From Candidatus Eiseniibacteriota bacterium (GTDB taxonomy: Bacteria; Joyebacterota; Joyebacteria; Joyebacterales; Joyebacteraceae), in assembly GCA_030622115.1 (NCBI GenBank), contig JAUXGN010000018.1:1-52514 (forward strand): a DNA stretch of 52,514 nucleotides. The letters run 5' to 3'. Both the position numbers and the translations under genes were made by a program. Numbering within the stretch: the first letter of the stretch is position 1; every line of letters starts with the position of its first letter. Below, one piece after another: positions 1-52,514 of this stretch. The notes under the pieces were generated by a model. The model was not told the DNA's origin. It did not search any database and saw nothing but the letters and a program-made list of their open reading frames with translations.

Positions 1-3000
1 CCTGATGGCCCGAGTCTGGCGTACAGCTTTGATTCTATGCCGGGCTGGATGTCTGCCGGTGCGGACAGTGTGTATGGCACCCCGCTTGAGGGTGCAGCCG
101 ACACGAGCTTCCGGATCATAGCGTCTGATGGCAGCCTGAGCGACACACTGGTGGTGGCTGTGACCGTGACGGCGGTGAACGACCGACCGGTGATTACATC
201 ATCGGCGACGGCTGCGGCGACTGAGGACATCTACTTCAGCTACCAGGCGACGGCCACCGATCCTGATGGCCCGAGTCTGGCGTACAGCTTTGATTCTATG
301 CCGGGCTGGATGTCTGCCGGTGCGGACAGTGTGTATGGCACCCCGCTTGAGGGTGCAGCCGACACGAGTTTCCGGATCGTAGCGACCGATGGGAGTCTGA
401 GCGACACGCTGGTGGTGGCGGTGACAGTGACGGCGGTCAACGATGCACCGTCGATCACGTCAGCGGCGGCTGCTTCGGCCACAGAAGACATCTACTTCAG
501 CTATCAGGCGACAGCGACGGACCCTGATGGTCCGAGCCTGGCGTACAGCTTCGATACTATGCCGGGCTGGATGTCTGCTGGTGCGGACAGCGTGTATGGC
601 ACACCGCTCGAGGGTGCGGCCGACACGAGCTTCCGGATCGTGGCGACCGATGGAAGTCTCAGCGATACGCTGGTGGTGGCGGTGACGGTGACGGCGGTCA
701 ACGATCGACCGGTGATTACTTCGTCCGGCACTGCAGGCGCAACTGAGGACATCTACTTCAGCTACCAGGCGACGGCGACGGACCCCGATGGTCCGAGTCT
801 GGCGTACAGCTTCGATACTATGCCGGCGTGGATGTCTGCCGGTGCGGACAGCGTGTATGGCACGCCGCTCGAGGGAGCAGCCGACACGAGCTTCCGGATC
901 ATAGCGTCTGACGGCAGCCTGAGCGATACGCTGGTGGTGGCCGTGACGGTGACGGCGGTCAACGATGCTCCGGCGATCACGTCAGCGGCGACGGCTGCGG
1001 CAACAGAAGACATCTACTTCAGCTACCAGGCCACGGCGACGGATCCTGATGGTCCGAGTCTGGCGTACAGCTTTGATTCCATGCCGGGCTGGATGTCTGC
1101 GGGTGCGGACAGCGTGTACGGGACGCCGCTTGAGGGTGCGGCCGACACGAGCTTCCGGATCATAGCGTCTGACGGCAGCCTGAGCGACACGCTGGTGGTG
1201 GCCGTGACGGTGACGGCGGTGAACGACCGACCGGCGATCACATCGGCGGCGACGGCCGCGGCGACAGAAGACATCTACTTCAGCTACCAGGCAACAGCGA
1301 CTGATCCCGATGGTCCGAGTCTGAACTTCAGCTTTGATGCTATGCCGGGCTGGATGTCTGCCGGTGCGGACAGTGTGTATGGCACCCCGCTCAATGGTGC
1401 GGCCGACACGAGCTTCCGGATCGTGGCGTCTGACGGGAGCCTGAGGGACACGCTGGTAGTGGCCGTGACCGTGGGTCCAGTGAATGATGCGCCGGCGATC
1501 ACGTCAGCAGCAACGGCTGTGGCCACGGAGGACAACTACTTCAGTTACGCAGCCACCGCCACCGATCCTGATGGTCCGAGCCTGAGCTTCACCTTCGACG
1601 AGCTTCCGGGTTGGCTGTCTGCTCATGCTGCCGGTGTCAGTGTGCACGGCACACCGCCCGAGGGAGTCGCGGACACGAGCTTCCGGATCGTGGCGTCTGA
1701 TGGCAGTCTGAGCGACACGCTGGTGGTGGCCGTGACCGTGGGTCCAGTGAATGATGCGCCCGTGATCACATCATCGGCAACGGCCGCGGCGACCGAAGAT
1801 ATCTACTTCAGCTATCAAGCCACGGCGACGGACCCCGATGGTCCCACCCTGAAATTCATCTTCGATCTGCTGCCTGCGTGGCTTACGGCCGACGCGGACA
1901 GTGTGCACGGCACACCGCCCGAGGGAGTCGCGGACACGAGCTTCCGGATTGTGGCGACGGATGGGAGTCTGAGCGACACGCTGGTGGTGGCTGTGACCGT
2001 GACGGTGGTGAACGATGCGCCGGCGATCACATCGGCGGCGACCGCCGCGGCTACGGAGGATGTGTACTTCAGCTACCAGGCCACGGTGACGGACCCCGAT
2101 GGTCCCACCCTGAAATTCATCTTCGATCTGCTGCCTGTGTGGCTTACGGCCGACGCGGACAGTGTGTACGGGACACCGCTCGAGGGGGCTGTGGATACGA
2201 GCTTCCAGGTCATAGCGACCGATGGAAGCCTGAGCGACACGCTGGTTGTGGCCGTGACCGTGACGGCGGTGAACGATGCGCCGGCTATCACGTCGGGGGC
2301 CGCCGCTGCGGCGATTGAGGATGTGTACTTCAGCTATCAGGCTGCGGCCACTGATCCCGATCGACGCGGCGTGAGCTTCAGCTTTGATTCTATGCCGGCT
2401 TGGATGTCTGCCGGTGCGGACAGCGTGTACGGCACCCCGCTCGAGGGAGCGGCCGACACGAGCTTCCGAATCATAGCGACCGATGGGAGCCTGAGGGACA
2501 CGCTGGTGGTGGCCGTGACCGTGACGGCGGTGAACGATGCGCCGGTGATTACGTCGGTCGGCAGCGCCAGTGCTGCGGAGGACGTGTATTTCAGCTACCA
2601 GGCCACAGTGACGGATCCCGATGGTCCGAGTTTGAACTTCAGCTTCGATTCTATGCCGGTTTGGCTGTCCGCTGATGCTGACAGTGTCTACGGCACACCG
2701 CTCGAGGGAGCGGCCGACACGAGCTTCCGGGTCGTGGCGACCGACGGGAGCCTCAGCGATACACTGGTGGTTGCAGTAACCGTCAGTGCTGAGAACGATT
2801 CGCCGGTGATCACTTCGCCGAATGCTGCCGATGCTACTGAAAACGTGTACTTCAAGTATATGGCTACCGCCACGGACCTGGATGGTCCCAGCCTAAGCTT
2901 CAGCTTCGATCAGCTGCCGGCTTGGCTGTCCGCTGGTGCGGACAGCGTGTATGGCACCCCGCTCAATGGTGCAGCCGACACGAGCTTCCGGATCGTGGCG

Positions 3001-3063
3001 ACCGATGGGAGTCTCAGCGATACGCTGGTGGTGGCAGTGACCGTGACCCAGATAGATGACGCT
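1..3063 (+). repeat. Tandem 261-bp coding repeats
   Basis: The unit is 261 bp (87 codons). Complete copies start at 193 and 454 and continue at the same period to the last one at 2809; the copy starting near 1498 is 6 bp longer because of two extra codons (LSAHAAGVSVHG in place of MSAGADSVYG). By eye the first four complete copies differ by only a few bases each, while copies 6 to 11 vary in the FDxxPxW segment. The pattern fits recent unequal recombination at the 5' side and an older 3' side. Copy number in an assembly of such DNA is unreliable. Confidence 0.92.
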
Positions 3064-3336
3064 GCCGCTCTCTATTTGAACCATCCGAATCCGTTCGTGA
3101 ACGCCACGACGATTCAGTACAACCTGCCGGTGGCCACCGACGTGCTGTTGACCATCTATGATGTGCGCGGGCGCGAGGTGATCCAGTTGGTGAATGGGGC
3201 GAAGCATGCCGGCTCTCACGAACTGGTATGGGATGCCTGCAATAAGGATGGGCAGAAGATATCGGCAGGTGTCTACTTCGTTGCGATCAGGACGCCGGAA
3301 TTTAGAGAGAGTACTAAGATACTGTTGTTGAAATGA
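1..3336 (+). CDS. Giant repeat surface protein with C-terminal sorting domain (5' end outside window)
   Basis: The reading frame is open from base 1, so the protein begins upstream; 1111 residues are visible. It consists of one partial and eleven complete repeats of about 87 residues, each starting near ITSxATAAATED, passing YFSYQATATDPDGP and GTPLEGAADTSF, and ending DTLVVAVTVTAVND. This layout fits cadherin-like or dystroglycan-type putative Ig domains (He_PIG/CADG class), in which acidic DPDG and ND motifs often bind calcium at domain junctions. The last 85 or so residues are a FlgD/Por-type sorting module: NHPNPFVNATTIQYNLP, then YDVRGREV, then GVYFVAIRT, ending KILLLK. Such tails direct export through the type IX route in Bacteroidetes and related phyla. 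The role is probably adhesion or a surface stalk (inferred). Repeats near the 5' side are almost identical, those near the tail diverge. Confidence 0.85.
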   Translation, partial: PDGPSLAYSFDSMPGWMSAGADSVYGTPLEGAADTSFRIIASDGSLSDTLVVAVTVTAVNDRPVITSSATAAATEDIYFSYQATATDPDGPSLAYSFDSMPGWMSAGADSVYGTPLEGAADTSFRIVATDGSLSDTLVVAVTVTAVNDAPSITSAAAASATEDIYFSYQATATDPDGPSLAYSFDTMPGWMSAGADSVYGTPLEGAADTSFRIVATDGSLSDTLVVAVTVTAVNDRPVITSSGTAGATEDIYFSYQATATDPDGPSLAYSFDTMPAWMSAGADSVYGTPLEGAADTSFRIIASDGSLSDTLVVAVTVTAVNDAPAITSAATAAATEDIYFSYQATATDPDGPSLAYSFDSMPGWMSAGADSVYGTPLEGAADTSFRIIASDGSLSDTLVVAVTVTAVNDRPAITSAATAAATEDIYFSYQATATDPDGPSLNFSFDAMPGWMSAGADSVYGTPLNGAADTSFRIVASDGSLRDTLVVAVTVGPVNDAPAITSAATAVATEDNYFSYAATATDPDGPSLSFTFDELPGWLSAHAAGVSVHGTPPEGVADTSFRIVASDGSLSDTLVVAVTVGPVNDAPVITSSATAAATEDIYFSYQATATDPDGPTLKFIFDLLPAWLTADADSVHGTPPEGVADTSFRIVATDGSLSDTLVVAVTVTVVNDAPAITSAATAAATEDVYFSYQATVTDPDGPTLKFIFDLLPVWLTADADSVYGTPLEGAVDTSFQVIATDGSLSDTLVVAVTVTAVNDAPAITSGAAAAAIEDVYFSYQAAATDPDRRGVSFSFDSMPAWMSAGADSVYGTPLEGAADTSFRIIATDGSLRDTLVVAVTVTAVNDAPVITSVGSASAAEDVYFSYQATVTDPDGPSLNFSFDSMPVWLSADADSVYGTPLEGAADTSFRVVATDGSLSDTLVVAVTVSAENDSPVITSPNAADATENVYFKYMATATDLDGPSLSFSFDQLPAWLSAGADSVYGTPLNGAADTSFRIVATDGSLSDTLVVAVTVTQIDDAAALYLNHPNPFVNATTIQYNLPVATDVLLTIYDVRGREVIQLVNGAKHAGSHELVWDACNKDGQKISAGVYFVAIRTPEFRESTKILLLK

Positions 3337-3371
3337 TATGGAACGGTCGGTGTCAAGCCGATTGTGTCTTT

Positions 3372-3404
3372 GGGCACCCGCGCCGTTGGCGCGGGTGCCC
3401 CTTT
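3372..3404 (+). terminator. Hairpin terminator after the repeat protein
   Basis: A perfect 13-bp G+C-rich stem (arms 3372-3384 and 3388-3400) with a GTT loop lies 36 bases after the stop codon. It is followed by C and TTT only, so the U-tract is short, but the stem strength and position support a transcription end. Confidence 0.75.
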
Positions 3405-3504
3405 GCCATGATAGCGAGAGCGTTTTCGACATCCGAACTCCACTCTGGCAGCAGTGATTGACGTTCGTACGAAGCTGCGAATGGCGGAGGAGATAAGGAA
3501 TCAC

Positions 3505-3533
3505 TTGACGTCTTCGGCTATGCCGCGAATACT
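3505..3533 (+). promoter_or_regulatory. Possible promoter for the C5-epimerase-like gene
   Basis: TTGACG (3505-3510) and AATACT (3528-3533) are separated by 17 bases, giving a good -35 but only a 4/6 match at -10. It would start transcription about 65 bases before the gene at 3607. The rest of the 3337-3606 gap shows only the hairpin terminator. Confidence 0.35.
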
Positions 3534-3606
3534 CAGCGGCAATCGTTCGAACTGTCTGTGGTGATGCGTGGCGCGATTCAGAAACGCGACTTGAGGGTGA
3601 GAAGGA

Positions 3607-4629
3607 ATGTTCATCAAGAACTGTGGACTGGACGCGGGTACTGGACCTCGGAGATGGCATGTGCCCACACGGATCGCGGGGGACCTGAGAGCCGGCGCGG
3701 GCAAGTTCGTCGATCTGAGATCGCCCCGAGGATACCATCTCGCCTACGCGGCGTTCGCGGGCGGTTGTGAGTCAAATGACGCGCTGCGTCTTCCGCTGAC
3801 CATGGGCCGACGAGCAGGCGTTGCTCATTCCCCGTGGCTTATGGCTCGGTCGGCTCTCGCCTGTCTTGAACTCTATCTCGAAAACGGGAACCAGAAGAAG
3901 CGTGCGGGATTCGAGAGAATCGCGCACTGGCTTATTGATAACTATGAAGAGGATTCCGGAGGTTTCCTTGGGTGGCCGATGCCCACGGTCCCCCGGGCGT
4001 TTCGCGGTGGCCTGAGCGATGGATGGTTCTCCGGGTCGGCGCATGCGGAATGCGTGGCTGTTCTCATACGCGCGGGAGCCCTCCTGAATATGGATGGGGC
4101 GCTCGACTGCGCGCGGCGCGCGGTCATAGGGTTTGCGACACCCGTTGAGGAGGGGGGCTTCCTTCGCGAGGTAGGCGAAGAGGGGGAGGCGGGCGGACTC
4201 GATACGATGGCGTTCGCTGAGGAGTACCCGATTCCAGGGCGGGCGTCGATGACGTTCGGCGGGCAGGCAAGGGCCATGTTCGCCCTTTCTGATTTCGCGG
4301 CTTTGGAGGGTGACGACGGCATTCGGATCCTGCTCGACCGGTACTCGCGAGGCCTCGAATACGTGCTCGACGGGTTCGACCTGGGTTTCTGGAGCAGACT
4401 TGATCAGGATGCCGGATGGCGTGGGACGAGAATCACCTCCATTACACAGCATGCGGAACAGGTCTTGCAACTTTCACTACTGGCTCGTATCACCCAATGC
4501 GAGGCCTTCGAGTCGACCAGTGAGCGGTGGGGGACGTACGCGCGGCTCCGGGGACACAGATGGAAATCCGGCCTGCTGGTGGGGCGATTCAGGATAATGA
4601 ACCCCATTTGCCTATCTCTGCAGACCTAG
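3607..4629 (+). CDS. D-glucuronyl C5-epimerase C-terminal domain protein
   Basis: The 340-residue protein resembles the catalytic C-terminal half of heparan/heparosan glucuronyl C5-epimerases, which invert glucuronate to iduronate inside a polysaccharide. Visible family features are WFSGSAHAECVAVLIRAG (about 140-157, equivalent to the W-SGMAQG segment), FAEEYPIPG (203-211), LDGFDLGFWSR (254-264), and a final helix around SERWGTYARL. No signal peptide or membrane segment is seen, so a cytoplasmic role on lipid-linked or nascent polymer is possible. A WecA-type initiating transferase lies 99 bp downstream, which supports a polysaccharide role, but no glycosyltransferases are adjacent. The ATG at 3607 is the first possible start after an in-frame TGA at 3598, but its purine-rich GAAGGA touches it directly; GTG at 3661 is an alternative. 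Family assignment is by motif pattern only. Confidence 0.65.
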   Translation: MFIKNCGLDAGTGPRRWHVPTRIAGDLRAGAGKFVDLRSPRGYHLAYAAFAGGCESNDALRLPLTMGRRAGVAHSPWLMARSALACLELYLENGNQKKRAGFERIAHWLIDNYEEDSGGFLGWPMPTVPRAFRGGLSDGWFSGSAHAECVAVLIRAGALLNMDGALDCARRAVIGFATPVEEGGFLREVGEEGEAGGLDTMAFAEEYPIPGRASMTFGGQARAMFALSDFAALEGDDGIRILLDRYSRGLEYVLDGFDLGFWSRLDQDAGWRGTRITSITQHAEQVLQLSLLARITQCEAFESTSERWGTYARLRGHRWKSGLLVGRFRIMNPICLSLQT

Positions 4630-4656
4630 TCACCACGCCTCCGGGACCATTTAGGC

Positions 4657-4684
4657 TTTACAGAGGACATGCGTGTGCTATGTT
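4657..4684 (+). promoter_or_regulatory. Likely promoter of the WecA-type gene
   Basis: TTTACA (4657-4662), a 16-base spacer and an extended -10 (TGC then TATGTT, ending 4684) lie 45 bases before the TTG start at 4729. The -10 resembles the TGCTATTAT element before ppdK. Confidence 0.5.
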
Positions 4685-4728
4685 ATTTGGAATTCGTCTA
4701 AGGATTCTGAAAGGATAAAACACAAAAC

Positions 4729-6075
4729 TTGGCTAGTATTCTCTACGCACTTGTCACAGCTGGAATGGCCGGCGGTCTCGCGTGGCTGTTGATACCTCCG
4801 GCGTCGAAGCTCGGGCTCAAGCTCGGGCTGGCTGATCTGCCGAGTTCCCGGCGAGTCAGGGCGCGACCCGTGGCGACCACGGGCGGGGTCACCATATTCG
4901 TCGCATTCGCTGTCGCGATGGTCGCGTCGGGGCATCTTCTTGCTGGGGCGTCTCCGGAACTCGTCCACAAGGTGCAGGTTCTCCTCCTTGGGGGATCGGC
5001 GATCGTGATCCTCGGGATGGTGGATGATCGCATCAACCTGAGGCCGCGGACGAAGCTCATTGCTCAGACCATCATAGCCGCCGCCGTCGTGGCGGGCGGT
5101 GTCGGTATCACTCACATCCGGTTCGTGGTGGGGCCGACGCAGGATCTTGGCTGGATCGGGTTTCCACTGACGGTCTTCTGGTTTGTGGCCTTCATGAACG
5201 CCCTCAATCTGATCGATGGTCTTGATGGCCTCGCGGGCGGTATCGCCGCAGTGACGGCGCTTGGTCTGTTCATCGTCGGCGCCGTGAACGGCAACGCGCC
5301 CCTCTTTTTCATGGCCGCCGGGCTTCTGGGTGCGACGAGCGGTTTCCTTGTACACAACTTCGGAAGCGGCAATGTCTATCTCGGCGACGCGGGGAGCATG
5401 ACGCTTGGATTTCTCCTCGCGGGAGGAGCGGTGGTCGGCGCACGAAGTGACGCGGCGAGCACGGCGCTTCTTGTGGCTGTTGCATGCATGGGTGTGCCGA
5501 TCTTTGATGTCGTGACCTCGATTCTCCGGAGACGGCGCTCGGGTAGGGGCGTCATGACTCCCGATCGCTCTCATGTGCACCATCGGCTGATCCGGTTTGG
5601 TCTGAGTCCTCGGAGAACCGTGATAGTCCTCTGGGGCGTGACCATTTTCTTCGGCGGTCAGATGCTTGGCCTCTCGGCCGTGCACGGTGTTGTCTATGTC
5701 ATATTGAGCTACGTTGCGGCGATCGTAGTCGGCAACATGGTGTTGACGCAGCGGCGCAAGAACATGAGAACGACGGAGCGCGACATCAGGGATGAGGTGC
5801 TCTATCTCATGGGCGCCCGTGATCACGTGGGTGAGGAAGAGCCGAATGAGCAGCCCGGTCTCCGCACGATGATCGTCGAGCAGATTCGGCGTGAAGCGCG
5901 GTATCGACGCATGGTTCGGGCCGAGAACGGCGTGCCGCTTCGGGGGACCGGCGCTGCGCGGCGGGAGGCGCTTGTTGCCAGAGAGGCCAGAGGCTCAGGT
6001 CGGTGTGCGGGAGTGAGGGATTCAGCTGAGGAGTTCGCACTCGACACGGAAAGCGAGAGCAGCCGTCCGAACTAG
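4729..6075 (+). CDS. Polyprenyl-phosphate sugar-1-phosphate transferase, WecA/TagO family
   Basis: This integral membrane enzyme (448 residues) should transfer a sugar-1-phosphate, usually GlcNAc-1-P from UDP-GlcNAc, to undecaprenyl phosphate, the first step of O-antigen, ECA or teichoic-type polymers. About ten hydrophobic segments are visible. Signature motifs are PVATTGGV near the start, GMVDDRINLRPRTKL (Mg-binding DD), NLIDGLDGLAGG, NVYLGDAGSMTLGF, and the HVHHRLIRFGLS loop near 285. Unlike typical 350-residue members, it carries a roughly 100-residue charged cytoplasmic tail after the last helix (from about RRKNMRTTERD), rich in Arg and Glu with no recognised domain. The start is TTG at 4729, preceded by AAGGA at 4711-4715. 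The upstream C5-epimerase-like gene may modify the same polymer (inferred). Confidence 0.88.
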   Translation: MASILYALVTAGMAGGLAWLLIPPASKLGLKLGLADLPSSRRVRARPVATTGGVTIFVAFAVAMVASGHLLAGASPELVHKVQVLLLGGSAIVILGMVDDRINLRPRTKLIAQTIIAAAVVAGGVGITHIRFVVGPTQDLGWIGFPLTVFWFVAFMNALNLIDGLDGLAGGIAAVTALGLFIVGAVNGNAPLFFMAAGLLGATSGFLVHNFGSGNVYLGDAGSMTLGFLLAGGAVVGARSDAASTALLVAVACMGVPIFDVVTSILRRRRSGRGVMTPDRSHVHHRLIRFGLSPRRTVIVLWGVTIFFGGQMLGLSAVHGVVYVILSYVAAIVVGNMVLTQRRKNMRTTERDIRDEVLYLMGARDHVGEEEPNEQPGLRTMIVEQIRREARYRRMVRAENGVPLRGTGAARREALVAREARGSGRCAGVRDSAEEFALDTESESSRPN

Positions 6076-6107
6076 GCAGTGTGCCGTCGCCCAGGGCGGC
6101 AAACGCG

Positions 6108-6136
6108 TTGCGAAACACCCCGTCCAGTGCTATTAT
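6108..6136 (+). promoter_or_regulatory. Promoter of ppdK
   Basis: TTGCGA (6108-6113) and TATTAT (6131-6136) are separated by 17 bases, and TGC directly before the -10 makes it an extended -10. Transcription would begin near 6143, giving a leader of about 110 bases before the ATG at 6252. Confidence 0.6.
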
Positions 6137-6251
6137 CCCCAATTCTGAGTCTATCCATCGTGGATCGTCACATCGAGCCTCGATCCTGAGTAGCGTCGAC
6201 CCTGAGGGGTTGAGCGTTCTGTGAAGCATCCGGCAGTGAGAGGAGCCAACA

Positions 6252-8936
6252 ATGCCACGAAAGCGTGTCTACTTCTTCGGCGGGGGCAAGGCCGACGGCC
6301 GAGGAGCGATGAAGAGCATCCTCGGCGGCAAGGGAGCCAATCTCGCGGAGATGACCAACCTCGGGATTCCGGTACCGGCCGGGTTCACCATCTCAACAGA
6401 GATCTGCATCTACTACTACGAGAACGGTGGTGCGTTCCCGGACGGGCTTGAGGCGGATGTCGATGCGGCCGTGAAGAAGGTTGAGGCGGTGATGGGTGGA
6501 GGTTTCGGCAACAGCGAAGATCCACTTCTCTTCTCCGTACGTTCCGGGGCCAGGGTCTCGATGCCCGGCATGATGGACACGGTGCTGAATCTTGGCCTCA
6601 GCGAGAAGACCATCACCGGGCTGATCGCAAAGACCGGCAACGAGCGATTCGTCTACGACAGCTACCGCCGCCTGATCCAGATGTACGCAAACGTCGTGAT
6701 GGGGCTTGAGATGGACGAGTTCCAGCGGCTTCTGGAGGCAAAGAAGACCGAACGCGGCGTCGAGGACGACAGGGGGCTGAGTGCGGATGACATGAAGGAC
6801 CTCGCCGATCAATTCAAGGCCAAGGTCAAGGAACTCTCCGGGAAGAGGTTCCCCGACGATCCGCGCGAGCAGCTGTGGGGTTCCATACGAGCGGTCTTCC
6901 AGTCGTGGAACATCCCGCGCGCTGTGAGCTACCGCAGGCTTAACGATATCTCCGATGACTGGGGCACGGCCGTGAACGTTCAGGCAATGGTCTTCGGGAA
7001 CATGGGTGAAGACAGCGCGACCGGCGTTGCATTCACGCGTGATCCGGCAACCGGCGAGAAGATCTTCTACGGAGAGTTCCTGCCGGACGCACAGGGGGAA
7101 GACGTTGTCTCCGGCGTGAGGACTCCGCACCCCATCAACCTGTCCCAGAAGAAGGAAGGTGACGAGGAGTCCCTCGAGGAGTTCATGCCCGAGATCTACC
7201 GGGACCTCGACGCCATCCGCGAGAGGCTCGAACTCCACTACACGGACACTCAGGATATCGAGTTCACCATCCAGCGTGGCAAGCTGTGGATGCTCCAGAC
7301 GCGGACAGGCAAGCGGACGGCCGAGGCGGCGGTAAGGATCGCAGTCGAGATGGAGGCTGACGGCCTCATCAACCGAAAGACGGCTGTGATGCGTGTCGAT
7401 CCTCAGCAGGTTGAGCAGCTTCTGCACAACCGGATCGATCCCAACGCCAACTATGAAGCCCTGACCCGCGGGCTTCCGGCATCGCCGGGCGCTGCCGTGG
7501 GGCGCGTGGTTTTCACGGCTGAGGACGCCGTCAGTTGGGCGGACGATGATGACCCGGGGAAGCACGAGACGGTACTGGTCCGGGAGGAGACGTCACCTGA
7601 GGATATCGAGGGAATGGACGCATCACAGGGCTTCCTGACGGCCCGCGGTGGAATGACATCGCACGCCGCCGTAGTCGCGCGCGGCATGGGCAAGTGCTGT
7701 GTCGCCGGAGCCGGTGAGCTGAAGATTGACTATGCAACCAAGACATTCAGAGTTGGCGAACAGATCGTGAACGAGGGCGACTGGATAACGCTGAATGGCG
7801 CGACCGGTGAAGTTATTCTAGGGAGGGTTGCGACCGTGGAGCCCGAACTCTCGGGCTATTTCGCGACACTGATGGAGTGGGCCGATGAGTTCCGCCAGCT
7901 GGGTGTCCGGACGAACGCGGATACGCCGGAGGACGCGGGCAGGGCACGGAGCTTCGGCGCGGAGGGGATCGGTCTCTGCCGGACCGAGCACATGTTCTTC
8001 GGCGAAGACCGCATCAAGTACATACGCGCCATGATCATGGCGGCCAACGAGACCGAGCGGCGGGAAGCGCTCAACAAACTCCTGCCGTTTCAGCGAAGCG
8101 ATTTCGAGGGCATCCTCGATGCGATGAAGGGTCTCACCGTTACCATCCGGCTTCTCGATCCGCCACTTCACGAGTTTGTTCCGCACAGCGATGCGGAGAT
8201 CGAGGAGCTTGCCAAGGAACTCGGCAAAGATGCCGAGAGCATGAAGGAGAAGGCGGCCGGTCTCCGTGAATCAAACCCGATGCTCGGTCACCGCGGATGC
8301 CGTCTGGGCATCACATTCCCCGAGATCTACGAGATGCAGGCGCGCGCGATCTTCGAGGCTGCCTGCTCGCTCAAGAAGAAGGGCGTTGACGTCAGGCCGG
8401 ACATCATGATTCCTCTCGTAGGCGAGCCGAAGGAACTCTCGATTCTCCGCGAACTCGTGGAGCGCATCGGCGTTGACGTGATGAAGGAACGGGACATGGA
8501 GGTCGACTACCACATCGGGACGATGATAGAGATCCCGAGGGCGGCTATCGTGGCCGATGAGGTCGCCGAACATGCTGATTTCTTCTCGTTCGGCACGAAC
8601 GATCTCACGCAGATGACATACGGTTACAGCCGGGACGACGCCGGTTCGTTCCTGAAGGAGTACATCAAAAAGGGAGTCCTTGTCTGTGATCCCTTCCAGT
8701 CGATCGATGTGAAAGGCGTAGGCGCCCTCATCAAGATGGCTGTTGAGAAGGGCCGGAGCGTCAATCCTGAGCTTCACGTCGGTATCTGCGGCGAGCACGG
8801 CGGTGATCCCGACTCGATCGACTTCTGCCATCATGCAGGGCTCGACTACGTCAGCTGTTCCCCCTACCGGGTCCCGGTAGCGAGATTGGCCGCAGCGCAC
8901 GCGGTGCTGCGGGCAAGGATGAGGTCCGAGGAGTAG
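6252..8936 (+). CDS. ppdK: Pyruvate, phosphate dikinase
   Basis: PpdK interconverts pyruvate, ATP and phosphate with PEP, AMP and pyrophosphate. The 894-residue length is typical. The N-terminal nucleotide-binding part begins with KSILGGKGANLAEMTNLGIP and VPAGFTIST; the swivelling phospho-His domain has GGMTSHAAVVARGMGKCC with the catalytic His at residue 471; the C-terminal TIM barrel has GLCRTEHMFF, IMIPLVGEPKEL, SFGTNDLTQMTYGYSRDD, and GICGEHGGDP with the proton-donor Cys. AGAGGAG before ATG 6252 decides the start. The gene has its own promoter and a strong terminator (9018-9056), so it is monocistronic. PpdK commonly serves gluconeogenesis or pyrophosphate-linked glycolysis, which fits the neighbouring alpha-glucan metabolism. 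Confidence 0.98.
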   Translation: MPRKRVYFFGGGKADGRGAMKSILGGKGANLAEMTNLGIPVPAGFTISTEICIYYYENGGAFPDGLEADVDAAVKKVEAVMGGGFGNSEDPLLFSVRSGARVSMPGMMDTVLNLGLSEKTITGLIAKTGNERFVYDSYRRLIQMYANVVMGLEMDEFQRLLEAKKTERGVEDDRGLSADDMKDLADQFKAKVKELSGKRFPDDPREQLWGSIRAVFQSWNIPRAVSYRRLNDISDDWGTAVNVQAMVFGNMGEDSATGVAFTRDPATGEKIFYGEFLPDAQGEDVVSGVRTPHPINLSQKKEGDEESLEEFMPEIYRDLDAIRERLELHYTDTQDIEFTIQRGKLWMLQTRTGKRTAEAAVRIAVEMEADGLINRKTAVMRVDPQQVEQLLHNRIDPNANYEALTRGLPASPGAAVGRVVFTAEDAVSWADDDDPGKHETVLVREETSPEDIEGMDASQGFLTARGGMTSHAAVVARGMGKCCVAGAGELKIDYATKTFRVGEQIVNEGDWITLNGATGEVILGRVATVEPELSGYFATLMEWADEFRQLGVRTNADTPEDAGRARSFGAEGIGLCRTEHMFFGEDRIKYIRAMIMAANETERREALNKLLPFQRSDFEGILDAMKGLTVTIRLLDPPLHEFVPHSDAEIEELAKELGKDAESMKEKAAGLRESNPMLGHRGCRLGITFPEIYEMQARAIFEAACSLKKKGVDVRPDIMIPLVGEPKELSILRELVERIGVDVMKERDMEVDYHIGTMIEIPRAAIVADEVAEHADFFSFGTNDLTQMTYGYSRDDAGSFLKEYIKKGVLVCDPFQSIDVKGVGALIKMAVEKGRSVNPELHVGICGEHGGDPDSIDFCHHAGLDYVSCSPYRVPVARLAAAHAVLRARMRSEE

Positions 8937-9017
8937 AGAACGGCGGGCGGGAGTCCGGTCGTAGCTGACTCCGTGGTGCATGGGTGGCGCATCGACTGCA
9001 AACATGATCGTACGCTG

Positions 9018-9056
9018 CGGCGGGGACGAGAGGTTTCGTCCCCGTCGTTTTGTTTT
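9018..9056 (+). terminator. Rho-independent terminator of ppdK
   Basis: A 12-bp stem with one G-U pair (arms 9018-9029 and 9036-9047) and a 6-base loop is followed by TTTTGTTTT. This is the best intrinsic terminator in the window. Confidence 0.92.
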
Positions 9057-9106
9057 GGTGCGAGGTGCATGTGGCCGGGAGTGCCCATGCTATCGGCTAT
9101 CGAATC

Positions 9107-9135
9107 TTGACGGAGTACCCTCTGTGGGCTAGAAT
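9107..9135 (+). promoter_or_regulatory. Promoter of the CXXC peptide/polyferredoxin operon
   Basis: TTGACG (9107-9112) and TAGAAT (9130-9135) with a 17-base spacer closely match a housekeeping-sigma promoter. Transcription would start near 9142, about 70 bases before the small gene at 9213 and just after the ppdK terminator. Confidence 0.7.
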
Positions 9136-9212
9136 CACACTTGCTGGCTTGATCGAAATGCACCCGCGACCTCATGCACACGTGCGGTCGAGCCGATGGA
9201 CGGAGGGCGGAT

Positions 9213-9350
9213 ATGGTGAGGAAGCTCGTCTTCACCCTACTGGCTGTTGTTCTCAGTGCCGGCGTGGTCTACGGACTCATCGTCGGTGACTTCTGGGAAA
9301 CGCTCTCTAATGGAGCCATGATCTGCCTGACCTGTATCGGCGTCGCTTGA
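9213..9350 (+). CDS. 45-residue membrane-anchored CXXC peptide (CD1871A-like)
   Basis: This short gene starts at ATG 9213 behind GGAGGGCGG and encodes 45 residues: a basic start (MVRKLVF), one hydrophobic helix of about 18 residues, a short GDFWETLSNGA stretch and the ending ICLTCIGVA. The layout, one helix followed by a C-terminal C-x-x-C-IG motif, resembles the small CD1871A-family CXXC proteins, whose function is not known to me. It ends 24 bases before the polyferredoxin gene, shares its promoter, and has a proper ribosome site, so it is very likely real. The Cys pair near the membrane surface could accept electrons or bind a metal together with the neighbouring Fe-S membrane protein (inferred). 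Confidence 0.8.
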   Translation: MVRKLVFTLLAVVLSAGVVYGLIVGDFWETLSNGAMICLTCIGVA

Positions 9351-9374
9351 GCTGCTCTGGAGGGCCACCCGCGC

Positions 9375-10295
9375 ATGAAACGGCGTATCGTCCAGCTCTT
9401 CTCGCTCATCATAACGAACTCGTACTTCACCTCGATACCCACGGCGAGCTTCTATCAGGGGACTCTGAAGGGCGCTTGTGTTCCGATCCTCAACTGCTAC
9501 GCGTGTCCGCTTGCTTGGGGCTCTTGCCCAATCGGTACACTTCAGCACTTCATAATCGTCCGTGCGTTTCCGTTCTACCTCATCGGCGTTCTCGGTCTGA
9601 TAGGCCTGGGGGCCGGGCGCTGGGCCTGTGGTTGGCTATGTCCGTTCGGGTGGTTCCAGGAGTTGCTCTACAAACTGAAGGCCCCGAAGTTTTCGGCGCC
9701 CGACTGGCTTCGCCACATGAAATATGTGATTCTGGTTCTCGTTGTGGGCGTCGTCACATGGGTGTCATTCGAGCCGTGGTTCTGCAAGTTCTGTCCGGCA
9801 GGGACTCTTCAAGCAGGACTTCCATGGCTGGCGTGGGCCGCCCGCGGCTCGGACTATGCGGAGGGCATGAGTTTCACAACGCACATCTTCGCCCTCAAGA
9901 TCGTCATGCTGGTCGCTCTCGTGGCTTTGGCGGCGATGATGCGGAGACCGTTCTGTCGCTTCGTCTGTCCTCTTGGAGCGCTCTTCGGTCTGATGAACAA
10001 GTTCAGCCTTCTTCAGCTTGACTTCGACCTCGATACTTGCGCGATCGCCTACGCACAGGGATCCGATTTGGAGAACTGCGCGAAGTGCCTGCACTGCTCG
10101 AAGAATTGCCCGATGGGTCTTAAGGTCCCCGAGCAGATCGGAAGCGTGGACTGCATTAGATGTATGAACTGCACAACAACAGGTTCTGCCTTCTGGAGAT
10201 TCGGAACAGCTCCGTCCCGGAACAGAACCGGAGAGAAGATGATAGAACCGGCGTCGCACTGGGGCACCAAGGGAGTGCCGCAGGCGCCGGATTAG
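9375..10295 (+). CDS. Membrane 4Fe-4S polyferredoxin, NapH/CcoG-like
   Basis: The 306-residue protein has five or so membrane segments alternating with cysteine motifs: LNCYACPLAWGSCPIG (about 40-55), CGWLCPFGW (about 94-102), FCKFCPAG (about 139-146), CRFVCPLGA (about 196-204), then two ferredoxin-type clusters NCAKCLHCSKNCPMG and DCIRCMNC near 235-265. This is the NapH/MauN/RdxA type of membrane-bound electron carrier. A GGAGGG precedes ATG 9375 at good spacing. The electron donor and acceptor are not shown by neighbours; only the CXXC peptide upstream is co-transcribed. The C-terminal 30 residues after the last cluster are polar. Confidence 0.9.
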   Translation: MKRRIVQLFSLIITNSYFTSIPTASFYQGTLKGACVPILNCYACPLAWGSCPIGTLQHFIIVRAFPFYLIGVLGLIGLGAGRWACGWLCPFGWFQELLYKLKAPKFSAPDWLRHMKYVILVLVVGVVTWVSFEPWFCKFCPAGTLQAGLPWLAWAARGSDYAEGMSFTTHIFALKIVMLVALVALAAMMRRPFCRFVCPLGALFGLMNKFSLLQLDFDLDTCAIAYAQGSDLENCAKCLHCSKNCPMGLKVPEQIGSVDCIRCMNCTTTGSAFWRFGTAPSRNRTGEKMIEPASHWGTKGVPQAPD

Positions 10296-10326
10296 GGCTT
10301 GAATACCAGCCCAAGGAGGCGAGGGT

Positions 10327-11136
10327 ATGATATCCACAAGTGGGATTCCCCAGGATCTGGTTGAGAGACTCGGCCACGCCTCGAGTATCGTCGTGTTTAC
10401 AGGAGCCGGAGTCTCCGCTGAGAGCGGCGTCCCGACCTTCAGGGGTCAGGATGGGCTCTGGCAGAAGTACAATGCAGAGGATCTGGCGACCTGGCAGGCT
10501 TTCGAGAGAGATCCCCGACTGGTCTGGAGCTGGTACGACTACCGGCGTCAGATCATCTCCGGCGTCGATCCGAATCCTGGACACGCCGCGATCGCAAAGA
10601 TGGCGGCCGTTTTCGATAACGTCACGGTCGTCACGCAGAATGTGGACGGACTACACGACCGGGCGGGCAGCAAGAACATCGTGGAACTGCATGGGAACAT
10701 CTGGCGAGCCCGGTGTACGCGCGAGTTGACGGTCTTCGACTTCCGCGAGTGCCCACTCTCGGAGAATCCGCCTCTATGCAAGGAGTGCGGGTCCATGCTC
10801 AGACCGGACGTGGTCTGGTATGGCGAGCCTTTGCCGATGGATGCCTACGAACGGTCGCACGAGGTGGCGTGCACATGCGACGCCATGCTGGTGGTTGGTA
10901 CGTCTGCCCAGGTGCGCCCTGCGGCGACGCTCCCACTTGTGGCGAAGCATAACGGCGCCTTCGTCGTCGAGATCAACACTCACTACACGCCGATCTCGGC
11001 TCTCATAGACACCACCCTGATCGGAGGGGCGGGCGAGATACTGCCGGAGCTGCTCGATCTCATCAGTGCGTGTTCCGATGACTCGGAAGATGCATCGGGA
11101 ACCGCGGGTGGCGTGAAGGAACACAGCGGAGTCTGA
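10327..11136 (+). CDS. cobB: Sirtuin NAD-dependent protein deacylase (CobB/SIRT5-like)
   Basis: The enzyme removes acyl groups from lysines using NAD. Visible motifs are VVFTGAGVSAESGVPTFRG (22-40), TQNVDGLHDRAGS (103-115), catalytic His122 in ELHGNIW, candidate zinc Cys130, Cys142, Cys151 and Cys154, and VVWYGEPLP. WYDYRR places Tyr70 and Arg73 in the Y-x-x-R arrangement that in SIRT5 and E. coli CobB accepts succinyl or malonyl lysine, so a desuccinylase activity is possible. AAGGAGG precedes ATG 10327. The gene starts 31 bases after the polyferredoxin gene. About 25 extra residues follow the last expected helix. The stop codon lies inside an imperfect 40-bp duplication. Confidence 0.93.
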   Translation: MISTSGIPQDLVERLGHASSIVVFTGAGVSAESGVPTFRGQDGLWQKYNAEDLATWQAFERDPRLVWSWYDYRRQIISGVDPNPGHAAIAKMAAVFDNVTVVTQNVDGLHDRAGSKNIVELHGNIWRARCTRELTVFDFRECPLSENPPLCKECGSMLRPDVVWYGEPLPMDAYERSHEVACTCDAMLVVGTSAQVRPAATLPLVAKHNGAFVVEINTHYTPISALIDTTLIGGAGEILPELLDLISACSDDSEDASGTAGGVKEHSGV

Positions 11137-11188
11137 GGCTGCGCCACCCAAAGACAGGAAACACAGTGAAGTTTGAGGCCGCGCCACC
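11121..11188 (+). repeat. Imperfect direct repeat across the sirtuin stop codon
   Basis: Two 28-base copies (11121-11148 and 11161-11188) start with ACACAG and end with GCGCCACC at a 40-base period. They match at 24 of 28 positions, and all four differences are transitions. The first copy contains the sirtuin stop codon; the second ends just before the ribosome site of the next gene. Confidence 0.75.
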
Positions 11189-11200
11189 GAGGAAGAGGTA

Positions 11201-14200
11201 ATGCGACGACATATCCCGATTCTGATACTGCTCGTTCTCCTGCTTGCCTGCGGCACCGCCGCATGCAAGACGTACAACAGCCCATACATCGACGGGCACG
11301 TCACTGAAGATGAGAACGATTGGGAGCCCGATGAGCTGGGCGTGGAAGACCCGGACAACGACAACCGTTGGGGATCAAGTGACGGTGATCTGGTCGATCT
11401 CTATGTCACCTGGGATGCCGATAGCCTCTATGTCGGCATCACGACCGTCAACGGTCCGGGTGGGTATGGGAACGGCTACCTCCTTTTCATAGATACCGAC
11501 GCGCAGAACGGGATCACAGGAGCAACGGACTTCTCGATCGCCGACTTCTACGCGCGGAATCTTACGTTCAGCACAATGGGCGCGGATGTGATCATGGGCG
11601 GCTGGAATCTACCCGGCGTCTTTGATATCAAGCATTGCTCCGACCCGACGAGCACCACGCCGGTCGACGAGACCTACTCTCAGTGTAATCCCGGTTGGAA
11701 GCACATTGAGGCCCGGATATCATGGAACGGCCTCTTTGGACTCGGTCGGGGAGTGGTGCCCGATGGCACCACGCTCAGGTTCATCGCTGCGATCGTCGGA
11801 GGCGATGGTTCGGGTGCGTACGACGCTATGCCGACATCATCCACCGGCGCCGAATCTGATGCGAGCACGCCGTGGGATGCTTTCACAGATCTCGACAACT
11901 ACTACGAGACCGTCGTGGACGCCGATGCAGACGGCGTGCCGGATGAGGGATTCCCCGCCGGAGGCTCCATATCCGGAACAGTGACACTCGACGATTCTAA
12001 TGATCTCACAACGGTCGTCACCGTCACGGCCTGGAGTGGTGGAGGGGCCGTTGAGTCGGCCGATGCCCCGCCCGGCGGCGGCGACTACACCATCTACCTC
12101 GTTCCGGACGGCGGCTACGACGTTGTGGCGACCGGCGAGTCGTATCTCTCCATCACGGTCGAGGATGTGACCATTGTTGATGAGGCCGAGATCACGGGGA
12201 TCGATTTCGCGCTGACCAAGGTCACCGGCCGCGTCGAGGGGCAGGTGGCTCTCTCCGGAGGTCCAGCCACCGACGTCACGGTGACGGTCTATGATGCGGA
12301 GACGGGGGAGGCGGGGGGAGACGGTCCATACGTCGTGGCCGGTGGTTCAGGCAGCTTCTCCATAGCAACCGTCGTCGATGGCGACTGGGATGTGGTCGCC
12401 GAGGCGATGGGATATGTGGATGCAGAGATCCCGGCAACCGTCAGCGGTGGCGACACCCTGGGTGTCGGTACGCTGACGCTCCCGGTTGTCGAGGCAACGC
12501 ACTTCGCCTACGTGGACTCACTCGGCAGCACCATCTACGGCGTGTCGACAACGGTCAGCATTCCGGACAGCGGTCTCTACTACTATGCGGAAGCGTGGCT
12601 TGAACCGCGGGACGACGACGAGCGGGTGGCGTATTGGGATGACGGTTTCATCGACAGCGTTTCGATTTCGGCTACACGTCTCGACCCGGCTCATCCGCCT
12701 CTTGGGAACGTGGTCATCGCCGACACGAACGGCGTGGTACTTGATCCTCCCGCCATCACTGGAGACATGTTCGTGGGTGGACGCGCCGGCTTCCTCGTCG
12801 CCAACGACGAGATTGAGATCCTGAGAGTGCTCGCTACGACTGAGAGACTCGTGAATGTCCTCGAGGTGGGAATAGGCGCGCCGGCCCCCACGAAGCTCAT
12901 GCTTGAGAGTGACAGCTTTGAGATAGCCGCCGGCCACGGTGTGGCGACGATCACCGGGCAGCTCATCGACGCGAGCGGAAACAACGCCCCCGTCGCCGGA
13001 CTGAACGCGACCATGACGGCCTTAGGTGTAGGCGGCAGTTTCAGTATGACCGTGGTGGAGACGAATCCGAACGGTTGGTTTGAGGTTGAGTTTTCCGGGA
13101 CTGTTGCAGGCGCCGCCTCTGTGACGACGGTGATCGATCCGAGTTCAGAGTTTGCTTCGATAGATATCGACACGCTGGCCATCGTTATCGAGCCCGGTGA
13201 GGGGGCGCTCGTTGAGCTGGCGGCATCACCGACGGCACTTCGGGCCGGTGAGACGGCGGTGCTCACGGCATCGGTAGTTGATGAGTGGGGCAACTCAGTG
13301 GACACTGCGGGCTTAAGCATCGCACTCGTGGCGACACCCGAGGAACTTGTGGCAGCGATCGACACGCCTATCGTTACGGATGCGGACGGCGTCGCTGTGG
13401 GAACGATCGAAGTCGGCGCAAACTACGGCATCATCGAGATCGTGGGAAATGCAGTGGACCTTCCTGTGGAGACGGTCTTCCTGCCGGTGGATGCTACGAT
13501 CATAGCGGTCGATGAAGAGGCGCCGGAATCCGACGACGACCACAACAGCAACGAAGGCGTGGACCTGACCATACTCCACGCGACAAACGGCGCAGACACA
13601 TTGGTAGTGACGCTCGATTTCAGCTCAGACTGGGACGGCGTCCATGTTGGTCTGGTAATTGAGGCGAACGGCGATGCGGACGGAGCGACACCCGAGCCGT
13701 TCACCTTCCCCATAAGCTATGGGCATGATCTTCTGCCCGACTACGCATTTACCTACAAGTACGCATCTGAGGACTACGCCGACCTGAGAAAGTGGAGCGG
13801 GAGCGGCTGGCAGTTCTACGACCACGTGAACGAGATATGGGTCACCGACTGGGTGGAAGGCGTGGCCCTCACCGCGTGGATTGCGAAGAGCGCCGAGAAA
13901 GTGGTGTTCCGCGTCCCGCTTGCAGCGATCGAGGCCGCTGTCGGTGATACGCTGGGGCTCGAAGCGTATGTCATGCAGGAGACCGACGGGGAGAAGCGAG
14001 CGGCCCTCGACTCGGTGCCGCACGACGCCACGCACGATATGGAACCCGAGGTCGGTGAGTGGTGGGAGACGGCCACGACGCCCGTGACGCTTACCAACTA
14101 CGCCGACTACGTCGTGGTGAGCGAGGGGTCTGCACCGGGGCTCGCCAACGGAACGGCCGGTCCCTCGCCGGCAGAGCCGGGTGATGTCGTAACCTACAGC

Positions 14201-16552
14201 ATTGAAGTGATGGACACAGGTGGAGGCATCGGTGATGTTTTCCTGAACCTCTCGGATATCGGAGGGGAGCCTCTTGTCAGAATGCTGGACGACGGTGAGG
14301 GAGTGGACATGACAGGCGGAGACGGTGTCTACACTGTTGCTGACACTCTCACGTCGTCCGCGTCCGACGGCGAACACACCATGACCGTAATGGCCAGAGA
14401 CGTTACCAACGTCTGGTCGACGACCGCCGGAATCACCCTGATCGTGGACAACCCGGCAACGGCCTTGAGACAGTTCACTGACGCGGAAGGGGATGACCAC
14501 GGTCCGAACCAGACGGACGCGAGCGGCAATCCGGTGAGCGGTCTCTACTATCATTACCCAACCAATCTCGTCTTCTTCCCGGGCTCGTTCGACATAACAA
14601 GCTTCGAGATCTTTGCCGACGGCGACTGGCTCGTCTTCAGAACCTACGTCGCGGAACTCATGGATCATCGGGAGGCCGGAGCCGCGGACTGGGGTGCACC
14701 GCAGCCGAGCGAGCAGACGTGCGACGACCCGTACCGTACAGACCTGAACCTCCAGAAGATCGACATCTACATCGATGCGACGGAAGGGGCCGGCTCAACC
14801 AGCGGCTTCCCGAACCGGTATGTCGATGTTGCGAGCGTCGATGCGTGGGACTACGGCATATCGATAGAGGGATGGGGCAAGTGGTTCGTCAACTCGAACG
14901 ACTCGAACTCATCTGCGAACTGGAGTCTCTTCAAGAACGATAGTGACATCGCGATGTGCGACAACTACGAAGAGGATTTCATCGACGTCCGGGTGCGGCG
15001 CGACCTCTTCGGAGATGACGCGGATGAAGACACGGATATAGGCAACTGGGATATCATTGTATGCATCTCGTCGCACGACGGTGAAACGTCGGACTCGAAC
15101 TTGGGAGGCATACGCTGGATCAACAGCAGCATCGCGGAGTGGCAGTTCGGCGGTGGCCGTGACAGCGAGGGTGGTCGCGACCGCGACGCGAACCTGATAG
15201 ATATCGCTGTGTCGCCGGGCGAGGGTAAGGCGCCGGGACGTACTCAGGAGGAGATGCTTGATTACACAACGGCGGACGCGGAGCAGCGGTTTGATGAGAG
15301 CAAGGTTGCCTGCCTGCTCGAGGCGAGCTTCGCTGAGGACTTCTCGCCGCCCATCATAGGCGAGTTCGAGAGTCGCAGATCGGACGAGCACGTTCCTGTT
15401 GAGGGCGAGGAGACGATAGAGCACATCCACTGGCTGGCGCTCGACGGCGCTCCGGCCGTCTTCTGGACGACGATCATCGATCCCGTATCCGGCGTCGAGA
15501 GCGCACGGTTCTTCTGGAACACGCTGGGGGACACGACCCGTCACGCCGTGGACATGGTGAATCTTGCCGGTGACGTCTGGGCAGCGAACGTGGCGCGCGC
15601 CGACATTGTGGCGGTGGCGAGCGAGGTAGACTTGAATGTCACCGGCATGGGTCGGATCATCGTCGGCTACATACATGCGACCGACAAGTCATCAAATGAG
15701 AATGACATATGGGCCGGTCCCTTTGAGCTGGGAATTCCCGAGCCGTGGGCGGAGTCGCAACGCGTAGCCTGCGTGGACACATCGCGGGCGGACGAGGAGC
15801 CCATCTTCATCTTCCAGGATGGGACGGTCGTGTCTGTGGATGAAGAGAGTCTCCCGACCGAAGCGCGCGACGATCTTGCATTGGTTCTCACACCCCTGGA
15901 CGCCGCGCTGGCCGACCTCTCCAACATTCGTGGTGACATGGAGTTTGTGGGGACGTCGCGGACGGTCACACTCGAGACCCTTGATGGTGTGGAGATGGGG
16001 CTTGAGGGTCCTGCAACCGTGAAGCTCCACTACTCGGAGTACGATGTCGGCTCTCTCGACGAGACGAAGTTTGGGCTCTTCACGTGGGTGACGGAGACCG
16101 AGCGCTGGATTCTCAGAGGAGCCGCGAACAGCCCGGCGAGCAACACGGTAGGCGCCGTGACGGATGTGCTGGGTCTCTTCGGGGTCTTCTTCTGGAACGG
16201 GCTTGATTTCGACGATGCCTTGGGGCTTTCGGGCGTCATCTCCGAGCCGAATCCATTCTCACCCAACGGGGACGGCATCTACGATTCCACCACGATCACG
16301 TTCTATCTCGGTCGGGAAGCCGACCATGTCAATGTCGAGTTCTACGATCTCTCCGGACGTCTCGCCCGCCGGCTTGTCTGGCACCAGCCTACGGAGTTCA
16401 CCGGCTGGCTCCAGGGGAGCATCGACTGGGACGGTACCGATGAGAACGGCCACGTTGTGCCGTACGGCATCTATGTGATGAGAGTGGAAGCGAAGTTCAA
16501 GACGGAACCGACCTACGAGCGGGTCAACCGCCCAGTCGTTGTCATCAAGTAG
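11201..16552 (+). CDS. Giant secreted multidomain protein: DOMON-like, Ig-like and glucodextranase-C-like modules with FlgD-type tail
   Basis: The 1783-residue protein starts with a signal sequence (MRRHIPILILLVLLLACG); LLAC could be a lipobox, but ordinary Sec cleavage after AAC is not excluded. Residues about 25-240 form a CBM9/DOMON-like sandwich (YVTWDADSLYVGI, LLFIDTDAQNGITG). Two carboxypeptidase-regulatory-like Ig folds follow (SISGTVTLDD near 256, GRVEGQVALSGG near 345). Later parts include a second DOMON-like region near 785-950, a PSPAEPGDVVTYSIEV Ig fold near 980, and a glucodextranase C-terminal-like module near 1085-1360 ending with the RTQEEML segment also seen in the protein at 25037. 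The final 100 residues (SEPNPFSPNGDGIYD, FYDLSGRLARRL) are a FlgD-type sorting or assembly module. No catalytic domain was recognised. As first gene of the alpha-glucan locus it may be a surface glycan-binding scaffold (inferred). GAAGAGG precedes the start. Confidence 0.82.
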   Translation: MRRHIPILILLVLLLACGTAACKTYNSPYIDGHVTEDENDWEPDELGVEDPDNDNRWGSSDGDLVDLYVTWDADSLYVGITTVNGPGGYGNGYLLFIDTDAQNGITGATDFSIADFYARNLTFSTMGADVIMGGWNLPGVFDIKHCSDPTSTTPVDETYSQCNPGWKHIEARISWNGLFGLGRGVVPDGTTLRFIAAIVGGDGSGAYDAMPTSSTGAESDASTPWDAFTDLDNYYETVVDADADGVPDEGFPAGGSISGTVTLDDSNDLTTVVTVTAWSGGGAVESADAPPGGGDYTIYLVPDGGYDVVATGESYLSITVEDVTIVDEAEITGIDFALTKVTGRVEGQVALSGGPATDVTVTVYDAETGEAGGDGPYVVAGGSGSFSIATVVDGDWDVVAEAMGYVDAEIPATVSGGDTLGVGTLTLPVVEATHFAYVDSLGSTIYGVSTTVSIPDSGLYYYAEAWLEPRDDDERVAYWDDGFIDSVSISATRLDPAHPPLGNVVIADTNGVVLDPPAITGDMFVGGRAGFLVANDEIEILRVLATTERLVNVLEVGIGAPAPTKLMLESDSFEIAAGHGVATITGQLIDASGNNAPVAGLNATMTALGVGGSFSMTVVETNPNGWFEVEFSGTVAGAASVTTVIDPSSEFASIDIDTLAIVIEPGEGALVELAASPTALRAGETAVLTASVVDEWGNSVDTAGLSIALVATPEELVAAIDTPIVTDADGVAVGTIEVGANYGIIEIVGNAVDLPVETVFLPVDATIIAVDEEAPESDDDHNSNEGVDLTILHATNGADTLVVTLDFSSDWDGVHVGLVIEANGDADGATPEPFTFPISYGHDLLPDYAFTYKYASEDYADLRKWSGSGWQFYDHVNEIWVTDWVEGVALTAWIAKSAEKVVFRVPLAAIEAAVGDTLGLEAYVMQETDGEKRAALDSVPHDATHDMEPEVGEWWETATTPVTLTNYADYVVVSEGSAPGLANGTAGPSPAEPGDVVTYSIEVMDTGGGIGDVFLNLSDIGGEPLVRMLDDGEGVDMTGGDGVYTVADTLTSSASDGEHTMTVMARDVTNVWSTTAGITLIVDNPATALRQFTDAEGDDHGPNQTDASGNPVSGLYYHYPTNLVFFPGSFDITSFEIFADGDWLVFRTYVAELMDHREAGAADWGAPQPSEQTCDDPYRTDLNLQKIDIYIDATEGAGSTSGFPNRYVDVASVDAWDYGISIEGWGKWFVNSNDSNSSANWSLFKNDSDIAMCDNYEEDFIDVRVRRDLFGDDADEDTDIGNWDIIVCISSHDGETSDSNLGGIRWINSSIAEWQFGGGRDSEGGRDRDANLIDIAVSPGEGKAPGRTQEEMLDYTTADAEQRFDESKVACLLEASFAEDFSPPIIGEFESRRSDEHVPVEGEETIEHIHWLALDGAPAVFWTTIIDPVSGVESARFFWNTLGDTTRHAVDMVNLAGDVWAANVARADIVAVASEVDLNVTGMGRIIVGYIHATDKSSNENDIWAGPFELGIPEPWAESQRVACVDTSRADEEPIFIFQDGTVVSVDEESLPTEARDDLALVLTPLDAALADLSNIRGDMEFVGTSRTVTLETLDGVEMGLEGPATVKLHYSEYDVGSLDETKFGLFTWVTETERWILRGAANSPASNTVGAVTDVLGLFGVFFWNGLDFDDALGLSGVISEPNPFSPNGDGIYDSTTITFYLGREADHVNVEFYDLSGRLARRLVWHQPTEFTGWLQGSIDWDGTDENGHVVPYGIYVMRVEAKFKTEPTYERVNRPVVVIK

Positions 16553-16567
16553 CGAGGAATGTCTGAC

Positions 16568-17443
16568 ATGAACGGGAAGATATGGGTCTTCTGTGCCGCG
16601 CTTCTGGTTGTGCCCCTTGGCGCTGGGGCCAACTTCATCGAGATGGAGACGGGCGCGCGCGCTATGGGCATGGGCGGCGCCTTCGTCGCGGTGGCGGATG
16701 ACGTGACGGCCCTTCACTGGAATCCCGCGGGTCTCGTCTCGCTCGACGGGATCCAGTTGTTCGGGATGCGCACGAGTGTCTACAGTGTCGAGGGGTTGGC
16801 TGAGGACTCGGCAATGGCCGGGTACGGGAACGGTCGCCGGGGTATGGCGGCCGGGTGGATGAGGACGAGTGCCGATGAACTCTACAGTGAGGACACGATC
16901 CTTCTGGGGTACGGAGGCCGAACGCCGATCGACCATCTGGCCGTAGGAATGAGCATCAAGCGCTTCTCAATAGACGCGCCGGGCTACGACTACTACAACG
17001 ATCCATCGTTCGACTCGGGTGGGGACGCAGGGTACGCTGTCGATCTGGGAGGCCTCTACCGCAGGGACACGTGGTCCGTCGGCGCGGCACTGAGGAATCT
17101 CGGCGAGCCGGAGCTTCAACTGATAGAGGCGTCGGAAGTCTCCGATCCCATCTACATGGAACTCCGCCTTGGTGGGACGTACACCTTCCGCAAGGTCATG
17201 CTGATGAGTGTCGAGTGGCGAGCACCGCGCGAGGCGCCCGAGTTCTACGACACGAAGGGATCACTGAATCTCGGCACCGAGGTATGGTTCTACGATGCGT
17301 TCGCGCTTCGTGCGGGAATGAACCGCGACAGGATCACAGCTGGACTCGGCATCAAGTCGAAGAACCTCAGACTGGACGTAGCGCTGCTGTCGGAGCGGAG
17401 GATAGGCAGTATGTACCGTCTATCGGCTGTGCTTCTGTGGTAG
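16568..17443 (+). CDS. PorV/UPF0164-type outer-membrane beta-barrel
   Basis: The 291-residue protein has a signal peptide (MNGKIWVFCAALLVVPLGAG) and the typical N-terminal segment GARAMGMGGAFVAVADD followed by ALHWNPAG, a hallmark of the PorV/UPF0164 branch of FadL-like barrels. The rest alternates in beta-strand fashion and ends YRLSAVLLW with a terminal aromatic residue. In Bacteroidetes PorV shuttles type IX substrates to the surface, so it may serve the FlgD-tailed protein encoded just upstream; this is inferred. An earlier ATG at 16559 is in frame, but GAGGA (16554-16558) touches it and sits 9 bases before ATG 16568, so the latter is preferred. Confidence 0.8.
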   Translation: MNGKIWVFCAALLVVPLGAGANFIEMETGARAMGMGGAFVAVADDVTALHWNPAGLVSLDGIQLFGMRTSVYSVEGLAEDSAMAGYGNGRRGMAAGWMRTSADELYSEDTILLGYGGRTPIDHLAVGMSIKRFSIDAPGYDYYNDPSFDSGGDAGYAVDLGGLYRRDTWSVGAALRNLGEPELQLIEASEVSDPIYMELRLGGTYTFRKVMLMSVEWRAPREAPEFYDTKGSLNLGTEVWFYDAFALRAGMNRDRITAGLGIKSKNLRLDVALLSERRIGSMYRLSAVLLW

Positions 17444-17477
17444 CCGCGGGCAATGATGATTCTCGAAGGAGTTCCAA

Positions 17478-19043
17478 GTGACACGTAACGGCAAAATCGG
17501 GGTCTCGCGTCCGACCGCGTTCATCGTGGCCGCGTGTGTGGCAGCCATCGTGATTCTTGCCATACCCGCCAAAGCGGTCACCACGCTCGAGGGATACTCC
17601 GATCTGATGTTCAAGCTGACGAGCGGGAGGGGTGGTGATCCGACATGGCAGCTCAACAACCCGAGACTCTACGCAGAGTTCAGGCTCAAGAGCAGTCCCT
17701 GGACGGACATAGACACTTTCCTCAAGGTTTCGGCCGAATCGGATCGGTGGGCTGAGGACGTGAAGGAGACGCGTGTCTTCGTGAATGAAGCGCACATGCG
17801 TTTCTGCGGAAGCAGGGTTGAGGCGCATCTCTTCACCGGACAGGACCGCTTCTGGTTGAACGAGCCGCTTCTGGCCATCGTCGACCAGGGCGAGGTCAAG
17901 CACGACGACTGGGGCGTGAGGGCGCAGGGCATACGGCTCGATTTCTGGGACGTGTTCGGGTTTCACGGTGCGGCCTTCTACAGCGAGCGAAGCGACTACG
18001 TCTCCATGGGTTTCTCCGAAATGCCCGACGAGCTGGAGTACTATCCGGAGGCCACGGAGGCGGACTCGATGTCGAGTAGTACCGACGATTATCGGGGTCT
18101 AAGACTGAACCGCCGCTTTCTGGGTGACAGGGGGCTCCTCGGAACCACCTATGCGAGAAGGGACTTCAATGACACCCCTTTCCACGGCAGCTCCGGGGGC
18201 TACAGCGAGGTCATCGCTCTTGATTCAGAGCTTGCCCTGGGAGAGATCATCCCATTCTTCACGCGGTTCGGCCGCGTTACATGGGCCACCGAATATGGCC
18301 GCAACACCTCCGGCTGGGTTGACGACTCAGACGAGTCCGGTCTTGCCGGATTCAAGACGGAGATCCGGGATATCCGAGCCGGCCCCATCAGGTTCCTCGC
18401 TTCATACGGAGACTACGGGGAGCGTTTCTACGCCGACCGCCTTGCGCATTGGGATCGGCGCAACCTCAACGGCTACACCAAGTACTATGCGGAGGCGCAC
18501 TACCGCGTGTCCAGGAAGGCCATCAACTTCAAGTACTGGACCTTCAAGGAAGAGCCGAAGGACTACAGCACTTCCGAGTATGGTGTGCGGCAGGAATGGG
18601 GAACCGAGGCCTACGTTGAGTTTGTTAACGGCTTCACTGGGAAGGCGGAGTACAAGGTCCACGAGAACAAGGACGGTGTCTGGCCGAATCTCTTCTTCGA
18701 GATCACCGGCGAGAACAGGCTCGTCAAGTTGCGCACACAATTCCGTATGAGAGACATTGATACAGTCTACGAGGTTTCGGCGTACGGCTTCGAAGCGAAC
18801 GTCAACCTGAGCGACGACTGGAAGTTCTATGCGAGAGTAATGAATGTGAGTGAGTGCACGGAATCGCGGCAGACGGCCTTTGCCCAGATCAGGTACCTGG
18901 GTTGGTCGGGCGGGGAGTTCTTTGTTGAATACGGCAATCCGGATCACAGCAATGAACTCGTGAACGACGGGGACTTCGTGAGCCACGGTTCCGATGCGAT
19001 CATAGAGAAGGTCTTCAAGGCCTTTGTGAGAATCTACTACTAG
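17478..19043 (+). CDS. Outer-membrane porin-like beta-barrel
   Basis: This 521-residue protein has a signal sequence (AACVAAIVILAIPAKA) and then repeated amphipathic strands with many aromatic residues, for example FHGAAFYSERSDYVSMGF and KYYAEAHYRVSRKAINFKYW, ending FVRIYY. A C-terminal aromatic residue is the usual signal for barrel assembly by BAM. No family is recognised, but the length and strand pattern match large substrate-specific porins. The GTG start at 17478 is fixed by GAAGGAG. It lies 34 bases after the PorV-like gene and 29 before the CBM48-barrel gene, so maltodextrin passage is a reasonable guess. Confidence 0.72.
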   Translation: MTRNGKIGVSRPTAFIVAACVAAIVILAIPAKAVTTLEGYSDLMFKLTSGRGGDPTWQLNNPRLYAEFRLKSSPWTDIDTFLKVSAESDRWAEDVKETRVFVNEAHMRFCGSRVEAHLFTGQDRFWLNEPLLAIVDQGEVKHDDWGVRAQGIRLDFWDVFGFHGAAFYSERSDYVSMGFSEMPDELEYYPEATEADSMSSSTDDYRGLRLNRRFLGDRGLLGTTYARRDFNDTPFHGSSGGYSEVIALDSELALGEIIPFFTRFGRVTWATEYGRNTSGWVDDSDESGLAGFKTEIRDIRAGPIRFLASYGDYGERFYADRLAHWDRRNLNGYTKYYAEAHYRVSRKAINFKYWTFKEEPKDYSTSEYGVRQEWGTEAYVEFVNGFTGKAEYKVHENKDGVWPNLFFEITGENRLVKLRTQFRMRDIDTVYEVSAYGFEANVNLSDDWKFYARVMNVSECTESRQTAFAQIRYLGWSGGEFFVEYGNPDHSNELVNDGDFVSHGSDAIIEKVFKAFVRIYY

Positions 19044-19072
19044 AGACAAGCGCTCAAGACGGAGATTGCGAA

Positions 19073-21121
19073 ATGAGAATGAGTCATCTGATGTGGGTGC
19101 TGGTTCTGATCGCGGCGGTGGTGGCGTCACCCGCGCACGCCGGGTTCTCCAGCGTGGACGCCGGGGTCGAATTCACGTACAGCGACCCGTATGCCGCAAG
19201 CGTGAGTCTGGCCGGCGCGTTCAACAACTGGGACGTGAACGCTGACCCGATGACGGTGGACGACGAGGGTGTGTGGAGTGTGGTCATTGATCTGGCGCCT
19301 GGAGTCTACGAGTACAAGTTCGTTCTGAACGGCTCGCAGTGGGTGGCGGATCCGGACAATCCGAAGACCGCCGGAGACTATGGCAACTCGGAGATGACGG
19401 TCGGTGAGGACGGAGGCGTGGTCGTGGCCGCTCAAGTCGCGCCCATCTCGAACACCGCGGTGAACTCGCGCGTGAGTCTGAACGGCTGGTATCGGGCAAC
19501 CTACGACACAGAGAGCGATCTTCCAAGCGATCCGAGGTGGAGACTCACACGACCCGAGCACGAGGTCTTCGTCTCGGTCAACCCAACCGTGACTTCAAAG
19601 GTCACGGGAGGAGCGACACTGAGGCTTGCCACAGGCGCCGGTGACATCAAGGAGATCCACGCCGATCTATACAGCGGCTACGCTAGGCTCGAGGGCGGGC
19701 CGTTCACTGTGACCGGGTTCTACAATGAGGAGCGCGTGCAGTTCGACAATCCTCTTGAGACCCTCGGCCACACGGATCTCACGGGGACGATCGCCGAGGA
19801 GCACATCCCGTACGGTTGTGGAACTCAGGGAGCGATTATCGAGAGCGACTTCTGGGGTCTGGATCTGGCTGCCGTCTATGCCAACGCGTACGATTACGAT
19901 ACGTACAACGATCCGTCCACATACGACAACACCGACACGGACCTGATCGGTGTCAGACTCAAGCGGCCTCTCGGGCCTCTCGGGCTCGGAGCGACCTACG
20001 TGTCCTTCAGAGATGGTTGGTGGATGGACTGGCAGGGTGACAACTACAGTCCTCATCTTCAGGAGTTCATCGACGAGACCGGGTCGTCAAGCGACTGGTT
20101 CGAGCTTTCAAATGAAGAGCGTTACATGGGCGTTGATCTCGATTGGCAGGTTCACGAGGCGCTACTCGGCCTGCGGGCGGAGTACTCAAGCTATCGGTAC
20201 GCGAGCATCTGGAACATGGGAAACAGGGAAGAGGTGGATGGGGATGACTATGGCAACGGCGTCATCGGCGTAGAGGCCGGCGAGATGACGGGGTCGCTCG
20301 TTAAGCTGGAGCTTGAGTCGAGGCCGCTTGAATCCCTGCGTCTGGATCTGGAGGTAGGAAGAACGAGCATGGACGGGATGGACGCAGGCGAGGAGTATGT
20401 CGCCTTCGGTTCTCCTGTCTGGGCGGGAGATCCCCTTCGCCGGTATACGGAGGTTCGCTTCGACGCATCGCCGCTCTCCGTGAACGTCTACGACGCACTC
20501 CCCGAGCGGAACGACTGGCTCTACGAGCTGGAGGCGGACTTCACCTTCGGGATCTTCGAACTCCTGTTCGAGTACGACCGCGCGACCTACGACTGGACGT
20601 ACGCGCCCGACTCGACCGATGTCTCCCTCGCCTGGGAAGGAACCGTATCGAGGGTGGCCCCCCGCTTCCGCGCCAACATCAGTGAAGACAAGCTCTGGAT
20701 CGAGGTCGAGGCTGAGGCGATGAGCTACGACTTGGACGATGGGCTGTGGGACGCCTACGACACCACTGAGGTCGACTTCCGCGCGTGGTTCTCGTTCGCC
20801 AGGGACTGGGGGATCTTGCTGGATGCAAGGCAGATAACGTACAAGGATGTCCCGGACAGCACCGGCGCAGGCTCAGATGAGTCATTCATGCAGCCGTACA
20901 TGGCCCTCGTCTATAGCCCGCGGAAGAACATCGAGTTGAGGCTCGGTTACGGAGTGAATCCTCTGGGCTATGTCGATGTACCCGTCGAGGGTCGCGCCAA
21001 CGGACGTGAGCGGTGGCGCTCGGACTATCTTTGGAATCACAGCGCGGCCGGCGTCCTCGACGCCGAGCAGGCGCTTGCGGATGCCAGAACGATCGGCCTC
21101 ATGGCCGTCATTTCGTTCTAG
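19073..21121 (+). CDS. CBM48 glycogen-binding domain fused to an outer-membrane beta-barrel
   Basis: The 682-residue protein begins with a signal peptide ending ASPAHA. Residues about 27-115 form a CBM48/AMPK-type glycogen-binding E-set fold: VSLAGAFNNWDVNADPM, then GVYEYKFVLNGSQWVADPDN. The remainder (about 120-682) has long amphipathic strands and acidic turns such as DYDTYNDPSTYDNTDTD, and ends RTIGLMAVISF with a terminal Phe, as expected for a transmembrane barrel. The fold implies a porin or receptor with a built-in alpha-glucan-binding module facing the periplasm or surface. I know of no described family with this architecture, so the function is inferred. GGAG at 19061-19064, 8 bases before ATG 19073, supports the start. 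Confidence 0.78.
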   Translation: MRMSHLMWVLVLIAAVVASPAHAGFSSVDAGVEFTYSDPYAASVSLAGAFNNWDVNADPMTVDDEGVWSVVIDLAPGVYEYKFVLNGSQWVADPDNPKTAGDYGNSEMTVGEDGGVVVAAQVAPISNTAVNSRVSLNGWYRATYDTESDLPSDPRWRLTRPEHEVFVSVNPTVTSKVTGGATLRLATGAGDIKEIHADLYSGYARLEGGPFTVTGFYNEERVQFDNPLETLGHTDLTGTIAEEHIPYGCGTQGAIIESDFWGLDLAAVYANAYDYDTYNDPSTYDNTDTDLIGVRLKRPLGPLGLGATYVSFRDGWWMDWQGDNYSPHLQEFIDETGSSSDWFELSNEERYMGVDLDWQVHEALLGLRAEYSSYRYASIWNMGNREEVDGDDYGNGVIGVEAGEMTGSLVKLELESRPLESLRLDLEVGRTSMDGMDAGEEYVAFGSPVWAGDPLRRYTEVRFDASPLSVNVYDALPERNDWLYELEADFTFGIFELLFEYDRATYDWTYAPDSTDVSLAWEGTVSRVAPRFRANISEDKLWIEVEAEAMSYDLDDGLWDAYDTTEVDFRAWFSFARDWGILLDARQITYKDVPDSTGAGSDESFMQPYMALVYSPRKNIELRLGYGVNPLGYVDVPVEGRANGRERWRSDYLWNHSAAGVLDAEQALADARTIGLMAVISF

Positions 21122-21135
21122 GGGAGGTGGAGGCG

Positions 21136-21879
21136 ATGAAAAGAGCTCGACTCGCAGTTCCCGCACTTCTCGTAGCCCTGGCGCTCGCGCTTTCTTCCTG
21201 TGCCGGAGTTCTGAGTGTGATAGAGGACCGGCTCCCGCCGCCGCACGAAGTTGAGGGAGGGTTCTCATTCGACTACTACGCGCCCTCGGCGCGACAGATC
21301 ACGCTGGCCGGCAACTTCAACAACTGGGGTGGAACGGAAGGCGGAGGGCGATACGATCCGGTGATCGATCCCATGTCCGATCCTGACGGTGACGGGATAT
21401 GGAGCATCGTCGTGCCGCTTCCTCCCGGACGGTATCAGTACAAGTTTGTGATTGACGGGGGACTTCGGTGGGAGCGGGATCCGAACAATCCGGACGTTGC
21501 CTACGAGGGCGGGTTTGAGAACTCCGTCGTCCTTGTCCCACCGTCCATCAGCTACGATCCCGAACGGGTGACCGGGACCGTGATCAGTGGTGAGGACACC
21601 GCCGTCGAGAGTTCCGTTCAAGCCGTCGAGGTTTCGTTCGCACTCGACATGCCCGATGCAGGCGAGGTCTCTGTGGCCGGTGCTTTCAATGACTGGGATG
21701 CGAACACCGACCCGATGGTCCTGGGTGATGACGGCCTCTGGCGTGCGACACTCGATATCAGACCGGGCACCTACGAGTACAAGTTCGTCGTCGATGGGAC
21801 CTGGATCGAAGATCCCCTGAACCCCGAGTTCGTTGAAGACCCGTACGGGGGGAAGAACTCGATCCTGACGGTAGAGTGA
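21136..21879 (+). CDS. Lipoprotein with two CBM48 domains
   Basis: The 247-residue protein has a classical lipoprotein signal (LALALSSC, lipid-carrying Cys22). It contains two CBM48/E-set domains, about 40-135 (ITLAGNFNNWGGTEGG, GRYQYKFVIDG) and about 160-247 (VSVAGAFNDWDANTDP, GTYEYKFVVDGTW), ending PYGGKNSILTVE. The same ending occurs in the GH57 enzyme at 25827, which indicates a shared module. With no catalytic domain, it should be an alpha-glucan-binding lipoprotein, playing the part that SusE/SusF play in Bacteroidetes though unrelated in sequence (inferred). GGGGAGG at 21121-21127, 8 bases before ATG 21136, selects this start, after the previous stop codon. Its stop overlaps the GTG of the permease gene. 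Confidence 0.85.
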   Translation: MKRARLAVPALLVALALALSSCAGVLSVIEDRLPPPHEVEGGFSFDYYAPSARQITLAGNFNNWGGTEGGGRYDPVIDPMSDPDGDGIWSIVVPLPPGRYQYKFVIDGGLRWERDPNNPDVAYEGGFENSVVLVPPSISYDPERVTGTVISGEDTAVESSVQAVEVSFALDMPDAGEVSVAGAFNDWDANTDPMVLGDDGLWRATLDIRPGTYEYKFVVDGTWIEDPLNPEFVEDPYGGKNSILTVE

Positions 21880-22844
21880 GAAGCCGGGATACAGGAGGCG
21901 GAGAAGCCCGAAGGATCTGGTCCCGGACGCTTACGTCGCGCGGTCGGGAGAACCTGACCGCGTACGCGTTCCTCGCGCCGTTTCTCATCATCTTCGCTGT
22001 CTTTCTCGTCTACCCGGTCGTCTACTCGCTCTATCTGGCGCTCCACCAGGTGCCGAGCGACTCGTTCGATGTCTTTGGCGGTCTTCAGTTCGTCGGTCTC
22101 CGAAACTTCGCGAAGCTCTTCACTGATGTGAAGTTCTGGTGGTCGGTGCTCATGACTCTGTACTACGCCGCGCTGATTATCCCCTCCGGAATCGCCGTCT
22201 CTCTTGCTCTAGCGCTCCTGCTGAACAACCGGCTAAGGGGCGTAGCCATCTACAGAAGCGCGTTCTTCATGCCGTACGTTCTCGACATGCTCGTGATCGG
22301 CATCGTCTGGACGCTCATCTACAGTCCGCACATAGGCATCTTGGTCAGGCTCTTTGAGTCGGTCGGCATCACCGCGTTTTCCGAGAAGGGTTTTCTGGGC
22401 ATGTCCTCGATTGCGATGCCGAGCGTCGTCTTCGCGAACGTTCTCAAGGGCGCCGGCTTTGGCATGATCCTCTATCTTTCGGCAATCCAGAACATCCCGC
22501 GATCGCTCTACGAGGCCGCGGAGATCGACGGAGCGACGTCGTGGAGGCGCTTCACGGCGATCACGCTCCCACTCGTCAAACCGATCACTTTCTTCATGGT
22601 CGTGATAGGGACCATCGGGGCCCTGAACGCGTTCGTCGAGGTGTACGCGATGACGTCCGGAGGCCCGAGTGTTGATGTGGGTGGACGAGCGCTCGGGGCG
22701 ACGTGGGTGACCGGCTACTACGTGTTCGACGCATTCTACAATCAGTGGCGTCTGGGCTACGCATCTGCGATGTCGTACGTGCTTCTGGCGCTCACGATGA
22801 TCGTGACGGTTGTGAACAGACGTTTCCTTGGGGAGAAGGACTAG
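21876..22844 (+). CDS. ABC sugar transporter permease, MalF/UgpA type
   Basis: The 322-residue inner-membrane protein has six predicted helices and the EAA loop EAAEIDGATSWRRFTAITLP that contacts the ATPase. It belongs to the carbohydrate-uptake transporter 1 permeases. The GTG start overlaps the stop of the lipoprotein gene (GTGA), which implies translational coupling. The approximately 30 residues before the first helix are basic and polar. The following genes encode the second permease and the binding protein; the shared locus with CBM48, GH57 and GH133 genes suggests maltodextrin as substrate. Confidence 0.92.
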   Translation: MRSRDTGGGEARRIWSRTLTSRGRENLTAYAFLAPFLIIFAVFLVYPVVYSLYLALHQVPSDSFDVFGGLQFVGLRNFAKLFTDVKFWWSVLMTLYYAALIIPSGIAVSLALALLLNNRLRGVAIYRSAFFMPYVLDMLVIGIVWTLIYSPHIGILVRLFESVGITAFSEKGFLGMSSIAMPSVVFANVLKGAGFGMILYLSAIQNIPRSLYEAAEIDGATSWRRFTAITLPLVKPITFFMVVIGTIGALNAFVEVYAMTSGGPSVDVGGRALGATWVTGYYVFDAFYNQWRLGYASAMSYVLLALTMIVTVVNRRFLGEKD

Positions 22845-22847
22845 GTC

Positions 22848-23675
22848 TTGAGTGTTCGCCGGACATCAGTTGCGAGAAGCACAGCCCTCTATTTTGGACT
22901 GACGGTGGCCGCTGTGGTCGTGCTGTTCCCGTTCTTCTGGATGGTCGTTACGGCGTTCAAGGAGCCGGGCCAGGCTTTCAGCTCGGAGATACTGCCGTCG
23001 CAACCGACATTAGAGAACTTCCGCCGCGTCCTGTCCGATTTCGGTTTCGGGCGCTACTTCGCGAACAGCGTGATCGTCGCAACGACCGCGGCTCTCTTCG
23101 CGACGATGTTTGCGACATTTGCGGGGTACGTTTTCGCTAAGAAGCAATTCTTCATGAAGGAGAGGTTGTTCACTTTCCTCCTGATCTCATTGATGATCCC
23201 GGGCATGATGTATGTCGTGCCGCAGTTCGCGATCATCAACAAGCTTGGATGGATGAACACCTATCGAGCGATGATTATCCCGCATCTGGCCAACGTCTTC
23301 GGGCTCTTCCTGATGCGCCAGTACATGATGACGATCCCGAACGAACTCATTGACGCAGCGAGAATAGACGGCGCCGGGGAGTGGCAGATCTTCCGCAAGG
23401 TGATGATCCCTCTGTCGATCCCCATAATCGCTACGCTCTTTCTTCTGACCTTCCAGTTTCACTGGAACAACTTCCTCTGGCAGCTTATTGTGGCGAACGT
23501 CGAACGGCTCTACACTGTGCCTGTCGGGCTTGCGATGTTCAAAAGCGCGCACGAGGAGCTATACACGTTGAAGATGGCGGGGTCGTGTATCTCGGTCCTG
23601 CCGATTGCGGTGTTGTTCTTCTTTGCGCAGCGGTACTTCATTGAGGGTATGACGATGGGCGCGGTGAAGGAGTAG
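22848..23675 (+). CDS. ABC sugar transporter permease, MalG type
   Basis: This 275-residue permease has the family start (LFPFFWMVVTAFKEPGQAF), six helices, the EAA motif DAARIDGAGEWQIFRKVMIP and a C-terminal RYFIEGMTMGAVKE typical of MalG-like proteins. The TTG start at 22848 is set by GGAGAAGGA; only three bases separate it from the MalF-type stop. It would pair with the upstream permease. No ATPase gene of the MalK/UgpC type is present in the window. Confidence 0.93.
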   Translation: MSVRRTSVARSTALYFGLTVAAVVVLFPFFWMVVTAFKEPGQAFSSEILPSQPTLENFRRVLSDFGFGRYFANSVIVATTAALFATMFATFAGYVFAKKQFFMKERLFTFLLISLMIPGMMYVVPQFAIINKLGWMNTYRAMIIPHLANVFGLFLMRQYMMTIPNELIDAARIDGAGEWQIFRKVMIPLSIPIIATLFLLTFQFHWNNFLWQLIVANVERLYTVPVGLAMFKSAHEELYTLKMAGSCISVLPIAVLFFFAQRYFIEGMTMGAVKE

Positions 23676-23736
23676 ACGTGCCGCGGGTGACAAGGGGGAG
23701 ATTCCGATGGTGAACCATGACACGGGAGGATTCTCG

Positions 23737-24975
23737 ATGACGAAGAAGCTTCTGTCGGCGACTGTGATTCTGGCGGCTGCGGTCGTGCTGATCGGACAGG
23801 GTTGCGGGGGCGGGCAGGAGGGAGCCGCGACGCTCACTATATGGGAGACCTACAACGACGAGGAGCATCCGGTCTTCAAGGAGATGGTACGGCATTTTGA
23901 GGAGACGCACGCGGGAGTGAGCATAGACGTAGTGAGATTGCCGTTCGCAGGTGCTGAGCCGAAGATCCAGACGGCTCTCACGACGAAGACCGAGCCTGAT
24001 ATCGCGCGTGTCGACGTGTCGTTCCTTCCGAAGCTGGCAAGCAAGAATGCGCTTGCTGTTCTGGACGACTATGTGCCGGAGGAGTTTCTGGCCGAGGTTT
24101 TCCCCGTTGCGCTCAAGAGCTGCATGTATGAAGGCTCTCTCTACGGTCTCCCGGATCAGACCAACGGCCTCTGCCTCTTCTACAATAGAGAACTCTTCCG
24201 CGAGGCCGGGCTCGATCCCGACCGCGCTCCAGCGACCTGGGATGAGCTCATAGCCTATGGGAAGAAACTGACGCGGCGTGAGGACGGCGTCTTCGGCCTG
24301 GGGCTCAGGAACTCACTCTGGTGGTCGTTTCCGTTCTTCAATACCTACGGAGCGGAGTTCCTGTCGGAGGACGGCGCCCGGTGTCTTCTGAACAGCCCCG
24401 AGGGTGTCGCGGCGTTCCAGCTCAAGGTGGATCTTTTCGAGAAGCACGGGATCGAGGGCGGCGCGTGGCGCGCCGGAGGCATCCAGAACGATCTCGGTTT
24501 TCAGAACGAGCGCTATGCGATGATAATGAACGGGCCGTGGGCCGTTAAGAGCCTGAAGAGGACCGGCATCGACTTTGGTGTTGGCCTTATTCCCGCGGGA
24601 CCGGCCGGCTCCCACACAAATGTTGGAGGAAACGATCTCGTCGTCTTCAAGTCGTGTCCGAATCCGGAACTCGCAGCCGAGTTCCTCATGTTCGTCGCGA
24701 ATGAGGAGAACCAGCGAAACTGGGCACTGACCCTCGGACAGATCCCGGTGAACCTGAAGGCCATGGACGCGATCACGTCGGAGGAGCATCCGTATCTCGC
24801 GGTCTTCGTCGAGCAGATGAGAAGCGCGATCCCACGACCGCCAACGCCGTACTATCCGGAGATCGAGAATCTGATGATCCCCGAGATGCAGGCGGCTCTC
24901 GATGGATCGAAGACGGTGAAGGCCGCGCTCGATGTTGCCGTCAAAGAGATAGACAAGCTCTTGGCCGGGGAGTAG
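23737..24975 (+). CDS. Extracellular solute-binding protein family 1 (maltodextrin-type)
   Basis: The protein (412 residues from ATG 23737) starts with a lipoprotein-like signal: MTKKLLSATV, a hydrophobic stretch, and a Cys in GQGCGGG, although GQGC is a weak lipobox. It continues with LTIWETYNDEEHPVFKEM, GLPDQTNGLCLFYNRELF, and ERYAMIMNGPWAV, all typical of family 1 sugar-binding proteins. Two ATGs have good ribosome sites: 23737 (GGGAGGA) gives a clean signal peptide, whereas 23707 (GGGGGAG) adds ten polar residues; the former is preferred. It would deliver oligosaccharides to the two permeases upstream. Confidence 0.92.
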   Translation: MTKKLLSATVILAAAVVLIGQGCGGGQEGAATLTIWETYNDEEHPVFKEMVRHFEETHAGVSIDVVRLPFAGAEPKIQTALTTKTEPDIARVDVSFLPKLASKNALAVLDDYVPEEFLAEVFPVALKSCMYEGSLYGLPDQTNGLCLFYNRELFREAGLDPDRAPATWDELIAYGKKLTRREDGVFGLGLRNSLWWSFPFFNTYGAEFLSEDGARCLLNSPEGVAAFQLKVDLFEKHGIEGGAWRAGGIQNDLGFQNERYAMIMNGPWAVKSLKRTGIDFGVGLIPAGPAGSHTNVGGNDLVVFKSCPNPELAAEFLMFVANEENQRNWALTLGQIPVNLKAMDAITSEEHPYLAVFVEQMRSAIPRPPTPYYPEIENLMIPEMQAALDGSKTVKAALDVAVKEIDKLLAGE

Positions 24976-25036
24976 GGGAAAACGCCGGGCCGACCGGAGC
25001 AGTGGAACTACTGAGGGCCATGACAGGGGGGAAGCT

Positions 25037-25813
25037 ATGAGAAGGATCACAGTGGTGCTGATGCTGTCAGCGCTCATGCTGTGCTCGGCGGCGCACGGCG
25101 CAGAGCCGTTGTCGGTCTGGCAGGACGCGGCCGGTGACGACACGGGCGATGGTGACTACACCTATCCGACGAATGCCGCTTTTGGGGAAGGTGGTGAGGC
25201 CGACATCCTTTCCTTCTCGATCGAGAAGGAGAATGGGAATCTCATCTTCGTGTTCCATATGCGTAGCCTCGTGGATCCGTGGGAGATCGGGAACAGACTC
25301 ACGATGGTGGCCGTGGCCATCGACACAGAAGAGGGTGGCGACAAGGAACTCCGGCGCAACGCGAACGTGCTTCTCGCGGCGCCGTCGGAGTACCAGATCT
25401 TCGCAGCCGGTGAGACCGTAGCGGTTATCGATGCGGAGTCGGAGCTGGTCGATATCGGTGCGACGGTCACGACGGACATGGCGAAGAACATCATCCGGAT
25501 ATCGGTTCCCATTGCTCAGATAGACGGGGCCGCATCAGCCTGGCGCTTCACGCCCGCTGCGGGACTTCAGGACGACTACGGCGCGGGCGGGCTTGGAGAT
25601 TTCCGCGAAGTCAGAGCCGAGCCGGAGGAGTGGCGAGGTGGGGGCGGCCACGATCTGGCGATAGATCCCAACATCTACGACATCATCGTCCCGGAAGTGA
25701 AGAAGCTCTTCGGTTTCTTAGGCGGCAAGCAGAGAACACAGGAAGAGATCCTTGGCGCATATAGTCTGGAGCGGGGCGAGTACGTTGTGCTGCCGGCGCT
25801 TGAGATCAATTAA
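25037..25813 (+). CDS. Secreted glucodextranase C-terminal-like (DOMON-type) protein
   Basis: The 258-residue protein has a signal peptide (MLSALMLCSAAHG) and then one sandwich domain: DDTGDGDYTYPTNAAF, ADILSFSIEKENGNLIFVF, LTMVAVAIDTEEGGDKE and AWRFTPAAG. This matches the C-terminal module of glucodextranases and some pullulanases (PF09985 type), which binds carbohydrate. The end, KQRTQEEILGAYSLERGEYV, is the same segment found near residue 1360 of the giant protein at 11201. Mature Cys is absent, so it is probably soluble in the periplasm or secreted. GGGGGGAAG precedes ATG 25037. It lies between the binding protein and the GH57 enzyme. Confidence 0.75.
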   Translation: MRRITVVLMLSALMLCSAAHGAEPLSVWQDAAGDDTGDGDYTYPTNAAFGEGGEADILSFSIEKENGNLIFVFHMRSLVDPWEIGNRLTMVAVAIDTEEGGDKELRRNANVLLAAPSEYQIFAAGETVAVIDAESELVDIGATVTTDMAKNIIRISVPIAQIDGAASAWRFTPAAGLQDDYGAGGLGDFREVRAEPEEWRGGGGHDLAIDPNIYDIIVPEVKKLFGFLGGKQRTQEEILGAYSLERGEYVVLPALEIN

Positions 25814-25826
25814 GGGAGCGGACATC

Positions 25827-28286
25827 ATGAGGCCAGGACAACGATCGGCGCTCACCGCGTCATTTGCTCTGTTGCTTGTGATCGCCATCTCCATGGCAGC
25901 CGCCTCGGTTGGCGCCTCCGCGCCTGTGGCCGTAGACGGTGGTGTTCTTTTCACGTTCTCGAAGCCGAGCGCCCGGACGGTGCATCTCGCCGGGATGTTC
26001 AACGGGTGGGATCCGAGCGCCCTGCCGATGAGCGATGAGGATGGGGACGGCGTGTGGGAGGTCGTGCTTGAGCTTCCGACTGAGAGGACCTTTGAGTACA
26101 AGTTTGTGGTCAATGATGGAGAACTCTGGGAGTTCGATCCCAGTAATCCGGAGCGGGTCGATGACAACCACGGAAGCTACAACACCGTGGTGTCGATCGC
26201 GGCTGACGGGAGCGTCGTGCTGGGACATCTTGATGGAGCTCAGTCGTTCGATCCGGTCGTGGGCGACCTTGAGTCGCACGGGCGACCACTGAACGTCGCC
26301 ATCGTCTGGCACCAGCACCAGCCGAAGTACCTGAAGGATCTCTCCACAGGCGAGTACGCGGAGCCGTGGGTGAGGATGCACGCCATCAAGGACTACTACG
26401 ACATGGTGGCGATCCTTGATGACTATCCCGACATCCATTTCACAGTGAACCTGACACCGATCCTGCTCGTGCAGCTGGAGGAGCTACTGGTGGCTTGGGG
26501 TGAGGGCAGGCCGACCGATGCGTATCTCAGAATGACGCTCAAGGATGCGGGGGAGCTCACCGAGGAGGATCAGGTGTTCCTTCTCACGCATTTCTTCAAT
26601 GCCAACTGGGACAACATGATCCACATATGGCCGCGCTACAAGGACCTGAAGGAGAAGAAGGGCGGCGATTCATACGAGGAACTCGCGGCTGCAGCACGCA
26701 CGTTCTCCGAGCAGGACTGGCGCGACCTTCAGGTGTGGTTCAACCTTGCCTGGTTCGATCCGGATTTTCAGGAGGGAGACGTCGAACTCGTCGACGGCAG
26801 GACCGTTACCGTGCGGCATCTCATCGAGAAGGGGCGGGACTTCACGGCTGCCGAGAAGCGTGAGGTTCTCGCCGTGCAGCGGGCGATCATGGAGAACGTT
26901 GTGGCCGTCCATCGCCTGGCGCAGGAGCGGGGGCAGCTCGAGATCATGACGACACCGTTCTATCATCCGATCCTCCCGCTCATCTACGACACCGATCTTG
27001 CGCGCGTGGCGATGCCGGGAACAGCACTCCCCGCGACGAGGTTCAATCACCCGGAAGACGCGCTTGCCCACGTGGAGCTGGCTACCGACTACTATGAGAA
27101 GCTGTTCGGTCGTCGTCCTCTGGGGCTATGGCCCGGAGAGGGTTCCGTGTCGCAGGAGATCATCGGTACGGTCGAGGCCGGCGGGTTCTCATGGATGGCC
27201 TCGGACGACCAGGTGCTTCAGAAATCACTCGGCGGCGGTCCGCTGGCTACCCGACAGAGGTACCAGATGTACTGGGCAGTGGATGGTGACGCCAGGGTCG
27301 CGATGATCTTCCGGGACCACGGACTGTCCGACGAGATAGGGTTCAACTTCAGCAAGATGGACGGTGTGGCGGCGGCGAACTCAATGATGCGAAGCCTGCA
27401 CGGGATTCACAAGGAACTCGCCGGTGACGATCGCGACTACATCGTCCCGATCATTCTTGACGGTGAGAACGCGTGGGACTGGTACCGGCACGACGGCAAG
27501 GAGTTCTTCCATTCGTGGTATGAGCAGATGTCGGAGGCCGATTGGCTGCGCACTGTCACGGTCGCCGAGTACCTTAAGGAGCATCCGCCGACGGCAACCA
27601 TCCAGCAGCTCTGGGCCGGCTCGTGGATCAGCAGCGATTTCGGGACCTGGATTGGAGAGGACGAGGAGAATGTCGCGTGGGACTACCTTGCCACAGTCCG
27701 CGACTATCTTGCCGATAAGGACGAGAGCGGCACCGTGGATGCGAACGTCCTGTCCCGCGCATACGATGAGATCTATGCGGCAGAGGGAAGCGACTGGTTC
27801 TGGTGGTACGGGACCGACCAGGACTCCGCGAACGATGGAGCATTTGACGAGATCTTCCGCGGGACGCTCAGCAACGTGTATGTGATTCTTGGAGACAGGC
27901 CGCCGTCCTTCCTGTCGCAGGCGATATCGAGCGCTGGAGGAGGTGGTGCCGGAGCGGGCGTGATGGCGCGCGCCGCGGCCGCGGGGGACGCCGAGCTTCT
28001 TCGAGGCCCGGTTCTTCTCGATGACGGGATCCTCTTCAGCGTGAGGCAGGAGTCTGCAGGTAGCGTGAACGTAGCCGGCCAGTTCAATGGTTGGAGCACC
28101 GACGCCACGCCGATGTCCGATGAGGACGGAGACGGCATCTGGATCGCGGTCGTGGATCTCGATCCGGGCCAGTACGAATACAAATTCGTGATTGACGGCG
28201 GCGCCGTGTGGATCGCTGACGAAGGCAATCCCGAAAGCGTTCCCGATCCCTACGGCGGCAAGAACTCGCTCGTCACCGTGGAATAG
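25827..28286 (+). CDS. Secreted GH57 alpha-glucanase (amylopullulanase type) flanked by CBM48 domains
   Basis: The 819-residue protein carries a signal peptide (ALLLVIAISMAAASVGASA), an N-terminal CBM48 domain (about 37-125), a GH57 catalytic barrel (about 155-690) and a C-terminal CBM48 domain (about 728-819). All five GH57 regions are visible: HQHQP (162-166), GQLEIMTTPFYHPILPL (369-385), LWPGEGS with the likely nucleophile Glu438, IFRDHGLSDEIGF holding the likely acid Asp497 or Asp502, and ILDGENAWDWY. The match is to amylopullulanase-like members that cut alpha-1,4 and often alpha-1,6 bonds. A Gly/Ala linker (700-722) precedes the last domain. GGGAG 8 bases before ATG 25827 selects this start; an earlier in-frame ATG at 25752 lies inside the preceding gene. 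Confidence 0.93.
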   Translation: MRPGQRSALTASFALLLVIAISMAAASVGASAPVAVDGGVLFTFSKPSARTVHLAGMFNGWDPSALPMSDEDGDGVWEVVLELPTERTFEYKFVVNDGELWEFDPSNPERVDDNHGSYNTVVSIAADGSVVLGHLDGAQSFDPVVGDLESHGRPLNVAIVWHQHQPKYLKDLSTGEYAEPWVRMHAIKDYYDMVAILDDYPDIHFTVNLTPILLVQLEELLVAWGEGRPTDAYLRMTLKDAGELTEEDQVFLLTHFFNANWDNMIHIWPRYKDLKEKKGGDSYEELAAAARTFSEQDWRDLQVWFNLAWFDPDFQEGDVELVDGRTVTVRHLIEKGRDFTAAEKREVLAVQRAIMENVVAVHRLAQERGQLEIMTTPFYHPILPLIYDTDLARVAMPGTALPATRFNHPEDALAHVELATDYYEKLFGRRPLGLWPGEGSVSQEIIGTVEAGGFSWMASDDQVLQKSLGGGPLATRQRYQMYWAVDGDARVAMIFRDHGLSDEIGFNFSKMDGVAAANSMMRSLHGIHKELAGDDRDYIVPIILDGENAWDWYRHDGKEFFHSWYEQMSEADWLRTVTVAEYLKEHPPTATIQQLWAGSWISSDFGTWIGEDEENVAWDYLATVRDYLADKDESGTVDANVLSRAYDEIYAAEGSDWFWWYGTDQDSANDGAFDEIFRGTLSNVYVILGDRPPSFLSQAISSAGGGGAGAGVMARAAAAGDAELLRGPVLLDDGILFSVRQESAGSVNVAGQFNGWSTDATPMSDEDGDGIWIAVVDLDPGQYEYKFVIDGGAVWIADEGNPESVPDPYGGKNSLVTVE

Positions 28287-28298
28287 CAGGACAGGCAC

Positions 28299-30935
28299 TT
28301 GGGAGAGACCGGTCGGTCGCGCCGGGATCATCCTCCGGCAATCGGCACGGAGTGCGGGCGGCCGGGTGTGAACGATGTTGACTCCGCGGAGGGCGCCGGG
28401 CAGGGATACGACCGGCGCTCTCTCGCTTTCAGAAGGGTGGCAGGGAAGTTGCTCAATCGGAAGGGACATCGTCACGGGCTCCAGATCGTGCACGGTCCCA
28501 ATGAATCCCGCGAGTTCATTCTGACAAACAAGGCCAAGGCCTACTTCGCAGGCGAGACGGGGCACGCACGCGAGAGAAACTATCGCGGCCTCACGGTGGA
28601 GCTACACAAGTTCCTGGAGGGTTGGGAGCTCTCTCTCGGAGACAGACCGGTCCAGGCATGGGGTTTGAGAAACGCCTGCATCCTGCCTCAGAGCATGACG
28701 TGCGAGTTCGTTGCGGAGAGAATGACGGAGACAGTGTTTCTGGCCGACACAGAGAACCTCCTTATCGTCACCTACTCCTCCACCTACAACGGTCAGTGCT
28801 CGTTCTCCCCTAGAGTGGATATCCGGAGCATATGGGAGGAAGCAAGGCCGGACTACGATGTGCGGTGGGACCCGACCGAGAGCGTTCTTGCTGTGCGAAG
28901 GCTCGATCACAAGGAGCGTACGCCGGAGGAGAACTGGCCCGTCTGGCTCGTGATCGCCTGTGATAAACGATCCGAATTCGTCCCGGAGGCGGCCTACAGA
29001 GAGACGAGCTACGGACGGGATTCCGCGAGGCGGACCATGGCATCGGCGGTGCCGTTCGTGCCCGGCCGAATCCAGTTCGACTGTGGTGGACCGGATCGGC
29101 ACACGTCGAGCGTGACGTTCTCTGCGGCCGTTGGCGACACGCTCGATCAAGCCAGGGGACTCGCGCGAAGGGGAGTCGAGGACGAGTTCGGGTTCTACGA
29201 CGTGAAGATGCGGAGAATCGCGGAGCTTCTCGATCGAGTAGCCGTTTCAAGCAACGACAGCGACTACGATCACGCCCTCAAATGGGCGGTGGCCTCGCTC
29301 GACGCACTCATGATGAACCAGATGGGACCAGGGCTCTTCGCCGGCCTTCACTGGTTTCCGAACTACTGGGGGCGCGACACATTCATCTCGCTTCCCGGCG
29401 CTTGTCTGGTGCTGGGTCAACTGGCCGCGGCCAGGGAGATCCTCGAGACGTTCGCGTGTATGCAGCATGAGAAGGACGGAGATCGGTTGTCCGGACGCAT
29501 ACCGAACCTGGCGATGCCGGGGGAGGTGCACTACAACACGGCCGATGGAACGTGGTGGTTCGTTCGGGAAGCGTACGAGTACCTTCTCTACTCCGGCGAC
29601 AGGAGGTTCGCGAAGCGGATCCTCCCGGTTGTGGAGCGCGCGATAGAGGGGGCAATCTCTGAGCGAGTGGACAAGAACAGTCTCTGTACGCACGGTGAAG
29701 CGGAGACCTGGATGGATGCATGCGGCGAGAATGGGCCTTTCTCGCCCCGCGGAGATCGGGCTGTGGACGTTCAGGCGCTCTGGTATGCGGCTCTCGAGTC
29801 CGGCTCGCGCATCGCGGAGATCACGGGCGATGAGAACCTGGCAGTGCGGTGGCGAGCGGTCGCCGAGAAGGTGAAGGTGTCTTTCGGACGGTTGTTCTGG
29901 GACGAAGAGACAGGTGCACTGTACGATCATATCAACGCGGACGGCTCTCCCGATCGCAGACCGCGACCCAACCAGGTGTTCGCCCTGACTGTTCCGTGGG
30001 GGGAAAGGAACCCGCGTGGTGGGAGGGCTGCGGTGGAGCGTTGCGGCGACGAGGCTGCGGCAGATGACGGCGCGTCGCTTCTATCGCGCGACCGGCAGAG
30101 GGCCGTGCTCGATGCCGTCAGCAGGACATGCGTGCTTCCCCATGGAGTCGCATCGCTTGCTCCAACGGATCCCGATTTCCACCCGCGACACCTCGACCTG
30201 GACCGCTACCACTTCGATGAGGCATATCACAATGGGGATGTCTGGGTGTGGCTGACGGGACCGGTTGTCAGCGCTCTCGTGGCGGAAGGCCGCATCTCGG
30301 AAGCGTGGGCGCAGACGAGCGTGCTCAGAGATCTCATCTTCGATGAGGGAGCGGCCGGGACGTTGCCCGAACTCAGAAACGGAGTCGCCCCGGAGGACGG
30401 AGAGAACGTTGCAGGGGCGGTCTCCCAAGCGTGGAGTCTGGCCGAATTCGTCAGGAATCTCTACCAGGACTACCTGGGGATTCACCCGGATCTTCTGGCG
30501 GGAACGATCACCATTCGCCCGGCGCTTCCTCGTCTGCTTCCGTGGATCTCGGCGCCGGTGCAAGTGGGTAAGGGCTCGATGCAGGTCTTCTTCAAGGTCA
30601 ACGAGAATGGGGATGGCGGGGTCTACAGAGTAATTGCCGGCGCCAAGCTTCCCCGGCTCACGGTCCGCTTCGTGGCGATGGTTCCACCCGGGGCCGACAC
30701 GCAGCACGAGATCGAGCCCGTTGATGCGGTCCTCGCTCCCGGCGGCGCAGTCGAGTTCGTTGTGGAGAAGGTGGGAGAGGGCTGGCGGACGGTCGTTCTT
30801 GCCGGTGACGAACCCGTCGGCGATGAAGCCATTGCTGACGAACCCATTGGCGACAAACCCATTGCTGACGAGCCCGTTGGCGGCAGATCCGATGCCGACA
30901 AACCCATTGGCGACAAGCGAGGTGGAAAGCGGTGA
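28299..30935 (+). CDS. Glycogen debranching enzyme, amylo-alpha-1,6-glucosidase (GH133)
   Basis: The 878-residue protein shows the bacterial/archaeal glycogen debranching enzyme layout: an N-terminal beta-sandwich (about 45-290; YRGLTVELHKFLEGWEL) and an (alpha/alpha)6 catalytic domain (about 310-760) with LHWFPNYWGRDTFISLPG, GEAETWMDACGENGPFSPRG, VDVQALWYAAL and EAYHNGDVWVWLTGP. No signal peptide is seen, so it acts in the cytoplasm on imported or stored alpha-glucan. The first possible start is TTG 28299 with a weak ribosome site; GTG 28368 is an alternative that removes a low-complexity leader. The last 45 residues are pentapeptide repeats of (G/A)D(E/K)P(I/V), not part of the family. The stop overlaps the next GTG start. 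Confidence 0.9.
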   Translation: MGETGRSRRDHPPAIGTECGRPGVNDVDSAEGAGQGYDRRSLAFRRVAGKLLNRKGHRHGLQIVHGPNESREFILTNKAKAYFAGETGHARERNYRGLTVELHKFLEGWELSLGDRPVQAWGLRNACILPQSMTCEFVAERMTETVFLADTENLLIVTYSSTYNGQCSFSPRVDIRSIWEEARPDYDVRWDPTESVLAVRRLDHKERTPEENWPVWLVIACDKRSEFVPEAAYRETSYGRDSARRTMASAVPFVPGRIQFDCGGPDRHTSSVTFSAAVGDTLDQARGLARRGVEDEFGFYDVKMRRIAELLDRVAVSSNDSDYDHALKWAVASLDALMMNQMGPGLFAGLHWFPNYWGRDTFISLPGACLVLGQLAAAREILETFACMQHEKDGDRLSGRIPNLAMPGEVHYNTADGTWWFVREAYEYLLYSGDRRFAKRILPVVERAIEGAISERVDKNSLCTHGEAETWMDACGENGPFSPRGDRAVDVQALWYAALESGSRIAEITGDENLAVRWRAVAEKVKVSFGRLFWDEETGALYDHINADGSPDRRPRPNQVFALTVPWGERNPRGGRAAVERCGDEAAADDGASLLSRDRQRAVLDAVSRTCVLPHGVASLAPTDPDFHPRHLDLDRYHFDEAYHNGDVWVWLTGPVVSALVAEGRISEAWAQTSVLRDLIFDEGAAGTLPELRNGVAPEDGENVAGAVSQAWSLAEFVRNLYQDYLGIHPDLLAGTITIRPALPRLLPWISAPVQVGKGSMQVFFKVNENGDGGVYRVIAGAKLPRLTVRFVAMVPPGADTQHEIEPVDAVLAPGGAVEFVVEKVGEGWRTVVLAGDEPVGDEAIADEPIGDKPIADEPVGGRSDADKPIGDKRGGKR
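30804..30917 (+). repeat. 15-bp tandem repeats encoding a pentapeptide tail
   Basis: About 7.6 units of 15 bp (GGYGACGAACCCATT-like) encode GDEPV, GDEAI, ADEPI, GDKPI, ADEPV, GGRSD, ADKPI, GDK. Alternation of GGC and GCT at unit starts suggests an original 30-bp unit. Confidence 0.85.
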
Positions 30936-33085
30936 CGCTGCTCACAAATCAGCCGAACGGGTGGCTATTCCTGGCTCTACTGCTGCCGGCGATCCCAGTC
31001 GTGCTGTGGCTCTACAGACACCCACCCGCGTCCGTCAGCGCATCGCTCAGGCGTCTTCTCATTGCGCTCAGGGTCGCCGCCGTGGTCGTCCTTGCCCTCG
31101 CCCTCGCCGAGCCCATTCTGTCTCTGACGAGGACTGTTACCGAGCGTCCGGTCGTGGCCGTTCTGGTCGATTCCTCGAGGAGTATGGCCATTAGGGACGG
31201 GACGGCCGGGGCATCGAGGGGGGACGAGGCGATAACACTCCTGAATGAGATCGTTCTTCCCCGGTTGGCACACGATGCCGAACTGGTGGCGTTCGCTTTC
31301 TCAGGCGAGTCGGTTGAACTTCCGATCAAGCGCTCTTCTGTGGAGCGACCGGGCTCATTCGACGGTGAAGCGACCGATATCGGAAGCGCCCTTCGGATGC
31401 TGGCGCGGGAGATGGCCGGGAGAAATCTCGGCGTGGTCGTCCTCGCGACCGACGGCGCCGTGAACAGAGGACAGAGTCCCTACGACGAGGGCATCGCGCT
31501 GGGTGTTCCGGTCTTCACGCTCGGCCTGGGCAGCTCCGAGACCGGACCCGACATAGCGGTGAGAGAAGTGACGACGAATCGCATCTCATACGCCGGAGAA
31601 TCGCTTCCCATCCGCGTCCGCGTTTCGAGCGTCGGTTTCGGCGAGCTTCAGACCGTCGTGGAACTCAGAGAAGGCAACAGTGTCCTCGATTCCAGAACGC
31701 TCACCCTGTCGGCCACAGGTGAGGAGACCGAGTTTACGTTCAGGGTGGTGCCGGGCTCGCCCGGTGTGCACCGATACACGGTGTCAATCCCGGAGGCGCC
31801 CGGTGAGCTGTCAAACGCGAACAACACGCGGGTGACGGCGACGAACGCCGTCAAGGGAAGGATCAAGGTCCTGCTTCTGACTTCGCGCCCCGGGTGGGAC
31901 TATGCGTTTCTGGGACACGAACTCGAGGCCGACGGCAACGTCGATGTCACGACGCTGGCACTTGTGGAAGGTTCCCGGACGATGTCGGAACCGAGACTCC
32001 CAGAGACACGCGCGGCGCTCTTCGAGTATGACCTCATCATTCTATCGACCCCGTACGATCGACTGCCAATCGAGGACGACTGGCTCCGGAGCTTTGTTGA
32101 GGACAGAGGAGGCGGACTGATGGTGGTTGGGTCGGCCATCTCCGGTCTCGCAGACATTCTCCCGGTAGTCCCGTCCGACGCATCCGTGGGGCAGCCTCGG
32201 GAGACCCGAGCGCGACTCACCGGAGAGGGCGAGATCTCACATGTGATGCGCGTCGCCGGTGACCGCATGACGAACACAGAACTCTGGCGCTCACTGCCTC
32301 CAGTATGGGCGCCGCCGGAGTCGCAGTGGGAACCGACCCCGGACGCGGACGTGCTCCTCGCAGGGACAGGAGCGTTCGGCGAAGACATCCCCCTGATCGT
32401 TTCGGCCAGACGGGGTGCTGGCGGCGTGATTGTTGTTGTCGCCGAAGGGATCTGGAGATGGAAGCTGTCGGGACCGGACGACGTGGATCTCTACGACAGA
32501 TTTCTTGCCAACTCCGCACGGTGGCTCACGGCCAGAGGGGAATTGAAGCGGGCAGTCGCCGGGACCGACAAGGACGTCTACTCGACGGGAGAGATGGTGA
32601 GGTTGTCCGCACAGGTCTATGGGGATGATTTCAGATTGACACGCGACGCTCTGGTCGTGGTCGATATCGCGCGGGGGGAAGGCGCGGCGCCGGTGAGATC
32701 GCGGAGCCTTGTGCCCGACGGCGACTTCTACCGGATCGACCTTGAACCTCTTGCGCCGGGGCGATATCTGTATGAGGCCACTGCCGAGGTAGCCGGAGAG
32801 GTAGTGGGCACGGCTCGGGGGGAGTTCGTCGTGGAGGAGTTCAGTCTTGAGGACTCCGAGGTCAGAAGACGACCTGGGCTCCTGAGGAAATTGGGGAAGG
32901 AGAGTGGTGGTGGGTACTTCACGCCCCCGACGCTCGATGGGTTCCCGGACTCCGTGCCGCTTGCCTGGACGACGCGACTTGCCGCCCGGGAGATAGAACT
33001 GTGGGACTCACCGTGGCTTCTCACGGCGTTCGTCGTGCTCCTCGGTGTCGAGTGGACGCTACGCAGAAGGAAGGGGTTGCCGTAG
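30932..33085 (+). CDS. VWA-domain membrane protein
   Basis: The 717-residue protein has two N-terminal membrane helices (11-28 and about 42-62), a von Willebrand factor A domain with a MIDAS site (DSSRS at 80-84, the ATDIG Thr, ATDGAVNRG), an Ig/CARDB-like region (about 205-300), a glutamine-amidotransferase-like domain (about 305-530; KVLLLTSRPGWDYAFLGHEL, GGGLMVVGS), a beta-rich region and a last helix before RRRKGLP. This order is known from BatA-like or uncharacterised VWA/GATase membrane proteins, with no assigned reaction. GTG 30932 overlaps the GH133 stop, suggesting coupling. Its relation to glucan use is unclear; it more likely opens the following envelope block. Confidence 0.82.
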   Translation: MTLLTNQPNGWLFLALLLPAIPVVLWLYRHPPASVSASLRRLLIALRVAAVVVLALALAEPILSLTRTVTERPVVAVLVDSSRSMAIRDGTAGASRGDEAITLLNEIVLPRLAHDAELVAFAFSGESVELPIKRSSVERPGSFDGEATDIGSALRMLAREMAGRNLGVVVLATDGAVNRGQSPYDEGIALGVPVFTLGLGSSETGPDIAVREVTTNRISYAGESLPIRVRVSSVGFGELQTVVELREGNSVLDSRTLTLSATGEETEFTFRVVPGSPGVHRYTVSIPEAPGELSNANNTRVTATNAVKGRIKVLLLTSRPGWDYAFLGHELEADGNVDVTTLALVEGSRTMSEPRLPETRAALFEYDLIILSTPYDRLPIEDDWLRSFVEDRGGGLMVVGSAISGLADILPVVPSDASVGQPRETRARLTGEGEISHVMRVAGDRMTNTELWRSLPPVWAPPESQWEPTPDADVLLAGTGAFGEDIPLIVSARRGAGGVIVVVAEGIWRWKLSGPDDVDLYDRFLANSARWLTARGELKRAVAGTDKDVYSTGEMVRLSAQVYGDDFRLTRDALVVVDIARGEGAAPVRSRSLVPDGDFYRIDLEPLAPGRYLYEATAEVAGEVVGTARGEFVVEEFSLEDSEVRRRPGLLRKLGKESGGGYFTPPTLDGFPDSVPLAWTTRLAAREIELWDSPWLLTAFVVLLGVEWTLRRRKGLP

Positions 33086-33135
33086 AGCGATAACGAACAG
33101 ATTAGGTTTGGTCCTGACGGTCGTGAGGGAGGTGG

Positions 33136-34923
33136 ATGATGGTGTGTGGTCGACCGCGGCCCCTGCTGTGCAGTTCTCTTTCAGTTCCCCCTTCGATCAC
33201 CCGTGCGATTGCTCCACGTGTTCCGCTGCTTCTGGCGGCGGCAGCAGTTGCTTCCCGCCTCCTCCCGCTCTTGGCGGCGGTAACGCTCTTCCTCTACGCG
33301 CCCCTGACGTGCTGCGCGGACGTTGTCATCAACGAGATCCTCTACGATCCCGATGGAGGCGATAGCGGATACGAGTTCGTGGAGCTCATGAACTGCGGAC
33401 CTTCCGGTGTTCTGCTCACGGGCTGGGTGTTCGAGACGGGCAACGGCGCCAATCCCGACGACTGGACCGTGGAGTGGATAGGTGGGGATCTCGACTACCT
33501 TGAGCCGGGTGCGATCTTCCTGATAGGTGAGAGCGATGTTGTCCCGGCGCCGGACTATGAGACGCCGCTCGATCTCCAGAACGGTCCCGACGCCGCGCGT
33601 CTGACCGACGGCTCTCAAATCGTGGATCTGGTCGGCTGGGGTGAACCGCTCTTCCAGGGATACTACGAAGGGTCTCCCGCTCCGGACGTGACGTCCGGCA
33701 ACTCGCTCGCACGTATTCCCGATTGCTACGACTACGATTTCAACAACCTCGACTTCTCGTCCTCAGTTCCTACCCCGGGGTATCGGAACGCCCTCGAACA
33801 TGATCTCTCTGTTCGTGTCATGCACACGGGGAGAGTGATCCTGCCTGCCGGCGAGCCGGTGAGGATCGAGTGCAGAATAGAGAATATCGGATCGGTGCCG
33901 ATAGGGGGTGGAAGTGCTCTCCTCCGGCTGTTCGCCGATGACTCGGCGCTCCCCGTGGCGGCAGAGACCGTGAATGAAGAGCTGGCGCCGAGGGACACGC
34001 TCCTCATGCCGCTCACCTGGGATTCGCCGGCTGCCGGCTATCACACTGCGGAAGTCGTTCTCAATCACGGCGAGGATGACAACACGGACGACAACACGGC
34101 GGCGACATCTTTCACGGTCGGCCGCCCGGGTGCTCTTGTGGCCCTGAACGAGATCATGCACTCCCCCCTCGAAGGCGCCACGGAGTGGCTCGAACTTGTG
34201 AATGTCAGCGGCGAGTCCCTGGATCTTGCCGGGTGGATGATCGGGGACGATAGCGATGCGTCCGTGATCATACCGGTCTCCCCGGGCGAGGCGATACCGC
34301 TTCCGTCCGGAGGCTTTCTTGTCGTGGCGCGCGATATCGAGCTTGTCGCGGCGGCAGCGCCCGTGGTCGAGAGCGAGCACTGGGAGGCGCTGAGCGCAAA
34401 CGATCACGTAGCGCTGCTCGATGAGTTCGAGACTCCGATCGATATCGTGATCTATTCGAGCAACTGGGGCGGCGACAAGGGGATATCACTCGAACGCGCC
34501 CGGCCGGAGATGCCGTCGGATGACGCCAACAACTGGGGAGGATGCGTGGCGCCCGAGGGAGGAACGCCGGGGCGCACAAACAGCATACACATCGCGTGCC
34601 TCCCGTCCGACGGGCGACTGACGGTCTCACCCAATCCGTTCACGCCTGATGACGACGGGCATGACGACCGCACGGTCATTCACTTCGATCTGCCGGTACC
34701 GCGAGCGACCGTCAGGCTCACGGTGTTCGATCTGAAAGGGCGCATCCGTGCCGTTCTGGAGGACCTGGTGGCCACATCGGGTCGGCATGAACTCATCTGG
34801 AACGGGGAGGACGACAGCGGAGTCGTGCTTCCCACCGGACTCTATGTGCTTCTTCTTGAGGCGATCGATGCCCGTGCCGGTGTGATTGTCAGGGCCAAAG
34901 CCGCGGTCGCGTTGGTTCGCTAG
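33136..34923 (+). CDS. Lamin-tail-domain secreted protein with FlgD/Por sorting tail
   Basis: The 595-residue protein has a long N-region and a hydrophobic signal (LPLLAAVTLFLYAPLTCC) with cleavage expected near CCADVV. Two lamin-tail domains follow, about 62-195 (VVINEILYDPDGG, EFVELMNCG) and about 335-460 (VALNEIMHSPLEGATEWLEL, LDLAGWMIGDD), separated by a CARDB-like Ig domain (about 215-325). The C-terminal 95 residues (VSPNPFTPDDDGHDD, VFDLKGRIRAV, GLYVLLLEA) form the sorting module. Lamin-tail proteins in bacteria are surface or secreted proteins of mostly unknown role. GGGAGG precedes ATG 33136. Confidence 0.85.
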   Translation: MMVCGRPRPLLCSSLSVPPSITRAIAPRVPLLLAAAAVASRLLPLLAAVTLFLYAPLTCCADVVINEILYDPDGGDSGYEFVELMNCGPSGVLLTGWVFETGNGANPDDWTVEWIGGDLDYLEPGAIFLIGESDVVPAPDYETPLDLQNGPDAARLTDGSQIVDLVGWGEPLFQGYYEGSPAPDVTSGNSLARIPDCYDYDFNNLDFSSSVPTPGYRNALEHDLSVRVMHTGRVILPAGEPVRIECRIENIGSVPIGGGSALLRLFADDSALPVAAETVNEELAPRDTLLMPLTWDSPAAGYHTAEVVLNHGEDDNTDDNTAATSFTVGRPGALVALNEIMHSPLEGATEWLELVNVSGESLDLAGWMIGDDSDASVIIPVSPGEAIPLPSGGFLVVARDIELVAAAAPVVESEHWEALSANDHVALLDEFETPIDIVIYSSNWGGDKGISLERARPEMPSDDANNWGGCVAPEGGTPGRTNSIHIACLPSDGRLTVSPNPFTPDDDGHDDRTVIHFDLPVPRATVRLTVFDLKGRIRAVLEDLVATSGRHELIWNGEDDSGVVLPTGLYVLLLEAIDARAGVIVRAKAAVALVR

Positions 34924-34933
34924 GAGGCGACGG

Positions 34934-35734
34934 ATGAAATATGTGTTTCTTGTCGTTCTTTTGTGCGTCTTCCTCCTCGTCCGGGCCGTCCCGGTTCGTG
35001 CCTCGTTCGAACTCGATGCGCCGTCCGCGGCCTCCGCGGGAGCCCTCGATGTCCTTCCGGATATGGGGCTCGTCTCTCTCGCGATGCGGGTCGGTTCGGG
35101 GGGCCGCATCGTCCTCTCGGCAGCGGAGCACTACGGGCTTCCGGAGGCAAGATCCTTTGCGGTCGGGACGAAGCTCAGTCTTGGAGAGGGTGAACTTGTC
35201 CTGGACGGATCGAGCATGGGTTCCTCCCTGTACAGGGAGCAATCCCTGAGGATCGGATGGAGGAGCACGATCGGTGAGGGCGGGACCGTCCACTTGGGCG
35301 CTCACGTGCTGGGAATCTCAGCGGATGGTCTTGAGAGCAGGTGGGCGGTCGCGCTCGACCCCGCGGTGCTGTGGCTTCTTCGGGGCAGGGTGGCCGTTGA
35401 GCTGTCGCTCACGAACGCGACGGACGTGTCGATAGGTGATTCCCCTGTTTCCTCCCGGGCGCACGGCAGACTGGCTCTCGTTCTCGATGATGCGGTGCTT
35501 GGGCTGGCCATGGAGAGCGAGCCCGGGTTTCCGCCGTCGTTCAGCATGGGTCTTGAACTTGGAGCCACCGAGTGGTTTCGGCTGCGAGCAGGTGGTGGGG
35601 TTGAGCCCGGTCGTCTGGCCGTAGGCTTCGGGATCGGTGCGAGACGCCTTCGCCGACCGGTGGTGGATCTTGCGTGGCAGTGGCATCCCCGTCTCGGAGG
35701 TTCCACATTTGTGTCGATATCATTCGGTCTATAG
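34934..35734 (+). CDS. Small outer-membrane beta-barrel protein, unknown
   Basis: The 266-residue protein has a signal peptide (FLVVLLCVFLLVRAVPVRA) and a Gly-rich alternating pattern of short strands (GRIVLSAAEHYGLPEARSF, AVGFGIGARRLRRP), ending STFVSISFGL. It resembles the PorV/UPF0164 size class but lacks the GARAMGMGGA segment, so I do not assign a family. TAGGAGG (34921-34927), which includes the previous stop, is 6 bases before ATG 34934 and decides the start. It lies in a tight block with the lamin-tail gene and the HHH-barrel gene. Confidence 0.68.
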   Translation: MKYVFLVVLLCVFLLVRAVPVRASFELDAPSAASAGALDVLPDMGLVSLAMRVGSGGRIVLSAAEHYGLPEARSFAVGTKLSLGEGELVLDGSSMGSSLYREQSLRIGWRSTIGEGGTVHLGAHVLGISADGLESRWAVALDPAVLWLLRGRVAVELSLTNATDVSIGDSPVSSRAHGRLALVLDDAVLGLAMESEPGFPPSFSMGLELGATEWFRLRAGGGVEPGRLAVGFGIGARRLRRPVVDLAWQWHPRLGGSTFVSISFGL

Positions 35735-35801
35735 AGGGCGCAGAGGATGGCCCGCAGGATGGCGCGCGGGACGGTGCGGTGGGCAGCGCACCGGAAGGCG
35801 A

Positions 35802-35856
35802 AGAAGAGGGCGCGGTGAACGAGCCACGCTACTTCTCTGCATGTTCCTTCTCATGA
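35802..35856 (+). other. Leader ORF and probable frameshift before the HHH-barrel gene
   Basis: AGAAGAGGG (35802-35810) is a good ribosome site for GTG 35815, but that frame gives only 13 codons (V-NEPRYFSACSFS) and stops at TGA 35854. The long downstream frame has no ATG, GTG or TTG between 35727 and 35841. Joining NEPR to the downstream frame at about 35829 would give a normal signal peptide (NEPR, TLLLCMFLLM, TSATA). A one-base indel is therefore likely, either an assembly error or a real mutation. A coupled restart at ATG 35853, which overlaps the TGA, is a less likely alternative because it would lack a signal peptide. Confidence 0.55.
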
Positions 35857-37955
35857 CGTCGGCGACCGCCGAGTGCGATGAGCTGGAGCAGTGGCTCCTG
35901 CCGATCGCGGATGAGTCGTTTCCCGACGATGGTGGTGAGGAGAGTGCGATGGCGGATTGGGTGATTCGGGAGGCCGCGGCCTTCAGGGCCAACCCCGTGG
36001 ACCTCAACAGCTGTTCTCTCTCGGATCTTCTGTTTATCCCCTTCATCGATCCCGTCTCTGCGGCCGCCGTCCTCCAGTACCGCGAGAAGCGAGGCGAACT
36101 CACGAGCTTGCGTGACCTTGTCGGTTTCAGTGGGCTTACGGTGGCGTCGGTCGACGCTCTTGCGCCGTATGTCGTGGTGCACGTGGCGGACGCGCGCTCC
36201 GGCGTCGCCCGGGGTGACGTGGCTGACCAGACGCCGGTGGCGGGCCTGGCCGCGGGTGCGCCCACCGTCGTCGGAAATGGTCCGGATGGAACCGCCCATC
36301 TACCCGTTGCGGGACGGGGTCTGACCTGGAGCCTCACGACGAGGTTGTCGGGAAGCCACGGTGGTTCACAGGCCACCGTGCCGGTCTTCGGATGGGAGGA
36401 CCCGCTCGCCGAGGCGAGAACGTGCGTCCGTCTGCGCGTCTCTCGCGGCGATCGGTTGAGTGCCGGCGTGGCCTTCGAGAAGGATCCCGGAGAGAGCGAG
36501 GTCGCCGACCACGTGGCGGCGCACGTCACATGGGAGGGCTCACGCGGACGCGCCATAGCCGGGGACTTCAACATCCGTTGGGGACAGGGTCTGATCGCAG
36601 GGCCACAGGGCATGGCATCTGTTGAGCGTCTTCCCAGCTCACGTGATCGCATCAAGGGATATGATGGCATGTCCGAAACGACGGCGCGCCGGGGAATCGC
36701 GGCCACCGGGAGGGTCGGGAGAGTCTCGCTGGGGTTCGTCGCGGCACGGACGCATCTCGACGCAACGATCGATGAGAATGGCAGGGTATCGTCCATTCGC
36801 TCCTCCGGATATCACAGAACGGAGAGCGAGATAGAGGGGAAGGATGTGCTTACGGAGACGATCGCCGGAGGCCGCGTGACGGCCTCGGTTCTTGGTGGTC
36901 GCGCCGACCGCGCCACGGCCTCGGTTCTTGGTGGTCGCGCCGACTGCGCCACGGCCTCGATCCTCGGTGAACGAGATGGCCGCGCCGACTCGCCGGGGCG
37001 GCGTCTCGATCAACCATCGCTGGTTGTGGGCGCAAGCCTGCTTCGATTCAGCTTCGATCCTTCGCTGGCCAATGGAGATCCTCTGCGACAACACTACCGC
37101 CTCAGTGGAGCCCAGGTGTCGCTGGCTTCACTTGATGCCGTTCTCGTGTCCGGAGATTGGAGAACGGGGATTGAGTTCGCTCGCTCGACATCGGGAGGTA
37201 CTGCGTTCCTGGCAAGCGTGAGAGCGCGTTCCGGTGCGGTGCGGTCGTCGGTGGGGTGCGGCTATCAGTCGGAGAGCTTTCGGAGTCCACTCGGTTCAGC
37301 GCTCCCGGGGACATCCGGGGGTACGAACGCGCTTTCCGGATGGCTTCGCCTTTCCTATACGGCCAGGGGCGCGTGGAGAATCTGGGGAGTCGCCCGCATG
37401 ACCGGTCATCCATGGAGAACCTACCACAACACACTTCCCGAGCCCTCGGGCCTGATCGAACTCGGGACTGAATTGAACCTGCAGGACCTCGGGAGAATCA
37501 CCTTCGGCGGCAGGCTTCGCGCGCGTTCGGTCGAGGATGGGGAGCCCTCGACAACAGGGCGGGAGGAGACCCAGACGCAGTGGGTGGTCCTTCGTTCGTC
37601 AGGCGCCGGGGGGCTGCGTCTCTCGATTCGTCGATCGATTGCGGATCTCAACGGCGCCCGGTTGGGGACGGCGGTGGCGCTGAGCGCGCGCTCCACGATG
37701 CAACTGACCGGGAGTGTGGCTCTCGATTTCGGGGCTGTGACTGTTGCAGGCGAAGGGCAGAGATGTGGGATCACACACTACGAGCCCGGACTCACCGGGG
37801 AGATGGGGCTTAGGACCTTGAATGATCCCGGAACGAGGTGGTATATTCGGGCTCGGACGATCGTTTCCAGCAATACCTCCGTCGCACTCCGGGTGGCCGG
37901 TGGACCCTCGCCGGGACGTCTGGAGTTCGGCATAGGACTCGATCTCCAAGGTTAG
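35841..37955 (+). CDS. Helix-hairpin-helix (ComEA-like) outer-membrane barrel protein, start uncertain
   Basis: From the first in-frame ATG the protein has 704 residues. A truncated signal sequence (MFLLMTSATAEC) is followed by a ComEA-type double helix-hairpin-helix domain at about 50-115: NPVDLNSCSLSDLLFIPFID, then LRDLVGFSGLTVASVDAL. The remaining 560 residues look like a beta-barrel with many Arg/Gly turns and short strands (GLTWSLTTRLSGS, GRLEFGIGLDLQG). HHH domains bind DNA non-specifically, and in related phyla similar HHH-barrel fusions are annotated without known function; DNA uptake or attachment at the outer membrane is conceivable. No ribosome site precedes ATG 35841; the good one belongs to a different frame. 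Three 12-residue repeats lie near residue 350-380. Confidence 0.65.
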   Translation: MFLLMTSATAECDELEQWLLPIADESFPDDGGEESAMADWVIREAAAFRANPVDLNSCSLSDLLFIPFIDPVSAAAVLQYREKRGELTSLRDLVGFSGLTVASVDALAPYVVVHVADARSGVARGDVADQTPVAGLAAGAPTVVGNGPDGTAHLPVAGRGLTWSLTTRLSGSHGGSQATVPVFGWEDPLAEARTCVRLRVSRGDRLSAGVAFEKDPGESEVADHVAAHVTWEGSRGRAIAGDFNIRWGQGLIAGPQGMASVERLPSSRDRIKGYDGMSETTARRGIAATGRVGRVSLGFVAARTHLDATIDENGRVSSIRSSGYHRTESEIEGKDVLTETIAGGRVTASVLGGRADRATASVLGGRADCATASILGERDGRADSPGRRLDQPSLVVGASLLRFSFDPSLANGDPLRQHYRLSGAQVSLASLDAVLVSGDWRTGIEFARSTSGGTAFLASVRARSGAVRSSVGCGYQSESFRSPLGSALPGTSGGTNALSGWLRLSYTARGAWRIWGVARMTGHPWRTYHNTLPEPSGLIELGTELNLQDLGRITFGGRLRARSVEDGEPSTTGREETQTQWVVLRSSGAGGLRLSIRRSIADLNGARLGTAVALSARSTMQLTGSVALDFGAVTVAGEGQRCGITHYEPGLTGEMGLRTLNDPGTRWYIRARTIVSSNTSVALRVAGGPSPGRLEFGIGLDLQG
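36882..36989 (+). repeat. 36-bp tandem repeat within the HHH-barrel gene
   Basis: Three in-frame units of 36 bp start at 36882, 36918 and 36954. The first two differ by only about one base; the third is degenerate. They encode ASVLGGRADRAT, ASVLGGRADCAT and ASILGERDGRAD, probably an extended extracellular loop. Confidence 0.88.
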
Positions 37956-37967
37956 CGGCAGGGCCGC

Positions 37968-37996
37968 TTGCGGAGGCGGTCGGCGACAGATATGCT
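37968..37996 (+). promoter_or_regulatory. Possible promoter of the preT-preA operon
   Basis: TTGCGG (37968-37973) and TATGCT (37991-37996) have a 17-base spacer and would start transcription near 38003, about 60 bases before preT. A short GCGCGC hairpin (38005-38021) lies at the presumed 5' end. Confidence 0.4.
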
Positions 37997-38065
37997 CGCA
38001 GACGGCGCGCGTGGTGCGCGCTTCTCTATCTCCAACACCGAATCTTCAATACCGAGGAGTCCCCT

Positions 38066-39391
38066 ATGGCCAACACAAGCGCAGCGCAGGCGTCGCTCGA
38101 GGAGACCGGTCGAAGCTACGCTCCGCACGAGGCTGTGATCGAAGCATCGCGCTGTCTCATGTGCGACGAGCCGCCCTGCAACACCGGCTGTCCGGCCGGT
38201 GTCGATGTCAGACGCTTCGTCCGGAAGATACGCTTCGGCAATCACCGCGGTGCGACCCGTCTCATCCGTGAGGCGAATATCATGGTCGGGATCTGTGGCC
38301 GCGTTTGTCCGCAGGAGATGCTCTGCATGGAGCATTGCACCCGGACCAATCTCGACACACCGATAGACATTGCCGGTCTCCAACGTTTTGCAGGCGACGT
38401 GGAGTTGGCGTCTCTTGCGCCTCTACCAGACTCCGTCAAGGACCGTCCGGAGCGCGTCGCCGTCATCGGCGCGGGGCCCGCCGGTCTGGGAGCAGCGGTT
38501 GAGCTCAGGAAGCGCGGCGTCGGAGTCTCGATCTTCGAGAAGTCCGACGTCATAGGTGGAGTATTGACGAGGGGGATCCCACCGTTTCGTCTGGACCAGA
38601 CCTTCGCCGCTGAAGAACTTGACTACGTTCAACGCCTTGGCGCCGAGGTGCAGCTCAAGCAGATTGCGCCCGAGCCTGCCGAGCTTCTCGGGAAGGGATT
38701 CAGCGCCGTCTTCATCGGAATAGGGCTTGGGCGTCCGTATACCATCGGTCTTGAGGGTGAAGATCTGCCTCAAGTCTATGTGGCTTCCGATCTGCTGATC
38801 GCCATCGCGAGAGGTGAACGCCCCGACCTCGGATCGCGCGTGGTCGTAATCGGTGGCGGCAACGTCGCTATGGACGCGGCGATGGCCGCACTGAGACTTG
38901 GTGCGGAGCGCGTGGACTTGTGCTGCCTGGAGTCATACGAGGAGATGCCGGCCTTCCGGTCCGAGATTGAAGAGGTCCAGTCGGAGGGCATCGTCTTCCA
39001 TACCCGCACGAGGCCCGTCCGGATCGTTGCGGAAGGAAACAAGGTCGTGGGATATGAAGGCGTGGGAATCAGCTGGAAGGAACCGGGTCTTCTCACTCCT
39101 TCGAACGCAGTTGATGTGCCGGGAACAGAGTTCGGTCTCGCTGCGGACAGCATCATTGAGGCGATCGGAACGGGCGTGCTGGACCGCTTTGAAGGAGTTG
39201 AGACCGACGAGCGGGGCATCGTTCGCACTGAGCCCGAGACAATGGCGACAACGTTCTCTGGCGTCTTTGCAGGCGGCGATGTCGTGAGCGGTGGCGCGAC
39301 TGCGGTCAGAGCCTACGCCGAAGGCAAGAGGGCGGCGGAGGGCATCATCGCCTTCCTTGACTCGCGCGATACCGAAGGAGGTGGGCGCTGA
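38066..39391 (+). CDS. preT: NAD-dependent dihydropyrimidine dehydrogenase subunit PreT
   Basis: PreT is the FAD/NAD and Fe-S subunit that feeds electrons to PreA for reduction of uracil or thymine. The 441-residue protein begins with a GltD-type Fe-S region (CLMCDEPPCNTGCPAGVDV near 31-49; ICGRVCPQEMLCMEHC near 76-91), followed by an FAD Rossmann motif (VAVIGAGPAGLGAAVEL), an NAD motif (VVVIGGGNVAMDAAM) and GVFAGGDVVSGGATAV near the end. The true start is ATG 38066 behind GAGGAG; longer readings upstream are overlap with the HHH-barrel gene. The stop shares a base with the preA start, so both subunits are made in a fixed ratio. Confidence 0.93.
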   Translation: MANTSAAQASLEETGRSYAPHEAVIEASRCLMCDEPPCNTGCPAGVDVRRFVRKIRFGNHRGATRLIREANIMVGICGRVCPQEMLCMEHCTRTNLDTPIDIAGLQRFAGDVELASLAPLPDSVKDRPERVAVIGAGPAGLGAAVELRKRGVGVSIFEKSDVIGGVLTRGIPPFRLDQTFAAEELDYVQRLGAEVQLKQIAPEPAELLGKGFSAVFIGIGLGRPYTIGLEGEDLPQVYVASDLLIAIARGERPDLGSRVVVIGGGNVAMDAAMAALRLGAERVDLCCLESYEEMPAFRSEIEEVQSEGIVFHTRTRPVRIVAEGNKVVGYEGVGISWKEPGLLTPSNAVDVPGTEFGLAADSIIEAIGTGVLDRFEGVETDERGIVRTEPETMATTFSGVFAGGDVVSGGATAVRAYAEGKRAAEGIIAFLDSRDTEGGGR

Positions 39392-40638
39392 TGAAGAAAG
39401 TCGATCTTTCCGTCGAATTCTGTGGCCTCCGCTTCCCGAATCCGTTCGTTCTGGCTGCTGCGCCCCCGACCGATGATGCTGAGATGATAGCGCGCGGTTT
39501 CGATGCCGGCTGGGGTGGCGCCGTCGTCAAGACCCTTGGACTCGAGCACGTTGAGGTGAATCTGGTCTCTCCGATGATGGCCGGCCTGAGCTACGAGGAC
39601 AAGGGTCTCATCGGACTTGAAAACATCGATCTCATCTCCGACCGGGACATCAACGAGGTTCTGGCCGAGGTCTCTGAGCTCAAGAAGAGCTACCCGGAGC
39701 AGGTTCTCATCGTCAGCATGATGGCCGGTTCTGAGAAGGAGTGGAAGGAGATCACACGCCGGGTCCAGGCTGCGGGAGCCGACATGATCGAGTGCAGCTT
39801 CTCGTGTCCTCACGGCATGCCCGAGAAGGGGATGGGATCGGCGGTCGGCCAGGACGCCGCGCTCACATATGAGCGCGCGAAGTGGGTCGTTGAGGCTGCG
39901 GAGGTCCCGGTGCTCATCAAGCTGACTCCAAACGTGACGGACATGCGCCCGATAGCGCAGAAGGTAAAGGACGCGGGTGCAGCCGGGGTCACGGCGATCA
40001 ACACAGTGAAAGCCCTCCTCGGTTTTGACCTCGACACGTTTTCTCCTATTCCATCGGTGAACGGCAAATCGACCGAGGGTGGATTCTCAGGACCGGCCAT
40101 CAAGCCGATCGCCCTCAGATTCGTGGCCGATGTCGCGAGGGACGTCGGCATTCCCGTGGCCGGAGTCGGTGGGGTCGTGACGTGGAAGGACTCGGTGGAG
40201 TTCCTGCTCGCCGGCGCCGGGATCGTGGAAGTCTGCACGGCGGTCATGAGGTACGGGTTCGATATCGTCGAGGAGCTGAATGAGGGGCTGGCTCTCTATC
40301 TTGAGGACAAGGGGATGAGCTCGCCGATGGATCTCATCGGTCTTGGTCTTTCGAACATCGTGAGCCACGAAGCGCTCTCGCGTGAGTACAAGGCCATTGC
40401 GACCATAGACGAGGACCTCTGCGTCGGCTGCGGCCAGTGCGTGATCGCCTGTCGCGACGGAGGCCACCAGGCGATCGAGTTCCGAGGTCGACAGGAGGAC
40501 GGGAGCCTGAGCGACGCCGACGATGCCAGGATCCCCGAGGTCGATGATGAGAAGTGCATCGGCTGCGGGTTCTGCCGCACCGTCTGTCCGGTCGATGCGT
40601 GCATCACGATGAAGGAACGGGTGGAGTCGACACCATGA
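39391..40638 (+). CDS. preA: NAD-dependent dihydropyrimidine dehydrogenase subunit PreA
   Basis: PreA is the FMN TIM-barrel subunit that reduces the pyrimidine ring. The 415-residue protein has the dihydroorotate-dehydrogenase-like fold (FPNPFVLAAAPPTDD, VLIKLTPNVTDM, GVTAINTVKALLG, GVGGVVTWKDSVEFLLAGA) and a C-terminal ferredoxin with two 4Fe-4S motifs, CVGCGQCVIAC and CIGCGFCRTVCPVDAC. The active-site loop keeps Ser and Cys in SFSCPHGMPEKGMG; by comparison with mammalian enzyme (Asn668, Ser670, Cys671) the Asn position is Ser here, which may affect substrate choice (from memory of the family, not computed). GGAGGTGGG precedes ATG 39391. ATGA overlap couples it to the hydrolase gene. Confidence 0.92.
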   Translation: MKKVDLSVEFCGLRFPNPFVLAAAPPTDDAEMIARGFDAGWGGAVVKTLGLEHVEVNLVSPMMAGLSYEDKGLIGLENIDLISDRDINEVLAEVSELKKSYPEQVLIVSMMAGSEKEWKEITRRVQAAGADMIECSFSCPHGMPEKGMGSAVGQDAALTYERAKWVVEAAEVPVLIKLTPNVTDMRPIAQKVKDAGAAGVTAINTVKALLGFDLDTFSPIPSVNGKSTEGGFSGPAIKPIALRFVADVARDVGIPVAGVGGVVTWKDSVEFLLAGAGIVEVCTAVMRYGFDIVEELNEGLALYLEDKGMSSPMDLIGLGLSNIVSHEALSREYKAIATIDEDLCVGCGQCVIACRDGGHQAIEFRGRQEDGSLSDADDARIPEVDDEKCIGCGFCRTVCPVDACITMKERVESTP

Positions 40639-41513
40639 GCATCAGAGGTGAACTCGTCCGCGTGAGGGCTGGGGACGGTCTCGAACTCGTCGGTTTCTAC
40701 GCGTCGCCCAAGGGCGGCGCGAGGCGCGCGATCCTCCACACGCACGGTCTGGCGGGCAACTTCTATGAGAATCGTTTCATCGATTCCATCTGCGACGCGG
40801 TTGTGGAGAAGGGGCTTGCGTTCCTGACCTTCAATAACCGCGGGCACGACTACCGCTCTGACAATCTGCGAGGGGAGGGCGATCAGACATCCCACTCTCC
40901 GGGTGGCACGGCGTGGGACATCTATGACGACTGCATCCACGACATCGCAGGCTCTGCTGATTTCCTCGCCTCGCGCGGACAGAGCGAGATCTACTTCGAG
41001 GGGCACAGCCTCGGGGCCTGCAAGATCGTCTACTACCTGAGCGAGTGTCACGACAAACGCGCCGTGGGAACCGTGCTGATCTCACCTCCTGACATGTTCG
41101 CGGTCCAGGAGCAGAAGACGGGGGGGCTTCAAGCGCTTGTGACTGAGGCGCGCGGGTACGTCGATGGCGGCAGTGGTGACACACTGATGGAGGTGGGTCG
41201 CCCCGTTCCGGTGACAGCGAGCGCGTTCCTGAGCGTCTATGGCAATCCCCGACGCGGCGATGTGTTCCCGTTTGCGAGGGGCGCCGAAGGCAACTACCAA
41301 AGACTGGCATCACTTGCGGTCCCGATGCTTGCGACATACGGCACGATCGAGGAAGCTGTGACTGTGCCGGTCGAGAGTGCCGTAGGGCTGTTGCGAGACA
41401 AGGCGACTCAGGTGCCAAGCGTGGAGACCGCCATAATCGAGGATGCGAATCATTCGTACTGGGGGAAGGAAGCAGAGCTGGCTCGCACGATCGCAGACTT
41501 TGTTGAACCGTAG
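40635..41513 (+). CDS. Alpha/beta hydrolase
   Basis: The 292-residue cytoplasmic protein has oxyanion-hole HTHGLAGN (35-42), nucleophile elbow GHSLGA with Ser125, and a C-terminal His273 in ANHSYWG. An Asp before it cannot be fixed by eye. The closest impression is the DUF1749-like group, with no defined substrate. It starts at ATG 40635 by overlapping the preA stop (ATGA), and sits between the pyrimidine dehydrogenase and dihydropyrimidinase genes, so it could hydrolyse an ester or amide arising in the same pathway (inferred). It is not a known member of the reductive pyrimidine route. Confidence 0.8.
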   Translation: MSIRGELVRVRAGDGLELVGFYASPKGGARRAILHTHGLAGNFYENRFIDSICDAVVEKGLAFLTFNNRGHDYRSDNLRGEGDQTSHSPGGTAWDIYDDCIHDIAGSADFLASRGQSEIYFEGHSLGACKIVYYLSECHDKRAVGTVLISPPDMFAVQEQKTGGLQALVTEARGYVDGGSGDTLMEVGRPVPVTASAFLSVYGNPRRGDVFPFARGAEGNYQRLASLAVPMLATYGTIEEAVTVPVESAVGLLRDKATQVPSVETAIIEDANHSYWGKEAELARTIADFVEP

Positions 41514-41594
41514 GTCAGCCACAGGTTCACGCGCCGTAGCGGAACGCGTCTAACCGGTGCCATTCACGTGCTCGAACAGCAGAAGAGGACGACG

Positions 41595-42983
41595 ATGACA
41601 GTCATCATCAAGGGAGGAAAGCTCGTCACGGCGATCGATTCCTACACCGCTGATCTGTTGGTGGAGGATGGGAAGATCGCCGAGATCGGTGTCGGTCTCG
41701 CAGTGCCTCCCGGTGCAGACGTTTACAACGCCACGGGGAAGCTCATCCTTCCGGGTATCATCGACGCGCACGTCCACATCGACCTCGAACTGAGAGGGCA
41801 CGCGTCCTCCGGCTTCCGCGCAACGACGCGGGAGGCTGCATTCGGCGGCGTTACATCGTTCCTCACGTACGTCACACCACGCAAGGGTGAAGGACTCATG
41901 GATGCCGTGGCCGCCCGCCAGGCACAGGCGGACGGGCAGTGCTATGTGGACTACGGTCTCCATGCGTCGCTCGTGCACTGGCGTGATCGCGAGAGCGATG
42001 AGATCCCCCGACTGATCGAGGCGGGTATCCCGTCCTTCAAGATGTACACCGTCTACTCTGATGCGGGGTTGTCGAGCAACGAGGACGAGCTGTACGAGGC
42101 GTTCCTTCTCGCCGCCCAGCACGGCGGGCTGATCGAGGTGCACTGCGAGAACGAGTGGATGATCGAGAGTCGCATCACTCGGTTGACGAATCAGGGACGA
42201 CTATCGCCGGCCGATCACGCGGAGAGTAGACCGGGCTACGTTGAGGGAGAAGCCGTCGCTGCAGTCATCAGAGCAGCATACAACGCCGGAGCTCCCGTCT
42301 ACATCGTGCACGTCTCCTCGGGCGAGGCCGTACAAACGATAGCCGAGGCAGGTGATCTGGGGATCGACGTCTTCGCGGAGACCTGTCCGCATCTTCTGCT
42401 TCTGGATGAGGAAAAGCTCGCGTCCGCGGACGGCCAGCGTTTCGCAACCTGCCCACCAATTCGCTCCGAGGCCCACCGCGAGGAGCTCTGGGATGCCCTT
42501 GAGGAGGAACTCATCCAGGTGGTGGCGACCGACCACGCCGAGTTCATGGCCGAGGCCAAGGATGAGGGGAGAGCGGATTTCAGGAAGATACCGATGGGCG
42601 TTCCCGGCATCGGGACACTTCTGCCGCTCATGTGGCAGTTCGGTGTCCAGGACGGGAGACTCACAGAGAACGAACTCGTCGACCTTCTAAGCACGCGTCC
42701 TGCCGAGATCTTCGGATTCTGTCCGGAGAAAGGAACACTGTCGCCCGAGACTGACGCGGACATCGTCGTCTTCGACCCGGCACTCGAAGTGACGATCTCT
42801 CCGGAGGTTCTCCATGGATACACCGACTACTCACCCTACGAGGGTAGACGGGTCACCGGATGGCCCGTCTGCACGATGGTTCGCGGCAACTGGGTCGTGA
42901 AAGACCGCGAGCTCGTGGGAGACCACGAGCTCGGATCGTTCGTCAAACGCGGCAAGGTCTGTCAGCGTCCCGGCCGGATCTAA
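41595..42983 (+). CDS. hydA: Dihydropyrimidinase / D-hydantoinase
   Basis: HydA opens dihydrouracil, dihydrothymine or hydantoin rings, using a two-metal centre. The 462-residue protein has the metal ligands in order: His59 and His61 (DAHVHID), carbamylated Lys149 (PSFKMYTVYS), His183 (VHCEN), His239 (VHVSS) and Asp313 (ATDHAEF). AGAAGAGGA before ATG 41595 selects this start; an upstream GTG at 41568 has no ribosome site. Directly downstream of preTA it would perform the second step of reductive pyrimidine breakdown. The third-step enzyme, beta-ureidopropionase, is not present in the window. Confidence 0.93.
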   Translation: MTVIIKGGKLVTAIDSYTADLLVEDGKIAEIGVGLAVPPGADVYNATGKLILPGIIDAHVHIDLELRGHASSGFRATTREAAFGGVTSFLTYVTPRKGEGLMDAVAARQAQADGQCYVDYGLHASLVHWRDRESDEIPRLIEAGIPSFKMYTVYSDAGLSSNEDELYEAFLLAAQHGGLIEVHCENEWMIESRITRLTNQGRLSPADHAESRPGYVEGEAVAAVIRAAYNAGAPVYIVHVSSGEAVQTIAEAGDLGIDVFAETCPHLLLLDEEKLASADGQRFATCPPIRSEAHREELWDALEEELIQVVATDHAEFMAEAKDEGRADFRKIPMGVPGIGTLLPLMWQFGVQDGRLTENELVDLLSTRPAEIFGFCPEKGTLSPETDADIVVFDPALEVTISPEVLHGYTDYSPYEGRRVTGWPVCTMVRGNWVVKDRELVGDHELGSFVKRGKVCQRPGRI

Positions 42984-43062
42984 TCTCACCAGATGTCCAT
43001 CACTTGATGATCTGCGCTGGACCCTCTCCTGTTCGCAGCTGCGGCTGCGCGGGGTAGCGACG

Positions 43063-44382
43063 CTACTTCAGGAGAACTACACTCGCGGTCGCGCTCCCGT
43101 CCTCTGTCATCAGCTTCAGGAAATACACGCCCGTCGCGATGTCATCACCAGATGAGTCTCTACCGAACCACGTGATCTCGTGGTCGCCGGCGCTCCGCTC
43201 GCCTTCCTCGAGGACTGTGACAAGCCTTCCGGATACATCGTAGACCGACAGCGAGACCACCGATGGCGATGGGAGGTTGTAACGAATCGTCGTCTTCGGA
43301 TTGAGCGGGTTCGGGTAGCACTCGAGACGGACCTGCGGCGCGAATGCACCCTCCGTCACGTCGGTAGCATCCGACGTGATCTGCGGCTGCACGGCCAGGC
43401 AGTTCGCATTCGTCCCGCCTACGACCACGAACGAGTCCTTGAGCGTATTGTCGGAGAGCTGGACGATATAGACCTTCGTCACAGCGGAGAGAAGCGTCCC
43501 GCCCGCGACGAACGCGAACCCTTCGGAGTCCAGGATGTCGACATCCCGGGGGTCCGCGTACTGCTCCAGGAATACCACCGACGTCGACCAGTCGCTCGTA
43601 TCGATGACGTACACGTTGGAGTCGTCCTCGCAGGTGACGACGATCCTCGATCCATCCAGTGTCACGTCAATGCCCCACGGATCATCGCCGACGTCGATCG
43701 CGATGACCTCTGTGAGCGTGGCCTGGTCTATGACGCGGACCTGATCGGTCGCCCTGTCAGTGACATAGATGTAGTCGCCGTCTGGGTCGACGACCAGCTG
43801 CCACAGGCTGTTGCCGATCTCTACCATCTGGATGATGTGCGATCCGTCCTCGGCGATTTCGTAGAGGTACTTCCCGTACCAGTCGACCGCGTATATGTTC
43901 TTGCTGACCGGGTCGAGCGCGAGCTGTCCGGGGCTGGTGTAGCTCCCGGGCGCACCGGAGATGCACGGGAGCGTATTGATAACGGCGTATGTCGCGGTGT
44001 CGACAACGTACAGGACGTCATCGTCGCGACTGCCCACCATGACGAACGAGCTGTCGTCCGAGAAGACGATGGAGTTGAGATGCTCCCCGACCGCGAAGCT
44101 GTGAGAGATGAGGTTCGTGGCCGTATCTATTACCACGATCCCATCACCGCTGCCGCCGGCGATCCAGACTTCCGATCCGTCCGGCTTCATCGTGCAGTCA
44201 TATGCGTAGTCACCGTAAGGGAGGAGATCGATGGGCGTGTCCTGCGAGTAGGTGTTCACGTCGAACGGGACACATGTCTCCGACGTCGAGCATGCCACGT
44301 AGCCGTCGTTGGCGCCGGAGAATGCGACGATCGGAAGGGAGAGGGACAGAACGGCCAGAGCCAGAATGGACAGTGTTCTCAT
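43063..44382 (-). CDS. Secreted beta-propeller (YVTN-repeat) protein with sorting tail
   Basis: The 439-residue protein has a signal peptide (LSILALAVLSLSLPIVAFS), then about seven propeller-type repeats with VIDTATNLI, VVDTATYAVINT, VIDQATLTEVIAID and VIDTSDWSTS, as in YVTN/NHL-like surface propellers. The last 85 residues are the sorting module (CYPNPLNPKTTIRYNLPSP, VYDVSGRLVTVLEEG, GVYFLKLMT, VVLLK). It is the only - strand gene in the window and lies between hydA and ssnA, converging on hydA. GGAGG 8 bases before ATG (44382-44380) is better placed than the in-frame GTG ending at 44389, so the ATG is chosen. Its promoter is at 44479-44487. Confidence 0.88.
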   Translation of the reverse strand: MRTLSILALAVLSLSLPIVAFSGANDGYVACSTSETCVPFDVNTYSQDTPIDLLPYGDYAYDCTMKPDGSEVWIAGGSGDGIVVIDTATNLISHSFAVGEHLNSIVFSDDSSFVMVGSRDDDVLYVVDTATYAVINTLPCISGAPGSYTSPGQLALDPVSKNIYAVDWYGKYLYEIAEDGSHIIQMVEIGNSLWQLVVDPDGDYIYVTDRATDQVRVIDQATLTEVIAIDVGDDPWGIDVTLDGSRIVVTCEDDSNVYVIDTSDWSTSVVFLEQYADPRDVDILDSEGFAFVAGGTLLSAVTKVYIVQLSDNTLKDSFVVVGGTNANCLAVQPQITSDATDVTEGAFAPQVRLECYPNPLNPKTTIRYNLPSPSVVSLSVYDVSGRLVTVLEEGERSAGDHEITWFGRDSSGDDIATGVYFLKLMTEDGSATASVVLLK

Positions 44383-44478
44383 CTTGAGCACCTCCGCTCC
44401 ATGTAGGTTGATTGGGCAGCGGGGCGTCAGGAGGGCGTGGAGGTGGAGGCCCCACCAAGTGAAGATTACAACATGGAG

Positions 44479-44487
44479 ATTATATCA
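44479..44487 (-). promoter_or_regulatory. Extended -10 promoter of the beta-propeller gene
   Basis: On the - strand TGATATAAT is a perfect extended -10 element. No convincing -35 is seen, which is common for extended -10 promoters. Transcription would begin near 44472, giving a leader of about 90 bases. Confidence 0.6.
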
Positions 44488-44575
44488 TGCATAGGGCGCC
44501 TGTGCGAGCCTTTGGGGGTCACGCTGAATCCAGTCACACGATGGACATGAGCAGGGCTTCAGGGCCCGAAACCCG

Positions 44576-44604
44576 TTGACATCGGCGGGGCTGCATTCTA
44601 GACT
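44576..44604 (+). promoter_or_regulatory. Promoter of ssnA and probably the downstream cluster
   Basis: TTGACA (44576-44581), a 17-base spacer and TAGACT (44599-44604) form the best -35/-10 pair in the window. Transcription would start near 44611, after an in-frame ATG at 44608, which rules out that ATG as the translation start. The gap 44383-44718 thus holds two divergent promoters and a structured leader. Confidence 0.8.
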
Positions 44605-44611
44605 CATATGT

Positions 44612-44644
44612 TCGGAAAGTGCCCTTCGTTAGGGCACATTCCGG
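44612..44644 (+). promoter_or_regulatory. Hairpin at the 5' end of the ssnA leader
   Basis: GTGCCCT (44619-44625) pairs with AGGGCAC (44631-44637) around a TCGTT loop, and CGGAA (44613-44617) pairs with TTCCG (44639-44643), separated by one A-A mismatch. The hairpin starts within a few bases of the predicted transcript end. There is no U-tract, so it is not a terminator; mRNA protection or protein binding is possible. A weaker second stem lies around 44669-44687. Confidence 0.65.
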
Positions 44645-44718
44645 AGATTGGGATGCGGTACAGGGTGTCGGCGCGGAGCGCGTCGGACCGTCGTCTTGGT
44701 TTATCCAGGAGCGCGAGA

Positions 44719-46092
44719 TTGCCAGACGTCACGAAGATCCTGACGGGCGGAGCCGTCTTCACGGGCGGATCTGAGCCTCTCGTCATCGAAGGCGGAGCGG
44801 TTGCGTTTAAGAGAGACCGGATCGTTGCCGTCGGTCCTGCCTCGGAGGTCATTGACGCGCAGCGTGGCGCCGAGGTCATCGATGTATCAGGCAAGTTGAT
44901 CATGCCGGGGTTCATCAACGCGCACACACATCTCTACAGCGCACTGGCGAGAGGCCTCATGGTCGATATCGCGCCGTCCGCCAATTTCGTCGAGATACTC
45001 GAACACCTCTGGTGGAAGCTCGATCGCGCCCTGACGCACGAAGACACGTGGTACTCGGCGGCCGTGGGAGCGCTTGATCTTGTCCGAAGCGGGACGACGA
45101 CCATCGTCGACCACCACGCCAGCCAGGAGAACATCACAGACAGCATGGCCAACGTGGTCGACGCTCTCAAAGAGATCGGGATCCGCGCCAATCTCTGCTT
45201 CGAGATCTCGGACAGAAACGGAGAGACGAAGCGGGAGGAGGGACTCGCCGAGAGCGAGGCCCTTATCAGTGAGCTTGCGGCGGCTGCGGAAGCATCGGCC
45301 TCCGCAATCGGCGGGGACGGCACGGGGCTCCTGACCGCAAGCGTGGGACTTCACGCGAGCTTCACCGTCAGTGACGGGACTCTGGACCGCGCCGCGGGCA
45401 TTGCCGGGGATGCGGGTGTAGGTTGTCATATCCACGTGGCGGAAGATCAAGCGGACGTTGACGATAGCCTGAGGCGAGCCGGGAAGCGTGTTGTCGAGCG
45501 ACTGAACGAGCACGGCATTCTGGGTCGGAGAACAATCGCCGCGCATTGCATTCATATCAACGAGCACGAGCGGGACATCCTGATCGACACCGGGACGATC
45601 GTCGTTCATAACGCGCAGTCAAACATGAACAACGCAGTCGGATGCGCCGACATTCCCGGGATGCTCAAGGCTGGGATCCTCGTTGGGTTGGGGACGGACG
45701 GATTCACCGGCAGCATGTTCGACGAGATGAAGGTTGCGAACCTGATCCACCGGCATGAGGCCGGCGATCCTCGGGTGGGGCACGATGTGGCCGAGAGGCT
45801 CTGTCTCAGGAACAACGGCGTGATCGGATCTCGTCTGGTGAACGGCACGGTGGGCGAGCTCTCTGTTGGAGCGCTCGCGGATATCATTGTCCTCGACTAC
45901 GACCCGCCAACGCCGCTTGAGGCGGCGAACTTCGCGGGACACGTGATCTTCGGCCTGACCGGCTGGATGGTCGAGACGGTCATCATCGGTGGACGGGAGA
46001 TCATGCGGGATCGGGAGTTCACAACGGTTGATGCGAGAGGGACGGCGGCGCGAGCGAGAGAACTCGCGCGCGACCTCTGGGGCCGGATGTAA
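44719..46092 (+). CDS. ssnA: SsnA-type amidohydrolase (chlorohydrolase/Atz-Trz family)
   Basis: The protein (457 residues from TTG 44719) belongs to the metal-dependent amidohydrolases related to guanine deaminase. Ligand motifs are NAHTHLYSALARGL, HIHVAEDQADVDDS, HCIHINEHE and GTDGFTGSMFDEMK; SsnA-like features are VVHNAQSNMNNAVG and the C-terminal GGREIMRDREF. In E. coli SsnA belongs to the purine/selenium molybdenum-hydroxylase cluster; its substrate is not established. AGGAG (44707-44711) lies 7 bases before TTG 44719, and the promoter position excludes ATG 44608. It heads the second half of the catabolic block. Confidence 0.88.
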   Translation: MPDVTKILTGGAVFTGGSEPLVIEGGAVAFKRDRIVAVGPASEVIDAQRGAEVIDVSGKLIMPGFINAHTHLYSALARGLMVDIAPSANFVEILEHLWWKLDRALTHEDTWYSAAVGALDLVRSGTTTIVDHHASQENITDSMANVVDALKEIGIRANLCFEISDRNGETKREEGLAESEALISELAAAAEASASAIGGDGTGLLTASVGLHASFTVSDGTLDRAAGIAGDAGVGCHIHVAEDQADVDDSLRRAGKRVVERLNEHGILGRRTIAAHCIHINEHERDILIDTGTIVVHNAQSNMNNAVGCADIPGMLKAGILVGLGTDGFTGSMFDEMKVANLIHRHEAGDPRVGHDVAERLCLRNNGVIGSRLVNGTVGELSVGALADIIVLDYDPPTPLEAANFAGHVIFGLTGWMVETVIIGGREIMRDREFTTVDARGTAARARELARDLWGRM

Positions 46093-46107
46093 AGAATCGG
46101 GGAGTGT

Positions 46108-47337
46108 GTGAGGGGAGCAAAGGTCATAGCGCTCAAGTGCGCGAAGTGTGGACGCGAGTACGCGGAGAACGAGGTTCAGTTCACGTGTGCTGACTGTGGC
46201 GTGGAAGGCATCCTCGATGTTCTCTACGACTACGATGATATCGCGTCACGTTTCACCAGGGAGGATCTTCTCCGTTCGACCATGCCCTCCCACTGGCGCT
46301 ATCTGCCGCTCATGCCCGTCGGGTCGCTTGACCATGCGCCCGCGCTTCACGTCGGTTGGACGCCCCTCTATCACCCGAAGGACGTGCTTGGGTTGTCCGA
46401 TCTCCATATCAAGGATGACAGCATGAACCCGACGGCGTCTCTCAAGGACCGCGCGACTTCCGTCGCCATGGCGAGAGCGGCCGAGGAGGGTGTCAAGGCC
46501 GTGGCCGCAGCCTCAACCGGCAATGCCGGTTGCTCGCTTGCCGGCTTCGCCGCGGCGGGCCGCGTGCCGTGCTACATCTTCGTTCCACGAACGGCTCCGC
46601 GCCCGAAGGTGGCGCAGCTCCTGGTCTACGGTGCGACCGTCTTCACCGTGGACGGAAGCTACGACGACGCTTTCGATCTCGCAAACAGAGCGATTGAACG
46701 GTACGGCTGGTACAATCGTTGTTGTGCCGTCAATCCGTACCTGGTCGAGGGCAAGAAGACGGTGGCTTTCGAGATCTGCGAACAGCTCGACTTCCAGGCT
46801 CCCGACAAGGTGTTCGTTCCCGTTGGGGACGGCTGCATCATGAGCGCAACGTACAAGGGATTCGCAGAATTCCTGAAGCTCGGATTCATCGACCGAATGC
46901 CCGAGCTGGTCGGTGTCCAGGCCGAGGGCGCGAGTCCTGTGAAGCGAGTATTCGAGAGCGGAGGCGAACTCGTCCCGTGCTCCGCGTGTACGATCGCGGA
47001 CAGCATTGCAGTCGGGCATCCGAGGAACTGGCGGAAGGCCGTCCGGGGAATCGCAGCGAGCGGGGGGACGGTCATGACCGTGACCGATGACGAGATCATC
47101 GGCGCCATCCGTGAGCTGGCGGGGGCGACCGGCATCTTTGGTGAGCCGGCAGGCGTGACGGCTTTTGCCGGGCTCACTAAGGCGGTTCGGGAGGGAACGG
47201 TTGCGGAGGACGAGAGGATCGTGGTCCTGATGACGGGAAGCGGTCTCAAGGATACCGATGCGGCAATGAAGTCGGCCGGTGAACCACTGGCGATAGGGCA
47301 GTCCCTGGACGATGTCGAGCGGGCTCTGGCCGCGTAG
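46108..47337 (+). CDS. thrC: Threonine synthase-like PLP enzyme
   Basis: The 409-residue protein is a fold-type II PLP enzyme with the threonine-synthase layout: an N-terminal zinc-ribbon-like segment (CAKCGREYAENEVQFTCADC, 11-30, then ILDVLYDYDD), PLP Lys113 in NPTASLKDRATS, the phosphate-binding ASTGNAGCSLA, and VPVGDGCIMSATYKG. Normally it converts O-phosphohomoserine to threonine. Its place inside a heterocycle-catabolic cluster, 15 bases after ssnA, leaves open another role, for example a lyase or ammonia-lyase like the diaminopropionate enzyme found in comparable E. coli clusters (inferred). The GTG start at 46108 is close to GGGGAG. Confidence 0.82.
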   Translation: MRGAKVIALKCAKCGREYAENEVQFTCADCGVEGILDVLYDYDDIASRFTREDLLRSTMPSHWRYLPLMPVGSLDHAPALHVGWTPLYHPKDVLGLSDLHIKDDSMNPTASLKDRATSVAMARAAEEGVKAVAAASTGNAGCSLAGFAAAGRVPCYIFVPRTAPRPKVAQLLVYGATVFTVDGSYDDAFDLANRAIERYGWYNRCCAVNPYLVEGKKTVAFEICEQLDFQAPDKVFVPVGDGCIMSATYKGFAEFLKLGFIDRMPELVGVQAEGASPVKRVFESGGELVPCSACTIADSIAVGHPRNWRKAVRGIAASGGTVMTVTDDEIIGAIRELAGATGIFGEPAGVTAFAGLTKAVREGTVAEDERIVVLMTGSGLKDTDAAMKSAGEPLAIGQSLDDVERALAA

Positions 47338-47386
47338 CGTGGCGTCCGGGGAGCCGCGGCTGAGCGGGCGCTTGGAGAGTAGACGG

Positions 47387-47857
47387 ATGCAGGTCGTTCT
47401 CACAGTCAATGGCAGAACACGGACGGCGGAGGTTCCGCCCGCAACAACACTGCTTGAACTTCTCCGCGAGCACCTCGGTCTTAGAGGTACCAAGTGCGGA
47501 TGTGGGAACGGAGAGTGCGGCGCCTGCACCGTCATCCTTGATGGGGAACCGGTGACTTCGTGCATCGTCTTTGCCGCGCAGTGCCAGGGACGAGAAGTCG
47601 TCACGATAGAGGGACTGAGTTCGGAGGGCGGAGAGCTCGACCGCATTCAACAGGCTTTTATCGACGCCGGAGCCGTGCAGTGCGGGTATTGCACGCCCGG
47701 CATGATTATGTCGGCAGCAGCGCTTCTCGCGAAGAACCCGCATCCATCGCGTGACGATATCGCAGTGGCGCTCTCGGGTAATCTGTGTAGATGCACGGGT
47801 TACGTGAAGATCGTGGACGCGGTCGAGGCGGCCTCACTCGTGAACGAGGAGGACTGA
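47387..47857 (+). CDS. 2Fe-2S subunit of a xanthine dehydrogenase-type molybdenum hydroxylase
   Basis: The 156-residue protein is a complete small subunit with a plant-type 2Fe-2S motif (CGCGNGECGACTVILDG, about 37-53, plus a Cys in TSCIVFA) and a C-terminal helical 2Fe-2S domain (CGYCTPGM and CRCTGYVKI). Such subunits carry electrons from a Moco hydroxylase of the xanthine, nicotinate, CO or aldehyde group. The catalytic large subunit and FAD subunit are not in the window and may lie beyond 52514. TTGGAGAG before ATG 47387 selects the start. Presence of mocA and an XdhC-like gene downstream supports a purine-type molybdoenzyme. Confidence 0.93.
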   Translation: MQVVLTVNGRTRTAEVPPATTLLELLREHLGLRGTKCGCGNGECGACTVILDGEPVTSCIVFAAQCQGREVVTIEGLSSEGGELDRIQQAFIDAGAVQCGYCTPGMIMSAAALLAKNPHPSRDDIAVALSGNLCRCTGYVKIVDAVEAASLVNEED

Positions 47858-47860
47858 CGG

Positions 47861-48283
47861 ATGGAGTATGTCGAGAGTAAGGACCTGATCTTCATCAGAC
47901 TTCATCAGAACGACGAGCTGTTCGATCGCCTGAGGGAAGTGTGTGTCGCCTGTGACGTCAAGGTGGGAGTGGTGGTGTCGGGAATCGGGATGCTGAAACA
48001 GGCGGAGCTCAATTTTTTCAAGAAGCAGGGCGAGTACTCGCAGGTGCTCTTTCCGGAGCCGCTCGAACTCGTGTCGTTGACGGGGAACATCATCCTCCAG
48101 GACGGAGAGTATGCATTCCATCTTCACGCCGTCCTGGCGCGCTCGAACAAGGATGCTGTCGCCGGGCATCTCTCGAAGGGGAAGGTGAACGTAACGAACG
48201 AGATCGTCATTCTGAAATCGGACGCACCACTGAGGCGCGAGCTCGATCCGGCGACGGGCCTCATGTCCCTGAGTCTCAAATAG
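47861..48283 (+). CDS. PPC/DUF296-domain protein
   Basis: The 140-residue protein is a single PPC (DUF296) domain, the fold found alone in bacteria and attached to AT-hook DNA-binding proteins in plants. Features are VVVSGIGMLKQAELNFF, the histidine motif FHLHAVLARSN and VAGHLSKGKVNVTNEIVI. Bacterial PPC proteins form trimers and may bind metal or small ligands through the His residues; the function is not settled. It starts three bases after the Fe-S subunit stop with GGAGGA as ribosome site, so it is firmly part of the operon. A regulatory or metal-sensing role is inference only. Confidence 0.87.
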   Translation: MEYVESKDLIFIRLHQNDELFDRLREVCVACDVKVGVVVSGIGMLKQAELNFFKKQGEYSQVLFPEPLELVSLTGNIILQDGEYAFHLHAVLARSNKDAVAGHLSKGKVNVTNEIVILKSDAPLRRELDPATGLMSLSLK

Positions 48284-48292
48284 GAGAACACG

Positions 48293-49108
48293 ATGAGTCC
48301 CACCGCGACAGAGCTGAGGGGCGTAGCCACGGTCGTACGTCGTGACATTCTCACGATGCTCCTGGAGGCCGGTTCCGGTCATCCCGGAGGGTCGCTCTCA
48401 GCCACCGACATCATCACCGCTTTGTACTGGGAAGTGATGAATATCAGACCGGACAGACCGATCTGGGAAGAGCGGGACCGCTTCGTTCTTTCCAAGGCGC
48501 ACGCCGCGCCGGCTCTTTACGCCGCTCTCGCGCGTCGTGGCTACTTCGATGTGAGAGAACTCATGACCTTCCGGAAGCTGAAATCGAAGCTCCAGGGGTT
48601 CCCTGACATGCACAAGACGCTTGGCATAGACGCGTCGGTAGGGTCGCCGGGCCAGGGGCTGTCAATAGCCAACGGTCTTGCGATCGCGGCGAAGCGGGAC
48701 GAGAAGAGCTTCCGCGTCTACTGTCTCATCGGGGACGGCGAGACGCAGGAGGGACAGATCTGGGAGGCCGCGATGACGGCGGCGCATCATGGTCTGGACA
48801 ACGTCTGTGCTATCGTGGACCGGAACCGGATGATGGGTGACGGGGACACTGAGAAGATCGCGGCGCTCGCGCCGCTGGGAGACAAGTGGCGAACGTTCAA
48901 CTGGCACGTCATAGAGACCGATGGGCACGACATGGAGCAGTTGCTTCAGGCATTCGCCGAAGCCGCGTCGGTGAAGGGGAAGCCCTCGCTGATCCTCGCA
49001 CGCACCGTGAAGGGTAAGGGTGTTCCCTTCATGGAGAACAGCGCGGAGTGGCACGACAGGAAGGTTACGGAAGACCTGTATGAAGAGGCCATGCAGGCTC
49101 TGTCGTAG
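48293..49108 (+). CDS. Transketolase N-terminal subunit, atypical active site
   Basis: The 271-residue protein corresponds to the thiamine-pyrophosphate-binding half of split transketolases: SGHPGGSLSATDIITALYW (28-46), DRFVLSKAHAAPALYA (62-77), GSPGQGLSIANGLA and the TPP/Mg motif GDGETQEGQIWEAA (147-160) with Asn178. His30 and His70 are kept. Where typical members read LQGHPD, this protein reads LQGFPD (Phe103), replacing a His that contacts the donor substrate, and LSKGHA is LSKAHA. AGGAGA precedes ATG 48293. The C-terminal subunit follows after 45 bases. Confidence 0.9.
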   Translation: MSPTATELRGVATVVRRDILTMLLEAGSGHPGGSLSATDIITALYWEVMNIRPDRPIWEERDRFVLSKAHAAPALYAALARRGYFDVRELMTFRKLKSKLQGFPDMHKTLGIDASVGSPGQGLSIANGLAIAAKRDEKSFRVYCLIGDGETQEGQIWEAAMTAAHHGLDNVCAIVDRNRMMGDGDTEKIAALAPLGDKWRTFNWHVIETDGHDMEQLLQAFAEAASVKGKPSLILARTVKGKGVPFMENSAEWHDRKVTEDLYEEAMQALS

Positions 49109-49153
49109 GAGTCTACGAACGCGGTACCACACGTCTATATAGGGGTAACACTT

Positions 49154-50176
49154 ATGGCTGAGATGGGGCTTGCCGACATACACCACAGCGCGGCGAAGCT
49201 GGAAGCGACGAGCCGGGGATACGAGCGCGGACTCATCGAACTCGCAGAGCGGGGTTTCGACATCATAGTCATGGATGCCGATCTCGCCGGGTCAAGCGGA
49301 ACCGGCGAATTCAGAAAGCGATACCCCAACAGATTCATGGACATCGGCCTGTGTGAACAGAACATGATAGGGACTGCTGCCGGGCTGGCGTTGGCCGGAA
49401 AGTGCGTCTTCGTGACGACCCACGGCATGCTTGCGGCAGGCAAGGCGTGGGATATCATTCGGTCGACGATCTGCTACGGCACTCTGAACGTGAACATCTG
49501 CGGTGCTGACGCCGGGCTTTCGGCGGGAGCTGCCGGCGGTTCGAGGCAGTCACTCGAGGATGTCGCGGTGATGCGGACGCTCACCGGGATGACGGTTGTC
49601 GTTCCGGCTGATTCCATGGAAGCGAAGAAGGCCACGATCGCAGCCTCGCGACTTCCCGGCCCCGTCTACCTTCGACTCGCGTCGGCGCGCGTGCCGATCG
49701 TGACCACGGATCTGACCCCGTTCACGATGGGGCAGGCCGAGGTCTACCGGCAGGGCGACGATGTGTCTGTGCTGGCGTGCGGGGTGGTTGTGTATGAAGC
49801 GATGAAGGCGGCGCGAGATCTCGAGGATGAGGGAATAAGTGTGAGGGTAATCAACTGTCACACAGTCAAGCCGCTCGACCGGGCAATGGTGAGCAGGGTA
49901 GCTGTTGAGACAGGCGCAATCGTTACGGTTGAGGAGGGCGCCTCCATCGGAGGACTCGGAGGAGCATGCGCCGAGGCCCTCGCACAGGTGGGCCGCCCGG
50001 TTCCCATGAGGATAGTCGGCATAGAAGACCGCTTCGGCGAGTCGGGCGAACACGAGGAGCTTCTTCAGCACTTCGGCCTGACGTCGCGGGGGATCGCATC
50101 GGCGATCCGAGAAGTGCTCGCGATGAAAGCAAACGGCGCCAACGGTGTACGTGGAGAGACAACAACGAGTGGATAG
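49154..50176 (+). CDS. Transketolase C-terminal subunit, atypical active site
   Basis: The 340-residue protein has the pyrimidine-binding and C-terminal domains of transketolase. The catalytic Glu68 is kept in MDIGLCEQNMIGTAAG. Other positions that are nearly invariant in split transketolases differ: the FAMF segment that stacks on the TPP ring is HGML (90-93), GTHAGLS is GADAGLS (Asp119), and EDGATHQ is AAGGSRQ with Arg131 in place of the catalytic His. The rest (SLEDVAVMRTLTGMTVVVP, VEEGASIGGLGG) is normal. The protein should bind TPP but may not act on usual ketose phosphates. AGGGG precedes ATG 49154. Confidence 0.88.
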   Translation: MAEMGLADIHHSAAKLEATSRGYERGLIELAERGFDIIVMDADLAGSSGTGEFRKRYPNRFMDIGLCEQNMIGTAAGLALAGKCVFVTTHGMLAAGKAWDIIRSTICYGTLNVNICGADAGLSAGAAGGSRQSLEDVAVMRTLTGMTVVVPADSMEAKKATIAASRLPGPVYLRLASARVPIVTTDLTPFTMGQAEVYRQGDDVSVLACGVVVYEAMKAARDLEDEGISVRVINCHTVKPLDRAMVSRVAVETGAIVTVEEGASIGGLGGACAEALAQVGRPVPMRIVGIEDRFGESGEHEELLQHFGLTSRGIASAIREVLAMKANGANGVRGETTTSG

Positions 50177-50215
50177 GAATGCCGCGAGGTCGTGGCTCGA
50201 AAGAGGAGAAATCCG

Positions 50216-51370
50216 ATGTTCGCAGAAAGAATGAACAGGCTGGGGACAGAGACCGCCTTCGAAGTCCTGGCGAAGGCGAGGGCGCTCGAAGCACAGGGAC
50301 GCGATATCGTTCATCTGGAGATCGGTGAGCCGGACTTCGACACACCGGACAACATCCGCCAGTCGGCGGTGGATGCTATCTGGGCGGGTCGTACACACTA
50401 CGGCCCATCGGCGGGACTTGTGGAAGTGCGCGAGGCCATCTGCGAGCACTTCGCAAAGGACCGCGGCATTCAGTACTCACCGGACGAGATCGTGCTGACT
50501 CCGGGCGGCAAGCCGATCATCTTCCTTCCGATCCTGGCGCTTGTCGACCACGGTGACGAGGTCATCTACCCGAATCCCGGCTATCCGATCTACGAGTCGG
50601 CCATCAATTTCGCCGGCGGGAAGGCGATCCCGCTCATGTACAGCGAGGAGCGCGACTTCCGCTTCGACATCGCCGAACTCGAGGAGAAGATCAACCCGAA
50701 GACGAAGATGCTTATCATCAACTCGCCTCAGAATCCTACCGGAGGCGTGCTCGAAGAGAGCGACCTCAAGCGCATCGCCGAACTCGCGGTTGAGAACGAC
50801 GTCATCGTCCTCTCCGACGAGGTCTACAGCAAGATGATCTACGAAGGAGATCATCACACCGTAGCGTCATATCCGGGCATGAAGGAGCGCACCATCCTCA
50901 TGGACGCGCATTCCAAGACATACGCGATGACCGGATGGCGTCTTGGCTACGCCGCCATGCCGAAGCCGATTGCAGAGAGGTTCACGAAGCTCAACACGAA
51001 CGTCTACTCTCATGCGACAACCTTCGTCCAGATCGCAGGCGTTGAGGCGCTGGAGGGGCCTCAGGACAAGGTCGCGGAGATGCTGGCCATCTTCAAGACG
51101 AGAAGAGACGCGATCGTGGACGGCCTCAATGACGTCAAGGGCTTCTCGTGTCTCAAGCCCAAGGGTGCGTTCTACGTGTTCCCGAACATCACGGAGACCG
51201 GCATGGCGTCACAGGAACTCGCCGACAGAATGCTCAACGATGCGGGTGTGGCCTGCCTGTCGGGCACCTGCTTCGGCAGCAACGGAGAAGGCTACCTCAG
51301 GTTCAGCTACGCCAACTCCTTGGAGAATATCGAGAAGGCGGTAGAGAACATCCGCAAGAACATGGCCTAG
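50216..51370 (+). CDS. Class I/II PLP aminotransferase (aspartate aminotransferase fold)
   Basis: The 384-residue enzyme shows the subgroup I-gamma pattern: DIVHLEIGEPDFDTP, INSPQNPTGGVLEESD, VLSDEVYSKMIYEGDHHT, PLP Lys234 in AHSKTYAMTGWRLGY and the substrate-carboxylate Arg near GYLRFSYANS. The amino-acid partner cannot be read from sequence. AGAGGAG 7 bases before ATG 50216 selects the start; an upstream ATG at 50192 lacks one. In this cluster it could transaminate beta-alanine, an amino-malonate or a similar product of ring cleavage, but this is inference. Confidence 0.93.
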   Translation: MFAERMNRLGTETAFEVLAKARALEAQGRDIVHLEIGEPDFDTPDNIRQSAVDAIWAGRTHYGPSAGLVEVREAICEHFAKDRGIQYSPDEIVLTPGGKPIIFLPILALVDHGDEVIYPNPGYPIYESAINFAGGKAIPLMYSEERDFRFDIAELEEKINPKTKMLIINSPQNPTGGVLEESDLKRIAELAVENDVIVLSDEVYSKMIYEGDHHTVASYPGMKERTILMDAHSKTYAMTGWRLGYAAMPKPIAERFTKLNTNVYSHATTFVQIAGVEALEGPQDKVAEMLAIFKTRRDAIVDGLNDVKGFSCLKPKGAFYVFPNITETGMASQELADRMLNDAGVACLSGTCFGSNGEGYLRFSYANSLENIEKAVENIRKNMA

Positions 51371-51386
51371 ATACGGTCCTCCGCAT

Positions 51387-51416
51387 CATGGGGGCGGCTA
51401 CGATGCCGTCCCCATG
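51387..51416 (+). terminator. Strong hairpin without U-tract between aminotransferase and mocA
   Basis: A 12-bp stem with one G-U pair (arms 51387-51398 and 51405-51416) and a TACGAT loop lies 17 bases after the aminotransferase stop. No T-run follows, so it may only weaken transcription or protect the upstream mRNA. Confidence 0.5.
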
Positions 51417-51460
51417 AGCGAGAGTGCGAGGCGTGCACACGCTCAGAGTGGAAGGTACTC

Positions 51461-52063
51461 ATGATTTCAGCGGTCGTACTGGCTGCGGGCGAGTCCCGGA
51501 GAATGGGGAAGAAGAAAGAGCTGCTCCCGATCAAGGGAACGCCGATGATTCGGCTTGTTGTGGATGAGCTTCTTGCTTCGAGCAAGATCGACGAGATCAT
51601 CGTGGTGCTCGGTGCTCATGCCGACGAGGTGGGCCTGGCGCTCTCCGGGATCATAGACGAGCGGCTTGAGCTTGTCGGGAACAGGCGGTTCAGCGAGGGG
51701 ATGGGAACATCCCTGGCGCAGGGCGTCAGCGCCTGTTCGTGGGGGACGGACGGAATCCTGGTCGTGCTGGGCGACGCTCCGTTCTTCCGCGTCGAGGATG
51801 TGAACAGACTGATCGACTCCCACTCACACGGAGCGGCGATCGTCGTGCCCGTGAGCGCGGGACGTCGCGGACATCCCGTCCTCATCGATGGATCCTACAG
51901 AGACGAACTCGAGGATCTGGACGGGGACGCAGGAGCAAGACACATCCTCGAGCACAACGCCGACCGCATCGTCGAGGTTGAGATCGACGACGACGGTTTT
52001 CTGGTTGATGTTGATGAAGCGGATGACTACGAGGCTGTGAAGGACGGAATCGGCGGGAAGTAG
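51461..52063 (+). CDS. mocA: MocA-type molybdenum cofactor cytidylyltransferase
   Basis: The 200-residue nucleotidyltransferase has the MobA-like start AVVLAAGESRRMGKKKELLP, the metal-binding VVLGDAPFF (the LGDQP-type motif), and RRGHPVLI with GDAGARHIL typical of MocA. MocA links CTP to Mo-molybdopterin to give the cytosine dinucleotide used by xanthine-dehydrogenase-type enzymes of bacteria. GGAAGG precedes ATG 51461. It fits the 2Fe-2S subunit upstream and the XdhC-like gene ten bases downstream. Confidence 0.9.
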   Translation: MISAVVLAAGESRRMGKKKELLPIKGTPMIRLVVDELLASSKIDEIIVVLGAHADEVGLALSGIIDERLELVGNRRFSEGMGTSLAQGVSACSWGTDGILVVLGDAPFFRVEDVNRLIDSHSHGAAIVVPVSAGRRGHPVLIDGSYRDELEDLDGDAGARHILEHNADRIVEVEIDDDGFLVDVDEADDYEAVKDGIGGK

Positions 52064-52073
52064 GTGATCGCCC

Positions 52074-52514
52074 ATGGCGCTCAGACTTGCGGATATCTAT
52101 GAGGAGCTGGCGCGAATGCACCGCGAGGGGATCTCCGGTGTCCTGGCGACGGTTGTGCGTGCGGACGGCTCGACACCCAGAAACGCCGGGGCCAAGATGA
52201 TCGTCTACGGGGACGGTCGCATCCTTGGTTCCGTCGGCGGAGGCGCCATAGAGAGCACGGTCATCGACGAGGCCAGGGGCATGGTCGGTTCGAAGGAGAG
52301 CCGACTATTCTCATACGATCTGGGGCCCGACCAGGACATGACCTGCGGTGGAGGCATGGATGTCTTCCTTGAGCCGATAGCCTCAGGTGCGATGGTCGTC
52401 GTCATAGGCGGCGGGCACGTCGGTCTCGCGGTGGCGCGGGCGGCCAGACAATCGGGATTTCGTGTCACGGCGGTTGACGACCGCGCAGAGATGGTCTCTG
52501 CGAAACGATTCCCC
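52074..52514 (+). CDS. XdhC/CoxI-family molybdoenzyme maturation protein (3' end outside window)
   Basis: 147 residues are visible. The N-terminal XdhC domain has GVLATVVRADGSTPRNAGAK and GSVGGGAIES, where many members have Cys in GGGCIE, and LGPDQDMTCGGGMDVFLEP; a Rossmann nucleotide motif begins at VVVIGGGHVGLAVARAA. Members bind the finished Mo cofactor, help its sulfuration and insert it into the hydroxylase. The ATG at 52074 has only a weak purine stretch (AGTAGGTGA) before it, consistent with coupling to mocA. The gene runs off the window, and the hydroxylase genes may follow. Confidence 0.9.
   Translation, partial: MALRLADIYEELARMHREGISGVLATVVRADGSTPRNAGAKMIVYGDGRILGSVGGGAIESTVIDEARGMVGSKESRLFSYDLGPDQDMTCGGGMDVFLEPIASGAMVVVIGGGHVGLAVARAARQSGFRVTAVDDRAEMVSAKRFP

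Follow-up and report, generated by a model that had tools for sequence, protein, structure and literature searches.

The gene described here lies within a window of 52,514 nucleotides (the whole stretch of DNA that was analyzed) from a genome of 2.63 Mb in 98 contigs. Judging from its relatives, the window would belong to Candidatus Effluviviacota, a phylum described from marine seeps (PMC11323493). Twelve genes between 11201 and 33085 lie on one strand, the spacing between neighbors ranging from -4 to 61 bases, and the gene of interest, which joins a CBM48 module to a predicted outer-membrane barrel (the CBM48-barrel), is the fourth. The features are as follows.

11201..16552, + strand: secreted protein of 1783 aa with a Glucodextran_C domain and a C-terminal FlgD_ig/CHU_C-like domain (Pfam)
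16559..17443, + strand: PorP/PorV-like FadL-type outer-membrane protein (PF11751, PorP_SprF, 26 bits, cut-off 22.3)
17478..19043, + strand: barrel A, a second barrel of 521 aa without CBM48 (HHalign, barrel model, fold matches)
19073..21121, + strand: CBM48-barrel gene, 682 aa, ATG start, C-terminal end ...MAVISF (ORF list)
19073..19141, + strand: its signal peptide, residues 1-23, with a putative cleavage site between SPAHA and G (assigned by eye; the AlphaFold2 model has a helix at 6-17)
19157..19387, + strand: its CBM48 module, residues 29-105 (Pfam, AMPK alignment, conservation)
19403..19468, + strand: its low-confidence linker of ~20 residues, residues 111-132 (AlphaFold2 model)
19469..21118, + strand: its predicted 22-strand outer-membrane barrel, residues 133-682, with C-terminal Phe (model, fold matches, strand alternation, topology)
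21136..21879, + strand: lipoprotein-like protein with two CBM48 modules and the lipobox LSSC (Pfam; its start and lipobox were assigned by eye)
21876..22844, + strand: ABC sugar importer permease, MalF/UgpA type (Pfam and NCBIfam)
22848..23675, + strand: ABC sugar importer permease, MalG type (from its sequence and its place in the run; in relatives, its homologues lie next to MalF)
23707..24975, + strand: sugar-binding lipoprotein of the ABC importer (SBP_bac_1, E 2e-45)
25037..25813, + strand: secreted Glucodextran_C-domain protein (PF09985, E 1e-33)
25827..28286, + strand: secreted GH57 enzyme with a CBM48 at each end (Pfam)
28299..30935, + strand: glycogen debranching enzyme (amylo-alpha-1,6-glucosidase, GDE_C; PF06202, E 2e-66)

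The signal peptide of the CBM48-barrel is MRMSHLMWVLVLIAAVVASPAHA, with apparent cleavage before G (read by eye). Orthologues from the same family of genomes are 50-87% identical to the protein across its full length. The frame is a real gene, since third codon positions hold most of the base differences from the nearest, 87%-identical orthologue (59/34/160 by codon position), the pattern that constraint on a coding sequence would produce.

A Pfam search of the protein finds CBM_48 (PF02922) at residues 29-94 with 40.6 bits against a cut-off of 22.4 (E 3.2e-10) and AMPK1_CBM (PF16561) at residues 34-105 with 39.8 bits against a cut-off of 26.8 (E 5.2e-10), so that the HMM search proposed in the first-pass annotation detected the module above the curated cut-offs of both families. 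Alignment with AMPK beta subunits places W53, K82, and W90 at the positions of AMPK W100, K126, and W133. The AMPK module no longer binds glycogen when it carries W100G or K126Q, and binds it less well with W133L (PMC6274970). The equivalents of W53, K82, and W90 are kept in 68, 67, and 65, respectively, of 69 CBM48 copies from barrel ORFs, a set in which some copies are counted twice because a few loci overlap. The conservation of this predicted contact face supports real alpha-glucan binding. The module shares its family and its aromatic and lysine contacts with those of AMPK beta subunits and of GH13 and GH57 enzymes; those modules are attached to a kinase subunit or an enzyme, whereas here the attachment is to a membrane barrel.

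The protein was modeled with AlphaFold2 on an alignment of 22 orthologue sequences (mean pLDDT 78.8, pTM 0.69). Residues 24-110 form a small beta domain in the model, and 22 long strands occupy residues 133-681; pLDDT falls below 50 in the linker at 120-132, and confidence is also low at 234-248 and 275-283. The top 50 Foldseek matches in the PDB are all outer-membrane barrels, all of them TonB-dependent receptors (best E 5.8e-10), at ~10% identity and with TM-scores of only 0.3-0.4. We take these matches to support a large barrel, not homology, and given such TM-scores, the closure of the barrel and its number of strands depend on the model. The alternation of polar and non-polar residues along the strands is 3.52, compared with 2.04 ± 0.20 after shuffling (reached by 0 of 2000 shuffles), and is poor in the strand at 264-272. 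The usual features of an outer-membrane barrel are therefore present, namely a signal peptide, an amphipathic strand meander, and a C-terminal aromatic residue; the last residue is Phe, as first noted from the sequence itself, and the same holds for all 22 sequences of the alignment. The barrel is also strongly acidic, with a net charge of -55 (K+R-D-E), which is uninformative about a neutral glucan.

Sequence searches did not assign this barrel to any family already known. Pfam has no match for residues 124-682 (a stretch of 559 residues) at E<=10, the protein matches no NCBIfam barrel model at E<=0.01, and a PDB profile search with the barrel returned a single match at chance level (E 0.11). 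By these searches, it is a barrel without a plug, unclassified by Pfam, NCBIfam, or PDB sequence family. A soluble beta-helix or sandwich, the outcome that would have spoken against the original reading, is not supported by the AlphaFold2 model, which predicts a membrane barrel. Pfam, AlphaFold2, Foldseek, and the strand alternation together bear out the proposal that signal peptide, CBM48, and outer-membrane barrel form one polypeptide.

The neighboring genes place this protein in a glucan-related context. At the C terminus of the 1783-aa protein, FlgD_ig scores 32.2 bits, over its cut-off of 27, and CHU_C scores 23.2 bits, under its cut-off of 27. The PorP/PorV-like protein falls below the NCBIfam cut-offs (PorV_fam, 87.6 bits against 90; TIGR03519, 27.9 against 90.55), as does the sugar-binding lipoprotein with the MalE and GanS models. 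Barrel A has no Pfam or NCBIfam match, but HHalign aligns it with the CBM48-barrel (probability 95%, E 2.5e-8) over the N-terminal third of one of the two proteins, and by this profile comparison it is a distant paralogue. Its own model is of low confidence (pLDDT 64.8, with an unreliable C-terminal third), and the fold matches of this weak model are MOMP, AlgE, chitoporin, and maltoporin. No SusC/SusD pair was found among the neighboring genes scanned with Pfam between 11201 and 33085.

A survey of other genomes, also proposed at the outset, found the fusion well beyond the window. Within the window's family, 17 of 20 genomes (its own included) carry the barrel, as do 33 of 80 genomes from the phylum of genome G044 and, among 386 genomes searched, seven from further families beyond these two phyla; both phylum-scale searches used the barrel alone, without CBM48, as the query. 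Records with barrels of 28-32% identity include some named Krumholzibacteriota. In 55 species genomes of several phyla, the barrel searches found 56 such ORFs or fragments of them. CBM48 precedes the barrel in all 54 ORFs with an intact N terminus (one module in 39, two in 15); of the other two, one is truncated by a contig end (G004), and one comes from a gene split between frames, where the barrel fragment lies downstream and the CBM48 in the upstream part (G002). The CBM48 assignment is weakest in G368 (E 3e-4) and in G086/G087. No CBM48 was found in the paralogous barrel A ORFs. Because all 54 intact ORFs carry it, the fusion is no assembly join, and together with the third-codon-position bias this rules out an assembly or frame artifact. 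The CBM48-barrel fusion is old and stable.

The gene also keeps its company. The order large Glucodextran_C protein, PorP/PorV-like protein, barrel A, CBM48-barrel, and CBM48 protein recurs in Effluviviacota, in Krumholzibacteriota, and in loci of other phyla with enough flanking sequence, although some members are weak or missing in the most distant loci. The first-pass annotation had supposed a self-contained unit, and this part of its proposal does not hold, since the CBM48-barrel travels with these four partners. In the window's phylum, an ABC sugar importer and a debranching enzyme, usually with a GH57 enzyme, lie downstream in the same apparent operon. The importer was not seen beside the block in most loci of other phyla; in the eight such loci tested, the block adjoins either GH57 enzymes (L075, L077, and L078) or GH13 amylases that each carry between two and five CBM48s (L081, L082, L091, L092, and L093). 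Among these amylases, the one at L093:11897-15601 has five CBM48 modules and the one at L081:1976-5431 has three.

Several known systems offer comparisons. SusCDEFG of Bacteroidota likewise encodes a barrel, glucan-binding surface proteins, GH enzymes, and import together, and SusC has 22 strands, the number predicted here for a barrel whose best fold matches are TonB receptors, albeit at the low TM-scores given above. It differs in that no SusC plug or SusD was found among the genes scanned in the window, in that CBM48 is here part of the barrel polypeptide, and in the inner-membrane ABC importer downstream. The PF07715 plug is absent from the CBM48-barrel ORF in Pfam searches and has seven matches elsewhere in the window genome. 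In the maltoporin LamB/MalEFG system of Enterobacteria, an outer-membrane barrel likewise serves a MalFG-type ABC sugar importer, but LamB has 18 strands against the 22 predicted here, the barrel described here has no LamB match (Pfam, E<=10), and our block adds the fusion to CBM48, barrel A, the PorP/PorV-like protein, and a large surface protein. At the start of the block (11201-17443), a PorP/PorV-like gene comes directly after the gene for a large secreted protein whose C terminus has a sorting-like domain. This pair resembles SprB-SprF of Flavobacterium johnsoniae (PMC9143113), with the differences that CHU_C is here under the cut-off and FlgD_ig over it and that two large barrels and glucan modules come next. 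The window genome also contains an SprA-like type IX translocon protein (G000:C74:85760-86539). The CBM48-barrel would do at the outer membrane what Sus or maltoporin systems do there, but without the features of these that we tested (plug, SusD, and LamB). Our literature search on CBM48 in connection with outer membranes, porins, barrels, or maltodextrin turned up no title or abstract that describes a fusion of CBM48 to an outer-membrane barrel. The paper on Effluviviacota mentions starch use and GH57, and its main text does not contain the terms porin, outer membrane, or glycogen (PMC11323493).

We consider it reasonably probable that the CBM48-barrel is the outer-membrane protein of an operon for the capture and import of alpha-glucans (starch, glycogen, or maltodextrin). 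The predicted link to alpha-glucans is well supported by the operon content; from the same data and the model we infer the substrate, the pore activity, and the placement of the CBM48. In such a system, a type IX-like route involving the neighboring PorP/PorV-like protein might bring the 1783-aa protein to the cell surface, and alpha-glucan would be held there by this large Glucodextran_C protein and possibly also by the CBM48 lipoprotein. Oligosaccharides would then cross the outer membrane via the CBM48-barrel, perhaps together with barrel A. From the barrel lumen or its periplasmic mouth, the CBM48 could bind the incoming chain and pass it to the CBM48-bearing GH57 enzyme and the binding protein, or else gate the pore, and the GH57 and debranching enzymes would shorten the chain for uptake and use.

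The placement of the CBM48 follows from the predicted topology. The 11 odd gaps between the 22 predicted strands (14, 9, 33, 16, 22, 2, 44, 8, 9, 7, and 46 residues; mean 19.1) lie on one face and are longer than the 10 even gaps on the other (4, 2, 5, 2, 3, 2, 2, 3, 4, and 2 residues; mean 2.9; Mann-Whitney p 0.0008). In outer-membrane barrels, long loops face outside and short turns are periplasmic. With an even number of strands and both termini on the short-turn face, the termini, and hence the CBM48, would by this rule be periplasmic. In the model, the CBM48 is thus most likely periplasmic or within the barrel lumen rather than a surface receptor, and of the "alpha-glucan receptor-porin" initially proposed, the link to alpha-glucan stands through the operon while a receptor at the surface is doubtful. 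The ~20-residue linker could offer another path by threading the CBM48 through the barrel, which would display it at the cell surface as a receptor with the barrel as the pore beneath. This arrangement would make sense for extracellular polymers; in the model, the disordered segment at 110-132 is long enough to span a membrane barrel, and a 22-strand barrel could hold a thread. Against it stand not only the topology but also two other proteins of the block that are already available to capture glucan at the surface, namely the large Glucodextran_C protein and the CBM48 protein encoded on its own, and we regard this arrangement as unlikely.

It is also possible to see the barrel as an anchor or assembly platform for a surface glucan-binding protein within a type IX-like export and display unit, the CBM48 merely tethering glucan or enzymes. 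The block does begin with a large secreted protein and a PorP/PorV-like gene, the window genome has an SprA-like translocon, and SprB, a type B cargo of Bacteroidota, is held at the cell surface through binding to the PorP-like SprF (PMC9143113). Yet PorP/PorV-like proteins, which are 14-strand barrels (PMC9143113), already serve as such anchors, and transport better explains two more large barrels in the neighborhood of a sugar importer and glucan enzymes, which makes this reading quite improbable. That the protein is a degenerate TonB-dependent transporter with its plug replaced by CBM48 seems to us very improbable. The best fold matches are indeed 22-strand TonB-dependent receptors, and the genome encodes TonB as well as the Plug matches mentioned above; however, identity to those fold matches is ~10%, no Plug or TonB-receptor family was found at E<=1 with the whole ORF or at E<=10 with the barrel alone, and the CBM48 directly follows the signal peptide with no TonB box visible by eye. 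Because the barrel has no plug, energy coupling through TonB is unlikely.

Returning to the uptake reading, the CBM48-barrel block points to an outer-membrane alpha-glucan uptake system distinct from the known maltoporin and Sus systems. A bolder version, which we offer tentatively and think rather doubtful, is a new class of plug-less outer-membrane alpha-glucan transporter, present in several uncultured phyla and without recognizable sequence kinship to the TonB-dependent or maltoporin families, in which a CBM48 in or under the barrel would act as gate and ligand reader, in partnership with another barrel and with a capture protein displayed by a type IX system. If the uptake reading is right, Effluviviacota, Krumholzibacteriota, and other uncultured phyla share an outer-membrane alpha-glucan uptake unit that is unnamed in current family libraries, its barrel being without a Pfam or NCBIfam model. 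The unit would then be a marker of glycogen or starch use in sediment and seep communities, and it would provide a route to ask how large oligosaccharides cross the outer membrane when the gene block is without a SusCD pair.

Two orthologues are split by frameshifts, a CBM48-barrel at L004:1384-3496 (G002) and a barrel A at L028:16594-18194 (G015), through either sequencing error or pseudogene formation. The last gene of the run (30932-33085) encodes a 717-aa protein that has a weak von Willebrand A-like match; this gene shares 4 bases with the end of the one for the debranching enzyme and keeps its place next to it in relatives.
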